DNA of 64,000 nt from contig CACHSZ010000001.1 in the NCBI GenBank assembly GCA_902582755.1, positions 295,982 through 359,981 on the forward strand, in the 5' to 3' direction. Origin of the DNA: an uncultured Alphaproteobacteria bacterium. Lineage in GTDB: Bacteria; Pseudomonadota; Alphaproteobacteria; HIMB59; GCA-002718135. The translations under genes and the position numbers were made by a program. The notes below the pieces were generated by a model, which worked only from the letters and a program-made list of their open reading frames with translations, was not told the origin of the DNA and searched no databases. Below are positions 1 through 64,000 of this stretch, piece after piece (positions within the stretch are counted from its first letter, which is position 1; the number at the start of each line of letters is the position of its first letter).

Positions 1-822
1 TTTCATAATTAAATTTGGCCAACCAAACCAACCTCCAAGATCATCTTCAGAGCTACTAAGTATGTGTCCATTGAAACGAACAAACTCTAAACCATCTTGA
101 AAAGGTTTTGTGTGACCTTTTTGATAACCATCAATGGTATATGAAGCTCCTATACCTCCTGGTCCCCACCAAATCATGTCATTATGCCAATCTAATTCTA
201 ATTCTTCTTTATAAGATTGCATTTTAGACCCCTTAACAAGTCGATCACGCATTCTATGAATTAAATCTAATGTTTTTTGACTTTCACTTTCATTGGAAAT
301 ATCAAATTTTAAACCTTTATGATTCATTGGTCCTGGTGTTACACAAACGAGACCTGTAGATTCAGGAATTATAGAAAGACCTATTTGCTGCATTAAATTC
401 ATTACATCTAAAAAAATAGCTCCTTCAGTAATTTTGTTATTTTCCACTTTGTAAAATTCTGCAAATCTTAATAAAATTGATTTATTATTTGGTTTAAGGC
501 CTACAAATGGCTTATTGAAAACACCCATGAAATGACCCATACTGGAGATCCATTTTCCTTTATTTTTATCTAGTGAATTTATCCCAGCATAAAATATATC
601 TAATCGACGTTGTATAGGTGAAAATGAATCTTTAATTGGCTTCCAAAGATTATTAGCAACAAGATCTATACTACCTAGTTCGTTGAATGGGTGGGTACAT
701 TTCATACTAAAATCTTCTGATGCGTATTTGGATATAACTTCAGATAATGCATCAATGTTGCAACTATCTATTTCATTGAAATAATCTAATATTATTTTTT
801 TTTCTGCTTGGAGATCAGTCAT
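1..822 (-). CDS. SnoaL-like (NTF2-fold) protein, C-terminus cut by window edge
   Basis: The reverse strand is open from an ATG at 822 to the window edge (274 codons, no stop), so the gene is partial at its 3' end. The protein has two halves resembling SnoaL-like polyketide-cyclase/NTF2-fold domains, residues about 1-150 and 185 onward, the second carrying W-W-G-P-G-G-I-G, close to W-H-G-P-P-G-F-G in the protein at 2066-2485. The members known for this fold range from cyclases to dehydratases and isomerases, so the reaction cannot be deduced. It is divergent from 930-2069, which encodes related domains, and the 107-base gap between them holds two inverted repeats likely to control both. No signal peptide, so probably cytoplasmic. 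Fold assignment fairly sure, function unknown. Confidence 0.75.
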   Translation of the reverse strand, partial: MTDLQAEKKIILDYFNEIDSCNIDALSEVISKYASEDFSMKCTHPFNELGSIDLVANNLWKPIKDSFSPIQRRLDIFYAGINSLDKNKGKWISSMGHFMGVFNKPFVGLKPNNKSILLRFAEFYKVENNKITEGAIFLDVMNLMQQIGLSIIPESTGLVCVTPGPMNHKGLKFDISNESESQKTLDLIHRMRDRLVKGSKMQSYKEELELDWHNDMIWWGPGGIGASYTIDGYQKGHTKPFQDGLEFVRFNGHILSSSEDDLGGWFGWPNLIMK

Positions 823-858
823 TTCATTTTGATTATATTAATAAACTAAAAAAGACAA

Positions 859-896
859 TATTCATTTTTTTGAATAAAATTTCATTGCTTTGAAAT
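859..896. promoter_or_regulatory. Two tandem inverted repeats, probable LacI-type operators
   Basis: TATTCA-N6-TGAATA lies at 859-876 and ATTTCA-N6-TGAAAT at 879-896, start to start exactly 20 bases, about two helical turns. The first repeat has the same half-sites and the same six-base spacing as a repeat in front of the LacI-family gene (3506-3523). The pair sits between divergent SnoaL-like genes. I infer that the LacI-family protein encoded at 2487-3485 binds here. AT-rich composition makes chance repeats easier, but identical arms and spacing at two promoters argue against chance. Confidence 0.55.
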
Positions 897-929
897 ATTT
901 TTAAATGTATCTCATTACAAATACAAATT

Positions 930-2069
930 ATGAAATTTAATAAAATTACAGATAAAAGACCAGAAGCTCTTCAAGACAATCATATGCCTAAGAGTTATGA
1001 TATTTCATTAAAAGCATATGGAGGTGGAGGAACAGCTAAATCATTAAATCCAAAACCCAAAAAACTTAAACATCAATCAATGAAGGGGTTTGAGGATCAG
1101 TATAAAAATATAATCGATTATATTGTAAGGATTACGTATCAAATATGGGAAGAAAAAAATATTGGCTACATCTATGACACCTACAGTAAAGATTGCAGAG
1201 TTTGGGATGAATTTGGTTTACAATCTGGATCTGAAAAAATTGTAGCTGATACTGTACATACAAACAACGCTTTTCCAGATATTCGATTATTTGCAGATGA
1301 AGTTATTTGGGCAGGGGATGAAAATGCAAGTTTTCATACTTCGCATAGAACAATTATTACCGGAACAAATACGGGATTTAGTAAATTTTCTAAACCAACT
1401 AATAAAAAAGTAAGATTATTTTGTATTGCAAATTGTGTAGCAAAAAATAATGAAATTTATTACGAAAATGTTGTTTACGATACAGCAGGCTTAATTAAAC
1501 AACTCGGATTAGATTTAAATCAAGTTGCAAAGCAACTTGTTGATGAGGGAATCGCAGGGCCCTATGCTCCTCATTTTAAAAACTCTAAGCCAACAAGAAA
1601 TATTACTAAATTAAAACCAATTAGTTTTGATATTCCAGATAAAATCAAAAATGTAAGAGAGTTTGTTCATGCAGTTTATGATACAATTTGGAATAGACGA
1701 AACTTTTCTGCAATAAATAAAGCATACTCTAGTAATGTAGAATTTGAAGGTTCAACTGGTCGTAAATTTAAAGGAGTTTTGCAATTAAGAAAATTTATAA
1801 TATCACTTTTAGCTTCATTTCCTGATCTTGCACTCAGTATTGAAGATTTATACTGGATGGGAAATACAAAAGATGGTTACTTAGTATCGGTTCGTTGGGG
1901 TGCTTTAGGAACTCACAGAGGTAATGGCTCATATGGCCAACCAACTAATAGAGAAGTGTATTTGTGGGGAATCACTCAATGGGAAATTAAAAATAATAAA
2001 ATTATTAAAGAGTGGACTGGTTTTAATGAGCTTGCAATTCTAATGCAAATTTTAGGAGATAAAAAATGA
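930..2069 (+). CDS. Protein with two SnoaL-like domains
   Basis: The 379-residue product has a poorly conserved 50-residue leader and then two SnoaL-like/NTF2-fold repeats, about 55-190 and 240-375. Each repeat has the typical pattern of a first helix (D-Y-I-V-R-I-T-Y / R-E-F-V-H-A-V-Y-D-T), a conserved F-P-D turn and a terminal strand with W. No signal peptide or membrane segment is seen. The stop overlaps the next SnoaL-like gene as ATGA, so the two are translated together. No good Shine-Dalgarno precedes the ATG. Function unknown; the family includes polyketide cyclases, ester cyclases and small-molecule isomerases. Context (LacI regulator, sugar transporter) suggests work on a carbohydrate-derived compound, which is inference. 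Confidence 0.75.
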   Translation: MKFNKITDKRPEALQDNHMPKSYDISLKAYGGGGTAKSLNPKPKKLKHQSMKGFEDQYKNIIDYIVRITYQIWEEKNIGYIYDTYSKDCRVWDEFGLQSGSEKIVADTVHTNNAFPDIRLFADEVIWAGDENASFHTSHRTIITGTNTGFSKFSKPTNKKVRLFCIANCVAKNNEIYYENVVYDTAGLIKQLGLDLNQVAKQLVDEGIAGPYAPHFKNSKPTRNITKLKPISFDIPDKIKNVREFVHAVYDTIWNRRNFSAINKAYSSNVEFEGSTGRKFKGVLQLRKFIISLLASFPDLALSIEDLYWMGNTKDGYLVSVRWGALGTHRGNGSYGQPTNREVYLWGITQWEIKNNKIIKEWTGFNELAILMQILGDKK

Positions 2070-2485
2070 CTTTAGATGAAAGTAAAAAATTATTAGCTGA
2101 TATGTATGATGCACTTAATGCTCAAGATCTAGAAGCACAACATAAGTACTGGCATGATGATATGGTTTGGCACGGTCCTCCAGGTTTTGGTGATATCCAT
2201 GGTATTGAAAATTTTAAATATAAAGTTCTAAAACCTTTTTATGAAGCATTTCCAGATTATCATGTAAAAAATGATATTGTGGTTGCTGAAGGTGAGTGGA
2301 TTAGTGCAACGGGATTTCTAACAGGCACACACAGTGGAACATATCTTGGAGTGGAACCAACAGGTAAATCTATCAAAATGCAATTTTCAGATTTTTGGAC
2401 CATTAAAGATGGAAAATTTTTAGATAATTACGTTATGGTAGATAATCATGGAGTCTTCGAACAGATGGGATTAAAATTTAAGTAA
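2066..2485 (+). CDS. Single-domain SnoaL-like protein
   Basis: At 139 residues this has the usual length of one SnoaL-like domain. The sequence M-T-L-D-E-S at the start, W-H-G-P-P-G-F-G near residue 35, F-P-D-Y-H in the middle, and a final D-N-H-G-V-F-E-Q-M-G-L are typical of the SnoaL/ester cyclase family. It overlaps the two-domain gene upstream by four bases (ATGA). Together with the partial gene at the left edge the region holds five copies of this fold in three genes. The following gene is convergent (LacI regulator, ending two bases downstream). The catalytic function is not predictable from sequence. Confidence 0.8.
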   Translation: MTLDESKKLLADMYDALNAQDLEAQHKYWHDDMVWHGPPGFGDIHGIENFKYKVLKPFYEAFPDYHVKNDIVVAEGEWISATGFLTGTHSGTYLGVEPTGKSIKMQFSDFWTIKDGKFLDNYVMVDNHGVFEQMGLKFK

Positions 2486-2486
2486 A

Positions 2487-3485
2487 TTATTTTGTAGTTT
2501 TTCTTTTTATAAGTCTTCCTTGTACAATATGATTTATAGGTTCAAAATCTGGATCTTTAATATATTCATTTATTAACTGAGTTGCTATTTTTGACATTTG
2601 TCTAATAGGTTGTCTGACAGTTGTAAGGTTATATGATTCCCAAGCTGACATTGATATATCGTCATAACCAATAATTTCTAATTGAGAAGGTGTTTTTAAT
2701 GAAGTATTTTTTTTAATATAATCTAAACATCCAAATGCCATTGTGTCATCAGCACAAAATATTGCACTTATCTTTTTATTGAAAATTTTTTCTGTTGCTT
2801 GATATCCACCTTCATAAGTAAAAAAACCTTTTTCAATATTTAATTTAATTTTTTTATTATTTTTAAGATAATTTTTAAAACCTTTGCATCGCTCATCGCT
2901 AACAAAAGATCCCTTTGGTCCTTCAATGAGGCCAATATTTTTATGATTTTTCTTTGTAAAATATTCTGCAACTAATTCTCCTCCGTTACGATGATCACAT
3001 GCAACGGAACTTATCGTTGGTATATTCCAACTTCTATTATAAGCAATAAATTGTATTCTTTTTTGATTGCAATCTTCGACAAATTTATCAGTGGGTTTTG
3101 TTGCTGATATTATTGCAATGAGTTTTTCTTTTAAGTATGGCTGTATTAATTTTTCATCTAATTCCTCTCCATCATCAGTTGTAATTAATAAAATTCTAAA
3201 CCCCCCATTCCTAAGTGCTTCATGTAACTCTATTAAAACTTCTGGATAATATCTGCTTGTAACGTAAGGTAAAATGACAGCAACTAATCCGCTATCGTCA
3301 TTAGATATTGAATTAGAAGATATATTAGGTGCTTTATATTTTAATTTCCTAGCTGCTTCCAAGACTCTCAATTTTGTTCTACTAGAAATGCTAGCACCTT
3401 TTGTAAAACATCTAGAAACAGCTGATTGGGATACTCCTGCTAGTTTTGCCACGTCCTGTGATGTCGCAGTCTTTTTAAAACTCAT
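2487..3485 (-). CDS. LacI-family transcriptional regulator
   Basis: The 332-residue protein has the LacI architecture: an N-terminal helix-turn-helix (residues about 8-30, with V-A-K-L-A-G-V-S-Q-S-A-V-S-R), a hinge helix around 45-52, and a periplasmic-binding-protein-like effector domain to the C-terminus (I-I-G-Y-D-D-I near residue 275). Such proteins usually bind sugars and repress transport or catabolic operons. It is divergent from the sugar transporter starting at 3615, and the shared 129-base gap contains a palindrome matching one before the SnoaL genes, so autoregulation and control of both flanks are likely. The effector is unknown. Confidence 0.93.
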   Translation of the reverse strand: MSFKKTATSQDVAKLAGVSQSAVSRCFTKGASISSRTKLRVLEAARKLKYKAPNISSNSISNDDSGLVAVILPYVTSRYYPEVLIELHEALRNGGFRILLITTDDGEELDEKLIQPYLKEKLIAIISATKPTDKFVEDCNQKRIQFIAYNRSWNIPTISSVACDHRNGGELVAEYFTKKNHKNIGLIEGPKGSFVSDERCKGFKNYLKNNKKIKLNIEKGFFTYEGGYQATEKIFNKKISAIFCADDTMAFGCLDYIKKNTSLKTPSQLEIIGYDDISMSAWESYNLTTVRQPIRQMSKIATQLINEYIKDPDFEPINHIVQGRLIKRKTTK

Positions 3486-3504
3486 GAATTATCCCCCCAT
3501 TTCA

Positions 3505-3524
3505 ATATTCAAAATCTTGAATAT
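3505..3524. promoter_or_regulatory. Predicted LacI-family operator
   Basis: ATATTCAA, four-base spacer AATC, TTGAATAT is a perfect inverted repeat between the divergent LacI gene and the transporter operon. Read as TATTCA-N6-TGAATA it has the same half-sites and spacing as the repeat at 859-876. It lies 20 bases before the LacI start codon and upstream of the proposed -35 for the transporter, which fits autorepression. Binding by the LacI protein is an inference. Confidence 0.6.
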
Positions 3525-3536
3525 CAATTCATATTA

Positions 3537-3564
3537 TTGCATTATTTTCTAATACCAATATAAA
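3537..3564 (+). promoter_or_regulatory. Probable sigma-70-type promoter for the 3615 transporter operon
   Basis: TTGCAT (3537-3542), 16-base spacer, TATAAA (3559-3564), about 50 bases before the ATG at 3615. A separate palindrome follows it at 3580-3592, where a repressor would block initiation. The boxes are reasonable matches to the bacterial housekeeping consensus but AT-rich DNA offers many such matches. Confidence 0.4.
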
Positions 3565-3579
3565 GGATTTATACTTAAA

Positions 3580-3592
3580 TGTGAATTTCACA
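3580..3592. promoter_or_regulatory. Short palindrome just downstream of the promoter, possible operator
   Basis: TGTGAA-T-TTCACA, a perfect 6+1+6 inverted repeat about 16 bases after the proposed -10 box. It resembles a compressed CRP site but the spacing is far too short for CRP. Its half-sites differ from the TATTCA repeats, so it may bind another factor or be fortuitous. Confidence 0.35.
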
Positions 3593-3614
3593 CTTTATTA
3601 ATAAGGGGAAATAT

Positions 3615-4850
3615 ATGAAAAAACTATTAATAGCTCTATTGTTCACATTTGTTAGCACAAGTGCATATGCCGGTGGGCACTCACCTTGTGGAGTAACAGA
3701 TGGATCAATAAAGATTCTAGCAAACGAATTTACAACATACAGAATTTTCATGGATGAAGTAAAAAGTTGTGCAGGACCTGATGCAGATTTTTCTGTAACA
3801 CATTCCGTTGATCATAATAAATTACAAGTAGCAGCACTTTCAGCTAACCCAGCTGAATTCTCTGCTAAACTTGTAACTAATGGTTCAATTACAACTTTAA
3901 TGAATGATAACTTAATTCGTCCACTTGATGATTTAGTTGCTAAATACGGAAGTGCATTACAAGACAATCAAAAAATTGTGATTGATGGTAAAATTTATGC
4001 AGTAGCATTTATGGCTAATGCTCAACATCTTTGGTACAGAGAAAGTATTCTTAATGATTTAGGTATCGCAGTTCCTTCAACATATGAAGAGGTAATTGCG
4101 GCTGCAGAAAAAATTAAAGCTTCTGGTAAAATGGCTAACCCATACGCTGGTGCTTTCAAATCTGGATGGAACTTAGGTCAAGAGTTTGTAAACATGTACC
4201 TAGGTCATGGAGGCGATTTCTTTAAAGCTGGAACAGCTGAAGTTAGTGTAAATAACGCTAAAGGTGTAGCTGCTCTTAATATGCTTAAAAGATTAACCGA
4301 AGTAAGTAACCCTGATTTCTTAACTCAAGATACAAATGCAGTTAAAGAAGAATGGGAGTCTGGTAATGTAGCATTAATGCATATCTGGAACTCAGGTGCA
4401 GCTTCATTGTTAGATGATGAAGGTGATCAAGCAATTAAAGCTGATACTAGATTAGCTCCTTCTCCATCTGTAGGTGGTGGAAGTAAACCAGCGACAACTC
4501 TATGGTGGGATGGATTTGGAATTGCAACAAACACTTCTGATGAAAATGCAGAAGCATCTTTTAGAGCTCTTTTAGGTGCAGCAACTTCAACAGAAATGGC
4601 AAATGCTAATCCAAATGCAACAATTTGGTTGATTGATGGTTATTCACCTGGAGATACAGCAGGACCAGTTGTTGATGCTGCTAATAGAGGTGCAACACCT
4701 TACCCAAGCTTACCATACATGAGTCTATTACATGGTGCTTTGAGTACAGAACTTGTTGAATTCCTTCAAGGAAATGAGTCTGCTGAAAAAGCATTAGCGG
4801 ATGTAGAAGCTGCTTATGTAGCAAAAGCTACTGAGCAAGGTTTTCTATAA
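3615..4850 (+). CDS. Sugar ABC transporter, periplasmic substrate-binding protein (family 1)
   Basis: The 411-residue protein starts with a signal peptide (K-K-L-L-I-A-L-L-F, cleavage after A-Y-A at residue 19) and continues with an extracellular-solute-binding family-1 fold, as in UgpB/MalE relatives. It would capture a sugar or oligosaccharide in the periplasm and pass it to the permeases at 4915 and 5945. A good Shine-Dalgarno (AGGGGA, about 6 bases upstream) sets the start, unlike most genes here. A hairpin follows the stop before the first permease. Mature N-terminus G-G-H-S-P-C-G contains a cysteine. No ATPase lies in this operon, so it probably borrows one. The exact substrate cannot be read from sequence. 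Confidence 0.9.
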   Translation: MKKLLIALLFTFVSTSAYAGGHSPCGVTDGSIKILANEFTTYRIFMDEVKSCAGPDADFSVTHSVDHNKLQVAALSANPAEFSAKLVTNGSITTLMNDNLIRPLDDLVAKYGSALQDNQKIVIDGKIYAVAFMANAQHLWYRESILNDLGIAVPSTYEEVIAAAEKIKASGKMANPYAGAFKSGWNLGQEFVNMYLGHGGDFFKAGTAEVSVNNAKGVAALNMLKRLTEVSNPDFLTQDTNAVKEEWESGNVALMHIWNSGAASLLDDEGDQAIKADTRLAPSPSVGGGSKPATTLWWDGFGIATNTSDENAEASFRALLGAATSTEMANANPNATIWLIDGYSPGDTAGPVVDAANRGATPYPSLPYMSLLHGALSTELVEFLQGNESAEKALADVEAAYVAKATEQGFL

Positions 4851-4870
4851 ACCGTATAAATTTATGATAA

Positions 4871-4902
4871 AGTGGAACATTATTATGTTCCACTTTTTTT
4901 TT
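4871..4902 (+). terminator. Hairpin with T-tract between binding-protein and permease genes
   Basis: A perfect 10-base stem AGTGGAACAT (4871-4880) / ATGTTCCACT (4885-4894), four-base loop TATT, then a run of T. It has the form of an intrinsic terminator, but the permease gene starts only 13 bases later in the same direction. It most likely allows partial read-through, giving more binding protein than permease and protecting the upstream mRNA end. Confidence 0.85.
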
Positions 4903-4914
4903 AGTAAGAAATAG

Positions 4915-5943
4915 ATGCCCCACAGAACATTTTTTTGGTTCTTCTTTCCAAGTGGATTGGCAATGCTATTATTTATTGGCCTTCCAATTATTTCTAGTTT
5001 TTTTCAATCTCTTCACATTGAGCCTGAACAAATTTTAATGGAAGTAGAAAAATGTGATCCATTTGGATGTAAAACAGAAACAAAAGTTGATATTGAAGCA
5101 ACAACAAAATTACAAGAAGAACAACCTCTTGGAAGATTCAATGGTTTAGGAACATATGGCGATAGAAACCATTTGGCTTTTGATGAAATTAAAGAGGCTT
5201 GGACTAATTCATCATCCATAGCTGAGTTTACAGATATCTTACTAAATTTACCTTTTTACAAAGCACTTTTATTTACACTTACATTTTGTTTTGCCGTTAC
5301 ACCACCAGTTGTAGTTTTAGGTTTCATCGTTGCTTTAAGTGTAAACACAATTACAAAAAGTTTAAAAGGCCCAACCATTTTTGGTGTTATATTGCCTATG
5401 ATTGTAACACCATTGATTGGATCTCTTGTTTTATTTTGGATGATAGATGCTAAGGGAATATTAGGTTCATTTATTCAATTCTTATTTGATGATCCAAACC
5501 TATCACTAAAGTCCTCAAGTCAATTGACTTGGATTACTCTGATTATTTATGGGATTTGGCATAATACACCATTTGCTTTTGTTGTCTTTTATGCTGCATT
5601 ACAAACTGTTCCTCAAGATCCAATTGAAGCAGCGATCATAGATGGTGCCTCAAGATATGAACGAGTCAGACACATTGTTATTCCACATCTTTATCCGGTA
5701 GCAACATTTATTATATTAATTTGTCTAATGGATAATTTTAGAGTTCTTGAGCCAATAATTGGGTTCGCTGCTGAAGGAGTTGCTCAATCACTTTCTTGGA
5801 TGATTTATAACGACTTAAGAAGTGAAAACAAAATGTTATTTGGGTCTGCAGGAGCAACATCTATGTTAACTATCATTGGTGTAGCAATTCTACTAACACC
5901 AGTACTTATAAGAACATGGAGAGAATTTAGGACAGAAAGATAA
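4915..5943 (+). CDS. Sugar ABC transporter permease (MalF-type)
   Basis: The 342-residue integral membrane protein has a first membrane segment at about 8-30, a roughly 75-residue hydrophilic periplasmic stretch rich in charged residues with two cysteines (C-D-P-F-G-C), then a core of about five further segments. The inner-membrane EAA loop, I-E-A-A-I-I-D-G-A-S near residue 238, is the ATPase docking signature of binding-protein-dependent permeases. It starts immediately after the hairpin and without a clear ribosome-binding site. It pairs with the permease at 5945 (one base gap). The substrate should be the sugar bound by the 3615 product. Confidence 0.88.
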   Translation: MPHRTFFWFFFPSGLAMLLFIGLPIISSFFQSLHIEPEQILMEVEKCDPFGCKTETKVDIEATTKLQEEQPLGRFNGLGTYGDRNHLAFDEIKEAWTNSSSIAEFTDILLNLPFYKALLFTLTFCFAVTPPVVVLGFIVALSVNTITKSLKGPTIFGVILPMIVTPLIGSLVLFWMIDAKGILGSFIQFLFDDPNLSLKSSSQLTWITLIIYGIWHNTPFAFVVFYAALQTVPQDPIEAAIIDGASRYERVRHIVIPHLYPVATFIILICLMDNFRVLEPIIGFAAEGVAQSLSWMIYNDLRSENKMLFGSAGATSMLTIIGVAILLTPVLIRTWREFRTER

Positions 5944-5944
5944 T

Positions 5945-6826
5945 ATGGAATCAAAAATTAATAGATACTCAAAACAACTAATTTTAATAAATAGTTTTTT
6001 TATTCTTGCTTGGTTAATTGTTTCCGTGTTTCCTTTTATATGGACCTTTTGGGGATCATTTAAAGTAAAAGCTGACTTTTTCTCAAGAGCTGATTGGATG
6101 TTTGCAGTCACTGGAGTTAATACTTTAATTGAAACAGGAGATACTTCTACAGTCAAGGCTTATGTAGAGTCTTGGACTGAAGGTGAATTTTGGAAAGCAA
6201 CAATGAATACAATTATTATTACTGTTTCAGTTGTTACGATCTCTTTATTTTTAGGAACATTAGGTGCTTATGCCTTGTCTAGATCGACATATAAATATAC
6301 TTTTTGGATTTTAATAGCTGCCTTGATTTTTAGAGCGATGCCACACATTACATTAGTATCTGGTTATCTGTTTCCTTTCTTCCAATTGAACGTTTGGGGC
6401 ATACTTCCAACTACCATAATTGTTTTAGTTGCAATCAATCAACCCTTTACATTATGGTTGCTTTATTCCTTCTTTAAAACAGTTCCTAAAGAGTTAGATG
6501 AAAGTGCACTAATTGATGGCTGTTCATATTTTCAAGCGTTTCGATTTGTTATAATGCCTGTTATGTGGCCTGGAGTTGTTACAGCAGGTTTATTCAGTAT
6601 GATGTTAGCCTATAATGATTTTACAGTTACTTCACTTCTTTTAAATCAACAGAATTATACTATGGTTCCTAAAATAAATGCTTATTTGGGCACAATTGAA
6701 CATAGTGGAAATTACATGTGGGCAGTCTCAAGCGTTGTTTCAGCAACTGCACCACTTTTTATGATAATCATGTTTTTCCAGAGACAATTAATAAGTGGTT
6801 TAACTGCTGGTGCAGTAAAAGGCTAA
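5945..6826 (+). CDS. Sugar ABC transporter permease (MalG-type)
   Basis: The 293-residue protein has six predicted membrane segments, the first at about 15-35, and an EAA loop D-E-S-A-L-I-D-G-C-S-Y near residue 185. It is the second permease of the transporter whose binding protein is at 3615. It follows the MalF-type gene with one intervening base. The operon then continues into metabolic genes rather than into an ATPase, so the ATP-binding subunit must come from elsewhere; the UgpC-like protein at 33646 is the only family-matched candidate in view. Confidence 0.88.
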   Translation: MESKINRYSKQLILINSFFILAWLIVSVFPFIWTFWGSFKVKADFFSRADWMFAVTGVNTLIETGDTSTVKAYVESWTEGEFWKATMNTIIITVSVVTISLFLGTLGAYALSRSTYKYTFWILIAALIFRAMPHITLVSGYLFPFFQLNVWGILPTTIIVLVAINQPFTLWLLYSFFKTVPKELDESALIDGCSYFQAFRFVIMPVMWPGVVTAGLFSMMLAYNDFTVTSLLLNQQNYTMVPKINAYLGTIEHSGNYMWAVSSVVSATAPLFMIIMFFQRQLISGLTAGAVKG

Positions 6827-6844
6827 TAATAAATTTCTAATCTT

Positions 6845-7504
6845 ATGAAATACAAAGCACTTTTATTTGGATCTATCGGGACACTAATTGAATCTTCTAA
6901 CATTCAACGTAACTCATTTAATGAAGCTTTTAAAGAAGCTGGACTTGATTGGTATTGGGATGAGCAAGATTATAAGATTTTGTTAAAAAAATCTGGTGGG
7001 ACAAAAAGAGTAGAAGATTTTGCTGAAAAAAATAATGTTAATGTAAATGCTTCACAAATTAGAAATAGAAAAACAGAAATCTTTAGCTCGTACATTATTC
7101 AGAATAAACAAAAATTAAGAAAGAGTGTTGATGAAATAATTAAGTATACAAAAGATAATAATATTAAACTTGCTTTCTCAACTTCCACAACTTTAAATAA
7201 TGTCGATGCAGTATTTGAAAGTCTTTCTGGTCAAATTTCAAAAGAAGAATTTGAATTCATTGGTAATAAATCATTTGTTAAAAATGAAAAACCACATCCA
7301 GAAATTTATAAAGTTACATTGGATAAATTAAATTTACAGCCAGAAGATTGTCTTGCAATAGAGGATACTGAAGAAAGTAGTAATTCTGCCGTAAGTGCTG
7401 GAATTAAATGCATTGGGTTTCCAGGTGATTACCATTTGGTAGATAGTTTTCAAATGTGTATTAAAAAAATGAATTTATTAGATCAATCTATTTTTTCATT
7501 GTAA
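6845..7504 (+). CDS. HAD-superfamily protein with a non-canonical motif I
   Basis: The 219-residue protein has the length and cap arrangement of HAD subfamily IA phosphatases and beta-phosphoglucomutases. Motif II (F-S-T-S-T-T), motif III lysine (K-N-E-K-P-H-P-E) and motif IV (A-I-E-D-T-E-E-S) are recognisable. Motif I, normally D-x-D-G-T, reads G9-S-I-G-T13, so both catalytic aspartates are missing. The rest of the reading frame is intact, so this is not simple decay. I recall that similar G-S-I-G-T versions occur in other alphaproteobacteria, which would make it a conserved variant, but I could not check. It lies 18 bases after the permease gene and likely belongs to the sugar operon. Phosphatase activity should not be assumed. 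Confidence 0.75.
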   Translation: MKYKALLFGSIGTLIESSNIQRNSFNEAFKEAGLDWYWDEQDYKILLKKSGGTKRVEDFAEKNNVNVNASQIRNRKTEIFSSYIIQNKQKLRKSVDEIIKYTKDNNIKLAFSTSTTLNNVDAVFESLSGQISKEEFEFIGNKSFVKNEKPHPEIYKVTLDKLNLQPEDCLAIEDTEESSNSAVSAGIKCIGFPGDYHLVDSFQMCIKKMNLLDQSIFSL

Positions 7505-7517
7505 ATAATCAAATCAA

Positions 7518-8285
7518 ATGTTTCTAAAAAATTTTAATATAAAAAATAAGACTGCTCTTGTGACAGGGTCAGGCAAAGGCATAGGTAAAGCATGTGCTAT
7601 AGCGTTAGCAGAAGCAGGTGCAAATGTAATTATTCTTAGTCGTACAGAAAAAGATCTTTTAATTGTTCAAAACAAAATTAAAAAACTCAAAAAGAAATGT
7701 AGTTATTATGTGTGTGATGTAACTAATTTTAAAGAAATAAAAAAAATATTTACTAAAATCAATAAATTAGACATATTAGTAAATAATGCTGGCACAAATA
7801 GACCTGAATATTTCACCAAAATTAAAAGAAAAGATATGAGTGAAGTGGTTGATCTTAATATTAAAGCATCATTCGATATTGCTCAATTAGCTACAAAAGT
7901 TATGCTTAAATCAAAAAATAGAAAAAAAATTGGTGGATCAATAATAAATATCTCTTCTCAGTTAGGTAAAGTAGGAGCTCCTCTTAGAAGTGTTTATAAT
8001 ATGACTAAGTTTGGAGTTGAAGGTCTTACCAAAGGGATGGCTATTGATTTGGCTAAGCACAACATTAGAGTTAATTCCGTTTGTCCTACATTTGTGGAAA
8101 CTCCAATGGTCAAAAAATTTTTTAAAGATAAAAGTTTTAAAAAATCTGTAATTGAAAACATACCTTTAGGAAAAGTAGCAACAGAAAGTGATATTGCTAG
8201 TGCTGTAGTGTATCTTGCTTCAGATGCTGCATCAATGATGACTGGTTCATCACTAGTAATTGATGGAGGATGGACAGCTAAATAA
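7518..8285 (+). CDS. Short-chain dehydrogenase/reductase (SDR)
   Basis: The 255-residue protein is a classical SDR: T-G-S-G-K-G-I-G at 16-23 binds the dinucleotide, N-N-A-G at 89-92 supports the fold, Ser146/147, Tyr160 and Lys164 make the catalytic set, and the C-terminus has the usual S-S-L-V-I-D-G-G-W. Closest in style to gluconate 5-dehydrogenase and 3-oxoacyl-ACP reductase types. As the last gene of the 3615 operon it probably oxidises the imported sugar or a derivative. The true substrate is open. Confidence 0.88.
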   Translation: MFLKNFNIKNKTALVTGSGKGIGKACAIALAEAGANVIILSRTEKDLLIVQNKIKKLKKKCSYYVCDVTNFKEIKKIFTKINKLDILVNNAGTNRPEYFTKIKRKDMSEVVDLNIKASFDIAQLATKVMLKSKNRKKIGGSIINISSQLGKVGAPLRSVYNMTKFGVEGLTKGMAIDLAKHNIRVNSVCPTFVETPMVKKFFKDKSFKKSVIENIPLGKVATESDIASAVVYLASDAASMMTGSSLVIDGGWTAK

Positions 8286-8292
8286 TCAAAAT

Positions 8293-9150
8293 TTAATTTT
8301 CTTTATTTATAAAATAAGTTGCTACGATTACAATTATACCACCAATAAAAGTAATTAAAGTTGGTATTTCATAAAAAATTATAAATGTTAACAACACACC
8401 AAATACAGGAAATAAAGCATAAAATGGAAATACTCTATTAACAGGATACATCCTATATAAATAGAACATCGACATATGTGCAGCGATTGAAACAAAGATA
8501 CCTGAATGTAAAATTAATAACCATGACTGAAAACTAATTTTTTTTATTTCATTTAATGTTTGTCCTTCAAATATTGATGATGAGACAATTAATAATATAA
8601 ATCCAATTAATCCCATTACCGCATTTGTGAGTGTGACTTCTAAATCTTTTAGGTATCTGGAAAATACCTGTGCACTTGCATAAAAGAAGGCCATTAACGT
8701 TATTAAGATTAATGCAAAAATTTCATTTCTTATCAATGGATCAAAGCCTAACAAAATAATGCCAAAAAAAGAAATAAATATAAGTACCCATTTTTTAATA
8801 CTTACTTTCTCTTTTAAAAAAAATGAGCTTAATAATATTGCAAATGGTACAGCCAGTTGAGAACCAATAATTATCGGAGAAACTATGTTTGCTTCATTTA
8901 AAGATAATGTCATAAAAACATTTGCCAAAAAGCCCATAGAAATTGAAAAAAAGAGAAGTGGTAACCAGTATTTTTTTTCAGGAATTCTAAATCGCCAAAA
9001 AGGCAAAAGGCATGTGAAAACCACTAACATTCTTAAACTTCCCATTAATAATGGGGGAACATTTTCATTAAAAATAACTTTCTGAACAGGGTAGGCACTT
9101 CCAAATAAAAAAGTGATTATTAAAATTAAAAAGTAATGTCTTAAAAGCAT
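8293..9150 (-). CDS. EamA/DMT-family transporter
   Basis: The 285-residue hydrophobic protein has about ten membrane segments in two repeated EamA domains, beginning H-Y-F-L-I-L-I-I-T-F-L-F-G-S-A-Y-P. The drug/metabolite transporter superfamily exports or imports small metabolites, amino acids and nucleotides. It is convergent with the SDR gene, seven bases apart, and 23 bases downstream of the phosphotransacylase gene on the same strand, with which it may be co-transcribed. The substrate is unknown. Confidence 0.88.
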   Translation of the reverse strand: MLLRHYFLILIITFLFGSAYPVQKVIFNENVPPLLMGSLRMLVVFTCLLPFWRFRIPEKKYWLPLLFFSISMGFLANVFMTLSLNEANIVSPIIIGSQLAVPFAILLSSFFLKEKVSIKKWVLIFISFFGIILLGFDPLIRNEIFALILITLMAFFYASAQVFSRYLKDLEVTLTNAVMGLIGFILLIVSSSIFEGQTLNEIKKISFQSWLLILHSGIFVSIAAHMSMFYLYRMYPVNRVFPFYALFPVFGVLLTFIIFYEIPTLITFIGGIIVIVATYFINKEN

Positions 9151-9173
9151 TTGAGCTAAAATTTATTTTCTAA

Positions 9174-10073
9174 TTAGTTATTTGCAGCAACTACAGCAGC
9201 CATAATTGATGCAAGTTTAGAATGTTTAGTATCAGCTCTACTAGGAACAACAACTGGTACTTTACCACCAATTACAATTCCTGCCGCACATGCCTTCATA
9301 AAATAAACCATTATTTTAGATAAAGAATTTCCAGTTTCTAAATTAGGTACTAATAAAATATCAGCATCACCAGCAACATCATTTTTGATTCCTTTTATTG
9401 TAGCCGCTTCTTTAGAAACCGCATTATCAAAAGCAAGCGGACCATGAATAAATGCATTAATTCTTTCTTCAAATGCAAGTTCCATAACTTTTTTTGCATC
9501 GACTGAACTTGGCATACTTTCAATTGGATCTTCTGTACCTGATAAAATTGCAACTTTTGGTTTGTTTCTGTTTAATTTGTTATAAAACTGAACAGCATTT
9601 TTGAGAATCTGTAATTTTATATCAACTCTTGGTAAAACATTCAGAGCACCATCAGTGATAAAAAGAGGTTTTTTAAGTTCCGGTGTAGTCATATGCCAAA
9701 TATGACTTAATCTTCTGCCATCAAGTAAATTAAATTCTTTTTTTAAATAAGAGCGCATTAAAATATCAGTATGGAGGTTCCCTTTAATTATAATTTTACT
9801 TTTATTTTCATTAGACATTTGACACGCAACTGAAGCACTATCCTCTTCATCTTTAGCCTCTACAATATTAAAATTAGAAATGTCTAAACTTAATTTTTTC
9901 GCTGTTTCAGCAATTAAACTTTTATTTCCAATTAAAGTTGGATCGATGAGGTTTATATTCTTACCTTCAATTACAGCTGATAATATGCTTTCTTGATTGG
10001 GGCACACAACTGCTGCTGGTATGTTAGGAGTCTCTAAAGCTTTACTTTTAAGATCTTCTGGTAATGTGCTCAT
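9174..10073 (-). CDS. Phosphate acetyl/butyryltransferase family protein
   Basis: The 299-residue protein matches the compact phosphotransacylase (PTA/PTB) family: N-H-containing G-P-L-A-F-D-N-A-V region near residue 215, D-I-L-L-V-P-N-L-E-T-G-N near 250, and a C-terminal G-G-K-V-P-V-V-V-P-S-R-A-D segment. Such enzymes exchange CoA and phosphate on short acyl groups (acetyl, butyryl). It is divergent from a transaminase/alanine dehydrogenase pair. In taurine catabolism a phosphotransacylase works with exactly such a pair, but the linking sulfoacetaldehyde acetyltransferase is not in the window. No acetate or butyrate kinase is adjacent. Confidence 0.85.
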   Translation of the reverse strand: MSTLPEDLKSKALETPNIPAAVVCPNQESILSAVIEGKNINLIDPTLIGNKSLIAETAKKLSLDISNFNIVEAKDEEDSASVACQMSNENKSKIIIKGNLHTDILMRSYLKKEFNLLDGRRLSHIWHMTTPELKKPLFITDGALNVLPRVDIKLQILKNAVQFYNKLNRNKPKVAILSGTEDPIESMPSSVDAKKVMELAFEERINAFIHGPLAFDNAVSKEAATIKGIKNDVAGDADILLVPNLETGNSLSKIMVYFMKACAAGIVIGGKVPVVVPSRADTKHSKLASIMAAVVAANN

Positions 10074-10115
10074 ATTTGGTATTCTCTCTATACCACTGCT
10101 ACAATTTTTCCTATG

Positions 10116-10141
10116 ATATTTCTTTATTGTGTAAGAAATAT
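10116..10141. promoter_or_regulatory. Inverted repeat in divergent promoter region
   Basis: ATATTTCTT (10116-10124), eight-base spacer, AAGAAATAT (10133-10141), in the 118-base gap between the divergent phosphotransacylase and transaminase genes. A TATAAT at 10176-10181 lies only ten bases before the transaminase ATG, so that mRNA may have almost no leader. Arms of nine bases fit a dimeric regulator site; the protein is not known. Confidence 0.4.
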
Positions 10142-10191
10142 TCTTTGATTTATCGATAATTTCATATACTCAATCTATAATAAGGAAAAAA

Positions 10192-11532
10192 ATGGACTTA
10201 GAAAAAAGAACTGAAATACCTAATTCATTAGAAGAACATTGGATGCCATTTACATCTAATAGAGACTATAAAAATAGTCCAAGATTAATGGTTAAGGCAG
10301 AAGGTGTTTATTATACTGATCATTATGGAAATAAATTAATTGATGCAAGCTCAGGATTATTTTGTAGTCCAGCGGGTCATTCAAGACCAGAAATAAGAGA
10401 AGCAGTATCAAAACAATTAGAACAATTAGATTATGTTCAACCATTTCAACAAGGTTTTGGCGGTTCATTTGATTTAGCTAGAAAAGTTTCAAAACATACA
10501 CCCGAAGATTTAAATAAAATATTTTTTACTATTTGTGGTTCATCAGCTGTTGAAACAGCAATAAAAACAGCCATAGCATATTTTAAAGCAAAAGGAGAAG
10601 GTCATAGATCTCACATAGTTGGAAGAGAAAGAGGTTATCATGGAATGAATATTGGAGGAATTTCTGTTGGCGGAATGATTGCTAATAGAAAAACTTTCTC
10701 AAATATTCTCATGCCAAATGTACATCATCTAAGACATACTCATTTACCTGAAAATTTATTTGTAAAAGGCGAACCTGAAACAGGTGCTGATCTAGCAGAT
10801 GATCTTGAAAGAATTGCTGGTAACATAGGCGCTGAAAATATTGCAGCATGTATTGTTGAGCCAGTAGCAGGATCAACAGGAACTTTAGTTCCGCCAAAAG
10901 GATATTTAAAAAGATTAAGAGAAATTTGTGACAAACACGGAATTCTTTTAATTTTTGATGAAGTTATTACTGGCTGGGGAAGAATGGGTGCTCCATTTGC
11001 AGCGCAAGCTTTTGATGTTTGTCCTGATATCATGACAATGGCTAAAGCAATTACTAATGGTGTTGTGCCTTTAGGAGCAGTAGCTTCACGTGATCATATC
11101 TATGACACTATTGTTGATGCTTCACCTACAGGGGCTATAGAATTTTTTCATGGTTATACTTATTCTGCTATACCTGTCTCAATGGCAGCAGGCTTAGCAA
11201 TGCAAGATATAATCGAGAAAGAAGATTTATTTAATAGAGCAAAAGATATGTCTCCATATTTCTTAGATGGTTTATTTACTTTGAAAGACTTAGATATCAT
11301 TACTGATATAAGAGGATATGGAATGATGGGAGGAATTGATATTAAAATGGATGAACGTTTAGGTAAAGCTGGATATGCTTGTTTTAAAAAATTATTTGAA
11401 GCAGGCTTAAGCTTGAAAGCAACAGGTGATTGTTTAATTGTTGCACCTCCATTTACTTGTGAAAAAAAACATATTGATGAGATAATTGAAAAATTAAGAA
11501 CAGGTATCTCAAACTATATGCATGACAGATAA
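10192..11532 (+). CDS. Beta-alanine (omega-amino acid):pyruvate transaminase
   Basis: The 446-residue protein is a class-III PLP aminotransferase. The start, L-E-E-H-W-M-P-F-T-S-N-R, the R-G-Y-H-G-M-N-I-G-G stretch, L-I-F-D-E-V-I-T-G-W-G (Asp binds the PLP ring nitrogen) and M-A-K-A-I-T-N-G (Lys forms the Schiff base) match the beta-alanine/pyruvate transaminase type closely from memory of the Pseudomonas enzyme. It moves an amino group from an omega-amino acid or amine to pyruvate, giving alanine. The stop overlaps the alanine dehydrogenase start (TAATG), so the pair regenerates pyruvate and releases ammonia. Taurine or GABA are alternative donors. Confidence 0.88.
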   Translation: MDLEKRTEIPNSLEEHWMPFTSNRDYKNSPRLMVKAEGVYYTDHYGNKLIDASSGLFCSPAGHSRPEIREAVSKQLEQLDYVQPFQQGFGGSFDLARKVSKHTPEDLNKIFFTICGSSAVETAIKTAIAYFKAKGEGHRSHIVGRERGYHGMNIGGISVGGMIANRKTFSNILMPNVHHLRHTHLPENLFVKGEPETGADLADDLERIAGNIGAENIAACIVEPVAGSTGTLVPPKGYLKRLREICDKHGILLIFDEVITGWGRMGAPFAAQAFDVCPDIMTMAKAITNGVVPLGAVASRDHIYDTIVDASPTGAIEFFHGYTYSAIPVSMAAGLAMQDIIEKEDLFNRAKDMSPYFLDGLFTLKDLDIITDIRGYGMMGGIDIKMDERLGKAGYACFKKLFEAGLSLKATGDCLIVAPPFTCEKKHIDEIIEKLRTGISNYMHDR

Positions 11533-12647
11533 TGAAAATAGGTGTTCCCTCTGAGATCAAAGCTCAGGAGTCTAGGGTTGGTCTTACTCCGCAAAGTGTT
11601 AAAGAATTAGTAAAAGATAAACATACCGTTCTAATTCAAAAGGATGCCGGTATTGGAGCTGGCTTTTCAAATAGTGATTATGAATTGTCAGGTGCTAAAA
11701 TTGTAAATTCCGCTGAAGATGTTTTCAATGATTCTGAAATGATCGTAAAAGTAAAAGAACCTCTAATGAATGAAGTAGCAATGATAAGAGAAAACCAAAT
11801 TTTATTTACTTATTTACATCTTTCAGCAGCTCCAGAATTGACAAAGGGTTTAATTGATTCAAATTCGATTTGTATAGCTTATGAAACGGTAAGTGATCAT
11901 AATAATAAATTACCTCTGCTAGCACCAATGAGTGCTGTAGCAGGTAGAATGTCGATACAAGCAGGAGCTTATTCTCTTGAAAAACATAAGGGTGGAAGTG
12001 GTTTACTTTTAGGTGGGGCACCTGGAGTTCAACCTGGAAATGTATTAATTTTAGGTGGAGGTGTTGTGGGAGAAAATGCAGCAATAATTGCTACAGGTAT
12101 GCAAGCAAAAGTTTTCATCGTTGATAAATCAGAAAAAAGATTGGAAGAATTACAAGAAAAATTTGGTGATAAAATAGAACCACTACATAGTGATAAAATA
12201 AATCTAAAAGATTATATTTCTGAATGTGATTTACTAATTGGCGGAGTACTTGTTCCAGGCTCTAATGCTCCAAAGATTATAACTAAGGACATGATAAAAG
12301 AGATGAAAAGTGGATCTGTAATTGTTGATGTTGCAATTGACCAAGGTGGTTGTGTTGAAACTAGTAAACCAACAACTCATGCAAACCCTACATATGTTGT
12401 TGATGATGTTGTTCATTATTGTGTTGCAAATATGCCAGGGGGAGTTCCAAGAACTTCTACACTTGCTTTAAATGCAGTCACTTTGCCATTTATCCAAAAC
12501 TTAGCTTCTAATGGTTTTAAAGATGCTTTAAAAAATGATAAAAATTTTATGAATGGTTTAAATATTTTTAAAGGTGCCGTTACATATAAAGCTATTGCTG
12601 ATGATTTAAATTATGATTATGCTAATCCAGAAACTTTAGTACACTAA
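11532..12647 (+). CDS. ald: Alanine dehydrogenase
   Basis: The 371-residue protein has the family's usual length and sequence: M-K-I-G-V-P-S-E-I-K at the start, K-E-P-L near residue 75 (substrate lysine), T-Y-L-H-L-S-A (catalytic His near 96), S-A-V-A-G-R-M-S and G-G-G-V-V-G-E-N for NAD binding near 175. It interconverts alanine with pyruvate, NADH and ammonia in the cytoplasm. Translation is coupled to the transaminase through TAATG, which argues for recycling of the alanine formed there. It ends overlapping the convergent methionine synthase gene by four bases. Confidence 0.95.
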   Translation: MKIGVPSEIKAQESRVGLTPQSVKELVKDKHTVLIQKDAGIGAGFSNSDYELSGAKIVNSAEDVFNDSEMIVKVKEPLMNEVAMIRENQILFTYLHLSAAPELTKGLIDSNSICIAYETVSDHNNKLPLLAPMSAVAGRMSIQAGAYSLEKHKGGSGLLLGGAPGVQPGNVLILGGGVVGENAAIIATGMQAKVFIVDKSEKRLEELQEKFGDKIEPLHSDKINLKDYISECDLLIGGVLVPGSNAPKIITKDMIKEMKSGSVIVDVAIDQGGCVETSKPTTHANPTYVVDDVVHYCVANMPGGVPRTSTLALNAVTLPFIQNLASNGFKDALKNDKNFMNGLNIFKGAVTYKAIADDLNYDYANPETLVH

Positions 12648-13693
12648 AAACTATTAGAAGCTTCTACCATTATCTTTAATTTTATTTTTGCCAAATCTCG
12701 AGGTAAGTGACCAAGGCCACAATCAGGAGCAACAATTAATTGTTCCTTATCAATAAACTTTAATGCATCATTTATTCTCGAGACAATTTCTTCTTTAGAC
12801 TCTACTTGAGAGCTTGCTATTTTTACTAAACCAAAAATAACTTTTGTTTGTTTAAAATCTTTTAAAAAATTTAAATCATTATATCGATGAGCATCTTCAA
12901 TAGAAACTGTATCTATAATTGACTCATCTAAAGCTTTACTAATTTTACTGTAAGAATCTAAAGGTGCTTTTGGATAATCTACTGCATCTAATTTATCAGG
13001 ATAGCCGCAACAAATATGTGTAATTTTTTCTATACTTTGATTATTAATATTCTTAAAACATCTTTCTAGGTTTTTAATTCCAAAATTAAGAGCATTTTCT
13101 GGTTTTCTAGCAAACAACGGTTCATCGACTTGAATGTATTTACATCCTGCATCAACCAATCTTTTAATTTCTACATTAATAGCATCAGCTAAGTCTTCAC
13201 CCATATGTTCATCTGAATCATAAAATGTATTTGCTATGGTGTCTGTTATAGTCATTGGTCCAGGTATAGTAATTTTTAAATCTTTATTCGTTAAACTCTG
13301 ATTTTTTTTCCACTCTTCAACCAAAAAAGATTCTTTTGCTTTAACTTTTGAAGTTATTGTTGGTAACCAGCATTTATAATTCCCTGTCCTAGCAACTTTT
13401 TCTGTGAGTTTCTCAAAGTCAATTCCTTCTAAATATCTACAATGATAGTGAATGTAATTTTCTCTTCTAACTTCACCATCGGTTAGGATATCAATACCAC
13501 ATTCTTCCTGATCACTAATTATTTCTTTGCTAGCTTTATTAAATAACTCTTCAACATTATCGCCCATTTTTTTTATTTCATCTTCGTAAAATTTAGTTGG
13601 ATATTCTGTATCTGTACCACCAGAAGCATTAAACCAATCAGTTATTTTTAAGTAGCTTGGTTTTGGATAGGCGCCTATAACAGTCGTTAACAT
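12644..13693 (-). CDS. Core-type cobalamin-independent methionine synthase (MetE C-terminal family)
   Basis: I place the start at the ATG at 13693 (M-L-T-T-V-I-G-A-Y-P), not at the in-frame GTG at 13744, because this leaves seven bases after the preceding gene instead of an overlap and matches the family N-terminus. The roughly 349-residue protein corresponds only to the catalytic MetE barrel. Zinc ligands are present: H-I-C in T-H-I-C-C-G, E in S-I-E-D-A-H-R, C in A-P-D-C-G-L-G. Known relatives transfer a methyl group to a thiol such as homocysteine, often from a donor other than polyglutamyl folate. The donor here is unknown. Confidence 0.88.
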   Translation of the reverse strand: MLTTVIGAYPKPSYLKITDWFNASGGTDTEYPTKFYEDEIKKMGDNVEELFNKASKEIISDQEECGIDILTDGEVRRENYIHYHCRYLEGIDFEKLTEKVARTGNYKCWLPTITSKVKAKESFLVEEWKKNQSLTNKDLKITIPGPMTITDTIANTFYDSDEHMGEDLADAINVEIKRLVDAGCKYIQVDEPLFARKPENALNFGIKNLERCFKNINNQSIEKITHICCGYPDKLDAVDYPKAPLDSYSKISKALDESIIDTVSIEDAHRYNDLNFLKDFKQTKVIFGLVKIASSQVESKEEIVSRINDALKFIDKEQLIVAPDCGLGHLPRDLAKIKLKIMVEASNSF

Positions 13694-13700
13694 ATTTTTA

Positions 13701-15236
13701 TTATTCCATTTTTCTGCTAAATGGTCCAGATTTAGTATTAACACCTGAACTGGAAAGTTTAGTGTTTGATAATTGTCGCTCCTGATGAATCATGCGGTGA
13801 CTTAACAATTTTGATACTAGTTCATGTTTTATATCTTGAAATTCTCTTAAGTCTGATAGATCATTTATTTCCTCAGGATCTTTTTCTAAATCAAATAATA
13901 AACATGGCAATGAAGGAAAATGAACATATTTCCATTTATTATTTCTAATGACCGATAGATTACATTGTTCGGGTGCTAATTTTTTATCTTTAACAAATGA
14001 AGTACTTTCTCTAAAATCATAATCAAAAACAACATATTCTTTATTAGGTGATTTTTTGTATTTATGATTGATATTGTGCATCAGTGATTGACCATTCCAA
14101 TCAATTGGAATGTCACCACCAAGCCATTCTAAAATTGTAGGAGCAACATCTACAGATTCTGTTAAATGGTTAATTTCTTTTGGATTGTTTTGAGGCAGAT
14201 AAATAAATAATGGAATTCTATAAGAAGAGTCCCACCAACCTAATTTCCCCCATAAATTATTTTCATTTAACATTTCTCCATGATCACTAGTAAAAATTAT
14301 CATTGTATTTTCTTCTTGCCCTGTTTCTTTAAGAGCATTCAAAATTTTACCAATATTAAAATCAACTTCTGCGCACATAGCAAAATAGACACTCATAATA
14401 TTTTTGATATCTTGATCTTTTAAAAGATCATAATTAATTTCAGAGAAATTTTCTTTAAGTAAAAATTTTTTACATAACTCTTTAAGTAGTGGATGTTTTT
14501 TTGATAATTCTTTCAGTGAAATATTATTTTTAGATAAGTTAATACTATCTGGATTAAATTTACTAAACCATGGATCAGCTACATGAAAGGGTGGGTGTGG
14601 TTTTAAAAAAGATACATGCATAAAAAATGAATCTTTAACCTTTTTTAAGTCGTTAACAACTTTGTCTGCTAAAAATGCAGTGTCTGAAAATTCAGTTGGA
14701 ATATAATATGGTTCATAAATATACGCTTGATCATCTTTAGGCTTTCTTCCTTTGTACAAATCTTCTGCTTTATTAATTTCAAAACCATTTTGATTAAGAT
14801 GGTTAGCCCAAGGTTCTGGTTTTCCTCCTGGTAAAACACAACCATCATCAAACCCTTCCATTGGTGATTCATATGTAAAATTTTTTTTATCTTTTGGATC
14901 CAAGTATCTCGGATCCCAAGAGGTATCAGTGTATCCGTAAAGTCTTGGATTATAATTTAGTTTTCGAACTTCTTTAGCGATATTTGTAAATCTTTTATCA
15001 AGAGGAGCACCATTATATACTGAACGATGTATAAATGGATATAAACCAGTCAGCATAGTAGTTCTAGATGGACCACAAGGGACAATTCCAGCAAAATGTG
15101 ATTTAAAAATTATACTTTGTGAAGCAAGTTTGTCTAAGTTTGGTGTTAGAGCATATGGATGATTTAGGAAGCTAAAGCAGTCAAAACGCCATTGATCAGC
15201 ACATATAAAAAGAACAGATTTTTTAGATTTTTCCAT
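13701..15236 (-). CDS. Phosphonate monoester hydrolase / sulfatase-like enzyme (alkaline phosphatase superfamily)
   Basis: Start taken at ATG 15236; the longer reading from 15245 needs a TTG. The protein of about 511 residues has the metal-binding A-D-Q-W-R near residue 13, the formylglycine-type core C54-G-P-S-R, H-P-P-F, and F-T-S-D-H-G-E. The order and wording (L-T-G-L-Y, D-x-R-Y, S-V-D-V-A-P-T-I-L-E-W-L-G-G, Y-D-F-R-E) closely resemble rhizobial phosphonate monoester hydrolase, a promiscuous enzyme acting on phosphonate monoesters, phosphodiesters and sulfate esters. Cys54 would need conversion to formylglycine. No signal peptide, so cytoplasmic. It is followed seven bases later by the methionine synthase. 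Sulfate-ester activity is an alternative. Confidence 0.85.
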   Translation of the reverse strand: MEKSKKSVLFICADQWRFDCFSFLNHPYALTPNLDKLASQSIIFKSHFAGIVPCGPSRTTMLTGLYPFIHRSVYNGAPLDKRFTNIAKEVRKLNYNPRLYGYTDTSWDPRYLDPKDKKNFTYESPMEGFDDGCVLPGGKPEPWANHLNQNGFEINKAEDLYKGRKPKDDQAYIYEPYYIPTEFSDTAFLADKVVNDLKKVKDSFFMHVSFLKPHPPFHVADPWFSKFNPDSINLSKNNISLKELSKKHPLLKELCKKFLLKENFSEINYDLLKDQDIKNIMSVYFAMCAEVDFNIGKILNALKETGQEENTMIIFTSDHGEMLNENNLWGKLGWWDSSYRIPLFIYLPQNNPKEINHLTESVDVAPTILEWLGGDIPIDWNGQSLMHNINHKYKKSPNKEYVVFDYDFRESTSFVKDKKLAPEQCNLSVIRNNKWKYVHFPSLPCLLFDLEKDPEEINDLSDLREFQDIKHELVSKLLSHRMIHQERQLSNTKLSSSGVNTKSGPFSRKME

Positions 15237-15278
15237 ATTTACCAATAATTATTAAAGTAATTAATTAAGAAGAAATAC

Positions 15279-15300
15279 ACAATTTTTTTAAAAAAATTGT
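15279..15300. repeat. Perfect AT-rich palindrome in a divergent promoter region
   Basis: ACAA, seven T, seven A, TTGT: a 22-base perfect palindrome without loop between the hydrolase gene (minus) and the peptide-type transporter (plus). The adjoining T and A tracts would bend DNA. It may be an operator or a promoter upstream element. It is not placed to terminate either gene. Confidence 0.4.
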
Positions 15301-15387
15301 AATAAAAACGTCAAATATTTTTGCTAAAAAGTCAAAATTGTTTACAAACAAAATCATACGATAAATTTATCTTATAGGAGAAAATAT

Positions 15388-17442
15388 ATGTTAAAAAAAC
15401 TATTCATAGCGTTAGTATTTTCTTCCGCAACCTTTGTCTGGAGTGGAAGCTCTTTTGCAGGTGGTCATTGCGTAGGTACAACAATGAACGATGCACAGAC
15501 AGGCGGAAAATATCCTCAGCAATATGAGTTATCAGAATATGAAAGTGCAGCCGGCTGTACTATGAAGTTTTCAGATAATCCAAATATTGCTAGCATAAAC
15601 GCTACAATACAAGGTAACCCAGGAAGTCTACCTCCAGTTGAGGATAGATTACCTGATGAACCGCTTGTTGTAGTACCATATGAGTCTATTGGTAAATATG
15701 GAAATACAATAAACTTCTTATCGAACGCAACTGAAGCTGGAACTTCTGATATGTTATCTACAAGACACGTTAACTTATTACGTTTTGCTGATGACTTAAC
15801 TACAATTGTTCCAAACGTTGCTAAAGATTATGAGTGGAATGATGATTTCACTACTTTAACATTCATGTTACGTAAAGGTCACAAGTGGTCAAATGGTGAA
15901 CCTTTTGTGGCTAGAGATGTTGAGTTTTGGTACGAAGATTTGATGATGAATCCAAAGATTCGTGAAAAACCATATCCATATCTTTTAGTTGGTGGTGAGC
16001 CAATGACTGTTGATGTAATTGATGATCAAACAGTAAGATTTAACTTACCATCTCCGTTCCCTGGTTTAACTGCAACTATTGCATGGTCATATAACCAGTT
16101 CTTCATGCCTTCACATTTCCTAGAACAATTCCATCCGGAAATTGATTCAAATGCTGATGCAAATGCTCAGGCATTAGGATTTGCAGATGGTTATGATGCT
16201 TTAGCAGCATATTATGGTAACTCAGGTTGGACTGATACTCCAACTCCTTTACTAGCTAAACCAGATCTAGTTGCTGGATTACCTTATGCAGCTTATCCTT
16301 CTTTAGAAGCTTACATGACTATTGAAGACACTACTGAAGGTAGAGTCTATGCAGCTAACCCATACTTTTTCCAAGTTGATACAGCTGGGAATCAATTACC
16401 ATACATTGATTATCAAAATGAAAGATACATCAATGAAAATGAAATAAGATTGTTAAAACTTGTTAATGGTGAAGTTGATTATAAATCACAGTCTGTTCAA
16501 TTAGAGTCCGCTCCTCAATTACTTGATGGTGCTGAGTCTGGTGGATATCAAGTTCAAATCAATCCAGGTTGTGGTGCTGCATTATTTAGCTTTAATGTAA
16601 CACATCCTGATCCTGAAAAACGTAAAGTCTATGGGGATATTCGTTTCCGTCAAGCAATGTCAATTGCAATGAATAGAGACGAGATCAACGAAGTTGCATA
16701 TTACGGTTTAGGTAAAGTTGAGCAGTTTGTAGGATTTTCTCCTGCACCTGACTTCGTTCCTGAAAGTATAAAAATGCATATGACTCAATACGATCCAGAT
16801 GGAGCTAATGCTCTGCTTGATGAAGTAGGATTAAAAGACGTTGATGGTGATGGATTTAGAGAATTACCAAATGGTGATGCTCTAGCTATTAACATTGACT
16901 ATGCTACTCAAGGTATTGGTGGTGTTGAAGTTGAACTTGTTGCAAGATACTTCAATGAAGTAGGAGTAAAAACTACTTTTAAAGAGGTAACTCCAGATGA
17001 ATATCGTGGTTCGCAAGCTGCTAACCAACTTGACGTTCATGTTTGGGATAAAGGTCAACCATTAGCAATTGTTGCTGGTAACCCAGAAACATTTAAACCT
17101 CCGTTTGGTAACTACTTTAACCATACACAAGGTTTAGATTGGGCAGCATACATTGATAGTAATGGTGACGAAGGTACTAAACCTCCTCAGTGGGTATATG
17201 ACTTAAGTGATGGAATTGATAAATTCCAATCTTACGCTCTTGGTACTGCTGAATCTAATGAGTGGGGTGAAAAAATTGCAACAATGTTAACAGAGCAAAG
17301 TCTATTGATTGGTACGGTGAAAGCACCTTTCCCAACTTATCATAGAAATGCTTTGAAAAACTTTACGCAGTTTAAAACTACTTCGTATGAGTATTATAGA
17401 ACATACCCATACCTAGCTACTCAATGGTGGTTAGACGAGTAA
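15388..17442 (+). CDS. ABC transporter substrate-binding protein, family 5 (Dpp/Opp type)
   Basis: The 684-residue protein has a signal peptide (cleavage after S-F-A, residue 24; mature A-G-G-H-C) and the family-5 binding-protein signature around W-N-D-D-F-T-T-L-T-F-M-L-R-K-G-H-K-W-S-N-G-E-P (residues about 150-172). It is longer than DppA/OppA (about 530). Large family-5 proteins in alphaproteobacteria bind oligopeptides or oligosaccharides. AGGAG seven bases before the ATG gives a strong start. A 12-base-stem hairpin follows. The full permease and ATPase set lies downstream, and the run continues into sugar and sulfonate enzymes, favouring a sugar-like ligand (inference). Confidence 0.9.
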   Translation: MLKKLFIALVFSSATFVWSGSSFAGGHCVGTTMNDAQTGGKYPQQYELSEYESAAGCTMKFSDNPNIASINATIQGNPGSLPPVEDRLPDEPLVVVPYESIGKYGNTINFLSNATEAGTSDMLSTRHVNLLRFADDLTTIVPNVAKDYEWNDDFTTLTFMLRKGHKWSNGEPFVARDVEFWYEDLMMNPKIREKPYPYLLVGGEPMTVDVIDDQTVRFNLPSPFPGLTATIAWSYNQFFMPSHFLEQFHPEIDSNADANAQALGFADGYDALAAYYGNSGWTDTPTPLLAKPDLVAGLPYAAYPSLEAYMTIEDTTEGRVYAANPYFFQVDTAGNQLPYIDYQNERYINENEIRLLKLVNGEVDYKSQSVQLESAPQLLDGAESGGYQVQINPGCGAALFSFNVTHPDPEKRKVYGDIRFRQAMSIAMNRDEINEVAYYGLGKVEQFVGFSPAPDFVPESIKMHMTQYDPDGANALLDEVGLKDVDGDGFRELPNGDALAINIDYATQGIGGVEVELVARYFNEVGVKTTFKEVTPDEYRGSQAANQLDVHVWDKGQPLAIVAGNPETFKPPFGNYFNHTQGLDWAAYIDSNGDEGTKPPQWVYDLSDGIDKFQSYALGTAESNEWGEKIATMLTEQSLLIGTVKAPFPTYHRNALKNFTQFKTTSYEYYRTYPYLATQWWLDE

Positions 17443-17463
17443 TTTAACTCAATAAATAATAAA

Positions 17464-17500
17464 AAAAGCGGCAATTATATATTGCCGCTTTTCTTTTTTT
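17464..17500 (+). terminator. Strong hairpin with T-tract before the permease gene
   Basis: Twelve-base perfect stem AAAAGCGGCAAT (17464-17475) / ATTGCCGCTTTT (17481-17492), five-base loop, then a T-rich tract to 17500. It ends 29 bases before the permease start in the same direction, so leaky termination or mRNA protection is likely. Confidence 0.88.
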
Positions 17501-17528
17501 AATTATTCTTGTCTCCTAATTATTTTAT

Positions 17529-18542
17529 ATGATTAATTTTATACAATTTACTCTCACAAGAGCAGGACTTGCAATTATAACTTTGCTTCTTGTATGCTTT
17601 ATTGTTTTTTCATTAATGGAATTAGTTCCTGGAACTTGTGCTGAAAGATATCTAGCATTTAAAAATACACAAGGATCACAAATAACTTATGAAGACATAG
17701 AAAAAGAAAAAATTCGTTTAGGTTTAGATAAACCTTTTTTGTATAGATATGGCAAATGGGTTTCCAATATAGTTTTTAATGGAGATTTTGGTGATAGTTG
17801 TATTCTAAGAATGAATATTAATGAATTATTAAGTGGAAGATTTACTTTATCTTTAACAATATGTTTGGTTGCACTAATATTTTCATATTTAATTGCCATA
17901 CCAGTTGGGATCATATCGGCCACGACAAAATATGCATCATTAGATAATACGCTTAAATTTATTAGTTATCTTGGAATAGCACTTCCTAATTTTTTAGTAG
18001 CACTCTGTATTATGCTTTTTATGACTGTTTACTATGGAGATACGATGACAGGTTTATTCTCTCAAGAATATGAAAACGAACCCTGGTCATCAGCAAAACT
18101 ATTTGATTTTTTAAGTAGAGCTTGGCTTCCAATATTTGTTTTAGGTTGGAATGCAACTGCCTTTGCTCTTCAAACAGTTAGAGCACTAATGCTAGATGAA
18201 AATGATAAACTATATGTAATGGCTGCAAGGGCTAGAGGAATATCAGGAATGAGTTTGTTGTGGAGATATCCAGCAAAACATTCTTTAGGTCCAGTAATCA
18301 ATTCTATAGGTTTCGACCTTAATCGTATATTTAGTGCATTGCCGATTGTGGCCTTAATTTTAATTCTTACAGAAGCTGGGGCATTGTTGATTGAAGCTTT
18401 AGCAAGATCAAATGATCAGCAATTAGCAGGTGCAATTATTTTTCTTCTAACAGCAACAATTGTTTTTGTAAATTTTATAACGGATATTATTTTAGCTATA
18501 ATTGATCCAAGAATAAGAAAAGGAGTTATGGGTGGAGGTTAG
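17529..18542 (+). CDS. Dpp/Opp-type ABC transporter permease (DppB-like)
   Basis: The 337-residue membrane protein begins F-I-Q-F-T-L-T-R-A-G-L-A and has six predicted membrane segments. It shows the DppB pattern L-V-P-G-T near residue 33, G-L-D-K-P-F-L-Y-R-Y near 62, and the ATPase-contacting loop A-A-R-A-R-G-I-S-G near 235. It forms the channel with the 18532 product for the ligand of the 15388 protein. It begins without a clear ribosome-binding site just after the hairpin and overlaps the next gene by 11 bases. Confidence 0.9.
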   Translation: MINFIQFTLTRAGLAIITLLLVCFIVFSLMELVPGTCAERYLAFKNTQGSQITYEDIEKEKIRLGLDKPFLYRYGKWVSNIVFNGDFGDSCILRMNINELLSGRFTLSLTICLVALIFSYLIAIPVGIISATTKYASLDNTLKFISYLGIALPNFLVALCIMLFMTVYYGDTMTGLFSQEYENEPWSSAKLFDFLSRAWLPIFVLGWNATAFALQTVRALMLDENDKLYVMAARARGISGMSLLWRYPAKHSLGPVINSIGFDLNRIFSALPIVALILILTEAGALLIEALARSNDQQLAGAIIFLLTATIVFVNFITDIILAIIDPRIRKGVMGGG

Positions 18543-19692
18543 TAATCAAAAAAAAGAAGCTTATTATACTGCAACGCAGATGCAGTTAGTAAGAACACGC
18601 TTTTTTGGAAATAGATCTGCAATGATTGCTGGTTCTATTTTATTATTTATGATTATTTGTAGTCTATTTGCAGATTTTCTATCTCCTTATGATCCAACAA
18701 TTAAAGGAAGAGATAAAGATTATGAAAACGGAGCACCTCAAATTCCAATGTTTTGGGATGATAATGGATTTTCTGCTAGGCCGTTTTTACACACATTAGA
18801 AAAGTATAGAGGAGCAGATACAAATTTTAGATGGGTCTATAAAGTTGATACTGAAAAAAGAAGATACGTTTATTTTTTTGTTGAAGGATGGGAATATAAA
18901 GTTTTTGATTTTAATATAAATCTTCCAGGAAAAATTTTAGATTTTAAAATTCCAGGTTTTACATTTAATACTCATTTATTTGGAGTTGAAGAAGGCGGTA
19001 TCCATATATTTGGCACAGATAAGGCAGGAAAAGATTTATTCAGTAGAACCTTAAGCGCAATTTACATTTCACTGGCTGTTGGAACTCTTGGTGTATTTAT
19101 ATCTTTTGTTCTATCCCTAATAATAGGCGGGATCTCAGGTTACTATGGTGGTTGGATTGATAGCGTATTACAAATGTTTACTGATGCAATTCGAACGGTT
19201 CCACCCATACCTCTGTTTATGTGTCTTGCTGCCTTTGCGCCATTAGAATGGAGTTCTGAATTACGTTTCTTTTTTATATCTTGTTTGCTTGGATTAATTT
19301 CATGGCCAACACTTGCAAGAAGAGTAAGAACACATTTACTTAGTGAAAGAAGCCAAGAATATATTCTTGCTGCAAAACTTTGTGGAGCATCATCTACTCA
19401 CATTATTGTAAGACACTTATTACCAAGTTTCACGAGTTATATTATTGTGGATTTAGTCATTAGTTTTCCATACATGTTATTATCTGAAACGGCTTTAAGT
19501 TTTATAGGACTTGGTTTGAGAGAACCGGTAAACTCTTTAGGTGTACTTTTGCAAAATGCAACAAAAGCCGACGTACTTTTAAACTATCAATGGTATTTTA
19601 TCCCTGTATTTTTCTTAGTCGTATTAATTTTAACATTTGTCTATGTAGGGGATGGATTACGTGATGCAGCAGATCCTCATAAGGTAAAGTAA
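18532..19692 (+). CDS. Dpp/Opp-type ABC transporter permease (DppC-like) with periplasmic insertion
   Basis: The GTG start at 18532 has AAAAGGAG six bases upstream and is preferred over a later ATG. The 386-residue protein is about 90 longer than DppC. The extra length is a soluble insertion, roughly residues 45-160, between the first and second membrane segments, ending at the conserved H-I-F-G-T-D-K-A-G-K-D-L-F-S-R. The loop A-A-K-L-C-G-A-S-S near 282 contacts the ATPases. Such insertions are known in YejE-like permeases and may touch the binding protein. Confidence 0.9.
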   Translation: MEVSNQKKEAYYTATQMQLVRTRFFGNRSAMIAGSILLFMIICSLFADFLSPYDPTIKGRDKDYENGAPQIPMFWDDNGFSARPFLHTLEKYRGADTNFRWVYKVDTEKRRYVYFFVEGWEYKVFDFNINLPGKILDFKIPGFTFNTHLFGVEEGGIHIFGTDKAGKDLFSRTLSAIYISLAVGTLGVFISFVLSLIIGGISGYYGGWIDSVLQMFTDAIRTVPPIPLFMCLAAFAPLEWSSELRFFFISCLLGLISWPTLARRVRTHLLSERSQEYILAAKLCGASSTHIIVRHLLPSFTSYIIVDLVISFPYMLLSETALSFIGLGLREPVNSLGVLLQNATKADVLLNYQWYFIPVFFLVVLILTFVYVGDGLRDAADPHKVK

Positions 19693-19693
19693 T

Positions 19694-20683
19694 ATGAGTC
19701 ATTTATTAGAAGTAAAAAATTTAGATGTAAAATTTGATACTGATGAAGGTAGAATTACAGCAGTTGAAAATATTTCTCTTTCTGTAGATCAAGGTGAAGT
19801 ACTTGGTATAGTTGGTGAATCCGGATCAGGTAAATCTGTGACTGCTAAATCGATTATGAAATTAAATCCAGGTAATACTTCTTATAATGAAGATGCAGAA
19901 ATAATTTTAGACAACGAAAATGTTCTTCAATTTACCTCTAAGCAAGACTTAAAAAAAATAAGAGGTGGTAAAGTATCAATGATTTTTCAAGAGCCTATGG
20001 CAAGTTTTGCTCCAGCAATAAAAATTGGCGCACAAATGGTTGAGCAATTACTAATTCATAAAAATATTAATAAAGAGGAAGCAAAATCAATATCCATAAA
20101 CATGCTAAAAAGAGTAGGCATAGCAGATGCAGAAAAACGGTTTAATCAATATGCATTTGAATTATCTGGGGGAATGCGTCAAAGAGCAATGATAGCTATG
20201 GCACTATCCACTATGCCTAAACTTTTATTAGCAGATGAGCCAACAACTGCTTTAGACGTAACAATTCAAGCTCAAGTAATTAATCTAATTAAAGATATTA
20301 TTAAAGAATATCAAATGGGAGTAATATTTATTACTCACGATCTAGGTGTTATTGCTCAGGTAGCTGATCATGTAGCGGTTATGTATTTGGGAAGTGTAGT
20401 GGAGAAAGGTCCAGTAAATGAGATCCTTAAAAATCCAAAACATCCTTATACAAAAGGGCTATTACAAGCTTTACCTGATATAAATAACTTAGACGCACCG
20501 TTATCTCCAATACCTGGAAATATTCCAAGTCCATTAGATAGACCAACAGGGTGTGTATTTAGAACTAGATGCCCCCATCATAATACGGAGGGAAAAGATG
20601 GTAAAATAGAAATGAAATTAATTGAAGTTGAACCAGGTCACTGGGTTGATCAATGTGGAATTAAGTGTGGTCAAAATGGGTGA
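19694..20683 (+). CDS. Dpp/Opp-type ABC transporter ATP-binding protein (DppD-like)
   Basis: The 329-residue cytoplasmic ATPase has Walker A G-E-S-G-S-G-K-S near residue 40, the signature L-S-G-G-M-R-Q-R near 155, Walker B L-L-A-D-E-P-T-T-A-L-D near 175, an H-loop I-T-H-D, and the oligopeptide-family C-terminal domain with cysteines (G-C-V-F-R-T-R-C-P-H). It powers the transporter with the next gene product. It starts one base after the DppC-like gene and its 3' end overlaps the next ATPase by eight bases. Confidence 0.93.
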   Translation: MSHLLEVKNLDVKFDTDEGRITAVENISLSVDQGEVLGIVGESGSGKSVTAKSIMKLNPGNTSYNEDAEIILDNENVLQFTSKQDLKKIRGGKVSMIFQEPMASFAPAIKIGAQMVEQLLIHKNINKEEAKSISINMLKRVGIADAEKRFNQYAFELSGGMRQRAMIAMALSTMPKLLLADEPTTALDVTIQAQVINLIKDIIKEYQMGVIFITHDLGVIAQVADHVAVMYLGSVVEKGPVNEILKNPKHPYTKGLLQALPDINNLDAPLSPIPGNIPSPLDRPTGCVFRTRCPHHNTEGKDGKIEMKLIEVEPGHWVDQCGIKCGQNG

Positions 20684-21662
20684 TAATTTAATTTCAGTAA
20701 ATAATGTTTCAGTAAATTTTGATTATCAAGAAAATTTTATTTCAAAAAAACAAAAAATACATGCTGTAAACAATATCAATATCAAAATTAAAAAAGGATC
20801 TTTTTTTGGTTTAGTGGGTGAATCTGGTTCAGGAAAAACTACTCTTGGTAGAGCAATACTTGGAGCTAATAAAATTAGTTCTGGAAATGTTATTTTTCAT
20901 GACGATGAAAGAGATTATGATTTAACAGATATGAACAAACAAGATTTAAAGGAATATAGAAAAAAAGCTCAATTAATTTTTCAAGATCCTTATGCTGCTT
21001 TAAGTCCAAGAATGACAGTGAGGGATATTATTGCAGAGCCTTTAGAAGTGATGAGAATAACAAACTCAAGACAAGAGACTGATGAAAGAGTAAGAGATAT
21101 CGCAGCTAAATGCAGACTAAATATTGAGCATTTACGAAGATTCCCTCATGCATTTTCTGGAGGACAAAGACAAAGAATATCAATTGCAAGAGCCTTAGTA
21201 AGTAATCCAAAATTTATAGTAGCAGACGAAAGTGTTGCTGCTTTAGATGTATCAATACAAGCAGATATATTAAATCTTTTAAAACAACTTCAAACCGAGC
21301 TTAACCTAACTTATTTATTCATAAGTCATGATTTAAGTGTAGTAGCTCATGTATGTGATGTTGTTGCAGTTATGTATTTGGGGCACATAGTTGAAATGGG
21401 ACCCTCAAGAGAATTATTTAAGAACCCAAAACATTCTTACACAAAGGCACTATTATCTTCTATTCCATCAATTGATCCAGAGAAAAGATCTGAAGCTATA
21501 GAACTAAAGGGAGAAATACCTAGCGCATTAAATCCACCTCCAGGTTGTGTGTTTAGAACCAGATGTCCTAATCCTGGAGTAGATTGCAAAGGTGGAGAAA
21601 TAAAAATGGGCCTTATTGAAGTTGAACCAGGTCACTGGGTAGACCAGTGTTGTGTTTTATAA
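20676..21662 (+). CDS. Dpp/Opp-type ABC transporter ATP-binding protein (DppF-like)
   Basis: I start this at ATG 20676 (M-G-D-N-L-I-S-V-N-N), because the longer frame from 20622 only translates the end of the previous gene in another frame. The 328-residue ATPase has Walker A G-E-S-G-S-G-K-T, Q-loop F-Q-D-P-Y-A-A-L, signature F-S-G-G-Q-R-Q-R, Walker B F-I-V-A-D-E-S with the usual DppF Ser in place of Pro, and the C-terminal cysteine motif C-V-F-R-T-R-C-P. It is the second ATPase of this importer. Confidence 0.93.
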   Translation: MGDNLISVNNVSVNFDYQENFISKKQKIHAVNNINIKIKKGSFFGLVGESGSGKTTLGRAILGANKISSGNVIFHDDERDYDLTDMNKQDLKEYRKKAQLIFQDPYAALSPRMTVRDIIAEPLEVMRITNSRQETDERVRDIAAKCRLNIEHLRRFPHAFSGGQRQRISIARALVSNPKFIVADESVAALDVSIQADILNLLKQLQTELNLTYLFISHDLSVVAHVCDVVAVMYLGHIVEMGPSRELFKNPKHSYTKALLSSIPSIDPEKRSEAIELKGEIPSALNPPPGCVFRTRCPNPGVDCKGGEIKMGLIEVEPGHWVDQCCVL

Positions 21663-21693
21663 AAAAGTATCTTTTAAAAACACATAACATTTT

Positions 21694-22593
21694 ATGAAAA
21701 GTAATTTATTTTTAGCTGTAATCCTATCACTTTCAGGTTTGTTCTTATTAGATTGTATGGGCATAGCGATAAAGTTTTTGCGAAACGATTACCCAGCTGC
21801 TCAACTTTCTGTTTTTCGAAATTTATTTGGGATGATTCCATGTGTTATTGCTTTATATTTTTCACAAGATTGGCATCGCAAAGGTAGACAAATAAAAATA
21901 ACGCAATGGAAGTTAGGATTATTTCGTGGAGTTTTTGTAGCCTTAGCTCAATTGTGTCTATACACTTCTTATGCTTACCTCCCTTTTGCTTTAGTTGCTA
22001 CCATGGAATACACAGGACCTATGATGGTTACTCTTCTTGCCATTCCTATATTAGGTGAAAAATTTGGTTGGTACAAAATGAGTGCTGTAATTTCTGGATT
22101 TGCGGGTATCGTTTTAATTATGCAGCCTTGGTCATCAGACTTTAATTATATGTTATTACTTCCTATCCTTGCTGCTTTTGGATATTCATTAGCAAGGGTA
22201 ACATCTTTAAGTTTTGAGGATCACGTTCCTTCACCTCTTATCAACTTATACGGTCAAACAGGAACGATCATAGTTGCATGTATGTTAGTATTGTTTTTTG
22301 ATATGTGGGAAAATTTCAAAAGTATAAATGATTTCTTAATAGTTTGTGTAATGGGAATTGCAGGAGGATCTGGTACTTTACTATTAATATATGGTGCTAG
22401 AAAAGCAGAACTTAGCAAAATTATGCCATTTGATTACATTGAGATATTTTTTGCACTTATTTTAGGTTGGATATTTTTTGCAGAATGGCCAGTTGATCAA
22501 CTCTTCCCAGGTGCTTTTTTCATAGTTTCAGGTGGATTAATCATTTATCTTCAACAAAGAAAAAATAATTTTCAAAGATTAAGGAAAACATAA
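21694..22593 (+). CDS. EamA/DMT-family transporter
   Basis: The 299-residue protein has about ten membrane segments in two EamA repeats, opening with L-F-L-A-V-I-L-S-L-S-G-L-F-L-L-D. It lies 31 bases after the importer ATPase and overlaps the epimerase start by one base (TAATG), so it is in the same transcript. In this setting it may export a waste product, for instance a small sulfonate or organic acid formed by the pathway; that is inference only. Confidence 0.88.
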   Translation: MKSNLFLAVILSLSGLFLLDCMGIAIKFLRNDYPAAQLSVFRNLFGMIPCVIALYFSQDWHRKGRQIKITQWKLGLFRGVFVALAQLCLYTSYAYLPFALVATMEYTGPMMVTLLAIPILGEKFGWYKMSAVISGFAGIVLIMQPWSSDFNYMLLLPILAAFGYSLARVTSLSFEDHVPSPLINLYGQTGTIIVACMLVLFFDMWENFKSINDFLIVCVMGIAGGSGTLLLIYGARKAELSKIMPFDYIEIFFALILGWIFFAEWPVDQLFPGAFFIVSGGLIIYLQQRKNNFQRLRKT

Positions 22594-23645
22594 TGGAATA
22601 CAAAATTACCAAACTTCAAAATGATAAAGGTTTAGATATTGACATAGTTAATATTATTAACTCAAATAATTATAGTTTTAGTTTTTATACATATGGCGGC
22701 TATATGAGTGAAGTTTGTATTCCAATTTCTTCGAATGTTGCTGAAACAGAGGATGTATTGTTAGGTTATGCTAATTTAAATGATTGCCTGGAAGCTCATG
22801 GATATTTCAATTCAATTATTGGGAGAGTTTGTAATAGAATAGGGAAAAGTAAATTTACTCTTAATGGGGAAGAATATAATTTATATTCTAATACCAAACC
22901 TGATCATCTTCACGGTGGAGAGGTAGGTTTTAATAAAAAGATTTGGAAAATAGCTGATATTAAAAAAACAAGTAAAAGTATAAAAGTAGAGCTCACTTAC
23001 CAATCTAAACATTTAGAAGAAAATTATCCAGGCAACTTAAATTGTAAAACTATTTACGAGCTTAATAATAATAACGAAATTCTAATTTCCTTTAATGCTA
23101 CTTCTGACAAAGATACTATTGTAAATATGACTAATCATAATTATTGGAATTTTCATGGTCATAAAGATAATTATAAAAATATTACTGAGCATGTTGTCAG
23201 AATATTATCAAATCAAATTTGTGAAACAGATGAGGGGTCAATTCCTACTGGAAAGCTATTAGATGTAGTTGATACAAAATATGATCTTAATAACTCATTT
23301 GAAATAAATAATGCTTTTTTAGAAAGTGGTGGTATCGATCACAATTATGTTCTCAAAGATCATTCTATTGATAAATCTATAGCTTCCGTCTACAGTAAAA
23401 TTACTGGTTTAGGAGTTGAATACTCGACTGATCAACCTGGTATACAATTTTATACTGGGAATATGATGAAAGACTCATACGATGGCAAACATAATCGAAA
23501 TTATGGCTTACAATACGGTATGTGTTTGGAGACGCAAATTTTTCCTGATGCTATTAATCAACCAAATTTTCCATCAACTATATTAAAAGTAGGTGAAACA
23601 TATAATTCAAACACAAAAATAAAATTAAGAAATGATTTTAAATAA
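22593..23645 (+). CDS. Aldose 1-epimerase (GalM-type mutarotase)
   Basis: The 350-residue protein matches GalM: N-S-I-I-G-R-V-C-N-R-I near residue 70 (substrate-binding Asn/Arg), H-L-H-G-G near 110, T-N-H-N-Y-W-N near 183 with the catalytic His, D-H-N-Y-V-L near 249, and L-E-T-Q-I-F-P-D-A near 310 with the catalytic Glu. It speeds interconversion of sugar anomers in the cytoplasm. Mutarotases of this family also serve fucose or sulfoquinovose pathways. Its place directly before comDE-like genes makes a sulfo-sugar substrate worth considering. Confidence 0.9.
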   Translation: MEYKITKLQNDKGLDIDIVNIINSNNYSFSFYTYGGYMSEVCIPISSNVAETEDVLLGYANLNDCLEAHGYFNSIIGRVCNRIGKSKFTLNGEEYNLYSNTKPDHLHGGEVGFNKKIWKIADIKKTSKSIKVELTYQSKHLEENYPGNLNCKTIYELNNNNEILISFNATSDKDTIVNMTNHNYWNFHGHKDNYKNITEHVVRILSNQICETDEGSIPTGKLLDVVDTKYDLNNSFEINNAFLESGGIDHNYVLKDHSIDKSIASVYSKITGLGVEYSTDQPGIQFYTGNMMKDSYDGKHNRNYGLQYGMCLETQIFPDAINQPNFPSTILKVGETYNSNTKIKLRNDFK

Positions 23646-23691
23646 ATTAATTTATTGTTTTATAATTTTATATCTATAGACATCCGCTTAA

Positions 23692-24192
23692 ATGAAAATT
23701 AGTAAAAAAATCATCGATAATTTAAAAAAAGGTGGAGTAGATTTTTACTTAAGTGTTCCTTGTAAGCTATTAGCTAACATGATTGATATTCTTGAAAATG
23801 ATAAGGATGTTTATTATTCTGCTGTACCAAGAGAGGAAGAAGGTATGGGTATTTGTGCTGGGGCTTATTTAGGAAATAAATTCCCCTGTATAATGATGCA
23901 GAATACAGGAATAGGAAATTCAGTGAATGCAATTGTTTCTTTACTACAATTATATCAAATGCCTGTTGTTTTTCTAATTAGTTACAGAGGTACACCAGGT
24001 GAACCAGTAGGAGCGCAAGGTGGAATGGCGAAAATTACTGAAGATATTTTACAAACATTAAGAATTCCTATTTTGCATTGCTATTCTGAAAAAGAATTAG
24101 ATAAAATTTCAACATTTAGCAAACATGCCAAAGTTGTTGAATCTCCAGTAGCTATTTTATGTGATTTCAATTTAATGAAAGATGATACATGA
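23692..24192 (+). CDS. comD: Sulfopyruvate decarboxylase alpha subunit
   Basis: The 166-residue protein equals the N-terminal TPP-enzyme domain found as the separate ComD subunit: S-V-P-C near 21-24, R-E-E-E-G-M-G-I-C-A-G-A-Y-L-G at 47-61 with the TPP-activating glutamate, and Q-N-T-G-I-G-N-S-V-N-A. With ComE it decarboxylates 3-sulfopyruvate to sulfoacetaldehyde, known from coenzyme M synthesis and from bacterial sulfolactate degradation. The next gene overlaps by four bases (ATGA) and supplies the other half. Phosphonopyruvate decarboxylase is a close relative but is usually one fused chain. Confidence 0.85.
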   Translation: MKISKKIIDNLKKGGVDFYLSVPCKLLANMIDILENDKDVYYSAVPREEEGMGICAGAYLGNKFPCIMMQNTGIGNSVNAIVSLLQLYQMPVVFLISYRGTPGEPVGAQGGMAKITEDILQTLRIPILHCYSEKELDKISTFSKHAKVVESPVAILCDFNLMKDDT

Positions 24193-24758
24193 ACCGTTTT
24201 GACTTGTTAAATAAGATACAAAGTATTCTTAAAGATAACTTAGTTATTTGTAATATAGGTCTTCCATCTCAAGAATTGTATAAAATTAATGATCAACCAA
24301 ATTTTTTTTATATGTTAGGTAGTATGGGCTTATCATCTTCTATTGGCTTAGGCTTGGCACTATCACAAAATAAACACGTTGTTAGTATAGATGGTGATGG
24401 ATCAGTTTTAATGAATATGAATACCCTAGCAACAATAGGCAATAGAGCGCCATCAAACTATACTTTATTGATAATTGATAATGGTTCTTATGGATCAACA
24501 GGAGATCAACGAACATTTACTGATGAGAAAACTTCCTTAAAGGATGTTGCTTTAGGAGCTGGCTGCAAAAATGTGGTTGAATGTTCTGGCGAGGAAACAG
24601 TTAATGCATTGCACAAAGCCATTGCTGATAAAGATAATTCATATGTAATAATTTCAAAGATCAATTCTGGGAATGTTAAAATTGATCCCATTCCACTCAA
24701 TCCTATAACTATAAGAGATAGGTTTAGAAAGTTTATTGGAAAAGTTAAATACCTTTAA
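24189..24758 (+). CDS. comE: Sulfopyruvate decarboxylase beta subunit
   Basis: The 189-residue protein is the TPP pyrophosphate-binding half: G-D-G at 69-71 followed by N98 in I-I-D-N-G-S-Y-G gives the G-D-G-x27-N Mg/TPP motif, and G-S-T-G-D-Q-R-T follows as in ComE. It pairs with the overlapping alpha subunit gene. No methanogen-type coenzyme M genes are near, so a catabolic role in sulfolactate, DHPS or sulfoquinovose breakdown is likely. The next enzyme for sulfoacetaldehyde (Xsc or a reductase/oxidase) is not seen in this window. Confidence 0.85.
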   Translation: MNRFDLLNKIQSILKDNLVICNIGLPSQELYKINDQPNFFYMLGSMGLSSSIGLGLALSQNKHVVSIDGDGSVLMNMNTLATIGNRAPSNYTLLIIDNGSYGSTGDQRTFTDEKTSLKDVALGAGCKNVVECSGEETVNALHKAIADKDNSYVIISKINSGNVKIDPIPLNPITIRDRFRKFIGKVKYL

Positions 24759-24768
24759 TTAATATTTT

Positions 24769-25677
24769 ATGATCATTTGCGCAGGATCAATATTTACAGA
24801 TTACATAAGTAGGATTAATAAATTTCCAAAAAAACCAATTAAAGTCTTATCTAGAGGTATTGATAAAAGATTAGGCGGTTCAGCAGCGGTATCGGCATTT
24901 ACTGCAAAAATTTTGGGCTCTGATTCAAGATTCATAGGAAAATTTGGAGATGATGATTCATCAGTCTTTTTAAAAAATGAATTAAAAAAATTTTCTATTA
25001 ATACTAGTAAATCAATTTTTATAAAAAAATGTCAGTCTTCACAAAGCTTTGTAATAGAGGATACAAAAGGTGAAAGATTACTAGCAGCATACAATGATCC
25101 AAAATTACTTAATTGTAAGAAAATACCCAAATTAAATTTTAAAAAAAAGGATATTTATTCAATAGATATGAGATGGATAGATATGGCCTCTAATATTGCT
25201 ATTAATACTAATAAAAAAAATATTAAATGTGTTGCTGATCTAGATAATTTTAAAAATTCAAATAAAATTTCTGAAATCGTTAACAAAGCTTCTCACCCTA
25301 TATTTTCTGAAGAAGGCTTGAAAACTTATAAAAAAAACATCAATATGCAAAAAGCTCTTTTTCAAATATTCAATGAAACAAATAAATTTGTTGCAGTTAC
25401 TATGGGATCAAAAGGTGTTTATTGGGTTGAAAATAACTCATTATTTCATTGTAATGTTCCAAAGGTAAAAACAGTTGAAACGAATTGTGCTGGAGATGTT
25501 TTTCATGGTGCTTTTGCAACAGCTCTATCATTAAATAAATCAAATTCTCAAAGTATTCAATTAGCAGCAGCTACTGCAACTTTAAAATGTATGAAAGCTG
25601 GGGGTATATATTCAATACCAAATTTAAACAACGTAAAAAAGTTTTTAAAAAAATTAAAAATTAGAAAAATTAAATGA
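24769..25677 (+). CDS. PfkB-family carbohydrate kinase
   Basis: The 302-residue protein is a ribokinase/PfkB kinase: R-L-G-G-S-A-A-V-S-A near residue 35 binds the sugar and C-A-G-D-V-F-H-G-A-F near residue 245 holds the catalytic Asp and anion hole. The usual D-T-x-G-A-G-D reads E-T-N-C-A-G-D, with Cys in place of the first Gly. It would phosphorylate a sugar or sugar acid with ATP. Sulfofructose kinase belongs to this family, and the comDE genes upstream plus mutarotase make that a candidate; fructose, ribose or KDG are others. The end overlaps the next gene as ATGA. Confidence 0.85.
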   Translation: MIICAGSIFTDYISRINKFPKKPIKVLSRGIDKRLGGSAAVSAFTAKILGSDSRFIGKFGDDDSSVFLKNELKKFSINTSKSIFIKKCQSSQSFVIEDTKGERLLAAYNDPKLLNCKKIPKLNFKKKDIYSIDMRWIDMASNIAINTNKKNIKCVADLDNFKNSNKISEIVNKASHPIFSEEGLKTYKKNINMQKALFQIFNETNKFVAVTMGSKGVYWVENNSLFHCNVPKVKTVETNCAGDVFHGAFATALSLNKSNSQSIQLAAATATLKCMKAGGIYSIPNLNNVKKFLKKLKIRKIK

Positions 25678-26609
25678 CAAAAATTTTAATTACAGAATTT
25701 ATGGATTCACAATCATTGCAAAATATAAATAAAAAATTTGAAGTAATTTATAAAAAAGATGCTTGGCAAAATAAAGATTTTTTGGAGAAAGAAATTCAGA
25801 ATTTTGATGGCATCATTGTAAGAAATAAAACAAGTTTAGATAAGAATATTTTAATAAATGCGTTAAATTTAAAGTTTATAGGAAGATTAGGTGTTGGTCT
25901 TGATAATATAGATACAGAATACTGCAAAAAAAATAATATCATTGTTCAGCCAGCAACAGGTATGAATTCCGACTCTGTTGCTGAATACGTTGTGAATTCT
26001 TCTCTCACATTATTAAAAAAAACTCACATTATTAAAGAACAAACTCTACAAGGAAAATGGCCAAGAACATCAATTGTTACAAAAGAACTAAAAGGAAAGA
26101 TTCTTGGTTTAATAGGTTTTGGGGATATTTCTAAAAAAGTTTTAAATCTTGTAAATGTTTTTGATGTTACCTGTATTGCATATGATCCTTTTATAACTTC
26201 AAAACAAATGGAGGTAGAAAATGTTAAAAAAGTATCATTCGATGAAATTCTTAATTTGGCCGACATAATTTCTATTCATGTACCATTAAATAATGAAACT
26301 AGGTATCTATTTGACAGACAAGCGTTTATTAGAATGAAAAAACAACCAATTATAATTAATTCTTCCAGGGGTGGCGTCATCAATGAGAAAGACTTAATTG
26401 ATGCTTATAAAAATAAATATATCTCTGGTTTCGCATTAGATGTTTTTGAAAATGAACCAGTAAATGAAGCATTTTATAACAATATTACAAATGATATGAA
26501 TTGCATATTAACACCTCATATCGCAGGTGTAACTGCGGAGTCAAACGTGAGAGTAAGTAATTTTATAATTGATAAAACAAATAAATTTTTTGAAAATTTT
26601 AAAGATTAA
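25674..26609 (+). CDS. D-isomer-specific 2-hydroxyacid dehydrogenase, sulfolactate dehydrogenase candidate
   Basis: The 311-residue protein has the SerA/2-hydroxyacid dehydrogenase layout: G-R-L-G-V-G-L-D-N-I near 65, the Rossmann motif G-L-I-G-F-G-D-I near 145, and the catalytic Arg (N-S-S-R-G-G), Glu (D-V-F-E-N-E-P) and His (T-P-H-I-A-G). It would oxidise a 2-hydroxyacid with NAD. The bacterial (S)-sulfolactate dehydrogenase SlcC belongs to this family, and the gene lies two genes after comDE in one transcript, so oxidation of sulfolactate to sulfopyruvate is a reasoned but unproven role. Phosphoglycerate dehydrogenase is the alternative. The 3' end overlaps a convergent gene. Confidence 0.85.
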   Translation: MTKILITEFMDSQSLQNINKKFEVIYKKDAWQNKDFLEKEIQNFDGIIVRNKTSLDKNILINALNLKFIGRLGVGLDNIDTEYCKKNNIIVQPATGMNSDSVAEYVVNSSLTLLKKTHIIKEQTLQGKWPRTSIVTKELKGKILGLIGFGDISKKVLNLVNVFDVTCIAYDPFITSKQMEVENVKKVSFDEILNLADIISIHVPLNNETRYLFDRQAFIRMKKQPIIINSSRGGVINEKDLIDAYKNKYISGFALDVFENEPVNEAFYNNITNDMNCILTPHIAGVTAESNVRVSNFIIDKTNKFFENFKD

Positions 26610-27687
26610 ATTCACTCATCTTAACCACACGATTTTCTTTTATTGATTTCTCTGCTGCTTCTCCAATAGCGACTGCATGAAGACCATCATTTATAGAAAC
26701 TTGTGGCTTTAAATTATTATTAATTGATTTAATAAATTCTAAATGTTGATAATAAGTCGATCCATGATGTTGCCCAGCTGATAAGATTTTTTTATCCACC
26801 TCAACTATTTTTTTAATTGCATTTTTAGAGTCTCTTAAACCAATTCTAACTTCTGAAGAATTTTTTCCGGATGCATCAGCTGGAACACCTGTTTCTATTT
26901 TACCCTTATCTCCAACAACACATAGCTCTTCTTGCATTTCTGAATTTTCTGCGAACATACAAAGTTCTAAAGAACTTCTTATTCCATTTTTAAAATCTAA
27001 AATTACAAATGCATTGTCTAATATATCAGGAACTTTTCCATTATAATTTTCATTAAGATGATTTACACTTTGGCCACCACTTGCATATACTTGTGTAACT
27101 TCACTGTTTGTAATTAGGCGCATTAAATCAAAAAAATGACAGCATTTTTCTACTAATGTTCCACCGGTATTTATTTGGAATCTATTCCAATCATCTACCT
27201 TTTTGAGAAATGGAAATCTATGTTCACGAATTGAAAGCATTTTAAGCTTACCAATTTTATTACTATCTATTTCTTGGATCATTTTTTGAACAGGTGGCAT
27301 GTACCTATACTCCATAGCCACCCATATTACTGATGGATATGAAGCTGATAATTTTTTAATTTCAAGACAATCTTCTAATTTTGTACATAAGGGTTTTTCA
27401 ATTAATAAATGTTTTTTTGTTTTTAATGCTTCTTTAATAATATCATGATGGGTAAAGTTGGGAGTTGAAATAATAAACGCATCTACTTCATTATTATTAA
27501 AAATTTCAGTATTATTTGAATAGATTTTAATATCATTTGAAATAAGATTTTTAGCTTTATTTATTGAATTTTCATTACTGTCAGAGATAGCAACTACTTC
27601 AGCTGAATCAATAAGATTAATATTTGAAATATGTTCACAACCCATTAGTCCACTTCCAATAATTCCATATTTAATTTTTGTTTTCAT
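26599..27687 (-). CDS. Gfo/Idh/MocA-family oxidoreductase
   Basis: The 362-residue protein has the N-terminal dinucleotide fold (Y-G-I-I-G-S-G-L-M-G at 7-16) and the E-K-P-L-C family motif near residue 97, then a beta-sheet substrate domain with G-G-T-L-V-E-K-C-C-H-F-F-D. Family members oxidise or reduce sugars, inositols and glycosides with NAD(P). It overlaps the isomerase gene upstream by four bases and is convergent with the 2-hydroxyacid dehydrogenase (11-base overlap). One of four such proteins in this window. Confidence 0.9.
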   Translation of the reverse strand: MKTKIKYGIIGSGLMGCEHISNINLIDSAEVVAISDSNENSINKAKNLISNDIKIYSNNTEIFNNNEVDAFIISTPNFTHHDIIKEALKTKKHLLIEKPLCTKLEDCLEIKKLSASYPSVIWVAMEYRYMPPVQKMIQEIDSNKIGKLKMLSIREHRFPFLKKVDDWNRFQINTGGTLVEKCCHFFDLMRLITNSEVTQVYASGGQSVNHLNENYNGKVPDILDNAFVILDFKNGIRSSLELCMFAENSEMQEELCVVGDKGKIETGVPADASGKNSSEVRIGLRDSKNAIKKIVEVDKKILSAGQHHGSTYYQHLEFIKSINNNLKPQVSINDGLHAVAIGEAAEKSIKENRVVKMSEFNL

Positions 27688-29057
27688 GTTGTGTAAATTG
27701 GAATATTTAATTGGGCACTTAATTTATTTATTTCTGAATATACATCCCCATAAGTGAAAGCTAAATGATGTTCAATACCAGACGTGAATAAACTAACTAA
27801 TTTTTGATAGGTATTTTTTTGCAATTTAACAACACCCGAAGTACCTGAAAATGAATTTTTTTTATCTAAAACTTCACCCTTCATAACAATAAATTTTAAT
27901 TTATTTTCTGATTTTGAAACTCTAAATATTGTTATTTTACCAGGTCTAAATGCAAAATCATGTAGCAATGCTTTCCTTCTATTAGAATGTACAGTTGCAC
28001 TTGCTGTATTTTTTTTTGCCATACTAATTGGAGCTAATCCACAATGCCAAAAAACTAAAGTATCAGTTTTGGGGTCACAATCAACAATGTCTACTAAAAG
28101 TGAAGGTTTATTATTTATCTTATTTAAAATATCACAACTTATACTTCCTAATACATCAGCTTCACATGCGCTACTAATACCTTTTTCATTCATCATAGCC
28201 ATTGGACCACATGATGCGCATCCAAATTGTGTAAACATTTCAGGCCAGCACTTAATTGCAAAACTATCAATTTTGTTATCATTTTTTATTTTTTCTAATC
28301 CATGAAAAATTGAAATACTTTTATTTAATTCATTCGCATTCAACTTGGAGACTGATTTCAAATTTTTTTTTATTTGATTTTTAGTTTTTGAAATATCTTT
28401 ATTGCTAACATTTTTAGAAATATTAAATAAAGTTTCTAATTTAATTTTCTTAACATTATAATTTAATTTTTTTTCTATTTCTTTATTATCATAATCACAG
28501 GTAAAAAAACCATCTGGTCTTTTACCAACAAGTCCTAAATTCTTTTTTTTTGAAAAAATTTCGTAATTCTCTCTTTTAGAATTTGTTATTTTTTTTAATC
28601 TATTATTCTTTAAAATTTTTTTATTCTTTATAAAATTATTAATTCTTTCCATTTCGAATAATTTATTATTAATAAATATTGAAAATTCTGGCTTATATTT
28701 TAATTTGATTAATGAATGCATAGCAAGATTTACACCACATAAAGAGTTCAATCTTAACCGTTTTCCTGTTCTTGGCTCTTTAAAACTTATTAAGTGTATT
28801 GGTTTATTAAATGTTTTGGCAAAACTTGTTATAAATTTTGCATCAGTGAAAGTTGTTTGAGCAATGATATATTTGCTACAATTTAGTTTTTTAAAATATC
28901 TAACAGCTTTTTTTCCTGTTTCATCATCTGTAATTAATTCTTTAAAATGTGAGTATTTAATGTCTAAAATATCTATAAATTTTTCAAACCTTTTTTTATT
29001 ATCTAAAGCATAATTTATATCAAATGTATCTCTTGCTAATGCTAAATAACCAATCAT
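27684..29057 (-). CDS. L-fucose/L-arabinose isomerase-like protein
   Basis: The 457-residue protein has a lysine-rich middle and a C-terminal half resembling the FucI/AraA-like group: K-C-W-P-E-M-F near residue 266, C-A-S-C-G, S-S-A-C-E-A-D-V-L-G and F-W-H-C-G-L-A-P near 335, with conserved Glu, Asp and His as metal ligands. Relatives isomerise aldoses and ketoses; I recall that a sulfoquinovose isomerase also belongs to this broad family. It is divergent from the 29193 transporter and is translated with the Gfo/Idh gene. It may isomerise the sugar imported by either neighbour. Substrate unproven. Confidence 0.78.
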   Translation of the reverse strand: MIGYLALARDTFDINYALDNKKRFEKFIDILDIKYSHFKELITDDETGKKAVRYFKKLNCSKYIIAQTTFTDAKFITSFAKTFNKPIHLISFKEPRTGKRLRLNSLCGVNLAMHSLIKLKYKPEFSIFINNKLFEMERINNFIKNKKILKNNRLKKITNSKRENYEIFSKKKNLGLVGKRPDGFFTCDYDNKEIEKKLNYNVKKIKLETLFNISKNVSNKDISKTKNQIKKNLKSVSKLNANELNKSISIFHGLEKIKNDNKIDSFAIKCWPEMFTQFGCASCGPMAMMNEKGISSACEADVLGSISCDILNKINNKPSLLVDIVDCDPKTDTLVFWHCGLAPISMAKKNTASATVHSNRRKALLHDFAFRPGKITIFRVSKSENKLKFIVMKGEVLDKKNSFSGTSGVVKLQKNTYQKLVSLFTSGIEHHLAFTYGDVYSEINKLSAQLNIPIYTT

Positions 29058-29074
29058 TGAATTTTGATATGTTT

Positions 29075-29099
29075 ATAATATTTTTTAACAAAATATTAT
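29075..29099. promoter_or_regulatory. Inverted repeat in divergent promoter region
   Basis: ATAATATTTT (29075-29084), spacer TTAAC, AAAATATTAT (29090-29099), between the divergent isomerase (minus) and sugar-binding protein (plus) genes. Position fits a shared operator, but its pure AT arms make chance more likely than for the other sites. Confidence 0.3.
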
Positions 29100-29192
29100 T
29101 ATTTAATTTTTAAATTTACCATTATTTCTAGGTTTTTATTGCTTGTATATAATAATTTAATATGTTTAAGTCTGAAAAAAATTGGAGGATAA

Positions 29193-30473
29193 ATGATGAT
29201 CTTTAAGTTTATTTTAAAAGCAATATCTGTAGCTTTAGTTTCATTCTCATTAACTTTAATTTCTGCAGTTTCTTTTGCTGCCACAGATGTACGTATTATG
29301 TGGTATGGGGATGGAGACAAAGAAAATGTGCCAATTGCAGCACAAATTGATGAGTTTAATGCAGCTAATCCAGATATAAATGTAATTTTAGATATTGTAC
29401 CATATGATGCAATAATGAACACTCTACCTATCCAGCTTGCTGCTGGTGAAGGTCCTGACATTGCTCGTGTTACTGATCTTGGTGGATTAAACAAATATTA
29501 TGCTGATATTACGCCTTACGTAGCTGATCCAAGTTACTATGAAAAAAGCTTCGGTCCTTTTTTAAATTGGTATCGTAAGCCTGGAGATACAACTTCAATT
29601 CATGGTTTCCATTCTACAATGACCGTTACTGGTCCATATGTAAATAAAACTCTATTTGAACAAGCTGGTGTAGATCTACTAGGCCCTGGTGCAACTTGGG
29701 AAGAATGGGCAGCAGTTTCAATTGAAGTAGCAGAAAAAACAGGTACCCCTATACCAATGGCTTGGGATAGATCAGGTCACCGTGTATCAGGCCCTGCGAT
29801 TTCTATGGGTGCGAAATATTTTGATTCAAATGGTGATCCAAAATTAGTTGATGATGGATTAAAGGCTATGACTCAAATGCTTTATGACTGGCACCAAGCA
29901 GGTACTATGAGTAAAGATCTTTGGGGCTCAGTTTCAGGTTCAAAATACCATGCTCCAAATGATTGGTGGAATGCTGCTGAGGTAGTTTTCATGATGAGTG
30001 GTTCTTGGCAAATTGGAAGATTTGCAAATGAAGTTGGAGATGATTTTGATTGGTGGGCTGTACCAGCGCCATGTGGTCCTGCTGCATGTACTGGAATGCC
30101 AGGCGGAAATGCACTATTAGCATTCAATGCTAATCCTGCTGTTGGAAAGGTAATGGATTATCTTTCTAGTAAAGAACAACTAAGTAGTTTTATTGGTCAA
30201 GTTCTTGCTATCCCTGGACACTTAGATCTACAAGTTGACTATCAAACTGATGATCCAAACGCAAAACATGCATTAAACACTTTTGCTGGCGCAGTGCCAA
30301 CTATTGATCAAGTTGCTTTTGATCTTCAGGCACATGTTGATAACCGTATAATGTTTAACGCAATTATCTCAAGACTAGGACAAGCTATTGTTGGTGAAAT
30401 GACAATGGAAGAAGCTTGGGCGCGTATGGATGAAGATGTTGAAAAACAACTTAAAGAAAAATACGGCGGATAA
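29193..30473 (+). CDS. Sugar ABC transporter, periplasmic substrate-binding protein (family 1)
   Basis: The 426-residue protein has a signal peptide (cleavage after S-F-A near residue 29) and a family-1 solute-binding fold, with W-Y-G-D-G-D near the mature start, G-E-G-P-D-I-A-R near 87 and M-M-S-G-S-W-Q near 265. Two adjacent ATGs (29193, 29196) both fit the GGAGG at 29184-29188. It feeds permeases at 30539 and 31572 and the ATPase at 33646. It is followed by a hairpin. A carbohydrate ligand is likely because the operon continues with sugar dehydrogenases and a uronate isomerase. Confidence 0.9.
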   Translation: MMIFKFILKAISVALVSFSLTLISAVSFAATDVRIMWYGDGDKENVPIAAQIDEFNAANPDINVILDIVPYDAIMNTLPIQLAAGEGPDIARVTDLGGLNKYYADITPYVADPSYYEKSFGPFLNWYRKPGDTTSIHGFHSTMTVTGPYVNKTLFEQAGVDLLGPGATWEEWAAVSIEVAEKTGTPIPMAWDRSGHRVSGPAISMGAKYFDSNGDPKLVDDGLKAMTQMLYDWHQAGTMSKDLWGSVSGSKYHAPNDWWNAAEVVFMMSGSWQIGRFANEVGDDFDWWAVPAPCGPAACTGMPGGNALLAFNANPAVGKVMDYLSSKEQLSSFIGQVLAIPGHLDLQVDYQTDDPNAKHALNTFAGAVPTIDQVAFDLQAHVDNRIMFNAIISRLGQAIVGEMTMEEAWARMDEDVEKQLKEKYGG

Positions 30474-30497
30474 TTACATCCAAAATAATAAAAATAT

Positions 30498-30526
30498 AAA
30501 GCTGCTCTTTTTGAGCAGCTTTTTTT
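30498..30526 (+). terminator. Hairpin with T-tract before the permease gene
   Basis: Ten-base perfect stem AAAGCTGCTC (30498-30507) / GAGCAGCTTT (30513-30522), five-T loop, then T to 30526. The permease ATG follows 12 bases later. Form of an intrinsic terminator, probably leaky, as in the other transporter operons of this window. Confidence 0.88.
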
Positions 30527-30538
30527 CGAAATGATTTA

Positions 30539-31570
30539 ATGGAAAATATTAGAAATCAAACAAAAATTTTTTTCCTTAGAATTTTAAATATTCCCTTTGC
30601 ATTTTTAATGCAAGCCATTGATTTAATCATGTGGCCAATTCAAAAAATTATTGGTGTTAGAAATATGCCCTATATTTTTTTACTTCCAAATTTAATTTTT
30701 TTTGGATTATTTGTAATAATCCCTCTTGGTGCAAATTTTTTCTTTTCTCTATCATCTGGTGATGAACTATTATTTGCTGAAAGAGAACTTCCTACAACAA
30801 AACAATATGATCAGTTATTTGATTGTGAGAGTTACTTAAATCCAAATACATGTACAGAAGATTTCTTTTGGAGAGGAGTCTATAACACTATATTTTTTGT
30901 TGTTTTTCAAGTTGGATTAATGATTTTCTTTTCAGTCTTGACTGCCGTGATATTAAATAAGAAGATTATTGGCAGAGGTTTTTTTAGATCAGTATTTTTT
31001 TTCCCTGTTTTGTTGTCACCAGTTGTTGTTGGTTTGATTTGGCAGTGGATACTTTTAAAAAACGGAGCTTTTAATGCTATAATTGAATCTTATGGTGGAG
31101 ACAAAGTATCATTTTTAACTGATCCATCATGGGCTATGGCATCTGTAATATTTGTATCAATATGGGCCCATATGGGCTTTTATACCTTGATTGTTCTAGC
31201 AGGTCTTCAAGCAATACCTCCAAATTTATATGAAGCTGCTGAAATGGATGGAACAAGCAGAGAAAGAATTTTCTTTCGAATAACTTTACCTCTTTTAATG
31301 CCAAATTTATTAGTTGTATTTATCCTTGCCTCAATAAAAGGTGTTCAAACATTTGATGAAATATATGTTCTAACCGGTGGAGGACCGGGGACATCTACAT
31401 CATTAATTGTTCAGTATATTTTTACCACAGGATTTGCTTCGTCTGGATCTGTTCAAAATTTTGGTCTTGCAGCCGCCGCATCTATGGTTCTTGGTGTGGT
31501 ACTTTTATTTTTAACACTTATGCAATTATATTTCAGTCGAAATAAAGAAAGTAAACATCAAGAAATTTAA
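30539..31570 (+). CDS. Sugar ABC transporter permease (MalF-type)
   Basis: The 343-residue protein has an amphipathic N-terminal stretch, a membrane segment at about 47-70, a periplasmic loop containing C-E-S-Y-L-N-P-N-T-C, and five further segments. The EAA loop Y-E-A-A-E-M-D-G-T-S near residue 233 and the following L-P-L-L-M-P-N are typical. It begins without a Shine-Dalgarno site just after the hairpin. It pairs with the 31572 permease (one base gap). Confidence 0.9.
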   Translation: MENIRNQTKIFFLRILNIPFAFLMQAIDLIMWPIQKIIGVRNMPYIFLLPNLIFFGLFVIIPLGANFFFSLSSGDELLFAERELPTTKQYDQLFDCESYLNPNTCTEDFFWRGVYNTIFFVVFQVGLMIFFSVLTAVILNKKIIGRGFFRSVFFFPVLLSPVVVGLIWQWILLKNGAFNAIIESYGGDKVSFLTDPSWAMASVIFVSIWAHMGFYTLIVLAGLQAIPPNLYEAAEMDGTSRERIFFRITLPLLMPNLLVVFILASIKGVQTFDEIYVLTGGGPGTSTSLIVQYIFTTGFASSGSVQNFGLAAAASMVLGVVLLFLTLMQLYFSRNKESKHQEI

Positions 31571-31571
31571 T

Positions 31572-32636
31572 ATGTCTGAAACAACTTCAAGAATAATAAA
31601 AATTGCTACAAAAAAAAGATATAAAAATAAATATCATTGGACAGATTATTTTTCTTATTTTTATTTATTTCTAGGTGTTCTTTTAATGTTTGGTCCTGTT
31701 GTGTGGTTAGGATTATCTTCATTAAAGACATTAGCAGGTATACAAGAATATCCTCCAACAATTTTGCCACTTTCTCAAATTCAAGTTGATGTTGAAGGAT
31801 ACGATAAACCCTTACCAATTTTTAACGTGACACAAGAAGATGGGTCAGTAAAGCAGTTAGCACAAATTAAAAGAATTGGAATTAATGCTAAAATGGTTGA
31901 TCCTCTAAACCCAGGAGAAACAGTAAAAGTACCTATTGATAAAAGAGAAAAAATTAGAGAATTTAAAATTCAGTGGCAAAACTATGTTGATCCTTTAAGA
32001 AAATATGATTTTTTACTTTATTTTAAAAACTCAACTTTCATTACTGTTGTAGCAACAATAATAACTTTAATAATAAATTCAATGGCAGCATATGCACTTT
32101 CTATATATGAGTTCAGAGGAAAAAATTTTGCACTTGTTTTTGTTATAGGTACATTATTAATTCCATTAACCATAATTTTGGTTCCAGTTTTTTATGTTGT
32201 TGCAAACTTTGGAATGATTAATTCATTATGGGGTGTAATTCTTCCAGGTGCTGCAACACCAACAGGAGTTTTTTTACTTCGACAATATATGCTTACATTG
32301 CCTAGAGAGCTAATAGAAGCAGCAAGAATGGATCACGCTAGTGAATGGGCAATTTATTGGCGAGTTGTCCTACCTTTATCTATACCGGCAATTGCAGTTT
32401 TAGCAATTTTTTCCATAATGTGGAGATGGAATGATTTCTTATGGCCTTTAATAGTTTTATCAAAAAGTGAAGTTTATACATTACAAATTGGATTAAACGC
32501 ATTTCACGGAGAACTTACTAGTCAGTGGAATTATGTATTATCAATGACTATGGTTACTTTATTACCTATAGCAATTATATTTGCTTACTTACAAAAATTT
32601 ATAACAACAGGAATAGCAAGTACAGGTATGAAGTAA
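31572..32636 (+). CDS. Sugar ABC transporter permease (MalG-type) with long periplasmic insertion
   Basis: The 354-residue protein is about 70-80 longer than the usual MalG-type permease (near 280). The extra length is a charged soluble stretch at about residues 58-145 between the first and second membrane segments, containing repeats of V-D/V-P-I-D type strands. The EAA loop I-E-A-A-R-M-D-H-A-S lies near 245. The insertion would sit in the periplasm and could contact the binding protein. The last codon overlaps the next gene (TAATG). Confidence 0.9.
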   Translation: MSETTSRIIKIATKKRYKNKYHWTDYFSYFYLFLGVLLMFGPVVWLGLSSLKTLAGIQEYPPTILPLSQIQVDVEGYDKPLPIFNVTQEDGSVKQLAQIKRIGINAKMVDPLNPGETVKVPIDKREKIREFKIQWQNYVDPLRKYDFLLYFKNSTFITVVATIITLIINSMAAYALSIYEFRGKNFALVFVIGTLLIPLTIILVPVFYVVANFGMINSLWGVILPGAATPTGVFLLRQYMLTLPRELIEAARMDHASEWAIYWRVVLPLSIPAIAVLAIFSIMWRWNDFLWPLIVLSKSEVYTLQIGLNAFHGELTSQWNYVLSMTMVTLLPIAIIFAYLQKFITTGIASTGMK

Positions 32637-33649
32637 TGCAAGACAAACCTCTAATTTTTTTTGATCCTTATCCAAGAAATGAAGAAATGGTTTTTACCAA
32701 TGATGTTAAGACTGAATTAGAAAAAATATCTAATTTAATCTATCACTTTGGCAGTCGAGCTCCTGATGAACTTGTAGATAAAAATATTGAAGAAATTGAA
32801 ATATTAGTTGGACAGACTGCTATGCCTAAAGAACGTTTAGATAAATCAAAAAAAATTAAAGCTATTATAAATGTCAAAGCAAATTGGGAACCGAATATTG
32901 ATTATCATGAAGCACATAGAAGAGGCATTTATGTTTTATCAGCTGCACCTGCCATGGCTCCTGCTGTTGCTGAAGCTTGTATAGGTTACGCAATCTCACT
33001 TTCTAGAAATGTTTTGGGAGTTTACAAAAAATTTTTAAATTCTGAAGAGCAATATGGAATTAAAGAAAATAAATTTGCTTACACACTTTTTAACTCAAAT
33101 GTTGGGTTAATTGGTTTTGGAAATTTAGCAAAAAGTTTACTTCCTTTGTTAAAACCATTTAACTGTAATATTTCAGTATTTGATCCATGGTTATCTAATG
33201 AATACTTAGAGAGCCAAGGTGTAAACCCTGTATCTATTGATGATTTATTATCTAACAATAAATTTATATTCATATTAGCTGGAGTTACTACTGAAAATGA
33301 AGGATTTATTAGTAAAGATAAATTAAAATTAATTAAAAAAAATAGTTCAGTAGTTCTAGTCAGTAGAGCAGAGGTTGTTGATTTTGATGAATTTATTGAA
33401 CTTGCTGAAAATGAATATTTTAGAGCAGCTATAGATGTATATCCAGTCGAGCCTGTTCCAGTAGATTCAACTTTTAGAAAAAAATCTAATATTTTATTTA
33501 CTTCACATGTTGCAGGTGCTTTAGATTATTCATATAAAAATATAAGAGATATGATGATGAATGATATAAAAAAAATCTTGAATGGGATGCCGCCTATACA
33601 CTTACAACATGCTGACCCTGACAAAGCAATAATGAGAAGAGATAGATGA
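32636..33649 (+). CDS. D-isomer-specific 2-hydroxyacid dehydrogenase
   Basis: The start is ATG 32636 (M-Q-D-K-P-L-I-F-F-D-P-Y-P), coupled to the previous stop; the in-frame extension to 32525 lies inside the permease gene. The 337-residue protein has the Rossmann motif G-L-I-G-F-G-N-L near 160 and catalytic Arg (V-S-R-A-E-V), Glu (Y-P-V-E-P-V-P) and His (S-H-V-A-G-A). It oxidises or reduces a 2-hydroxyacid with NAD(P). It sits between permease and ATPase genes, so its substrate probably derives from the imported sugar. Confidence 0.87.
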   Translation: MQDKPLIFFDPYPRNEEMVFTNDVKTELEKISNLIYHFGSRAPDELVDKNIEEIEILVGQTAMPKERLDKSKKIKAIINVKANWEPNIDYHEAHRRGIYVLSAAPAMAPAVAEACIGYAISLSRNVLGVYKKFLNSEEQYGIKENKFAYTLFNSNVGLIGFGNLAKSLLPLLKPFNCNISVFDPWLSNEYLESQGVNPVSIDDLLSNNKFIFILAGVTTENEGFISKDKLKLIKKNSSVVLVSRAEVVDFDEFIELAENEYFRAAIDVYPVEPVPVDSTFRKKSNILFTSHVAGALDYSYKNIRDMMMNDIKKILNGMPPIHLQHADPDKAIMRRDR

Positions 33650-34728
33650 CTGAAATTATATTAAAAGACATTTTTAAAAGTTATGATCAAACAGAAGTAA
33701 TTCATGGAGTTGATTTGAAAGTTGAAAGTGGAAAATTTTTAGTTTTAGTTGGCCCCTCTGGATGTGGTAAGTCAACATTATTAAGAATTATTGCTGGATT
33801 AGAAAGAATTACATCAGGAGAAATTTTAATCGACGGAAATGAAGTAAGTAATATACCCGCTTCAGAAAGAGGTTTGGCTATGGTTTTTCAATCATATGCT
33901 TTGTATCCTCACATGTCTGTTTTTAAAAATATGGCCTTTGCATTGGAAAATCTAAAAATTGATAAAAAAACAATTGAAGAAAAAGTTAAAAGCGCAGCTA
34001 AACTTTTACAAATTGAAGAGTATCTTCAAAGAAAACCAAAAGCACTTTCTGGTGGTCAAAGACAAAGAGTAGCTATTGGCAGAGCAATAGTTAGAGATCC
34101 AAAGGCATTTTTGTTTGATGAGCCCTTATCTAATCTTGATGCTGAGTTAAGAGTAACAATGAGAAAAGAATTATCAGCACTTCATGAAAAAATCGGCGGT
34201 ACAATGATTTATGTTACACATGATCAAGTTGAAGCAATGACCTTGGCTGATCAAATAGTAGTTTTAAATAATGGTTATGTTGCACAAGCAGGAGCACCAC
34301 TTGATTTATATAATAATCCCAGTGATATTTTTGTAGCTGGTTTCATTGGATCTCCAAAAATGAATTTTATCAAAGTTAATGCAATTGATAAGTCTGGTTC
34401 ATTTAATTTAGTTTCAGATGCATTGAATTTACAAACAAATCATAAAAACTTACAAAACAATACACCTTATTCTCTTGGGATAAGGCCTGAACATATAGAA
34501 GTTTGTGAACAGCAAAATTCAGATTTAAAAGTACATGTTGATTTTACTGAACAGCTCGGAAGTGAAACTTACTTTTATTGTAAGGGTGAAGGAATAAAAC
34601 AATTAATTGTTCATCATACTGGGCAATATAAAATTAATAAGGGAGAAGAATTATATCTGCGTTTTAAAAGAGATTCAGTTCATCTTTTTGAAGAGAATGG
34701 CATGTCTGTATCAAAAAAAAATAATTAA
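33646..34728 (+). CDS. Sugar ABC transporter ATP-binding protein (UgpC/MalK family)
   Basis: The 360-residue ATPase has Walker A G-P-S-G-C-G-K-S-T at 36-44, Q-loop V-F-Q-S-Y-A-L-Y-P, signature L-S-G-G-Q-R-Q-R near 136, Walker B F-L-F-D-E-P-L-S-N-L-D, an H-loop V-T-H-D-Q-V-E-A-M-T, and the C-terminal TOBE-type regulatory domain (G-I-R-P-E-H-I). It energises the 29193-32636 transporter. It is the only MalK-type ATPase in the window, while the transporters at 3615 and 56999 have none, so it may serve all three. The start overlaps the dehydrogenase stop (ATGA). Confidence 0.95.
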   Translation: MTEIILKDIFKSYDQTEVIHGVDLKVESGKFLVLVGPSGCGKSTLLRIIAGLERITSGEILIDGNEVSNIPASERGLAMVFQSYALYPHMSVFKNMAFALENLKIDKKTIEEKVKSAAKLLQIEEYLQRKPKALSGGQRQRVAIGRAIVRDPKAFLFDEPLSNLDAELRVTMRKELSALHEKIGGTMIYVTHDQVEAMTLADQIVVLNNGYVAQAGAPLDLYNNPSDIFVAGFIGSPKMNFIKVNAIDKSGSFNLVSDALNLQTNHKNLQNNTPYSLGIRPEHIEVCEQQNSDLKVHVDFTEQLGSETYFYCKGEGIKQLIVHHTGQYKINKGEELYLRFKRDSVHLFEENGMSVSKKNN

Positions 34729-35765
34729 TGAATTCTAAAAAAATTGGACTTGCCATTATTGGTACAGGTATGGCTGCAAAACCTCATGCCTTGGCTTTAA
34801 ATGAATTAAAAGGTGATATTAATGTAGTTGGAGTTTTTTCTCGAAATAAGGAAAAAAGAGAAAATTTTTCTAAAAATTATAATTTTAATTCATTTCAGGA
34901 CATTCATAGTATTTATAATAATCCTGAAGTTGACATGGTGGATATCATCACTCCTCCAAATCAACGCTTAGAACTAGTGGAGCAATTTAGTAAATATGGA
35001 AAACATATCTTAATGGAAAAACCAATTGAAAGAACTTTAGAAAATGCAAAAAGTATAGTTTCAATTTGCGAAAATAATAAAGTTAACCTTGGTATAGTTT
35101 TTCAACATCGATTTAGAAAATCCTCAATTAAATTAAAGTCATTAATAAATGAGAATAAATTTGGTCAAATTTTTTCAGCTCAAATCAATATTCCATGGTG
35201 GCGAGAACAGTCCTATTATGATGAACCAGGTAGAGGAACATATAAAAGAGATGGTGGAGGAGTTCTTATAAGCCAAGCTATTCATACACTTGATCTTGCT
35301 ATCAGTCTTTTAGGAGATGTTAAAGAGGTGATGGTAATGACAGAAACTACAAAGTTTCATAAAATGGAGTCAGAAAATTTTGTAACTGGAGGTATTAAAT
35401 TTAAAAATAGCGTAATTGCATCTTTATTCGCTTCAACGAGTGTTTTTCCAGGCTCATCAGAGTCAATTGTACTTCATTGTGAAAATGCAACAGTCAAACT
35501 TGAAGCAGGAACACTTATCATTAATTGGAGGAATGCTAAAAAAGAAGAGTTTGGAGAGGAATCTGGAACTGGCGGTAGTGCTGATCCTATGGCTTTTCCA
35601 TTTGATTGGCATAAAGATCTTATAATTAATTTTGCAAAATCAATTAACACAAATGAAAAATTTGAAATTACCGGAAAAGAGGCATTGAAAGTTCATTATC
35701 TAATTGATGCAATGATAGAATCATCTAAAAAAAATAAACTAATTACAATGGAGCAAAATATTTAA
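34728..35765 (+). CDS. Gfo/Idh/MocA-family oxidoreductase
   Basis: The 345-residue protein has the NAD(P) fold A-I-I-G-T-G-M-A-A at 9-17 and M-E-K-P-I-E near residue 95, and G-G-G-V-L-I-S-Q-A-I-H-T-L-D near 178 with the catalytic-region His/Asp. It is joined to the ATPase gene by TAATG and precedes another Gfo/Idh gene by two bases. It probably oxidises the imported carbohydrate or its acid. A 3-keto-sugar or inositol-type reaction is possible. Confidence 0.9.
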   Translation: MNSKKIGLAIIGTGMAAKPHALALNELKGDINVVGVFSRNKEKRENFSKNYNFNSFQDIHSIYNNPEVDMVDIITPPNQRLELVEQFSKYGKHILMEKPIERTLENAKSIVSICENNKVNLGIVFQHRFRKSSIKLKSLINENKFGQIFSAQINIPWWREQSYYDEPGRGTYKRDGGGVLISQAIHTLDLAISLLGDVKEVMVMTETTKFHKMESENFVTGGIKFKNSVIASLFASTSVFPGSSESIVLHCENATVKLEAGTLIINWRNAKKEEFGEESGTGGSADPMAFPFDWHKDLIINFAKSINTNEKFEITGKEALKVHYLIDAMIESSKKNKLITMEQNI

Positions 35766-35767
35766 TC

Positions 35768-36787
35768 ATGAGAAAAATTAAAGTAGCTGCAATGGGTGTT
35801 GAGCATAGACACATTTTTGGACAATTAAATGGCATGTTAAATTTGGGATGTGAATGTGTTGGTTGGTGGAATGAAACGGATAATAATATTACAAAAGATT
35901 TTAATGAAAAACATCCTGATATACCCCGCTTTACAAATAAAGAGGATTTATTAAAAAATAAAGAAATTGAATTAGTATTGATAGCAGACATTCCAGTTAA
36001 AAGAGCAGCTTTAGCTATTGAGTGTATGAATGCTGGAAAAGATGTAATGTTAGATAAACCTGGATGTACAACTTTAGAACAACTTAAAGAAATTGAAAAT
36101 ACTGTAAAAAAAACAGGAAAAATTTTTTCAATTGATTTTTCTGAAAGATTTGAAGTACCTTCTGTTCAGGTTGCCTATGATTTAATTCAAGCTGGTGAAA
36201 TTGGAGATGTTGTCCAAACAATTGGAATGGGACCTCACCGATTGAACATTCAAACTAGACCTAATTGGTTTTTTGATTACGACCAATATGGTGGTATTTT
36301 ATGTGATATTGCTTCACATCAAATAGATCAGTTTTTATTTTTTACTGGATCTAAAAATGTAGAAATTATAAATTCTTCAATAGGTAATTTTTCAAATCCT
36401 GAACATAATAAGTTTGAAGATTTTGGTGAAATTTTAATACACGGAGATAAGGGTAGAGGTTACATTAGGGTAGACTGGTACACACCTGATGCTTTACCTA
36501 ATTGGGGTGATGGCAGATTGACCATTTTAGGCACAAAAGGATACATTGAATTAAGAAAGTATGTAGATCTAGTTGGTAGAGAGGGTACAGATCACCTTTT
36601 TATAGTTAATAATAAAAAATATGAATATAAAAATGCTTCTAAAGAACCCCTAACATATTTTGAGAGATTAATGGACGATGTTGTAAATAGAACTAGTACT
36701 GCAATGGATCAATCACATTGTTTAAAAGTTATGGAATTGGCAATCAAAGCTCAAAAAAATGCGATTAGGCTTGGCAATATTAAGTAA
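35768..36787 (+). CDS. Gfo/Idh/MocA-family oxidoreductase
   Basis: The 339-residue protein differs from its neighbour: the N-terminus reads V-A-A-M-G-V-E-H-R-H-I-F-G rather than a plain G-x-G-x-x-G, and the family motif reads L-D-K-P-G near residue 97. G-G-I-L-C-D-I-A-S-H-Q-I-D near 177 marks the substrate domain. It ends in TAATG with the uronate-isomerase-like gene. The unusual nucleotide-binding loop suggests a distinct subfamily, perhaps with other cofactor handling. Confidence 0.87.
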   Translation: MRKIKVAAMGVEHRHIFGQLNGMLNLGCECVGWWNETDNNITKDFNEKHPDIPRFTNKEDLLKNKEIELVLIADIPVKRAALAIECMNAGKDVMLDKPGCTTLEQLKEIENTVKKTGKIFSIDFSERFEVPSVQVAYDLIQAGEIGDVVQTIGMGPHRLNIQTRPNWFFDYDQYGGILCDIASHQIDQFLFFTGSKNVEIINSSIGNFSNPEHNKFEDFGEILIHGDKGRGYIRVDWYTPDALPNWGDGRLTILGTKGYIELRKYVDLVGREGTDHLFIVNNKKYEYKNASKEPLTYFERLMDDVVNRTSTAMDQSHCLKVMELAIKAQKNAIRLGNIK

Positions 36788-37998
36788 TGAATATCTCTAA
36801 TCAAGAATTATCCAATACTTTAGAAGCCGCCATTAATAATACAAAAATTTTTGATATTCATACGCATTTATTTCCATCTGTCTTTAAAAGTCATTCTCTT
36901 TCTGGTTTTATTAATTTATTAAACTATCATTATTTAATTGCAGAATTATTAACCAATGCAAATATAACTGCAGAAAAATTTTACTCTCTGGATGACGTAA
37001 ATAAAGCAAAACTTATCTGGGAAGAGTTATTTCAAAATAGAACACCAATTTCTGAGGCTTGTAAGGGCGTGCTAACTGTACTTCAAAAATTAGATATTAA
37101 TTATAATAATAAAACTTTTGAAGAACTAAATAATGAATATGAAAATAAATCTCTTACAGATGAAAAAATTTTACAATTATCAAATGTTTCTTCTCTCGTA
37201 ATGACAAATAATCCATTTGATATTGATGAATGGAATTTATTTAAAAATAATGAGTGGGATAGAAATATATTTCAATCATCATTACGACTAGATGATTTAA
37301 TAGGTAATAATTCTCAAGCAATCGATATTGCAAAAAACCAAACAAAGATAAATCAAAAACAAGATGATATTATAATCAACTATTTAGATAGCTGTTTTTT
37401 AATATCAAATCCAGTATATGCAGCTATTTCAGCAAATTCAGATAATTTTAAAGAAATTTTAAATGACCCTCTTTGGAAATTAATTTTGTCATGGTTAAAT
37501 GAAAAAAATATTCCTTTGTCATTAATGCTAGGTGTTAAACGAGCTATAAATAGTAGTTTTGGTCAAGCTGGAGATGGAATTGGTGATATTAATCTCAAAG
37601 AACTAAGTAAATTATGTAATACTTTTCCAGAAAACAAATTTCTTGTAACTTGTTTATCTCTAAATGATCAGCACGAATTAACTGTCTTAGCTCGTAAACA
37701 TCCTAATTTAAAAATCTTTGGTTTTTGGTGGTTTTTGAACCAGCCAAGTATTATAAAAATTGTTCTAAAAATGAGGATTGATATGCTAGGTTTGTCATTT
37801 ATACCCCAGCATTCTGATGCAAGAGTTACAGATCAACTTATATATAAATGGTCTCATTTCAAAAATATCTTACATGAAATTTTATATGAATATTATGAAG
37901 ATCTTTCTAAGAAAAATTTTGAGTTATCAAAATATATAATAGAAAGGGATATTAATAATTTACTAAATCAAAACGCAAAAAGTTTTTTTCTTAAGTAA
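36787..37998 (+). CDS. Glucuronate isomerase-like amidohydrolase-fold protein (UxaC family)
   Basis: The 403-residue protein begins with the metal-binding F-D-I-H25-T-H27-L-F and contains H-Y-L-I-A-E-L, K-L-I-W-E-E-L-F and P-I-S-E-A-C-K-G-V, the wording of the uronate isomerase family. It is shorter than E. coli UxaC (about 470). UxaC turns D-glucuronate into D-fructuronate, which fits UxuB-like (40688) and UxuA (43159) proteins nearby. It is the last gene of the 29193 operon, implying the transporter brings in a glucuronate-containing compound. The C-terminus overlaps the convergent epimerase gene by eight bases. Confidence 0.75.
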   Translation: MNISNQELSNTLEAAINNTKIFDIHTHLFPSVFKSHSLSGFINLLNYHYLIAELLTNANITAEKFYSLDDVNKAKLIWEELFQNRTPISEACKGVLTVLQKLDINYNNKTFEELNNEYENKSLTDEKILQLSNVSSLVMTNNPFDIDEWNLFKNNEWDRNIFQSSLRLDDLIGNNSQAIDIAKNQTKINQKQDDIIINYLDSCFLISNPVYAAISANSDNFKEILNDPLWKLILSWLNEKNIPLSLMLGVKRAINSSFGQAGDGIGDINLKELSKLCNTFPENKFLVTCLSLNDQHELTVLARKHPNLKIFGFWWFLNQPSIIKIVLKMRIDMLGLSFIPQHSDARVTDQLIYKWSHFKNILHEILYEYYEDLSKKNFELSKYIIERDINNLLNQNAKSFFLK

Positions 37999-38761
37999 CT
38001 GCATATTTTACTAAATTATTATAGCTAATCCTAAGTGAATCAAAAGGATCGCCATTACATTCATCTTGTTCAACAATAAACCACTTACAACCTGAATCTG
38101 TTGCTGTTTTAACAATATTTTCAATATCTAAATTACCTAAGCCAACCTCTGCAAAAAAACTTTCTTGATCATTGATCATTATAAAATCTTTTAAGTGTAA
38201 TAAAGGCATCCGTTGTTCTAATTTTTTACACCACATTAATGGATCTTGACCACCTTTTTGTATCCAATAAATATCTGGTTCTCCTTGTATGAATCTACTA
38301 TCTGTATTTTTATAAATTCTATCTAAAATTATTTGATTTTGAATTTTTTGGAATTCAAGTGCGTGATTATGGTAACATAGTACTTTTCCTTCTGCATGAA
38401 ACTTGGAGCCAGCAGTATTTATATCTTCTGTGAATTTATCAATTTCTTTTAAATTTTTCATATCCAAATTTAATGGGTAAGGAAGAGCTGAATATTTGCA
38501 ATTAAAAATGTTTAACTTATTAATAACTTCATCAGTGTTGTTTATAATTTGTTCATTTGGTTCATGTGTTGCGCATATAACTAAACTCAAATCTTCACAC
38601 ATTCTTTTTATTGTTTTAGGATCAATTAAACCAACGCCACTGATTTGAATGCTACTATATCCAATATTTTTTATTTTCTTTAGACTTTCAAATAAATCTT
38701 TTTCATTTTGGCAAAAATCTCTAACAGTATAAAGTGTTACAGCAATTTGATTAATTTTCAT
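37991..38761 (-). CDS. Sugar phosphate isomerase/epimerase (xylose isomerase-like TIM barrel)
   Basis: The 256-residue protein has the AP-endonuclease-2/xylose-isomerase-like barrel: V-T-L-Y-T-V-R-D near residue 9, C-A-T-H-E-P near 64, C-Y-H-N-H-A-L-E-F near 128, L-H-L-K-D-F near 196 and F-I-V-E-Q-D-E near 230 supply His, Asp and Glu metal ligands. Relatives isomerise or epimerise sugars and inosose or act on keto-glycosides. It is translated with the Gfo/Idh gene upstream (four-base overlap), a pairing common in inositol and 3-keto-sugar routes. Confidence 0.87.
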   Translation of the reverse strand: MKINQIAVTLYTVRDFCQNEKDLFESLKKIKNIGYSSIQISGVGLIDPKTIKRMCEDLSLVICATHEPNEQIINNTDEVINKLNIFNCKYSALPYPLNLDMKNLKEIDKFTEDINTAGSKFHAEGKVLCYHNHALEFQKIQNQIILDRIYKNTDSRFIQGEPDIYWIQKGGQDPLMWCKKLEQRMPLLHLKDFIMINDQESFFAEVGLGNLDIENIVKTATDSGCKWFIVEQDECNGDPFDSLRISYNNLVKYAVT

Positions 38762-39861
38762 TTTGATTTACTTATCATTTCTTCTAGTTTTAGTTCATAT
38801 CTATTCTCATCTAAAGGAAGATTAATTTTTTTTTCCTCTAATCCCGATAGGACCATTGCATTAATTAATTCAACTGAATTTAAACCATCTTTTCCATTCA
38901 CATAAAGATTTTCTTTTCCTAAAAGAAAATTTGTAAAGTTTTGAATAAGTCTTTGATGTTCAATATGTTGATCCATATCCGCCTTAAAATTAAAATTAAT
39001 TTTTTCTTTTTTAGGCATGTCAAAAAGTGATTTAGAGTTTTTAATAAAATCAGTAGATGAATCTATTTTTTCCCATGTAACATTATTATCTTGAATTGTA
39101 ATTAAACCCTTATCTGATGCAATTTCCAATCTATTTACACCAGGTGCTTCACCTGTTGTTGTAATAAATACACCTTTTAATCCATTTTTATATTTAAAGA
39201 TTGAAGTTACTTCATCTTCAACTTCTATCTCATGAAAGCGACCTAATCCCAAATCAGTATATATACTATCAGGCATGCCAAATAACCACTGGCACAAATC
39301 AAGTTGGTGAATACTCTGATTTATTAAAACGCCTCCACCTTCACTTTCCCATTTAGCTCTCCAATTAGATGTCTGATAATAATAGTTTGTTCTAAACCAA
39401 TTAGTTATTGTCCATTGAAAACGGTGAATTTTACCTAATTCATTTCCATTAATTAGTTTCTTTATCTTAACATAAACAGGATTAGTTCTTTGATTGAGCA
39501 TAACAGTAAAAAATGCTTTAAAATTTTGTGAAATATTAATAAATTCTCGACACTTTTTACTAGTTATTGCTAAAGGTTTTTCAATTATAACATTAATATT
39601 ATTTTCTAGAGCTTTTTTCGCTAGATCAATGTGCGATTTATGAGGTGTAGCAATGATTGCCGCATCTATAATTTTATTATCAAAAAAATTATCAGTATTT
39701 TCAAAAAAATGAATATTTTCATATTTATTTTTATATTCTACATTTGAATCAGCAACAGCAGCTAAGATGGCATTTTCTATTTTATTTTCTTTTAATTTCT
39801 TAGCATGATTTGCTCCCATACCTCCTATGCCAATAACACCATATCTAACAGGTTTTTCCAT
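38758..39861 (-). CDS. Gfo/Idh/MocA-family oxidoreductase
   Basis: The 367-residue protein has Y-G-V-I-G-I-G-G-M-G at 7-16, I-E-K-P-L-A near residue 95, and G-G-G-V-L-I-N-Q-S-I-H-Q-L-D near 175. It is an NAD(P)-dependent sugar oxidoreductase by family. It forms a two-gene unit with the TIM-barrel epimerase. The upstream gap to the SDR gene is 43 bases, so the three minus-strand genes may be one transcript. Substrate unknown. Confidence 0.9.
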   Translation of the reverse strand: MEKPVRYGVIGIGGMGANHAKKLKENKIENAILAAVADSNVEYKNKYENIHFFENTDNFFDNKIIDAAIIATPHKSHIDLAKKALENNINVIIEKPLAITSKKCREFINISQNFKAFFTVMLNQRTNPVYVKIKKLINGNELGKIHRFQWTITNWFRTNYYYQTSNWRAKWESEGGGVLINQSIHQLDLCQWLFGMPDSIYTDLGLGRFHEIEVEDEVTSIFKYKNGLKGVFITTTGEAPGVNRLEIASDKGLITIQDNNVTWEKIDSSTDFIKNSKSLFDMPKKEKINFNFKADMDQHIEHQRLIQNFTNFLLGKENLYVNGKDGLNSVELINAMVLSGLEEKKINLPLDENRYELKLEEMISKSK

Positions 39862-39904
39862 AATTAATTTTATTATATTAAAATAAAAAAAATATTTAAT
39901 TAAT

Positions 39905-40657
39905 TTATGAAAGTATTGGATCTTTTACTGGAATAATTGGCACTCCACCTGGGGATTGTTCTGTACCAGAAATTTCAATAGTACTAATATTACTTCGCCA
40001 TCTCACACTTAAAGCAAACATTATTGCATCAGCAATATCTCTTGGTTCAAGAAGAGTAAAACCTGACATAAATTTTTTTGCTTTATTTTTATCTGTAAAA
40101 GCAGCTTTACCAAAATTTGTTTTAGTTCTTCCAGGACATATTTCAGAGACTTTCACTCTTGATCCACTAAGTTCAATTCTTAAGCTTTGCGCAATTCTAT
40201 GGATAGCTCCTTTTTGACCACCATAAACAGTACTCATTTGTGGATATAGACCCGCAAGTGATCCCATTAAAATTACGTGACCTTTTCTTCTTTTTATCAT
40301 TCCTGGAACAATAGCTTTTAATGTATGAAGATAAGACTCAACATTTAATCTTGTAGATAACTCAATATCTTGTCTTGACGCTTTTAATATACCTTCTGCT
40401 CCTCTTCCAATACCAGCATTACAAATTACAATATCAACTTTAAGCTTAGCAAGTTTTTTATAAATTTGATCAGTATCAAAGAGATCAATTTGAATGATTT
40501 CAAATTTATATTTTTTTTTCAATTTCTCTAATGCTGAAATATCTTTATCAAGGGCATAAATTTTTATTTTTTCTTTAAAAAATCTTTTAAGAGTTTCTAA
40601 TCCAATACCACTTGAAGCACCTGTTATTAAGACACTTTTATATATTTTATTGATCAT
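39905..40657 (-). CDS. Short-chain dehydrogenase (YdfG-like)
   Basis: The 250-residue protein has T-G-A-S-S-G-I-G at 12-19, N-A-G at 80-82, and catalytic Ser133, Tyr145 and Lys149. The sequence around the catalytic lysine and the end (E-P-R-D-I-A-D-A-I near 215) resemble YdfG-type serine/3-hydroxyacid dehydrogenases rather than sugar dehydrogenases. It is divergent from the fructuronate reductase-like gene, 30 bases apart, and probably shares regulation with it. The physiological substrate could be a hydroxyacid from sugar breakdown. Confidence 0.87.
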   Translation of the reverse strand: MINKIYKSVLITGASSGIGLETLKRFFKEKIKIYALDKDISALEKLKKKYKFEIIQIDLFDTDQIYKKLAKLKVDIVICNAGIGRGAEGILKASRQDIELSTRLNVESYLHTLKAIVPGMIKRRKGHVILMGSLAGLYPQMSTVYGGQKGAIHRIAQSLRIELSGSRVKVSEICPGRTKTNFGKAAFTDKNKAKKFMSGFTLLEPRDIADAIMFALSVRWRSNISTIEISGTEQSPGGVPIIPVKDPILS

Positions 40658-40687
40658 CTTCCGTTTAAGTATATTTTAAATAGTAAT

Positions 40688-42118
40688 ATGCAATTAAATA
40701 AAAATATAAACAGAAATCTATTAAAAGAACAATCTTTTCCAGCTTATAATATTAATAATAATAAAGACTCTATAGTGCATTTTGGTGTTGGAAATTTTCA
40801 TAGAGCTCATCAGGCGCTTTATATTCATGAAATATTAGAAAATAATGAAAATATTTCAATAATTGGAGTTAATTTAAGATCAGACGAAACAAACAAAAAA
40901 ATGAAAAAGCAAGATTACTTGTATACTTTAGTAAGGGTATCAAATAACTACAAAAAAGTTGATATTTTAAATCCAATAAAAAAAATACTATTTGGCTTAA
41001 AAGACAAGAATGAAATTAGAAATTTAATAGCATCAGAAAAAATCAAACTAATAACTATTACTGTCACAGAAAAAGGATATCATTTTGATAAAAATAAAAA
41101 ACTGAATTTTTCAAATGAGATCAAAAATGATCTAGAGGACAAAGATCTATCTACTATGATAGGTCACTTGGGTTTTGGAATAATAGAAAGATATAAACAA
41201 AATAAGAAAAAATTAATTGTACTGAGTTGTGATAATTTATCTGAAAATGGAAAAATTTTACAAAATTTAATCAAGGAATTTATAGAAAAAAAATATCCTG
41301 AGTGTTTAGATTGGTTTAAAGAAAATATTGAATTTCCATTATCTATGGTTGATGGAATTGTACCAAATAATAATAAGCAATCTGAATTTTTTAACTTACC
41401 CTATCTTGATAATGCAATTGTTGTTACAGAACCTTATAGAGATTGGTACATTCAATCAAAAAATAATGAACTAAAAAATATTTTAGCAAACAATAAAATT
41501 AAGTTTGTTGATGACGTAAAATTTTATGAAAATATTAAACTTAAAATTCTCAATGCTTCTCATTCAGCATTAGCATATATTGGTCATTTGTGTGGATACA
41601 CTTATGTTCATGAAGCAATTAAAGATGAAAATATTTATAATTTCATTTTAAATTTTTTAGATAAGGAAGTCTTACCTACTTTAGAAACTAAAGATAATTT
41701 TAATATTAATGAATATAAAATCAAAATATTGGAAAGATTTAAAAATACTTTCATAGAAGATAAATTATTAAGAATTGCTATGGATGGATCTTTAAAAATA
41801 CCCATTAGAATACTTGATACTTATAATGATAATAAAGGTGAAACTAAAAACATCCACTTTATTATATCTTGTTGGTTATTTTTTTTATTTCAAATTATTG
41901 AAGAAGATCAAAATAGACTTGATGATGTTAATAAAGAATATTTCTACAAAGTTTATAAAAACAATAAGAGTAATTTTTTTGAAGAGATTGTTAATAACAA
42001 AAATATTTTTAATCTGTCTATTAGTAAAAAAGAAGAAATGTTAACTGATATTAAAAATAATATAAGTTTAATTGAAAAAAAATCTTTAAAATCATTATTA
42101 AAAGAAATAATTTCATAA
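40688..42118 (+). CDS. Mannitol dehydrogenase-family protein, probable fructuronate reductase (UxuB-like)
   Basis: The 476-residue protein is a long-chain polyol dehydrogenase: V-H-F-G-V-G-N-F-H-R-A-H-Q-A near residue 31 binds NAD, V-D-G-I-V-P near 222, V-V-T-E-P-Y-R-D-W near 246, and K-L-K-I-L-N-A-S-H near 290 carries the K-x4-N-x2-H catalytic signature. The family covers mannitol, fructuronate and tagaturonate reductases. UxuA and a UxaC-like protein in this window favour fructuronate to mannonate. It is followed one base later by an Ldh2-family gene. Confidence 0.85.
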   Translation: MQLNKNINRNLLKEQSFPAYNINNNKDSIVHFGVGNFHRAHQALYIHEILENNENISIIGVNLRSDETNKKMKKQDYLYTLVRVSNNYKKVDILNPIKKILFGLKDKNEIRNLIASEKIKLITITVTEKGYHFDKNKKLNFSNEIKNDLEDKDLSTMIGHLGFGIIERYKQNKKKLIVLSCDNLSENGKILQNLIKEFIEKKYPECLDWFKENIEFPLSMVDGIVPNNNKQSEFFNLPYLDNAIVVTEPYRDWYIQSKNNELKNILANNKIKFVDDVKFYENIKLKILNASHSALAYIGHLCGYTYVHEAIKDENIYNFILNFLDKEVLPTLETKDNFNINEYKIKILERFKNTFIEDKLLRIAMDGSLKIPIRILDTYNDNKGETKNIHFIISCWLFFLFQIIEEDQNRLDDVNKEYFYKVYKNNKSNFFEEIVNNKNIFNLSISKKEEMLTDIKNNISLIEKKSLKSLLKEIIS

Positions 42119-42119
42119 T

Positions 42120-43169
42120 ATGAAAATTTTACCTATTAAAATAAATAAATTTTTTGATAGTATTCTATTAAAACTATCTGTTCCAAAAAAAGATAGAATT
42201 TTACTTATTAAATCACTTTTAGATTCTTCCATTAGAGGTGTGGACAGTCATGGTATTAGATTATTTTCTCATTATGTAAAATGTATTGAAAATGGAAGAA
42301 TAAAAGCAAAACCTAAAATGAAACTAATAAAAAAAAACAGAGGTGTAGCTGTCTATGATGCTGATGATGGACTAGGGCATGTTGCAGCTTTAAAAGCATC
42401 AGCAATAGTATCATCTATGGCAAAGAAGAATGGAATTGCTTCAATTGGCATAATAAACTCCTCACACTATGGTGCTGCAGGTGTATATTCTATGGATATT
42501 GCACAAAATGATTGTGTTGGTTTTTCATTTACACACTCAGATGCTTTTGCCATTCCGTATAATGGTAAGAAACCTTTTCATGGTACTAATCCTTATTCTT
42601 TTACAGCACCAATAGGTAAGAAAGATTTTTTACATGCAGACTTCTCTTCAACTTCGATAGCCTGGAATAAAGTTATGAGAGCTAGAGCAAATTCTACTAA
42701 ATTAAATTCTGAAATTGCCCTCGATAAATTCGGAAATTACACAACTAACCCTTATAATGCTGTTTCTCTGGCCCCACTTGGCGGTAAAGAATATGGATAT
42801 AAGGGTTTTGGATTATCTTCTTCTGTAGAAATAATGTGTGGACCTCTTATTGGTATGGCTCATGGATACCGTTTATTATCAATGATTGGACCAGATTTTA
42901 GTACACCAAGAAAATTAGGACATTTCTTAATTGCCATTTCATTAAATGCTTTCACAACAAAAAAACAATATTTTAAAGGTATGAAAAACTATATGAGTGA
43001 TCTAAAAAAACAAAAATCAAAAAAAAATAATAATCCAATTTTATATCCAGGCGAAAAAGAAAAAATTATTTCTAAAAAAAGATTAAAAACAGGTATTCCG
43101 ATAGATAAGGAATTAAAAACCGATTTTTTATTTTTAGCAGATAAATATAAGGTAAAAATTAATTTATAG
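42120..43169 (+). CDS. Malate/L-lactate dehydrogenase-type (Ldh2) oxidoreductase
   Basis: The 349-residue protein belongs to the LDH2/MDH2 family: R-G-V-D-S-H-G-I-R near residue 40 and S-S-H-Y-G-A-A-G near 117 hold the catalytic His and substrate residues, and Y-K-G-F-G-L near 235 closes the fold. Family reactions include malate, ureidoglycolate, 2,3-diketogulonate and (R)-sulfolactate (ComC) with NAD(P). Beside UxuB/UxuA a sugar-acid substrate is likely; with comDE elsewhere in the window a ComC role is a second option. The stop overlaps the convergent uxuA by 11 bases. Confidence 0.87.
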   Translation: MKILPIKINKFFDSILLKLSVPKKDRILLIKSLLDSSIRGVDSHGIRLFSHYVKCIENGRIKAKPKMKLIKKNRGVAVYDADDGLGHVAALKASAIVSSMAKKNGIASIGIINSSHYGAAGVYSMDIAQNDCVGFSFTHSDAFAIPYNGKKPFHGTNPYSFTAPIGKKDFLHADFSSTSIAWNKVMRARANSTKLNSEIALDKFGNYTTNPYNAVSLAPLGGKEYGYKGFGLSSSVEIMCGPLIGMAHGYRLLSMIGPDFSTPRKLGHFLIAISLNAFTTKKQYFKGMKNYMSDLKKQKSKKNNNPILYPGEKEKIISKKRLKTGIPIDKELKTDFLFLADKYKVKINL

Positions 43170-44346
43170 CTTTTATCACACCTTTAAGCTGATCTAGTCC
43201 TTTCATTCTGCCTAATAATGAATATCCAGGTATTACTGAATTAAATTGATCATGCAGTATTGTATGGCCATGATCAGGCCTCATAGGAATTTGTTTGATA
43301 GGATGATTATTTTTTTTTCTTTTATTTTCTTCTTTTAATATTGCTTTGATAATAGATACCATGTCCAGACTTCCATTAAGATGATCATCTTCATAAAAAT
43401 CAAGAGATTTTGGAATATGTCTTATATTTCTTAAATGAATAAAATTTATGTAAGAACCATATTTTTTTATTATATTGACTAAGTTATTTTTTTTATTAAC
43501 ACCAAGGGATCCTGTACAAAAAGTTAAACCTACATTTGTATCTTTTTTTATATTCACAATAAAATTAATATCTTTCTCATTAGAAACAATTCTTGGTAAT
43601 CCATAAACATTATATGGAGGATCATCTGGATGAATATTGTAATGAATATTATATTTTTTTATGATTGGATAAATTTCTTCAATAAAATCTTTTAGGTTAT
43701 TTTGTAAATCACTATGATTTAATTCTGCAAATTGATCAATCTCATAATTTAAATCTTTAATTGTATACTTTCTATCGTTTGCAGCTAAACCTCCAAGTAA
43801 AGACATTTTAAGTTTTTTTAAATCACTAGAATTCATTTTTTGTAATATTTTTTTTGAAGTATGGATGTCTTTGGGTGAATACCTTTTTTTTGCTGTTTTA
43901 GATTTCAAAATAAAATTTTCAAATGCACAGACATGAAGATGATTATATTTTAGAGCAAATGCTCCATTTGGTAGTTGATAATTTAAATCTGTTCTCACCC
44001 AATCAATCAATGGCATAAAATTATAACAAATATTTTTAATCTTATTCTTTCCTAAATTTACCAATGACTCTTTGTATTGATCTATATAATATTTATATCT
44101 CCCTGATCTCTTTTTTATATCATTATGAACAGGAAGGCTTTCAACAACACTCCAAGTTAAATTTTTATTGTTATTAATTTTGAAACTTTCAATAAATTTC
44201 TTTCTTTTCTTGATTTCGAATGCAGACCATTTTTCACCATATTTTATTTGTGCTAGTGATGATACGATTCCTTCAACGCCTATCTGTCGAATTTGATCTA
44301 ATTTTGAAGGATCATTATGACCAAACCATCTAAATGAATACAGCAT
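43159..44346 (-). CDS. uxuA: Mannonate dehydratase
   Basis: The 395-residue protein has the normal UxuA length and sequence: F-R-W-F-G at the start, C-Y-N-F-M-P near residue 98, H-P-D-D-P-P near 227, F-I-H-L-R-N-I near 300 and M-R-P-D-H-G-H near 357 give the metal-binding His, Asp and Cys residues. It removes water from D-mannonate to give 2-keto-3-deoxygluconate in the cytoplasm. Follow-up enzymes KDG kinase and KDPG aldolase are at 61870-63316. It is convergent with the Ldh2 gene and divergent from the Rbs-type transporter. Confidence 0.93.
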   Translation of the reverse strand: MLYSFRWFGHNDPSKLDQIRQIGVEGIVSSLAQIKYGEKWSAFEIKKRKKFIESFKINNNKNLTWSVVESLPVHNDIKKRSGRYKYYIDQYKESLVNLGKNKIKNICYNFMPLIDWVRTDLNYQLPNGAFALKYNHLHVCAFENFILKSKTAKKRYSPKDIHTSKKILQKMNSSDLKKLKMSLLGGLAANDRKYTIKDLNYEIDQFAELNHSDLQNNLKDFIEEIYPIIKKYNIHYNIHPDDPPYNVYGLPRIVSNEKDINFIVNIKKDTNVGLTFCTGSLGVNKKNNLVNIIKKYGSYINFIHLRNIRHIPKSLDFYEDDHLNGSLDMVSIIKAILKEENKRKKNNHPIKQIPMRPDHGHTILHDQFNSVIPGYSLLGRMKGLDQLKGVIKAIN

Positions 44347-44451
44347 GCGACAATAGTATAATCAATATAATTATAAATAAATACTTTATTTTATTTTTGT
44401 TGATTTAAGTTCTAATTCTGCATACATTAAAAAAAAATTTAAGGAGGAATG

Positions 44452-45480
44452 ATGAAAAAATTTATAATATTTTTAACTTCTTTTTTTGCTTTACTAGTAT
44501 CACCTGTTTTTGCAGGTGGTCATGGTGTTACTAAAGTAGCTCTAGTCCCTGGTGGCCCGCACCCTTATTTTGCTGCGTGGGAACAAGCAGGTTTAGATGC
44601 TGTAAAAGACTTTGGTTTAGGAAAAGCAGATTATAGAGTCCCTGCAGAGTGGGATCTAAGTCAACAAAACGAGTTAATTGAAAGTTTAGTTGGTCAAGGT
44701 TACAATGCAGTACTTGTATTCCCTGGTGATGCAGTTGGAACAAATAAAATTTTAGGTGAACTAGATGATGCTGGTATACCAACAGCTGCCCTAGCAGGTT
44801 GTGTTGAGCAACCAACTCAAGCAAAATTTTGTTTTGGAACTGACACTGGTCACTCAGCTTATCTTGGTACAAAAGAATTAATTAAAGCTTTAGGTGGTAA
44901 AGGAAAAATTGCTCACTTTACAGGTTTCTTAGTTGATCCAAATACAACTCTAAGAATCAATGCTGTTGAACAAGCTGTTTCAGAAGCAGGTGGTGGAGTA
45001 GAAATTATTCAAGTTATTGCTGATATTGATGCTTATGAACCAGCTGACGAAAAAATTAATGCTTTCATGGCGGCTCAAGGAAGTGAAGTAGATGGTATTG
45101 TAACTACTGCTTGGGTTCCTGCTGTTGTAGCAGCGCAAGCTTTAACAAATATGGGTGATAAAAGAATAAAAATGGTGGGTATTGATCATGACGAAGTAGT
45201 TTTAAAAGCTATTAAAGATGGTTATGTTCATGGAACTATGCTTCAAAACCCATATGGACAAGGTTACATTGGTTCATATGTAATGGACAAAGTTAGACAA
45301 GGTTGTGAGTTCAAATCTGATGCACCTTGGAAATCAACTGCACAAACTGATCAATTTATTGATTCAGGTACTGTATTTGTTGATATTAGCGATGTTGATA
45401 CATACGTTATGGCTATGAGAGGAATTTCTTTAGAAATTTTAGAAACTTTTGATAGCACATATCTAAACTGTCCAAGTTAA
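44452..45480 (+). CDS. Monosaccharide ABC transporter, periplasmic binding protein (RbsB-type)
   Basis: Two ATGs (44449 and 44452) follow GGAGG at 44443-44447; I choose the second because the first leaves only one base of spacing. The protein of about 342 residues has a signal peptide (cleavage after V-F-A near residue 21; mature G-G-H) and the Peripla_BP_4 fold of ribose/galactose-type binding proteins (A-L-V-P-G-G-P-H-P-Y-F near 30, G-I-D-H-D near 244). It serves permeases at 45513 and 46496 and the ATPase at 47457. The downstream fucose-oxidation genes suggest L-fucose or a related deoxy sugar. Confidence 0.9.
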   Translation: MKKFIIFLTSFFALLVSPVFAGGHGVTKVALVPGGPHPYFAAWEQAGLDAVKDFGLGKADYRVPAEWDLSQQNELIESLVGQGYNAVLVFPGDAVGTNKILGELDDAGIPTAALAGCVEQPTQAKFCFGTDTGHSAYLGTKELIKALGGKGKIAHFTGFLVDPNTTLRINAVEQAVSEAGGGVEIIQVIADIDAYEPADEKINAFMAAQGSEVDGIVTTAWVPAVVAAQALTNMGDKRIKMVGIDHDEVVLKAIKDGYVHGTMLQNPYGQGYIGSYVMDKVRQGCEFKSDAPWKSTAQTDQFIDSGTVFVDISDVDTYVMAMRGISLEILETFDSTYLNCPS

Positions 45481-45488
45481 AATAATAT

Positions 45489-45512
45489 GGGGGCGTTAAG
45501 CCCCCTTTTTTT
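45489..45512 (+). terminator. GC hairpin with T-tract abutting the permease start codon
   Basis: GGGGGC (45489-45494), loop GTTAA, GCCCCC (45500-45505), seven T to 45512; the permease ATG begins at 45513. An intrinsic-terminator shape whose T-tract touches the next start codon, so translation of the permease on read-through RNA begins beside the hairpin without a Shine-Dalgarno site. Confidence 0.9.
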
Positions 45513-46499
45513 ATGAATAATAAAATTCCTAATTTTGTAAAAACCAATCAATTTGGTTTACTTATATTGGTAATTGTATTTATTTGTATTTTTTCTTTTT
45601 CGACTGACGGATTTACCTCAAGATTTAATATTTATGCTCTCTCAAGAGTAGTTGCTTTGGATATAATGATTGGTTTAGCAATGATGGTAGTGATACTTAC
45701 TGGAGGTTTAAATTTATCTTTAGGCGCTCTAGGTGTTTCGGCTGCTATGTTTGGCGGTTGGTGTATGGAAAGTATCGGGATTCCTATTTCTATAACAATT
45801 ATTTTAGTTTTAGCTTTTGGCTCATTTCTAGGTTGGATTAATGGATTTGTAACTGTTAGAACAGGTGTTCATAGTTTCATTGTTACACTGGCTACGATGA
45901 GTATTTATTTTGGCTTCATGACTTTGCTTACTGAAGCAGAAGCATTTAGAAAATTACCAGAGGCTTTTACTGATTTTGGGAGTTTAAAACTTTTCAATAA
46001 ATATATTTCACCATTACTAATTATCAGTGTACTAACTTGTTTTGTACTTTATTACATTTTTAAATACACCGATATTGGACGAAAGCTTATTGCAGCTGGA
46101 GCAAATCCTGATGCTGCAGAATTATCAGGTATTTCTGTAGATAGAATGTTTATTTATTGTCATATGCTTTCAGGCTTCTTAGCAGCACTTGCAGGTATTA
46201 TGTTAACAGCAAGAATTGGTGCTGCAATACCGTCTATGGCCGGTCATCTAGGATTTGACTGGTTATTACCTGCTTTTTTAGCCCCAGTTTTAGGTGGAAC
46301 ACTTCTTTCTGGAGGCAAGGTTACAGTTTTTGGAACAATGCTAGGAGCAATTCTTGTTACATTAATTAATAATGGATTATACTTAATCGATGTTGGTGAA
46401 TTCTGGGTAAGATTTTTTCTTGGTATCATATTATTGGGAGCCGTTTTGCTAGATAGAGCTAGAGAATATTTTACTGTTAAAAATTCAATTGTTTCATGA
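45513..46499 (+). CDS. Monosaccharide ABC transporter permease (RbsC-type)
   Basis: The 328-residue hydrophobic protein has eight to ten membrane segments and the RbsC-family stretches V-I-L-T-G-G-L-N-L-S-L-G near residue 60, G-W-I-N-G-F near 110 and G-G-T-L-L-S-G-G near 265. It forms the channel with the 46496 product, a heterodimer rather than the homodimer typical of ribose importers. The ATG follows the hairpin T-tract directly. The stop overlaps the next start (ATGA). Confidence 0.9.
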   Translation: MNNKIPNFVKTNQFGLLILVIVFICIFSFSTDGFTSRFNIYALSRVVALDIMIGLAMMVVILTGGLNLSLGALGVSAAMFGGWCMESIGIPISITIILVLAFGSFLGWINGFVTVRTGVHSFIVTLATMSIYFGFMTLLTEAEAFRKLPEAFTDFGSLKLFNKYISPLLIISVLTCFVLYYIFKYTDIGRKLIAAGANPDAAELSGISVDRMFIYCHMLSGFLAALAGIMLTARIGAAIPSMAGHLGFDWLLPAFLAPVLGGTLLSGGKVTVFGTMLGAILVTLINNGLYLIDVGEFWVRFFLGIILLGAVLLDRAREYFTVKNSIVS

Positions 46500-47464
46500 G
46501 CGCACTTTTAAAAAAAGATTGGTTTGGACTTGGTTTAGTTTTAATTTTTGGCTCAATTTTAATTTCATTGTTTAAACCTGCATTTATTTCTCCATTTAAC
46601 TTATATGTTTTAATGCTGAGTGTTAGTTTGATGCTCGTTGTGGCAATGTCACAAATGATTATCATTGCAATTGGTCAAATGAACTTATCTGTTGGAGCAA
46701 TTGGAGGCTTAGTTGCAATTTCATTTACCGGATTAATGGAAGTTTATAGCATGTCTATTTTACCTGCTGTTCTTATTGGATTATTAATTGGTCTTGCTTG
46801 TGGTTTTATAAATGGATACATCACCGTTAAAACTGGTATATCAGCTTTTATTATTACTCTAGCTACACTTTACATTTTTAAAGGAATGAATTTAGGAATA
46901 ACAGAGGCTCAACCTTTTTATGAAATTCCTGAAGCTGTTAAATTTTTTGGAAACGCAAAAATCTTTGGCCCTATACCTTACTTAGTAATTATACCAATTA
47001 TTATAACTATTTTGATGTGGATTTTAATGAATAGAACATCTCTAGGAAGATATATGCTAGCATATGGTAATAATGTTCAATCATCAGAATTAATAGGCAT
47101 ATCTTCAACAAAAATAGTTATCTATGCGCATGTTATATCCGGTCTTTTGGCAGCCATAGGTGGAATGTTAGTTGTTTGTAGATTACAACTCGGGACACCT
47201 AATATAGGAGATTCATGGTTGTTACCTTCATTTGCTGCTCCGGTAATTGGAGGTGCTATACTGGCTGGAGGAAAAGTAGATGTTATTGCTACCGCTTTTG
47301 GAGTGATATTAGTTTCTATAATTTCTCAAGCATTAGTTATTTTTAAAATTGATCCTTTTTTTGTTCAAATATTTTTAGGCTTTATGATTTTATTAGCAGT
47401 GTTTATAAATAGATACAGAGAATATAGAGAAGAGAGAAGAACAAAGGTTTTTTCAGATGAGTGA
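46496..47464 (+). CDS. Monosaccharide ABC transporter permease (RbsC-type)
   Basis: The 322-residue protein parallels its neighbour with I-I-A-I-G-Q-M-N-L-S-V-G-A near residue 55, A-C-G-F-I-N-G-Y near 105 and V-I-G-G-A-I-L-A-G-G near 255. Eight to ten membrane segments are predicted. Two different permeases with one fused ATPase resemble rhamnose (RhaPQ) and autoinducer-2 type importers, supporting a deoxy-hexose ligand. It overlaps both neighbours (ATGA upstream, eight bases downstream). Confidence 0.9.
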   Translation: MSALLKKDWFGLGLVLIFGSILISLFKPAFISPFNLYVLMLSVSLMLVVAMSQMIIIAIGQMNLSVGAIGGLVAISFTGLMEVYSMSILPAVLIGLLIGLACGFINGYITVKTGISAFIITLATLYIFKGMNLGITEAQPFYEIPEAVKFFGNAKIFGPIPYLVIIPIIITILMWILMNRTSLGRYMLAYGNNVQSSELIGISSTKIVIYAHVISGLLAAIGGMLVVCRLQLGTPNIGDSWLLPSFAAPVIGGAILAGGKVDVIATAFGVILVSIISQALVIFKIDPFFVQIFLGFMILLAVFINRYREYREERRTKVFSDE

Positions 47465-48965
47465 TTATATTTTAGAGCTTAACAATATTACAAAAAATTT
47501 TCCTGGTGTTAAAGCTCTTGATAATGCAAATTTTAAACTCAAAAAAAAATCAATCCATGCACTTCTTGGTGAAAATGGAGCAGGTAAATCTACATTAATT
47601 AAAATCATAACAGGAGTTTATAACCAAAATGAAGGAAAACTATTTTTAAATAATCAAGAGAAATCTTTTTCTTCACCTAATGAAGCAATGAATGCTGGAA
47701 TTTCAGTTGTGCACCAAGAAAGAAATTTAATTAGGAGGTTTTCAGTTGGTGAAAATTTAATGTTAACCAACCTTCCTAAAAATAATTTAGGTTTAATAGA
47801 TTATTATACTGTTGCAAAAGAATCAAAAAAATGGCTTGATATTATGGAGTTAGACATAGATCCAAACACCATAGTCTCAGATTTAACAGTTGCAAAAATG
47901 CAACTGTGTGAAATAGCTAAAGCTTTATCCTTAGAGTCAAAAATACTATTATTAGATGAGCCAACTTCATCATTATCTCCACAAGATACAAAAAATTTAT
48001 TCGCATTACTTAAACGATTAGTTGCTGAGCAAGATGTAAGTATAGTTTTTGTTAGTCACAAATTAGAGGAAGTATTTGAAATTTGTGATGAAGTTACTGT
48101 TTTGAGAGATGGTAAAAATGCTTGTGAGTCTGAACAAATTACTAATCTTAATAGACAAAAACTTGTTAAATTAATGATTGGTAGAGATGAACAAATAATT
48201 AAATCTAAAAAAGATATTGATTTTACGGATGAAAATTTATTAGATCTGCAATCAATAAACACTGACCTTGGTCATAAAAATATTAATTTAAATTTAAAAA
48301 AAGGTGAAATACTTGGATTGTATGGTTTAGTCGGGGCAGGAAGAACGGAATTAATAAAATGTGTACTTGGGCTTGATAAAATTAATTCTGGACAGATTTT
48401 ACTCAACAATAAAGAAATTAAAATTAAATCCCCAAAAGATGCACTAGAAAAATATAAAATTGGATACATAAGTGAAGACAGAAAAAAAGAAGGATTAATT
48501 CTAATGCATGATGTTTTATCCAATGCTGGAATAACAGTCTGGTCAAATTTGAAAAAAATATTATCTTTTTTGAATGATAGTATAGTTTATAACAAAGTAG
48601 ATCCTTATGTGAAACAACTTGAAGTAAAAACACCTTCATATCAACAAATCGTTTCTAATTTATCTGGAGGTAATCAGCAAAAAATTAGTGTAGCTAAATG
48701 GCTTGCTTCTGGAACTGATATATTATTTATAGATGAACCCACAGTTGGTATTGATATAAAAACAAAATCTTACCTTCATGAATTAATTATTGAACTATCT
48801 TTAAAAGGCACATCAATTATTTTAATAACTAGTGATATGCCTGAAATGATTAGTTTAGCTGATAGAATTATTACGATGAAAGATTTTAAAGTAGTTGGTG
48901 AAACAATAAATAATCATAGCTATGAAGAAATGAGTTCATCAATTATGAGGAATATTCATGAATAA
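47457..48965 (+). CDS. Monosaccharide ABC transporter ATPase (RbsA/MglA-type, two ATP-binding domains)
   Basis: The 502-residue protein has two tandem ATPase domains. Domain one has Walker A G-E-N-G-A-G-K-S-T near residue 40, a degenerate signature L-T-V-A-K-M-Q-L, and Walker B L-L-L-D-E-P-T-S-S-L. Domain two has the family's atypical Walker A G-L-V-G-A-G-R-T-E near 285, a good signature L-S-G-G-N-Q-Q-K near 401 and F-I-D-E-P-T-V-G-I-D. It drives the two RbsC-type permeases. The 3' end overlaps the aldo/keto reductase gene by eight bases. Confidence 0.95.
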   Translation: MSDYILELNNITKNFPGVKALDNANFKLKKKSIHALLGENGAGKSTLIKIITGVYNQNEGKLFLNNQEKSFSSPNEAMNAGISVVHQERNLIRRFSVGENLMLTNLPKNNLGLIDYYTVAKESKKWLDIMELDIDPNTIVSDLTVAKMQLCEIAKALSLESKILLLDEPTSSLSPQDTKNLFALLKRLVAEQDVSIVFVSHKLEEVFEICDEVTVLRDGKNACESEQITNLNRQKLVKLMIGRDEQIIKSKKDIDFTDENLLDLQSINTDLGHKNINLNLKKGEILGLYGLVGAGRTELIKCVLGLDKINSGQILLNNKEIKIKSPKDALEKYKIGYISEDRKKEGLILMHDVLSNAGITVWSNLKKILSFLNDSIVYNKVDPYVKQLEVKTPSYQQIVSNLSGGNQQKISVAKWLASGTDILFIDEPTVGIDIKTKSYLHELIIELSLKGTSIILITSDMPEMISLADRIITMKDFKVVGETINNHSYEEMSSSIMRNIHE

Positions 48966-49959
48966 AAGACAACTTGGAAATACAAATATAAACTTAACCG
49001 CTATAGGATTTGGTGGAGCACCTTTAGGTAATTTGTTTGAAAATCTTGATGAACGAAATTGTTATGATATACTTGAAAAAACCTATGACGAAGGTATTAA
49101 TATTTACGATACATCTCCGCTTTATGGTTATGGTCTAAGTGAACATAGATTAGGTAACTTTTTAAAAACTGTAGATGAAGAAAGTTATTTTTTATCAACA
49201 AAAGTTGGTAGATATCTTACACCAGCAAAAAAAGATAGTATAGATAGAGGAAGATTTGCAGGAAGTTTAAATTTTTCTCCTAATTTAGATTATTCTTATG
49301 ATGGTGTGATGAGAGCATTTGAACAATCATTACTAAGATTAGCTGTTTCAAAAGTAGATATTTGCTTAATTCATGATGTAGATCGATTTAATTTTGGTGA
49401 CGAGGTTGAACATTATTTTAAATTAGCAATGGACGGAGCATACAAAGCTGTCCAAAAACTAAAAGAAGAAAAAGTAATTAAGGCTATTGGCGTAGGTGTA
49501 AATGATTCTGATATATGTGCAAGATTTGCTAATGCTGGTGATTTTGATTGCATGGTTCTAGCAGGTAGGTATTCATTATTAGATCAAAATGCTTTAAATG
49601 ATTTTTTCCCAATTGCTGAAAAAAATAACATAGGCATTATTCTTGCTGGAATTTTTAATTCTGGAATTTTAGCCAAAGGTGTGGGTGAAAATATTACATA
49701 CTTTTATGATAAAATTCCTGAAGAAGTTAAACAAAGATACTTAAAAATCGCTAATATATGTAATAAGTACGAAGTACCTGTTCCAGCAGCAGCAATTCAA
49801 TTTTGTTACACGAATAAACTTGTCACTTCCATGATTTTGGGGATGGATAGAGTGGAGCAAGTAAAGCAAAATTTAGATTATCTAAATTTTCCTATTCCTG
49901 AAGATTTATGGAAAGATTTACTTAATGAAAAATTAATTGATGAAAGATGTCCAATATGA
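48958..49959 (+). CDS. Aldo/keto reductase, probable L-fucose dehydrogenase
   Basis: The 333-residue protein has the AKR tetrad: Asp51 and Tyr56 in Y-D-T-S-P-L-Y-G, Lys82 in S-T-K-V-G-R-Y and His139 in C-L-I-H-D. The sequence group is that of D-threo-aldose 1-dehydrogenase, L-fucose dehydrogenase and pyridoxal 4-dehydrogenase. The first converts L-fucose to L-fuconolactone with NAD(P). Immediate downstream fuconate dehydratase and fuconolactonase genes make fucose oxidation the best reading; L-galactose or D-arabinose are close substrates. Overlaps on both sides show a tight operon with the transporter. Confidence 0.88.
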   Translation: MNKRQLGNTNINLTAIGFGGAPLGNLFENLDERNCYDILEKTYDEGINIYDTSPLYGYGLSEHRLGNFLKTVDEESYFLSTKVGRYLTPAKKDSIDRGRFAGSLNFSPNLDYSYDGVMRAFEQSLLRLAVSKVDICLIHDVDRFNFGDEVEHYFKLAMDGAYKAVQKLKEEKVIKAIGVGVNDSDICARFANAGDFDCMVLAGRYSLLDQNALNDFFPIAEKNNIGIILAGIFNSGILAKGVGENITYFYDKIPEEVKQRYLKIANICNKYEVPVPAAAIQFCYTNKLVTSMILGMDRVEQVKQNLDYLNFPIPEDLWKDLLNEKLIDERCPI

Positions 49960-51242
49960 AAATAATTGATATTAAAACTCAGGACATTCGTTTTCCAACT
50001 TCAAAAGATAATTTGGGAACTGATGCAGTTCATGTTGATTGTGATTACTCTGCAACCTACGTAACAATATTCACAGATAAAGAAGATTTAAATGGTATTG
50101 GTTTAACTTTTACAATTGGAAAGGGCAATGATCTATGCTGTACAGTTATAGAATATTTTAAAGAATTTATAATTGGAAAAGATATTCAGGAAATAGAAAA
50201 GAATATTGCATCGATATGGGAAAAAATTACTAACCACAGTCAATTGCGTTGGGTAGGACCACAAAAAGGTGTTACACATCTTGCAGCAGCAGCTTTTTTT
50301 AATGCAATATGGGATTTAATTTCTAAATTCCATAAAAAGCCACTATGGAGATATATATTAGAATTAGAAACAAGAGATTTATTAGATAAACTTTCTTTTT
50401 CTTATATTGATGATGTCATCACTAAAGATGATGCGGCTAAAATAATTAATCAGAAAAAAACAAATTTACCTTCAAATTTAGACGATTTAAATTCGACTAT
50501 TTTTCCAGCATATACAACAGCAGCAGGATGGTTAGGATATTCAGATGAAAAAATGAAAAGGCTAGTTGAAGAAAATTTATCTAAGGGCTGGACTCATTTT
50601 AAAATGAAAGTTGGTCAAGATATAGAAAGGGATATTCATCGCTGTAAGTTAGTAAGAGAATTAATAGGTAATGAAAATAAATTGATGGTAGACTCAAATC
50701 AAATATGGAGTGTTAATGAGACTATTGAAAATATTGGAAAATTAAAACAATTCGATATTTTATTTTATGAAGAACCAACTAATCCTGATGATGTTTTAGG
50801 TTTTAGAAAAATTAAAGATGCACATCCAGATGTCAACCTAGCAACTGGAGAAATGATACAAAATAAAGTTATGTTCAAACAATTTATTGAAAATAAATCT
50901 TTAGACTATTGTCAAATTGATAGCTGTAGAATTGCAAGTATTAATGAAATTTTACCAGTTCTATTAATAGCAAGTAAGTATAATACTCCAGTTATTCCTC
51001 ACGCTGGTGGTGTCGGTTTATGTGAATATGTTCAACATCTTAATCTAATTAATAAGTTTATAATATCTAATCACGATTTATTTTTAAGTGAATATGCTGA
51101 AAGCTGCTCTGAACATTTTGTAAATCCAGCAATAATCAAAGATGGTGGATATGTAACTCCAACAAATCCAGGATATTCAGTAAAAATAAAGGATAGTTCT
51201 CTTAATGAATTTGATTATAATAATGGAACATATTGGAAATAA
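49956..51242 (+). CDS. L-fuconate dehydratase (enolase superfamily)
   Basis: Start at ATG 49956 (M-K-I-I-D-I-K-T), overlapping the previous stop as ATGA; an ATG three codons earlier is possible. The 428-residue protein has R-F-P-T-S near residue 12, K216-M-K218, metal ligands D246 (with N248), E272 and E299, and H349, all at spacings of the characterised Xanthomonas enzyme, offset by about two. It removes water from L-fuconate to give 2-keto-3-deoxy-L-fuconate. Lys218 and His349 would be the acid/base pair. The neighbouring lactonase and dehydrogenase complete the oxidative fucose route. Confidence 0.93.
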   Translation: MKIIDIKTQDIRFPTSKDNLGTDAVHVDCDYSATYVTIFTDKEDLNGIGLTFTIGKGNDLCCTVIEYFKEFIIGKDIQEIEKNIASIWEKITNHSQLRWVGPQKGVTHLAAAAFFNAIWDLISKFHKKPLWRYILELETRDLLDKLSFSYIDDVITKDDAAKIINQKKTNLPSNLDDLNSTIFPAYTTAAGWLGYSDEKMKRLVEENLSKGWTHFKMKVGQDIERDIHRCKLVRELIGNENKLMVDSNQIWSVNETIENIGKLKQFDILFYEEPTNPDDVLGFRKIKDAHPDVNLATGEMIQNKVMFKQFIENKSLDYCQIDSCRIASINEILPVLLIASKYNTPVIPHAGGVGLCEYVQHLNLINKFIISNHDLFLSEYAESCSEHFVNPAIIKDGGYVTPTNPGYSVKIKDSSLNEFDYNNGTYWK

Positions 51243-52067
51243 ATGTACATAGATAGTCATCAACATTTTTGGAAACTTTCAAGAGGAGATTATTCATGGA
51301 TGACTCCAGATATGAAAGTTTTATATAAAGATTTTTTTCCAGAAGATCTTGAACCGTTAATTAAAGATAAAAATATAACCCAAACTGTTATTGTTCAAGC
51401 AGCGGATACAGTAGCAGAAACAGAATTTACCTTAAGTCTAGCATCCAAGCATGATTTTATTGCAGGTGTTGTTGGTTGGGTTGATTTAGACAGTGATAAA
51501 GCTAAGGATGATATTGATAAACTTTGTGAAAGTAATTTTTTAAAAGGTTTCAGACCAATGATACATGATATTCAAGATGACGAATGGATGTTAAAAGAAA
51601 ATCTTAGTGAAAATTTAAAATATATGAATAAAAAAAATTTAACATTTGACGCTTTAGTTAGGCCAAATCATCTTAAACACCTAATTAAATTTGTAAATAA
51701 ATATGATTTTCTACCAGTCGTAATAGATCATATTGCTAAACCTGTAATTATTAATTCAGAAATTGATGAATGGAAAAAAGATATGACTGAATTATCAAAG
51801 GCTAATAACGTTCATTGTAAATTTTCAGGAATTGTTACTGAAGTGGGTAAAGATTATAAAAAAAATCAATTAGATCCTTATATAGATTTTATTCTCAATT
51901 TATTTGGTCCAGATAAATTAATGTGGGGAAGTGATTGGCCCGTATTAACCATGGCAGATTCATATGGAAATTGGTTTGATTTAGCTATGGATTATTGCTC
52001 CTCTTTCTCAGAAGATGAAAAAAACAAAATTTTTTCATTAAATGCAAAAAATTTTTACAATCTTTAA
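51243..52067 (+). CDS. L-fuconolactonase-type amidohydrolase
   Basis: The 274-residue protein is a small TIM-barrel amidohydrolase: D-S-H-Q-H-F-W at 4-10 (metal-binding H-x-H), Q-A-A-D near 52, V-I-D-H-I-A-K-P near 160 and M-W-G-S-D-W-P-V near 224 with the metal Asp. The group opens sugar 1,4-lactones such as L-fuconolactone and L-rhamnonolactone. It starts on the base after the fuconate dehydratase stop, so the two are co-expressed. Confidence 0.92.
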   Translation: MYIDSHQHFWKLSRGDYSWMTPDMKVLYKDFFPEDLEPLIKDKNITQTVIVQAADTVAETEFTLSLASKHDFIAGVVGWVDLDSDKAKDDIDKLCESNFLKGFRPMIHDIQDDEWMLKENLSENLKYMNKKNLTFDALVRPNHLKHLIKFVNKYDFLPVVIDHIAKPVIINSEIDEWKKDMTELSKANNVHCKFSGIVTEVGKDYKKNQLDPYIDFILNLFGPDKLMWGSDWPVLTMADSYGNWFDLAMDYCSSFSEDEKNKIFSLNAKNFYNL

Positions 52068-52088
52068 TTTTCATTTATAATTTTAATA

Positions 52089-52850
52089 ATGAAAAATATT
52101 TTAATTACAGGTGGTGCGGGTGGTATTGGTCTAGAAATAGTTCATTATTTTGAAAACAAAAATTATAATGTAATAATTTTAGATAAAACTTTAAAAAAAG
52201 ATTTTAAAAAAAATTATAAAAAAATTAAAAAAAATATTTTTTATTTTGAAACTGATCTTTTAGAAATTAAAAAAACAGAAAAAAAAATTCAACAAATTAT
52301 TTCTAAGTTTAAAACAATTGATATATTGATTAATTGTGCTGGTATTCAATACATTTCTAAAATAGAAAATTTTCCAACAAATGAATGGAGAAAAGTTATT
52401 GATATAAATTTAACAAGTAGTTTTATAACTTCTAAAAACATTATTCCCGTGATGAAAAAGAATAATTCAGGCAGAATTATTAATATATCCTCAGTACACG
52501 GATTAGTAGCTTCAGAAAACAAATCAGCATATGTAGCATCCAAGCATGGTCTGATTGGATTAACTAAAGCAATTGCGTTAGAATTATCTAAAACCAAAAT
52601 TACTTGTAATGCTATAAGTCCAGGATGGGTACTTACACCTTTAGTAGAAAAACAAATAAAAAGACTAGCATTTAAAAATAAAACATCCATAGAAATAGAA
52701 AAAAAGAATTTACTCTTTGAAAAACATCCAAATCAAAAATTTGTAAGTGGTAAAGAAATTGCGTCTTTAGTAAATTTCCTAATTTCTAAAGATGCTCAGA
52801 ATATCACTGGCTCCTCTTATTCAATTGACGGTGGTTGGGTTAGTGTATAA
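52089..52850 (+). CDS. Short-chain dehydrogenase, 3-hydroxybutyrate dehydrogenase-like
   Basis: The 253-residue SDR has T-G-G-A-G-G-I-G at 7-14, N-C-A-G at 82-85, and catalytic Ser134/135, Tyr148 and Lys152. The stretches S-S-V-H-G-L-V-A-S, S-A-Y-V-A-S-K-H-G and S-P-G-W-V-L-T-P-L-V-E-K-Q-I are hallmarks of D-3-hydroxybutyrate dehydrogenase. It lies 21 bases after the fuconolactonase, where the oxidative fucose pathway needs an SDR acting on 2-keto-3-deoxy-L-fuconate. Sequence says hydroxybutyrate type, context says deoxy-ketoacid; I cannot decide. It is unusually lysine-rich and AT-rich at residues 33-75. Confidence 0.85.
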   Translation: MKNILITGGAGGIGLEIVHYFENKNYNVIILDKTLKKDFKKNYKKIKKNIFYFETDLLEIKKTEKKIQQIISKFKTIDILINCAGIQYISKIENFPTNEWRKVIDINLTSSFITSKNIIPVMKKNNSGRIINISSVHGLVASENKSAYVASKHGLIGLTKAIALELSKTKITCNAISPGWVLTPLVEKQIKRLAFKNKTSIEIEKKNLLFEKHPNQKFVSGKEIASLVNFLISKDAQNITGSSYSIDGGWVSV

Positions 52851-52873
52851 TTTAAATTTTAAAATTTTGTCAT

Positions 52874-53884
52874 ATGAAAACAAGTATTAGTAATGATGAA
52901 CTTATAAATAGTGGAGGAGGTTGGGCACCTGGTAAACTTGATCATGATAAAATCCCATTTCTTGTTTGGCCTCCAAAACCTCTAAAATTTTTAAAATGGC
53001 TATTTCATCCAACAGATGGATATATATTTCCATGGGCAGCATTGCATTTTAGTTTAGCGTTACTCTCATATCTTTTTCTGCTTCCTTCTTACGAAACTTT
53101 GTCTACTTTAAGTATCAATTGGATAGGGATAATATTTATCAGAAATTTTATTTTTGTATTAATTTATTCTAGTGCTTGGCATTACTATCTTCATGTTTAC
53201 CGCTTTCAAAAAGATCAATACAGATTTAATTTAAGACCATTAGGAAAAGGAAAAAATTGGCTATTTGGTTCTCAAACTAAAGAAAATATGTTTTGGAGTT
53301 TATTTAGTGCTGTACCTATTCAAACTTTTTACGAAACTTTAATGTTATGGTGTTTTGTAAATGACTATATGTTATTTCCCATCAAAGATTGGTTTTCTTC
53401 CCCTTTCATTATTATTTATTTTGTTCTGTTAGTTTTGTTTGTTCCAATGATACAACATATACATTTCTATTTTTTCCATCGTATTATGCATTTTAGTTTT
53501 TTATATAAATGGTTCCATTATCTTCATCATAAAAATGTAAATGTTGGTCCTTGGTCTGGACTATCGATGCATCCAGTTGAGCATATTTTTTACCTTACAA
53601 CTATACTCGTTCATTTTATTATTCCTTCACATCCAATTCATTTTATTTATCAAGGAATTCATACAACAATTGGTGCGCAAAAAGGTCATACAGGCTATGA
53701 AAGATTAATCGTAAATCCAAAAACAGGTAAATCTGTGCCTAGTGCGGGATACTATCATTACCTTCATCATAAGTATTTTGAATGTAACTATGGAGAAATT
53801 ACACACCCATTTGACAAATGGTTTGGTACATTTCATGATGGAACTAAAGTAGCTCATGAAAAATTATTTGGTAAAAAAAGCTAA
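52874..53884 (+). CDS. Sterol desaturase/fatty acid hydroxylase superfamily protein
   Basis: The 336-residue membrane protein has about four to six hydrophobic segments and the di-iron histidine boxes H-R-I-M-H near residue 200, H-Y-L-H-H near 215, H-P-V-E-H near 234 and H-Y-L-H-H-K near 295. Family members hydroxylate or desaturate lipids, sterols or carotenoids at the membrane with O2. Its 3' end overlaps that of a convergent paralogue by four bases. Substrate unknown; no lipid pathway genes are adjacent. Confidence 0.88.
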   Translation: MKTSISNDELINSGGGWAPGKLDHDKIPFLVWPPKPLKFLKWLFHPTDGYIFPWAALHFSLALLSYLFLLPSYETLSTLSINWIGIIFIRNFIFVLIYSSAWHYYLHVYRFQKDQYRFNLRPLGKGKNWLFGSQTKENMFWSLFSAVPIQTFYETLMLWCFVNDYMLFPIKDWFSSPFIIIYFVLLVLFVPMIQHIHFYFFHRIMHFSFLYKWFHYLHHKNVNVGPWSGLSMHPVEHIFYLTTILVHFIIPSHPIHFIYQGIHTTIGAQKGHTGYERLIVNPKTGKSVPSAGYYHYLHHKYFECNYGEITHPFDKWFGTFHDGTKVAHEKLFGKKS

Positions 53885-54873
53885 ACTTTTTTTCTCATTC
53901 TATCTAAAGTTTTTTTTGTACTAATATCTGATCCATCATGAAAAGTACCAAAAATATAATCTAAAAAAGTTGTATTCCCTGATGAATAATTACATTCAAA
54001 ATACTTATGATGCAGGTAATGCATATAATCTCCACATGGTAGCCATTTTCTATTTTTAAAAATAATTTTATCATAACCACTGTGACCAGCATTGGGTGTA
54101 ATGCCAGCGTAGAAAATATAATAAAGTATTAAAAAAGGGTGCGTGGGGATTAATAAATAAATAAAAACACCAGAGAAATATATAATATGTTCAATGGGAT
54201 GCATTGATAATCCTGACCAAGGTCCAGGATTATTATTATGATGATGTATTTTATGGGCAATCTTATAAAGAATTTTTGTGTGAAGTAGTCTGTGTGTAAA
54301 ATAAAAGTGAATACTATGAAAAATAGGTATCAAAAGAAATAATATAATAAAATAAATTGGATTTGATCCAAAATTTATTGACATAATATAGCCATTAGCA
54401 AACATCCAAAAAAATGTAATCTCATAAGCTGACCAAATTGGTACAGCACTTAAAAAAGTCCAAATTAAATTATCAATAAATTGATTTTTAAAAATAAACT
54501 TTGAACTTCTATTTTCTAGAGGGCTTAAATTATATTTAAAATTATTATCCTGCAATCTAAAGACATATAAATATAGATGAAAAAAACTAGTATATAAAAA
54601 AATTATGACTGCATTCCTTACATAAATAAATAAACACCAATCAAGATTAAAATTTTTCATAGTATTAATGTCTGGGGTAAAATAAAACCAAATTAAAAGA
54701 GCCATTACAGCCCACAAAATATTATATGGAAAAAGATAACCTGGGAAACCAAATATATTTTTAAATATTTTATTTAAGTTAAAAATATCTTTTAATACTG
54801 GCTTTGGTAATAATAATTCATTAGGTATCCAAAAACCTTTTTCATCCCTATAGCCAAAATCTTTTTCATTCAT
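53881..54873 (-). CDS. Sterol desaturase/fatty acid hydroxylase superfamily protein (paralogue of 52874-53884)
   Basis: The 330-residue protein aligns by eye with its convergent neighbour through most of its length, sharing G-P-W-S-G-L-S-M-H-P and L-H-H-K-Y-F-E-C-N-Y. Histidine boxes H-R-L-L-H, H-K-I-H-H, H-P-I-E-H and H-Y-L-H-H are intact. It is divergent from the GntR-family gene, with which it shares an 88-base promoter gap containing the 20-base palindrome, so it may be controlled by that regulator. Two diverged copies tail to tail suggest an old inverted duplication. Confidence 0.88.
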   Translation of the reverse strand: MNEKDFGYRDEKGFWIPNELLLPKPVLKDIFNLNKIFKNIFGFPGYLFPYNILWAVMALLIWFYFTPDINTMKNFNLDWCLFIYVRNAVIIFLYTSFFHLYLYVFRLQDNNFKYNLSPLENRSSKFIFKNQFIDNLIWTFLSAVPIWSAYEITFFWMFANGYIMSINFGSNPIYFIILFLLIPIFHSIHFYFTHRLLHTKILYKIAHKIHHHNNNPGPWSGLSMHPIEHIIYFSGVFIYLLIPTHPFLILYYIFYAGITPNAGHSGYDKIIFKNRKWLPCGDYMHYLHHKYFECNYSSGNTTFLDYIFGTFHDGSDISTKKTLDRMRKKV

Positions 54874-54930
54874 CCAATATATTTATACATAAAAATATCA
54901 AACATACCAAAATAAAATAAATTTTTTTGA

Positions 54931-54950
54931 AATACTAGTATACTAGTATT
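54931..54950. promoter_or_regulatory. Perfect 20-base palindrome, predicted GntR operator (autoregulatory)
   Basis: AATACTAGTA immediately followed by TACTAGTATT, ending 11 bases before the GntR-family ATG and preceded by TTGAAA (54927-54932). The core T-A-G-T-A-T-A-C-T-A fits the T-n-GTnnAC-n-A style of FadR-type operators. The 16 bases 54934-54949 recur exactly at 56944-56959 before the fucosidase operon. The divergent desaturase gene is on the other side. Confidence 0.75.
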
Positions 54951-54961
54951 TACACAATTAG

Positions 54962-55663
54962 ATGGTCAAAATTAAAATACATCTTGATAGAAAAAAATCT
55001 CTTGGAGAGCAAATCTATTTCAGTTTAAGGGAAAAAATAATTTCAACCGAGTTATACCCCCTTACTGAAATTTCTGAGGGTGAACTGTCAAAAATAATCA
55101 ACGTTAGCAGAACTCCAATTAGAGATGCGTTAAAAAAATTAGAAAATGAAGGATTAATTAATACCATTCCTCAGGTTAAATCCATAGTATCAAAAATTAA
55201 CACTAATCAAATTAGTGAAGCAAATAAAATAAGATCAGTTTTAGAGATAAATGTTGTTGAACAACTATCTTCTAATATTAATTCAACTCAAATAAAAAAA
55301 CTTAAGCAAATTAATTTAAATATTTTAGATAATCTTAAGAAAAAAAATTACAGAAAAGTATTTTATTTTGATAATATGTTTCATCAAACCTTAGCAGTAC
55401 AAGCAAAAATGCCTATTTCGTGGCAAATTATTTCCCAGATCAATACTCAAATTGACAGAGTAAGAAATATTTCATATTTACATGAGGACGATAATACATT
55501 TGGTCCTTTACAAGCGATAAAAGATCATCAAGAAATAGTCAAACATCTATCTTCTAAAAATATGCTAAAAGTAGTTCAATCAATGAAAAAACATATTTCT
55601 TCTTTAGAGCGATATACAGATTTTATAAAAAAAACTAAAAAGTATAAAGATATTATAAATTAG
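54962..55663 (+). CDS. GntR-family regulator, FadR/FCD subfamily
   Basis: The 233-residue protein has an N-terminal winged helix-turn-helix (about 10-75: L-G-E-Q-I-Y-F-S-L-R-E-K-I, S-R-T-P-I-R-D-A-L-K-K-L-E) and an all-helical FCD effector domain (about 85-220) with H-Q-T-L near 140 and D-H-Q-E-I-V near 190 as likely metal/ligand residues. FCD regulators often sense sugar acids or other carboxylates. A perfect palindrome before its own gene and an identical core before 56999 predict that it controls itself and the fucosidase/transport operon. The ATG is so near the palindrome that the mRNA is probably leaderless. Confidence 0.92.
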   Translation: MVKIKIHLDRKKSLGEQIYFSLREKIISTELYPLTEISEGELSKIINVSRTPIRDALKKLENEGLINTIPQVKSIVSKINTNQISEANKIRSVLEINVVEQLSSNINSTQIKKLKQINLNILDNLKKKNYRKVFYFDNMFHQTLAVQAKMPISWQIISQINTQIDRVRNISYLHEDDNTFGPLQAIKDHQEIVKHLSSKNMLKVVQSMKKHISSLERYTDFIKKTKKYKDIIN

Positions 55664-55668
55664 TATTA

Positions 55669-56625
55669 TTAATTATAATCGTTTTCAATTCTCGTAAGCC
55701 AGTATGCAGCATCAAAATTTTTGTCATTTGTAATATGACGCCATAATCTTATCCTGTTTAAAATATCTAATCTTCCACTATCTGCTTCAAACCACGGTTC
55801 AGTTTTTTGAAGAATTTCTTTAATACTATTTTTTTCGATACCTCTATTCCAATAAAGAGCTTCTTCATCGTGATTATTTTTATATGTTTTTTTAGTCCAT
55901 AGTTTAACCTGTTTTTGTGTTGGCATTAATCGAATTTTAAAACCATATCTTATTTTTTTAGAATTATTAATTCCTGCGCCATGCCATATATTGTGATGAA
56001 AAATAATAACGGTTCCTGCAGGACAAACTACATGTTTTTGACCTCTAATATTATGATATCTTGCTATAGCCATCTCATTCACCATTCTAAAATGAGATCC
56101 TGGAATATATCTCGTTCCTCCCATGTTTTTTTCAACTGCAGTTGGAAAATAAAATAATTGTATATCAAAAGTTTTTTCTCTTGGATCTATTACGCAGTCA
56201 TTATGATTACCTTGAGATATTTTTTGATTTGCATCATGATAATATTTAGAGGGAAAAGTTATATGTAGAAAATGATGGTCTAGCTTTGGTTTATCTCCCA
56301 CCAAACTTTTAATTGCTCCTGATAAAACTGGATTATTAATAACATCATTTAATGCAGAGTTTTTTTTATAAGCTTTCTTTAATGGCGTACCAGCTTTAAC
56401 CAATGGTATTTTACTAGTTTTCATAATTTCATTATAATGCTCTGCCAACCAAGCTTGATCAGTATTTTTTTTGTTCAAAGAAGTTGAAGTATGACCAATT
56501 TCACTTAAAAATTTTTTATTAATTTTATTATCAATAATATTGTCAAAAATTAAATATCCCTTAGAAACGAATTCTGCCATTTGATTATCCGTTAATAAAA
56601 AATTATTATTTTTTCTTTTTTTCAT
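55669..56625 (-). CDS. Phytanoyl-CoA dioxygenase (PhyH) family protein
   Basis: The 318-residue protein belongs to the Fe(II)/2-oxoglutarate PhyH family: H-N-D in G-N-H-N-D-C near residue 137 and the distal His in I-W-H-G-A-G near 217 form the iron triad, with R-Y-G-F-K-I-R providing the 2-oxoglutarate arginine. Such enzymes hydroxylate lipids, amino-acid derivatives or small metabolites. It overlaps the small gene upstream by four bases and is divergent, as a pair, from the fucosidase operon. Substrate unknown. Confidence 0.87.
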   Translation of the reverse strand: MKKRKNNNFLLTDNQMAEFVSKGYLIFDNIIDNKINKKFLSEIGHTSTSLNKKNTDQAWLAEHYNEIMKTSKIPLVKAGTPLKKAYKKNSALNDVINNPVLSGAIKSLVGDKPKLDHHFLHITFPSKYYHDANQKISQGNHNDCVIDPREKTFDIQLFYFPTAVEKNMGGTRYIPGSHFRMVNEMAIARYHNIRGQKHVVCPAGTVIIFHHNIWHGAGINNSKKIRYGFKIRLMPTQKQVKLWTKKTYKNNHDEEALYWNRGIEKNSIKEILQKTEPWFEADSGRLDILNRIRLWRHITNDKNFDAAYWLTRIENDYN

Positions 56626-56885
56626 TTTATTTTTTCAAAAAAAAATTCATATTTTAAATATCCTGTTCTATATTCATCGCCTTTTGCATGTTGTTCTAGT
56701 TGACTACTTTGAAATAATCTCCATCCATCATGTATTGCTTCAATACCTCTTTCATAAGGTGGACTATCATTGTCACCTGGCATTCCAATTTTTTTTTTAT
56801 TTCCATAATGTCTCGCCCACCCAATAACGTTAGATTCTAAGCTAGAATTAGATAAATATAGTATTAAAATATCCTGTTTTTTCAT
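56622..56885 (-). CDS. Small conserved-looking protein of unknown function
   Basis: I place the start at ATG 56885 (M-K-K-Q-D-I-L-I-L-Y); a longer frame to 56972 would run across the regulatory palindrome. The 87-residue protein has G-W-A-R-H-Y-G-N, a G-M-P-G-D-N-D-S-P-P-Y-E-R-G turn, D-G-W-R-L-F-Q and a Y-R-T-G-Y-L-K-Y-E-F-F-F-E-K end. It looks like a real folded domain, soluble, without cysteine or membrane segment. It overlaps the PhyH gene, so it may be its partner. I do not recognise a named family. Confidence 0.7.
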   Translation of the reverse strand: MKKQDILILYLSNSSLESNVIGWARHYGNKKKIGMPGDNDSPPYERGIEAIHDGWRLFQSSQLEQHAKGDEYRTGYLKYEFFFEKIK

Positions 56886-56943
56886 AATAATATTTAAAAT
56901 TACCTTAATATTCCAAAAAAATAAAGCAATAGTCTTTGATTTA

Positions 56944-56959
56944 ACTAGTATACTAGTAT
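56944..56959. promoter_or_regulatory. Predicted GntR operator of the fucosidase/transport operon
   Basis: ACTAGTATACTAGTAT, identical over 16 bases to 54934-54949 in the GntR promoter; its first 14 bases are a perfect palindrome. It lies between TTGATT (56936-56941) and the binding-protein gene at 56999, and also 59 bases before the divergent small gene at 56885. It would let the GntR protein control both directions. Confidence 0.75.
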
Positions 56960-56998
56960 ACATTTTTTTCATACTTTTATTACTAATGAGGAGGATAA

Positions 56999-58297
56999 AT
57001 GAAAAATATAATTAATATTTTCTTAACAATCTGCGTAGCAGTTTTTTTCTCTGCTCACGCTAATGCTAAGACTAAGGTATCTTTATGGAGTGAATCAGCA
57101 GCGGAACCTGCATTCTCTGCTTTAAATCAAATTGTTGCTGATTTTAATGCAAGTCAAGATGAAATTGAAGTAGAACACACTGCATACGAAAATACACCTT
57201 ATGAAACAACATTGAAAACAGCTTTTTCTGGAGGAACACCTGCGGATATCGTTACAATCAATGGTGGTTCTAATATGTATCAATATGCTGAAGTTGGTGG
57301 ATTGGTTGATATTACCGATTTTGTAAATTCAATTTCGGATAGAATAGCTCCAGGTGTTGAATCTGTTTATACATTTGATGGAAAACTTTGGGGAGTACCG
57401 CAAGGTTTACATATTGGAAACTTGATTTGGTACAGAAAAGATATGTTTGAAGAAATGGGTATTGATCCTAAAGAAATGGAAACTTGGAGTGGCTTCACTG
57501 GTGTTGCTCAAAAGTTTTTAGATGCAGGAATTACACCTATTGCTTTTGGTAACTCTGAAGGTTGGCCAGGTAATCATTATAATAATCACCTACTAAGAAG
57601 AATGTTAAGTACTGAAGATTATATAAATATTGGCTTAAGAACCTATAACCCTACTTTAGAAGCAGGAACGAAATTTAACGATCCAGCAGCTGTTAAAGCT
57701 TGGGAACTTTATAGAAGTTTATTAGATAAAGGATATTTTACTTCAGGTTATTTAGCAGATGACTTTCCAACTGCTGCAGGCTTGCTATTTACTGGTAAAG
57801 CTCCAATTTTCTCTAATGGATCTTGGGTAGCAGGAATGATAAAAGATCAAGCTCCAGATGCTCCAATAGGAGTTATGGCTTTTCCTGCTGTAGAAGGTGC
57901 GCCTGGAACTAATACTGAGCTTGTTATTAACAGTGTTGTGCTTACAATAACTAGAGGTGCAGTTGCAAACGGTACAGTTGATGCAGCTAAAGAATTCCTT
58001 AATTATTATACAAGCGCAGCAGCAGTTAAAGTTTGGTCTGAAGCGACTCAATCTTTAGCTCCATACACGCATGATACTTCATCTTGGGCTTATGATCCAA
58101 TCATTCAAGATATTAGTGGAATTATTGCTACATCTACTAGCTCAGCTCCATTCCTTGACATGTTAGAAGATTATGCATGTAATGTTCCGCATACTTGGGA
58201 TGCAAGTCAGGGTATATTGACAGGAGATCTTACACCTCAACAAGCTGGTGATGATCATGAGCAATGTGTACTAGACTTGATAGAAACTAAGTACTAA
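56999..58297 (+). CDS. Sugar ABC transporter, periplasmic substrate-binding protein (family 1)
   Basis: The 432-residue protein has a signal peptide (cleavage after A-N-A near residue 23) and a family-1 fold: K-V-S-L-W-S-E-S near the mature start, G-G-T-P-A-D-I-V near 77, F-G-N-S-E-G-W-P near 182 and F-S-N-G-S-W near 263. GAGGAGG four bases before the ATG gives the strongest ribosome-binding site in the window. The operon has two permeases and a cytoplasmic fucosidase, so a fucosylated oligosaccharide is the likely ligand. A hairpin follows the stop. Confidence 0.92.
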   Translation: MKNIINIFLTICVAVFFSAHANAKTKVSLWSESAAEPAFSALNQIVADFNASQDEIEVEHTAYENTPYETTLKTAFSGGTPADIVTINGGSNMYQYAEVGGLVDITDFVNSISDRIAPGVESVYTFDGKLWGVPQGLHIGNLIWYRKDMFEEMGIDPKEMETWSGFTGVAQKFLDAGITPIAFGNSEGWPGNHYNNHLLRRMLSTEDYINIGLRTYNPTLEAGTKFNDPAAVKAWELYRSLLDKGYFTSGYLADDFPTAAGLLFTGKAPIFSNGSWVAGMIKDQAPDAPIGVMAFPAVEGAPGTNTELVINSVVLTITRGAVANGTVDAAKEFLNYYTSAAAVKVWSEATQSLAPYTHDTSSWAYDPIIQDISGIIATSTSSAPFLDMLEDYACNVPHTWDASQGILTGDLTPQQAGDDHEQCVLDLIETKY

Positions 58298-58314
58298 AAA
58301 AAATAAAATATTAA

Positions 58315-58339
58315 TGAAAGGACGCTTTGCGTCCTTTCA
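58315..58339 (+). other. Stable hairpin without T-tract between binding-protein and permease genes
   Basis: TGAAAGGACGC (58315-58325), loop TTT, GCGTCCTTTCA (58329-58339), an 11-base perfect stem. It is followed by AAATTAAAT rather than T, so it is not a classical terminator. It more likely protects the 3' end of the binding-protein mRNA after processing, the same role inferred for the T-tract hairpins in the other transporter operons. Confidence 0.8.
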
Positions 58340-58348
58340 AAATTAAAT

Positions 58349-59233
58349 ATGAAAAATAAAAGAACAAATAGATATGCTCATTTAATATTTATTGGACCAG
58401 CATTTTTTTTCTATACATTGTTTTGGATTATTCCAACTCTGGTAGCTATATGGATTAGCTTTACTCGTTGGAATGGTATTTCGTGGGCTCATATAAAGTG
58501 GGCTGGTTTAGCAAATTATTTTAAATTATTTAATGACAGATTTTTTTCTACAGCTCTTCAAAATAATCTACTCTTTGTATTTTGTGCTGTAAGTATTATT
58601 TTTTTTACAGCTTTAGCTATTGCCTTAATTTTAAATTTAAAACCTTTTGGCTGGAGAATGTTTCAGACTACCTTCTTTGTGCCTATTGTAATTTCAAGTG
58701 TAGTTATAGGACTTCTATTTAAATTATTTTTAAGCCCAACAACTGGAATTATTAACGAATTTGCTGATTTTTTTAATTTAGAGAGCTTTAAAAATGTACA
58801 ATGGTTAGGAAGTAAAGAAACAGCAACGTATTCAGTGATGACTGTTTATATCTGGAGAGATTTAGGATTTTCAATTTTATTATTTGGAGCAGGCTTACAA
58901 GCAGTGCCCAAAGATTTAATTGAGGCAGCTAAAATTGATGGCGCATCCGTTTTTGCCACTATTCGTTTTGTAACTATTCCATTAATTAGAAATATTTCAT
59001 TAGTAGTAATTATACTTGCTGTAACAAATGCATTTTTATTATTTGATTTGGTATATGCAATGACCTTAGGCGGTCCGTATCATGCTTCAGAAGTTTTAGC
59101 TACGTACATGTATTATCATGGATTTTCAAGAGGTCAGATCAGTTATGGTACTGCTATAGCTGTTCTTTTGTTTTTCATAGTAATTATTGTAACTGCAATT
59201 CAATTAATCATTGCAAGACTGATTGAAAAATGA
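58349..59233 (+). CDS. Sugar ABC transporter permease (MalF-type)
   Basis: The 294-residue protein has six membrane segments, starting [13 protein letters not shown], with the EAA loop [10 protein letters not shown] near residue 191. It carries no long periplasmic insertion, unlike the MalF-type protein at 4915. It pairs with the 59230 product (four-base ATGA overlap). It starts ten bases after the hairpin, without a Shine-Dalgarno site. Confidence 0.92.
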
Positions 59234-60063
59234 GTATTAATGAAATTCCAATTTGGGCGAGAGTATTGTGTTATGCATTACTTTTAACATTTGCAATAAC
59301 TATAGTATTCCCATTTATGTGGATGGTGTTTACCTCTTTCAAGTCAATGGAAGATTACACAAACAATCCTTTTGGCGTACCAACTAAATTTGTTTTTCAA
59401 AATATTATTGAAGCATGGACAACAGGAAATTTTTTAAAACTCTATATTAATTCTATTGGCATAACTTCAGTATCAGTTTTAGGAATTGTAACTTTTTGTG
59501 GAGCTGCTGGATACGGATTAGCACATTTTGAATTTCGAGGAAGAATGTTAATTTTCTTTTATTTCCTTCTAGGAATGATGATACCGCCACAAGTAATATT
59601 AATTCCTGCATTTAAAATAATGAATACAATTGGTTTGGTTAATACATATTTTGCGGTAATATTTACTTACTTAGCCTGGGTTCCTTTTGCTATATTTTTT
59701 TTCAGAGCTTATTTTCTTGGAATACCAAAAGATTTAATTGAAGCTGCAAAAATTGATGGGGCATCTGACTTAGTAATATTTTTTCAAATCATGATGCCAT
59801 TAGCTAAACCTGCTGTTGTTACAGTTGCAATAATTTACTTTGTTTGGATATTTAATGATTTTATGTGGCCTTTAATTTATTTAAATGATCACGATCTCAG
59901 AACAGTAACTCTTGGAATGATGTCCTTCCAAGGAAAATATAGTGGTGCTACAACTTTAAAAACTGCAGCTTTAATGTTAGCCACAATGCCACCAATGATA
60001 GTATTCCTAATATTTAGAAATCAAATTCAAAGTGGGCTTGTTGATGGTGCTTTAAAAAGATAG
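59230..60063 (+). CDS. Sugar ABC transporter permease (MalG-type)
   Basis: The 277-residue protein has the usual MalG length, six membrane segments, the stretch [12 protein letters not shown] near residue 28, and the EAA loop [10 protein letters not shown] near 172. It is the second permease for the 56999 binding protein. No ATPase gene follows; the MalK-type ATPase at 33646 could supply energy. Its stop lies in TAGGAG, which doubles as the ribosome-binding site of the fucosidase gene. Confidence 0.92.
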
Positions 60064-60072
60064 GAGAATAAT

Positions 60073-61536
60073 ATGAGTATAGGAATGCAATATCAATCTA
60101 CATGGGAGTCTATAAAACAACATACAACTCCTAGCTGGTTTAAAAAAGCTAAATATGGAATTTATGCCCATTGGGGACCTTACTCAGTTCCTGCGGCTGG
60201 ACCAAATGTTACATGGTATCCGTATTGGATGTATAGAGAACCGAGTCCACAATTTGATCATCATGTTAAACATTTTGGTCATCCTTCAAAATTTGGATAC
60301 AAAGATTTCATTCCAATGTTTACTGCAGAAAAGTTTGATGCAGAAGAATGGGCAGATTTATATTCCCGCTCAGGTGCAAAATTTGCCGGTCCTGTAGCAG
60401 AACATCATGATGGATTTCCAATGTGGGACTGCTCCGACACTGAATGGTGCGCTTCTAAAATGGGACCAAAAAGAGATGTTGTTGGAGAATTAGAAAAAGC
60501 AATTAGAGATAAAGGTATGAAATATATGGTTGCAATGCACCATGCTGAAAATTGGTATTTTTTTCCTCATTGGAATAAAGACTTTGATACTTCAAAAAAA
60601 GAATTTGAAGGCTTATATGGAGAACTTCACAATTTAGATAATAGTGATAACCAAGCAATATACCCAGATCATTGGGGTAGAAAGACAGAATATCAAGATA
60701 AACCTAGTAAAGCTTTTCATGATCGTTGGTTAAATAGACTAAAAGAAGTAGTAGATAATTACCGACCAGATTATGTTTGGTTTGATTTTGGTATTAGATA
60801 TATTCATGAAAAATATAAAAAAGATTTTCTCTCATACTACTATAACAAAGAGAAAGAATGGGGTAGTGAGGTTGTTGTATCTTATAAATGGCATGATTTA
60901 CCTCCTGGCTCTGGGTTATTGGATCTTGAATTGGGAAGAGAGTCAGAATTAACTCATTATCACTGGATAACTGATACTACAGTTCACGATGGAAGTGCAT
61001 GGGCATATATGAAAGATTCAAAGTACAAATCAACAACTGATTTAGTTCATTACTTAATAGATAATGTAAGTAAAAATGGGTACATGCTCTTAAATATAGG
61101 ACCAAAACCTGATGGAACAATTCCAGATGAAGACAAAAGCCTTTTAGAAGGTATCGGTAAGTGGCTTGAAGTAAGTGGAGAAGCAATTTTTGACACTGAG
61201 ACTTGGGATAAATATGGAGAAGGGCCAACAGAAATGACCGAAGCTGGTCCATTTTCTGATAATCGTGCAAAACTTAAGTATACAGCTCAAGATTTTCGTT
61301 TTACAACCAAAGGAAATTCACTTTATGCGACTGCACTAGGTTGGCCAGGTAAAGATTTTACAATAGAAAGTATGGATAAACTCTTTGATAATGAAGTTGA
61401 GTCAGTTGAACTTCTTGGTAGTAATGAAAAAGTTGAATGGAAACAAACAAAAGATGGTCTTCATATTACTAGACCAGATAACAAACCATGTGATCATGCA
61501 GTTAGTTTCAAAATTAATAGAAAGGAAAATCTTTAA
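60073..61536 (+). CDS. Alpha-L-fucosidase (glycoside hydrolase family 29)
   Basis: The 487-residue protein matches GH29: Y-A-H33-W-G-P-Y-S-V-P near the start, E-H-H-D-G-F at 110-115, and Y-V-W-F-D238-F-G with the predicted nucleophile Asp238. N-G-Y-M-L-L-N-I-G-P-K-P-D-G-T near 345 closes the catalytic barrel; a small C-terminal beta domain follows. It hydrolyses terminal alpha-L-fucose. No signal peptide, so it works in the cytoplasm on imported oligosaccharides. TAGGAG six bases upstream sets the start. The acid/base residue could not be assigned by eye. Confidence 0.93.
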   Translation: MSIGMQYQSTWESIKQHTTPSWFKKAKYGIYAHWGPYSVPAAGPNVTWYPYWMYREPSPQFDHHVKHFGHPSKFGYKDFIPMFTAEKFDAEEWADLYSRSGAKFAGPVAEHHDGFPMWDCSDTEWCASKMGPKRDVVGELEKAIRDKGMKYMVAMHHAENWYFFPHWNKDFDTSKKEFEGLYGELHNLDNSDNQAIYPDHWGRKTEYQDKPSKAFHDRWLNRLKEVVDNYRPDYVWFDFGIRYIHEKYKKDFLSYYYNKEKEWGSEVVVSYKWHDLPPGSGLLDLELGRESELTHYHWITDTTVHDGSAWAYMKDSKYKSTTDLVHYLIDNVSKNGYMLLNIGPKPDGTIPDEDKSLLEGIGKWLEVSGEAIFDTETWDKYGEGPTEMTEAGPFSDNRAKLKYTAQDFRFTTKGNSLYATALGWPGKDFTIESMDKLFDNEVESVELLGSNEKVEWKQTKDGLHITRPDNKPCDHAVSFKINRKENL

Positions 61537-61860
61537 ATGATACGATTAGGTATGACTCTTGGAGTTAGAGAAGATAAAATTGATGAATACAAAAAATTGC
61601 ATGCAAATGTATGGCCTGAGATTTTAGATAATTTGACAGAACTTAATTTTAAAAACTTTTCTATCTATTTACATAAAAACACACTATTTGGATATATGGA
61701 ATATCATGGGGACGATCTTGAAAGAGATAATAAATTAATGGCTGCAAATCCTAAGGTTCAAGAATGGTGGAGCTTATGTGGACCATGTCAAGTTCCAGAC
61801 CCAAATAGAAAAAAAGGTGAATGGTGGTCAATAATGGAAGAGGTTTTTCACCACGATTAA
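61537..61860 (+). CDS. L-rhamnose/L-fucose mutarotase (RhaM-type)
   Basis: The 107-residue protein is the size of RhaM: R-L-G-M-T-L-G-V near the start, Y-K-K-L-H-A-N-V-W-P-E-I at 18-29 with the conserved His, I-Y-L-H near 45 and V-Q-E-W-W near 75. The family interconverts anomers of L-rhamnose and also occurs in fucose operons. It starts on the base after the fucosidase stop, so L-fucose released by that enzyme is the natural substrate, passing on to the C1 dehydrogenase. Confidence 0.9.
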   Translation: MIRLGMTLGVREDKIDEYKKLHANVWPEILDNLTELNFKNFSIYLHKNTLFGYMEYHGDDLERDNKLMAANPKVQEWWSLCGPCQVPDPNRKKGEWWSIMEEVFHHD

Positions 61861-61869
61861 TATTAAAAT

Positions 61870-62766
61870 ATGAAAATAAATGTATGCTCAATCGGTGAAG
61901 CTATGATTGAGATTTCAAATATAAAAAATAGCTTGTACAATCAATCTTTTGCTGGAGACACTCTCAATTTTTGTAACTATCTTGATAAGAAAAAAATAAA
62001 CGCTTTTTTTTTAAGTGCCATTGGAAAATCTGAAATCAATCAATCACTTTTAGATTTTATCAGATCTAAAAATATTTCAACAAAATATATAAAACAAATC
62101 AATCAATTTGAAGTAGGATTATATTTAATAAAAAATAAAGACAATGGTGAAAAGCAATTTTTTTATTGGAGAGATGAAAGTGCAGCAAAACAATACTTCA
62201 ATAATATTGATTTCTTAAATTTATATAAAGAGCTTAAAAATTTTGATTATATTTATTTTTCTGGCATAACTCTTTCAATAATACATATATCAAAACTAAA
62301 TAATTTTATTAAATTATTAAAACTATTAAAAAGCAAAAAAATAAAAATTGTTTTTGATTTTAATATTCGTCCAAGTCGATGGAATAAAAAAAATCTAAAT
62401 ATATTTTTTGACTCAGTGCTAAAATTTGTAGATATATGTTTTTTATCTGGTGAAGATATGAATTATTGGAAAAACAAAAATAATATTAAGTCTTATGAGC
62501 AAATAGTTAGGAAATATAAGATTAAACACAGTATTTTCAGAAAAAACGCAAAATTTACATACGTATTTCTCAATAAAGCTAGGTATGTTTTTAGGAATAA
62601 ATTACTTAAAAAGGTAGTTGATACTTCAGGTGCTGGCGATGGATTTAATGCTGCTTATTTATCTAATTTTATTGTAAATAATGATCCACTTTTAGCATTA
62701 AAAGCTGGCAGCAGTTTAGGTTCTAAAATAGTAATGAAAAAAGGCGCTATTGTAGATGTTAAATAA
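61870..62766 (+). CDS. kdgK: 2-keto-3-deoxygluconate kinase (PfkB family)
   Basis: The 298-residue protein has the KDG kinase wording: S-I-G-E-A-M-I-E-I at 7-15, Y-N-Q-S-F-A-G-D-T-L-N-F at 23-34, F-Y-W-R-D-E-S-A-A near 97 and the catalytic D-T-S-G-A-G-D-G-F near 250. It phosphorylates 2-keto-3-deoxygluconate, the product of UxuA (43159), to KDPG. The aldolase for KDPG overlaps its 3' end by 11 bases. A 2-keto-3-deoxy-L-fuconate kinase role is a less usual alternative because of the fucose genes upstream. Confidence 0.9.
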   Translation: MKINVCSIGEAMIEISNIKNSLYNQSFAGDTLNFCNYLDKKKINAFFLSAIGKSEINQSLLDFIRSKNISTKYIKQINQFEVGLYLIKNKDNGEKQFFYWRDESAAKQYFNNIDFLNLYKELKNFDYIYFSGITLSIIHISKLNNFIKLLKLLKSKKIKIVFDFNIRPSRWNKKNLNIFFDSVLKFVDICFLSGEDMNYWKNKNNIKSYEQIVRKYKIKHSIFRKNAKFTYVFLNKARYVFRNKLLKKVVDTSGAGDGFNAAYLSNFIVNNDPLLALKAGSSLGSKIVMKKGAIVDVK

Positions 62767-63316
62767 TCAATTAAAATCTGATCTCAATAAACAACAAATA
62801 TTGCCAATTTTAAATACAACCAATCTTGAAAGTGATATTGCAAGATTAAAAAAATATTTAAATCAAAATAAATCAATCAAATATATAGAGATAACATTAA
62901 GAGAAAAAGAATCTTTTTCTATTGCTGTAGAATTAAATAAATATTTTTCAGATTATAAATTTGGACTTGGATCTATTTTAACCAAAGAAGACTTAATTAG
63001 AGGTCAAGATCATAATTTTAATTTTTATGTTTCCCCTGGTATTATTGAAGAAATATTAGAAATGAAAAATCCATCCTACATTCCAGGAGCTGAGACGGTT
63101 AGTGAATTCATACATCTTAGTAAGAAAGGTTATGAAATAATTAAATTTTTTCCAGCTAATTTAAATGGAGAGGATAAAAAATTACAATCTATTAAAAATA
63201 TTTTAAGGAATATAAAATTCATACCAACAGGTGGAGTCAATAAAGATAATATTAATAAATATCTAGATTTAAAAAATGTTTTATGTGTTGGAACTTCAAA
63301 TTTTGAAGAATTTTAA
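62756..63316 (+). CDS. eda: 2-dehydro-3-deoxy-phosphogluconate aldolase
   Basis: The 186-residue protein is a class-I KDPG aldolase, slightly shorter than E. coli Eda (213). E45 and R49 in I-E-I-T-L-R, V-S-P-G near 92, and Lys130 in I-K-F-F-P-A-N-L-N-G (Schiff-base lysine) align with the E. coli active site; P-T-G-G-V near 162 binds phosphate. It cleaves KDPG to pyruvate and glyceraldehyde-3-phosphate. It overlaps the KDG kinase gene, so the two steps are translationally coupled. The 3' end overlaps the convergent agmatinase-family gene by four bases. Confidence 0.92.
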   Translation: MLNNQLKSDLNKQQILPILNTTNLESDIARLKKYLNQNKSIKYIEITLREKESFSIAVELNKYFSDYKFGLGSILTKEDLIRGQDHNFNFYVSPGIIEEILEMKNPSYIPGAETVSEFIHLSKKGYEIIKFFPANLNGEDKKLQSIKNILRNIKFIPTGGVNKDNINKYLDLKNVLCVGTSNFEEF

Positions 63317-64000
63317 TTTACTTTTGTCATAGTACAAAGTATTTCAAAGGCAATCGTTGCTCCTACTAATGAAGTCATATTATTTACATCAAATGGTGGT
63401 GATACCTCTACAACATCACCTCCTACAAAATTGATTTTGTTTAGTGCTCTTATAATAGTTTGTGCCTCTCTCACATTAAAGCCCCCAACTTCAGGAGTTC
63501 CAGTCCCTGGTGCGAAAGTTGGGTCTATTCCATCTATATCAAATGTAAAATAAGTATCTGTTGTCGCTAGAACTTCATAAATTTTTTCAATACATTTATT
63601 AAATCCCATTTCATAATAATCATCTATAGTAATAATAGTTACACCTTGTTTTCTAGCCCAACTCAAATCTTCAGGATCATATAAAGCTCCACGAAGACCA
63701 AGGATTACATATTTTTTTGGATCTATGAGCTTTTCTTCTATAGCTCTTCTAAATGGTGTGCCATGAGTATATTTAAATCCTCCAAAATAAGTGTCCCAAG
63801 TATCAGAATGAGAATCAAACTGAAATAAACCTATTGGTTTTTCTTTCGCAATACCTCTAAGAATTGGTAGGCTGATTAAATGATCACCTCCAATTGATAA
63901 TGGTATTGTTTTGGAATTATAAATATTTGAGTAAAATTTTTCTATTTTATCTAAACTATCATTTAAGTCCGCTGGATTTACCGGACAATCTCCAACATCT
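63313..64000 (-). CDS. Agmatinase/arginase-family ureohydrolase, N-terminus cut by window edge
   Basis: The reverse frame is open from the stop at 63313 to the window end (229 codons), so the gene is partial at its 5' end; an internal ATG at 63666 is not the start. Manganese ligands are visible: G-G-D-H, F-D-S-H-S-D, and D-I-D-G-I-D-P. G-T-G-T-P-E-V-G-G follows as in agmatinases. The family hydrolyses guanidino compounds such as agmatine, guanidinobutyrate or proclavaminate to urea and an amine. It is convergent with the KDPG aldolase and probably unrelated to the sugar genes. Confidence 0.9.
   Translation of the reverse strand, partial: DVGDCPVNPADLNDSLDKIEKFYSNIYNSKTIPLSIGGDHLISLPILRGIAKEKPIGLFQFDSHSDTWDTYFGGFKYTHGTPFRRAIEEKLIDPKKYVILGLRGALYDPEDLSWARKQGVTIITIDDYYEMGFNKCIEKIYEVLATTDTYFTFDIDGIDPTFAPGTGTPEVGGFNVREAQTIIRALNKINFVGGDVVEVSPPFDVNNMTSLVGATIAFEILCTMTKVN

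Follow-up and report, generated by a model that had tools for sequence, protein, structure and literature searches.

Every year, some ten billion tonnes of sulfoquinovose are produced (PMC10755693). Known sulfoglycolysis is described as releasing a C2 or C3 sulfonate for secondary pathways, often those of other organisms (PMC12890257, PMC12421959), and the one-cell mineralisation routes reported in the same sources are sulfolytic routes (monooxygenase, dioxygenase) and a sulfofucose tandem (PMC12890257, PMC12421959). One described system close to the locus studied here is the sulfo-EMP pathway of Arthrobacter with the GH188 enzyme SqgA, which shares with it the sulfoquinovosidase, isomerase, sulfofructose kinase and the intermediates sulfolactaldehyde and sulfolactate (PMC8873060, PMC10755693). 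The Arthrobacter pathway, as described, uses a YihS-type isomerase and the YihT aldolase and excretes sulfolactate, whereas our block has a FucI/AraA-type isomerase, no YihT-type aldolase was seen, and ComDE and Xsc follow.

The window, i.e. the whole analysed stretch of 64,000 nucleotides, comes from an uncultured bacterium that is probably a streamlined marine member of the AEGEAN-169 group, for which relative abundances reaching 6% are reported from the South Pacific Gyre (PMC11366302). We propose, with a probability of about 0.74, that two convergent operons in this genome take up and degrade sulfoquinovose by a sulfo-EMP-type route and then proceed through an SlcC-like dehydrogenase, ComDE and Xsc to sulfite. 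An earlier note on this DNA had placed a Dpp-type importer, an EamA transporter, GalM, ComD, ComE, a PfkB kinase and a 2-hydroxyacid dehydrogenase in one co-directional run, with an isomerase and a Gfo/Idh enzyme convergent to it. All are intact open reading frames where that note put them, and the NCBIfam and Pfam profiles (Pfam for the importer and EamA) agree with the families it named.

The run on the forward strand opens with an ABC importer, whose substrate-binding protein is of the DppA type, family 5 (15388..17442; SBP_bac_5, 177.6 bits), followed by a DppB-type permease (17529..18542; BPD_transp_1, 71.2 bits), which shows 91-100% identity wherever it was seen in relatives, a DppC-type permease (18532..19692; BPD_transp_1 91 bits, OppC_N 45) and ATPases of the DppD type (19694..20683) and DppF type (20622..21662), both with ABC_tran and oligo_HPY domains. 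The true start of the last gene is probably downstream of 20622. In the PDB, the binding protein matched 5ipw with 249 bits and SPH1118 with 207, the alpha-galactoside-binding protein 6epy with 103 and classical DppA with about 45; its predicted substrate is sulfoquinovosyl glycerol or sulfoquinovose. Next come an EamA-family transporter (21694..22593; EamA, 83.7 bits), present at 16 of 18 same-genus loci and possibly an exporter, and a GalM-family aldose 1-epimerase (22593..23645; Aldose_epim, 230 bits), a predicted sulfoquinovose mutarotase that stays under the cut-off of TIGR02636 (260.8 bits against 397.65) and matches E. coli YihR weakly (23%). The remaining genes are treated below. Overlaps of 1-4 bases join EamA and GalM, ComD and ComE, the kinase and the dehydrogenase, and the isomerase and Gfo/Idh gene, a spacing typical of operons. 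An Rfam scan of the window gave no match and a tRNA search found none.

The Gfo/Idh protein (26599..27687, reverse strand) is likely a GH188 (SqgA-type) NAD+-dependent sulfoquinovosidase. A PDB sequence search gave 362 bits for the solved SqgA structure 8qc2 and 355 for 8qc3; the first unlike Gfo/Idh protein, 3ezy, was the best match after the top three with 107 bits, and the comparison of 362 with 107 bits ruled out an ordinary oxidoreductase. The sulfonate-binding residues of SqgA, Arg166, Leu170 and Lys172 (PMC10755693, PMC11465081), correspond to R157, L161 and K163, each kept in 85/85 aligned sequences including the window protein; the alignment took only sequences longer than 330 aa and in some cases holds the same genome twice. 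SqgA Lys107, Tyr136, Glu189, His193 and His321 correspond to K98, Y127, E180 and H184, all in 85/85, and H308 (84/85).

The isomerase (27684..29057, reverse strand) has the FucI/AraA-type fold and matches the SftI model NF048012 over the full length, but its 288.7 bits lie under the curated cut-off of 700, so that it is not assigned to SftI and 'SftI-like' claims only that it may work alike. A PDB search with the single protein returned one weak match (E 0.23), a PDB profile search none, and among the 120 of 1332 matches listed we found no named SftI, only 'isomerase-like' and 'isomerase family' names. We predict that it makes sulfofructose from sulfoquinovose. The PfkB kinase (24769..25677, forward strand), a predicted 6-deoxy-6-sulfofructose kinase, has E. 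coli sulfofructose kinase 7ag6 as its best PDB match (160.8 bits; next 99, ribokinase 62) and shows 35.5% identity to YihV. Lys27 and Arg138, which together with Asn109 we take to be the substrate residues of YihV, are kept, and Asn109 is replaced by Ala.

ComD (23692..24192, forward strand; TIGR03845, 159.5 bits, cut-off 147.95) and ComE (24189..24758, forward strand; TIGR03846, 226 bits, cut-off 221.5), the predicted alpha and beta subunits of sulfopyruvate decarboxylase, exceed the cut-offs for that enzyme and stay under the phosphonopyruvate one; the genus straddles the ComE cut-off, with 14 of 27 proteins passing it. Directly behind the kinase, the 2-hydroxyacid dehydrogenase (25674..26609, forward strand) is a predicted (S)-sulfolactate dehydrogenase, SlcC-like. 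It is 38-41% identical to its five best plasmid matches, and the three of these that we inspected all lie within Paracoccus sulfolactate-type operons. A tree of 27 rows from 30, built without any characterised SlcC, set 22/22 sulfolactate-operon rows on one side against five others, with support of 85/91 where the tool's mark is 95/80 (left out were one row with a wrong start and internal stops and two long-branch paralogues). The tree leans towards SlcC over SerA without being decisive.

Xsc is encoded on the same contig, 36 kb upstream of the block and outside the window (TIGR03457, 956.5 bits, cut-off 676.4); the absence of Xsc reported in the earlier note is correct for the window but not for the contig. 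Between Xsc and the block sits the DHPS dehydrogenase HpsN, which scores 402 bits with sulfopropanediol 3-dehydrogenase in the PDB against 256 with the best true histidinol dehydrogenase; on these scores, histidine synthesis was ruled out for this HisD-like gene. A phosphate acetyltransferase-like protein (9174..10073, reverse strand; PRK08190, 304.7 bits, cut-off 282; PRK11890, 281 bits, under the cut-off of 413) could turn acetyl phosphate from Xsc into acetyl-CoA, its link to the pathway being presumed. For the Ldh-family gene at 42120-43169 we make no ComC assignment (201.5 bits against a cut-off of 500; 204.2 with ureidoglycolate dehydrogenase). The best match in the genome to the Paracoccus protein in the SuyB position is 29% identical in a 518-aa frame and more like a general UxaA-family protein, and for want of a good SuyB match the SuyAB route is not favoured.

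Two steps have no dedicated gene in the block. The own genome (84.6% complete) yielded no LacD/YihT-type sulfofructose-phosphate (SFP) aldolase, with zero DeoC/LacD-family matches, and one TAL_FSA-family protein on another contig (product C2:53682, 227 aa, 209.7 bits). The LacD-type model was found in 4/41 genomes, in one of them beside the isomerase, and in G020 and G026 a LacD-type aldolase and the isomerase are encoded by genes that share 4 bases. One of the two class II aldolases of the own genome is a fructose-bisphosphate aldolase (588.2 bits, cut-off 496.35), and we propose that it replaces the dedicated enzyme. As for sulfolactaldehyde dehydrogenase, the genome offers only a general SSADH-type aldehyde dehydrogenase on another contig (TIGR01780, 726.8 bits, cut-off 646.35), 49% identical to the aldehyde dehydrogenase of the L128 cluster and 52% to that of L115.

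The neighbourhood is conserved in relatives. In a same-genus set of 18 loci whose isomerases are closely similar (the fragments G003:C15 and G034:C42 and alignment-search rows ranked below 19, which are short partial matches, were left out), the Gfo/Idh gene is present in 18/18 and ComD, ComE, PfkB and the dehydrogenase in 17/18, the exception, L036, being cut off by a contig end; since the block is kept in 17 of 18 loci, it is more than a chance arrangement. In a named genome collection, whose genomes overlap with the same-genus set, the best 80 of 315 loci by isomerase similarity comprise 50 of the window type, 12 of the SUP05 type and 18 distant ones. SqgA lies within 3 kb of the isomerase in 50/50, 12/12 and 6/18 of these, and six more distant loci have a GH31-family gene instead. 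The GH31 gene of relatives (L032) is a weak sulfoquinovosidase candidate, 23% identical to YihQ and nearer to MalA, and is not claimed as one. ComDE lies within 10 kb in 47/50 window-type loci (the other three stop at contig ends) and the dehydrogenase is found in 48/50, with a different dehydrogenase in L053. SUP05-type loci mostly have the dehydrogenase (11/12) and none has ComDE within 10 kb (0/12); the dehydrogenase can thus do without ComDE. None of these best 80 of 315 loci contains Xsc. Among the genus genomes, Xsc and ComE occur together in 20/37, including the own genome, and on one contig in 14 of these 20, 31-57 kb apart; in 24/24 searched genomes of another family neither was found. 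Two Rhodobacteraceae loci, L123 and L128, carry PfkB, LacD, isomerase, SqgA, GalM, SSADH-type dehydrogenase, 2-hydroxyacid dehydrogenase, ComD and ComE in one run, with a kinase 24-25% identical to ours.

In the proposed route, the importer would bring sulfoquinovosyl glycerol or sulfoquinovose into the cell, SqgA would free sulfoquinovose and GalM would interconvert its anomers. The SftI-like isomerase would form sulfofructose, the YihV-like kinase sulfofructose 1-phosphate, and an aldolase would cut this to dihydroxyacetone phosphate and sulfolactaldehyde. The SSADH-type enzyme would oxidise sulfolactaldehyde to sulfolactate, the SlcC-like dehydrogenase would yield sulfopyruvate, ComDE sulfoacetaldehyde and Xsc acetyl phosphate and sulfite, with Pta finishing. 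Each activity is predicted from sequence, the aldolase step being the most conjectural. More tentatively, at somewhat less than even odds, the whole genus may mineralise sulfoquinovose to sulfite in one cell through this tandem of sulfo-EMP and SlcC-ComDE-Xsc, most members without a dedicated SFP aldolase and with the glycolytic class II fructose-bisphosphate aldolase cutting both fructose bisphosphate and sulfofructose phosphate, while the Dpp-type importer supplies the sulfoglycoside.

Other explanations were weighed against this route. Two pathways may share the locus: sulfoquinovose would be degraded in part and sulfolactate or DHPS exported, perhaps by EamA, and ComDE and the SlcC-like dehydrogenase could serve only DHPS (via HpsN) or sulfolactate imported from outside. 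The presence of HpsN, the position of Roseobacter ComDE within DHPS-type operons (both of the two comE loci inspected, one with xsc nearby) and a block without aldolase or aldehyde dehydrogenase speak for it. However, ComDE, kinase and dehydrogenase form one tight run with GalM, and L123 and L128 unite the upper and lower arms, and we consider the two-pathway explanation unlikely. It and the single route are not exclusive, as one lower arm might handle the two substrates alike. Another 6-sulfo sugar, e.g. sulfofucose or sulforhamnose, is a very unlikely substrate: a related sulfofucose tandem pathway has been described (PMC12421959) and the isomerase specificity for sulfoquinovose is a prediction, but the SqgA residues touching the sulfoquinovose hydroxyls and sulfonate are kept, and FlSqgA is reported inactive on nitrophenyl glucosides (PMC10755693).

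A sulfofructose transaldolase route (sulfo-TAL/SFT), in which the isomerase supplies sulfofructose to a transaldolase and the kinase has some other substrate, would fit an isomerase of the SftI type used in such routes, the TAL_FSA-family protein and the failure to find a LacD-type aldolase in the genome. Yet the kinase is closest to YihV, many relatives have a PfkB-family kinase and a LacD aldolase alongside the isomerase, and the sole transaldolase, on its other contig, is probably the pentose-phosphate one; we regard this route as very unlikely indeed. Hardly credible is a phosphonate module with ComDE as phosphonopyruvate decarboxylase. The two enzymes are homologous, and the best PDB match of ComE, 9iz3, carries that name, but among the best 30 of 84 plasmid records Roseobacter comE comes nearest to it, at 56-60% identity, against 31-36% for annotated phosphonopyruvate decarboxylases. 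Together with the curated cut-offs and a PEP mutase search without a match, this led us to reject the module; SqgA, Xsc and HpsN also speak against it. The sulfo-sugar or sulfonate module suggested earlier is the best reading, and neither of the two findings that the earlier note named as refuting it was obtained: ComDE scores as a sulfopyruvate decarboxylase, and relatives keep the neighbourhood. Of the suggestion that its route is new or completed elsewhere, the second half holds and the first does not, step by step.

If the sulfoquinovose-to-sulfite route is true, an algal membrane sulfo-sugar would be broken down to sulfite in one cell, with no leftover for other microbes, and part of the organosulfur cycle would move into free-living open-ocean cells. 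ComDE genes adjoining sqgA, the kinase and the SlcC-like dehydrogenase could serve as markers in field data, and the direct question raised is which enzyme replaces the aldolase. The main text of a 2023 metabolic survey of AEGEAN-169 does not contain 'sulfonate', 'sulfo', 'taurine' or 'xsc', and the titles and abstract openings of the literature found, subscription journals aside, do not describe a tandem of sulfo-EMP and ComDE/Xsc.

Among described systems, the clusters of IMCC26103 and Clavibacter, which have the Tyr variant of GH188, resemble the block in their fucose-type isomerase, D-3-phosphoglycerate-type dehydrogenase, SF kinase and GH188 enzyme (PMC11465081), and one of the two is likewise presented without an SFP aldolase (PMC11465081); they have SuyAB and the Tyr variant (PMC11465081), whereas our genome has ComDE and Xsc and Leu as the sulfonate residue. 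Sulfo-EMP2 (SqvD, SqiK, SqiA; PMC12890257) and the Vibrio hybrid sulfo-EMP (PMC13372026) share the intermediates and use an SFP aldolase of class II, as we propose for our genome, but are described as ending at DHPS or sulfolactate, and SqiA is dedicated and lies in the cluster. Paracoccus wurundjeri, with its sulfofucose-sulfolactate tandem, is described as a single organism that converts a sulfo-sugar to sulfite by way of SlcC (PMC12421959), as we propose here, although its upper part is ED-like and the C-S bond is cleaved by SuyAB following ComC rather than by ComDE/Xsc. The Roseobacter DHPS-type operon (hisD/SDR/ADH, hpsNOP-like, comDE) matches the lower arm with ComDE, Xsc and HpsN (PMC11131964), and its annotation holds no sugar part, SqgA, kinase or isomerase. 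What would be new about the proposed route is mainly how known reactions are combined, with sulfo-EMP in tandem with ComDE/Xsc.

Each gene that the earlier note listed for 15388-29057 (Dpp importer, EamA transporter, GalM, ComD, ComE, PfkB kinase and 2-hydroxyacid dehydrogenase on the + strand, Gfo/Idh protein and isomerase on the - strand) was located at its position. The convergent Gfo/Idh gene had been noticed, but not its likely identity as a sulfoquinovosidase, which is the key. The best matches of this protein among solved structures are 8qc2 (362 bits), 8qc3 (355 bits) and 8zn9 (325 bits), the next one reaching only 107 bits; 8QC2 is a crystal structure of GH188 according to passages of PMC11465081. 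The sulfonate-holding trio and the residues holding the sugar hydroxyls in SqgA, the GH188 NAD+-dependent sulfoquinovosidase with an active site described in passages of PMC10755693, align in the window protein. The trio is present in 85/85 sequences (the window and 84 relatives, partly from the same genomes). The SqgA-like gene overlaps the isomerase gene by 4 bases. Judging from sequence, the Gfo/Idh protein is likely an NAD+-dependent sulfoquinovosidase.

The isomerase, with a fold of the arabinose/fucose isomerase type, matched the model of the sulfoquinovose isomerase SftI over its full length with 288.7 bits, far under the strict cut-off of 700. Isomerases clustered with SqgA elsewhere (L128, L115, L125, L094 and Zymomonas) fell into a similar range, 252.9 to 298.3, while one accompanied by a GH31 gene reached 278.6, that of Chlorohelix 343.4, and a paralogue from a different cluster type 150.7. 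A paralogous isomerase, 28% identical, was found in a separate cluster (L045:10104-11555, L046:9417-10862), where it adjoins E1-dehydrogenase alpha/beta-type genes in L045; genome G022 encodes a LacD-type aldolase at a distance of about 6 kb from this paralogue. The top solved relative of the PfkB kinase is, by a clear margin, E. coli sulfofructose kinase, and GalM matches the mutarotase family in general.

Regarding sulfofructose 1-phosphate (SFP) aldolase, of which no known type had been visible in the window, searches across the whole genome (1.43 Mb, 35 contigs, completeness 84.6%) also gave 0 matches to the DeoC/LacD family and 0 to the LacD-type model. The genome encodes two class II aldolases. 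One (contig C9, L173:5056-6120) is a fructose-bisphosphate aldolase, scoring over the cut-off, inside a sugar-importer-like operon. The other, of 277 aa, belongs to an operon resembling methylthioadenosine salvage; the row L172:3399-8006 (PfkB kinase, KduI/IolB-family, 277-aa class II aldolase, nucleoside-phosphorylase-family and MtnA-like IF-2B-family genes) looks like such an operon (DHAP shunt). The fructose-bisphosphate aldolase might double as SFP aldolase; we propose this guess because the SFP aldolases of sulfo-EMP2 are class II enzymes, as stated in passages of PMC12890257, and because a class II aldolase adjoins GalM, a related isomerase and an SqgA relative (49% identical to that of the window) on a Zymomonas plasmid, although this Zymomonas aldolase is only 33% identical to that of the window genome. 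This Zymomonas mobilis region (pZZM402, L157:128-9391), which also carries MFS transporters and a TonB receptor, probably forms a sulfoquinovose cluster that has escaped annotation. The search for a sulfolactaldehyde dehydrogenase suggested in the earlier note gave an SSADH candidate, 49% and 52% identical to the aldehyde dehydrogenases of clusters L128 and L115, but it is encoded on a separate contig, C3. This enzyme would oxidise sulfolactaldehyde; in the Ruegeria pathway, passages of PMC11131964 name the sulfolactaldehyde dehydrogenase as GabD-2.

In the sulfonate part, the reading of ComDE as sulfopyruvate decarboxylase was supported, as ComD and ComE both score over curated cut-offs. Roseobacter supplied the nearest ComE relatives among the matches listed from plasmids; the two comDE regions inspected there are surrounded by TRAP transporter, hisD-type (HpsN-like), SDR and alcohol dehydrogenase genes, with xsc in one. 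With its five best plasmid matches, the 2-hydroxyacid dehydrogenase shares 38-41% identity, against 35% with the best-scoring of five paralogues in its own genome and 28% with E. coli SerA. Three matches, from Paracoccus, were inspected, and each has TTT transporter genes on one side and on the other an Ldh-family (ComC-like) gene, with UxaA-family (SuyAB-like) genes in two and HpsNOP-like genes in two; a fourth region, from Sinorhizobium, is without annotation. A phylogeny against SlcC (sulfolactate dehydrogenase) and SerA had been suggested for the 25674 product; a 27-row tree placed the 22 rows counted as sulfonate or sulfo-sugar operons, including the unannotated Sinorhizobium row, on one side of a branch with support 85/91. 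This grouping with sulfonate-operon dehydrogenases is suggestive rather than decisive.

No Xsc had been seen, which is true for the window, but the same contig encodes one (956.5 bits) ending 36 kb from comD, with an HpsN gene in between. Among 37 genomes of the genus, Xsc was found in 28, ComE in 27 and both in 20, sharing one contig in 14 of these 20 at a separation of 31-57 kb; in another family of the order, Xsc and ComE were each found in 0/24 genomes. The genomes counted are 55-99% complete, and single-genome absences mean little. In the interval between xsc and hpsN, just upstream of the window, L026:4603-10600 carries inositol-monophosphatase-family (CysQ-like), PAPS-reductase-family (CysD-like) and fused CysN/CysC genes (the last 899 bits, cut-off 715), and SnoaL-family protein genes follow hpsN. 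The window also has a Pta-like gene (9174-10073, - strand) and, on the + strand within 9174-12647, an omega-aminotransferase AptA (585.5 bits, cut-off 500) and, with 276 bits, a member of the alanine dehydrogenase family. These three could form an amine/taurine-type entry also feeding Xsc.

A scan of named genomes for relatives of the isomerase recovered at least 315 loci, of which the best 80 were analysed and sorted by isomerase identity (L110 by organism) into 50 window-type, 12 gammaproteobacterial SUP05/Thioglobus-type and 18 distant loci. The neighbourhood proved conserved in relatives: among these best 80 of at least 315, SqgA lies within 3 kb of the isomerase in 50/50, 12/12 and 6/18 loci, respectively (six further distant loci without it have a GH31-family gene), and ComDE within 10 kb in 47/50, 0/12 and 2/18. 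In the same 80, the PfkB-family kinase was found within 8 kb in 47/50, 11/12 and 15/18 (only 24-34% identical in the distant loci), the 2-hydroxyacid dehydrogenase in 48/50, 11/12 and 9/18, and a LacD-type aldolase in 5/50, 9/12 and 14/18; Xsc was found in 0/80, as expected from its distance. The Rhodobacteraceae loci L123 and L128 show the order kinase, LacD aldolase, isomerase, SqgA, GalM, SSADH-type aldehyde dehydrogenase (in L128 625.9 bits, slightly under the cut-off of 646.35), 2-hydroxyacid dehydrogenase, ComD and ComE; tblastn was the only evidence for ComD in either locus and, in L123, for the kinase and GalM. These near-copies (aldehyde dehydrogenases 98% identical) would represent the proposed route gene by gene up to ComDE, the strongest single argument for the sugar and sulfonate parts being one pathway.

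Gammaproteobacteria of the SUP05/Thioglobus kind, which are sulfur oxidisers, have isomerase-SqgA-PfkB-2-hydroxyacid dehydrogenase clusters (L091, L094, L096-L101, L108, L109), most of which also include a LacD-type aldolase and an ABC importer for sugars; ComDE is absent within 10 kb. Compared with 15388-29057, loci L027, L031 and L040 are 88-100% identical on the Dpp-ComDE side and 58-64% on the isomerase-SqgA side, and three different sugar islands adjoin the isomerase. The drop in identity and the differing islands suggest a swap boundary near the PfkB and 2-hydroxyacid dehydrogenase genes.

The substrate-binding protein of the importer is closer to a family 5 alpha-galactoside-binding protein and to SPH1118, presumably a glycan-binding member of this family, than to classical DppA, while its very best match is 5ipw, named putative oligopeptide-binding protein. 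The glycan-binding kinship would agree with a glycoside, for example sulfoquinovosyl glycerol, as predicted substrate. At 12644-15245, a sulfatase-family gene (C-x-P-S-R motif; 411.6 bits as PehA-like, cut-off 900) and a MetE-like gene are kept beside DppA in five relatives (L039, L041-L044). An extra Gfo/Idh pair (329 and 352 aa), absent from the window, lies between DppF and EamA (e.g. L027:3927-5990) in roughly 23 of the 50 loci of the window type among the best 80 of at least 315. Near the isomerase, some relatives (L030:2526-6316, L040:14845-18621) encode another sulfatase together with a member of the formylglycine-generating-enzyme family (the tests were on the L030 copies). They also encode a protein of 610-618 aa, the L030 copy of which had no NCBIfam match at E 1e-8.

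The window represents bases 295982-359981 of contig C1, its end coinciding with the contig end. Its G+C of 30% lies between the means of two HIMB59-order families (29.1 and 30.7%, passages of PMC10734472), and the nearest named loci are single-cell genomes and MAGs labelled uncultured Alphaproteobacteria or Pelagibacteraceae. The host group is probably AEGEAN-169, perhaps subclade II.

The earlier note expected a route that is new or completed elsewhere. Xsc does lie outside the window, but every individual step is known chemistry, and the novelty would reside in GH188, an SftI-like isomerase and a YihV-like kinase feeding an SlcC-like dehydrogenase, ComDE and Xsc, a combination not met in the titles, beginnings of abstracts and passages of the literature searched. 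In the nearest published clusters, which are predicted only (passages of PMC11465081), the sulfolactate sulfolyase SuyAB stands in the place taken here by ComDE and Xsc.
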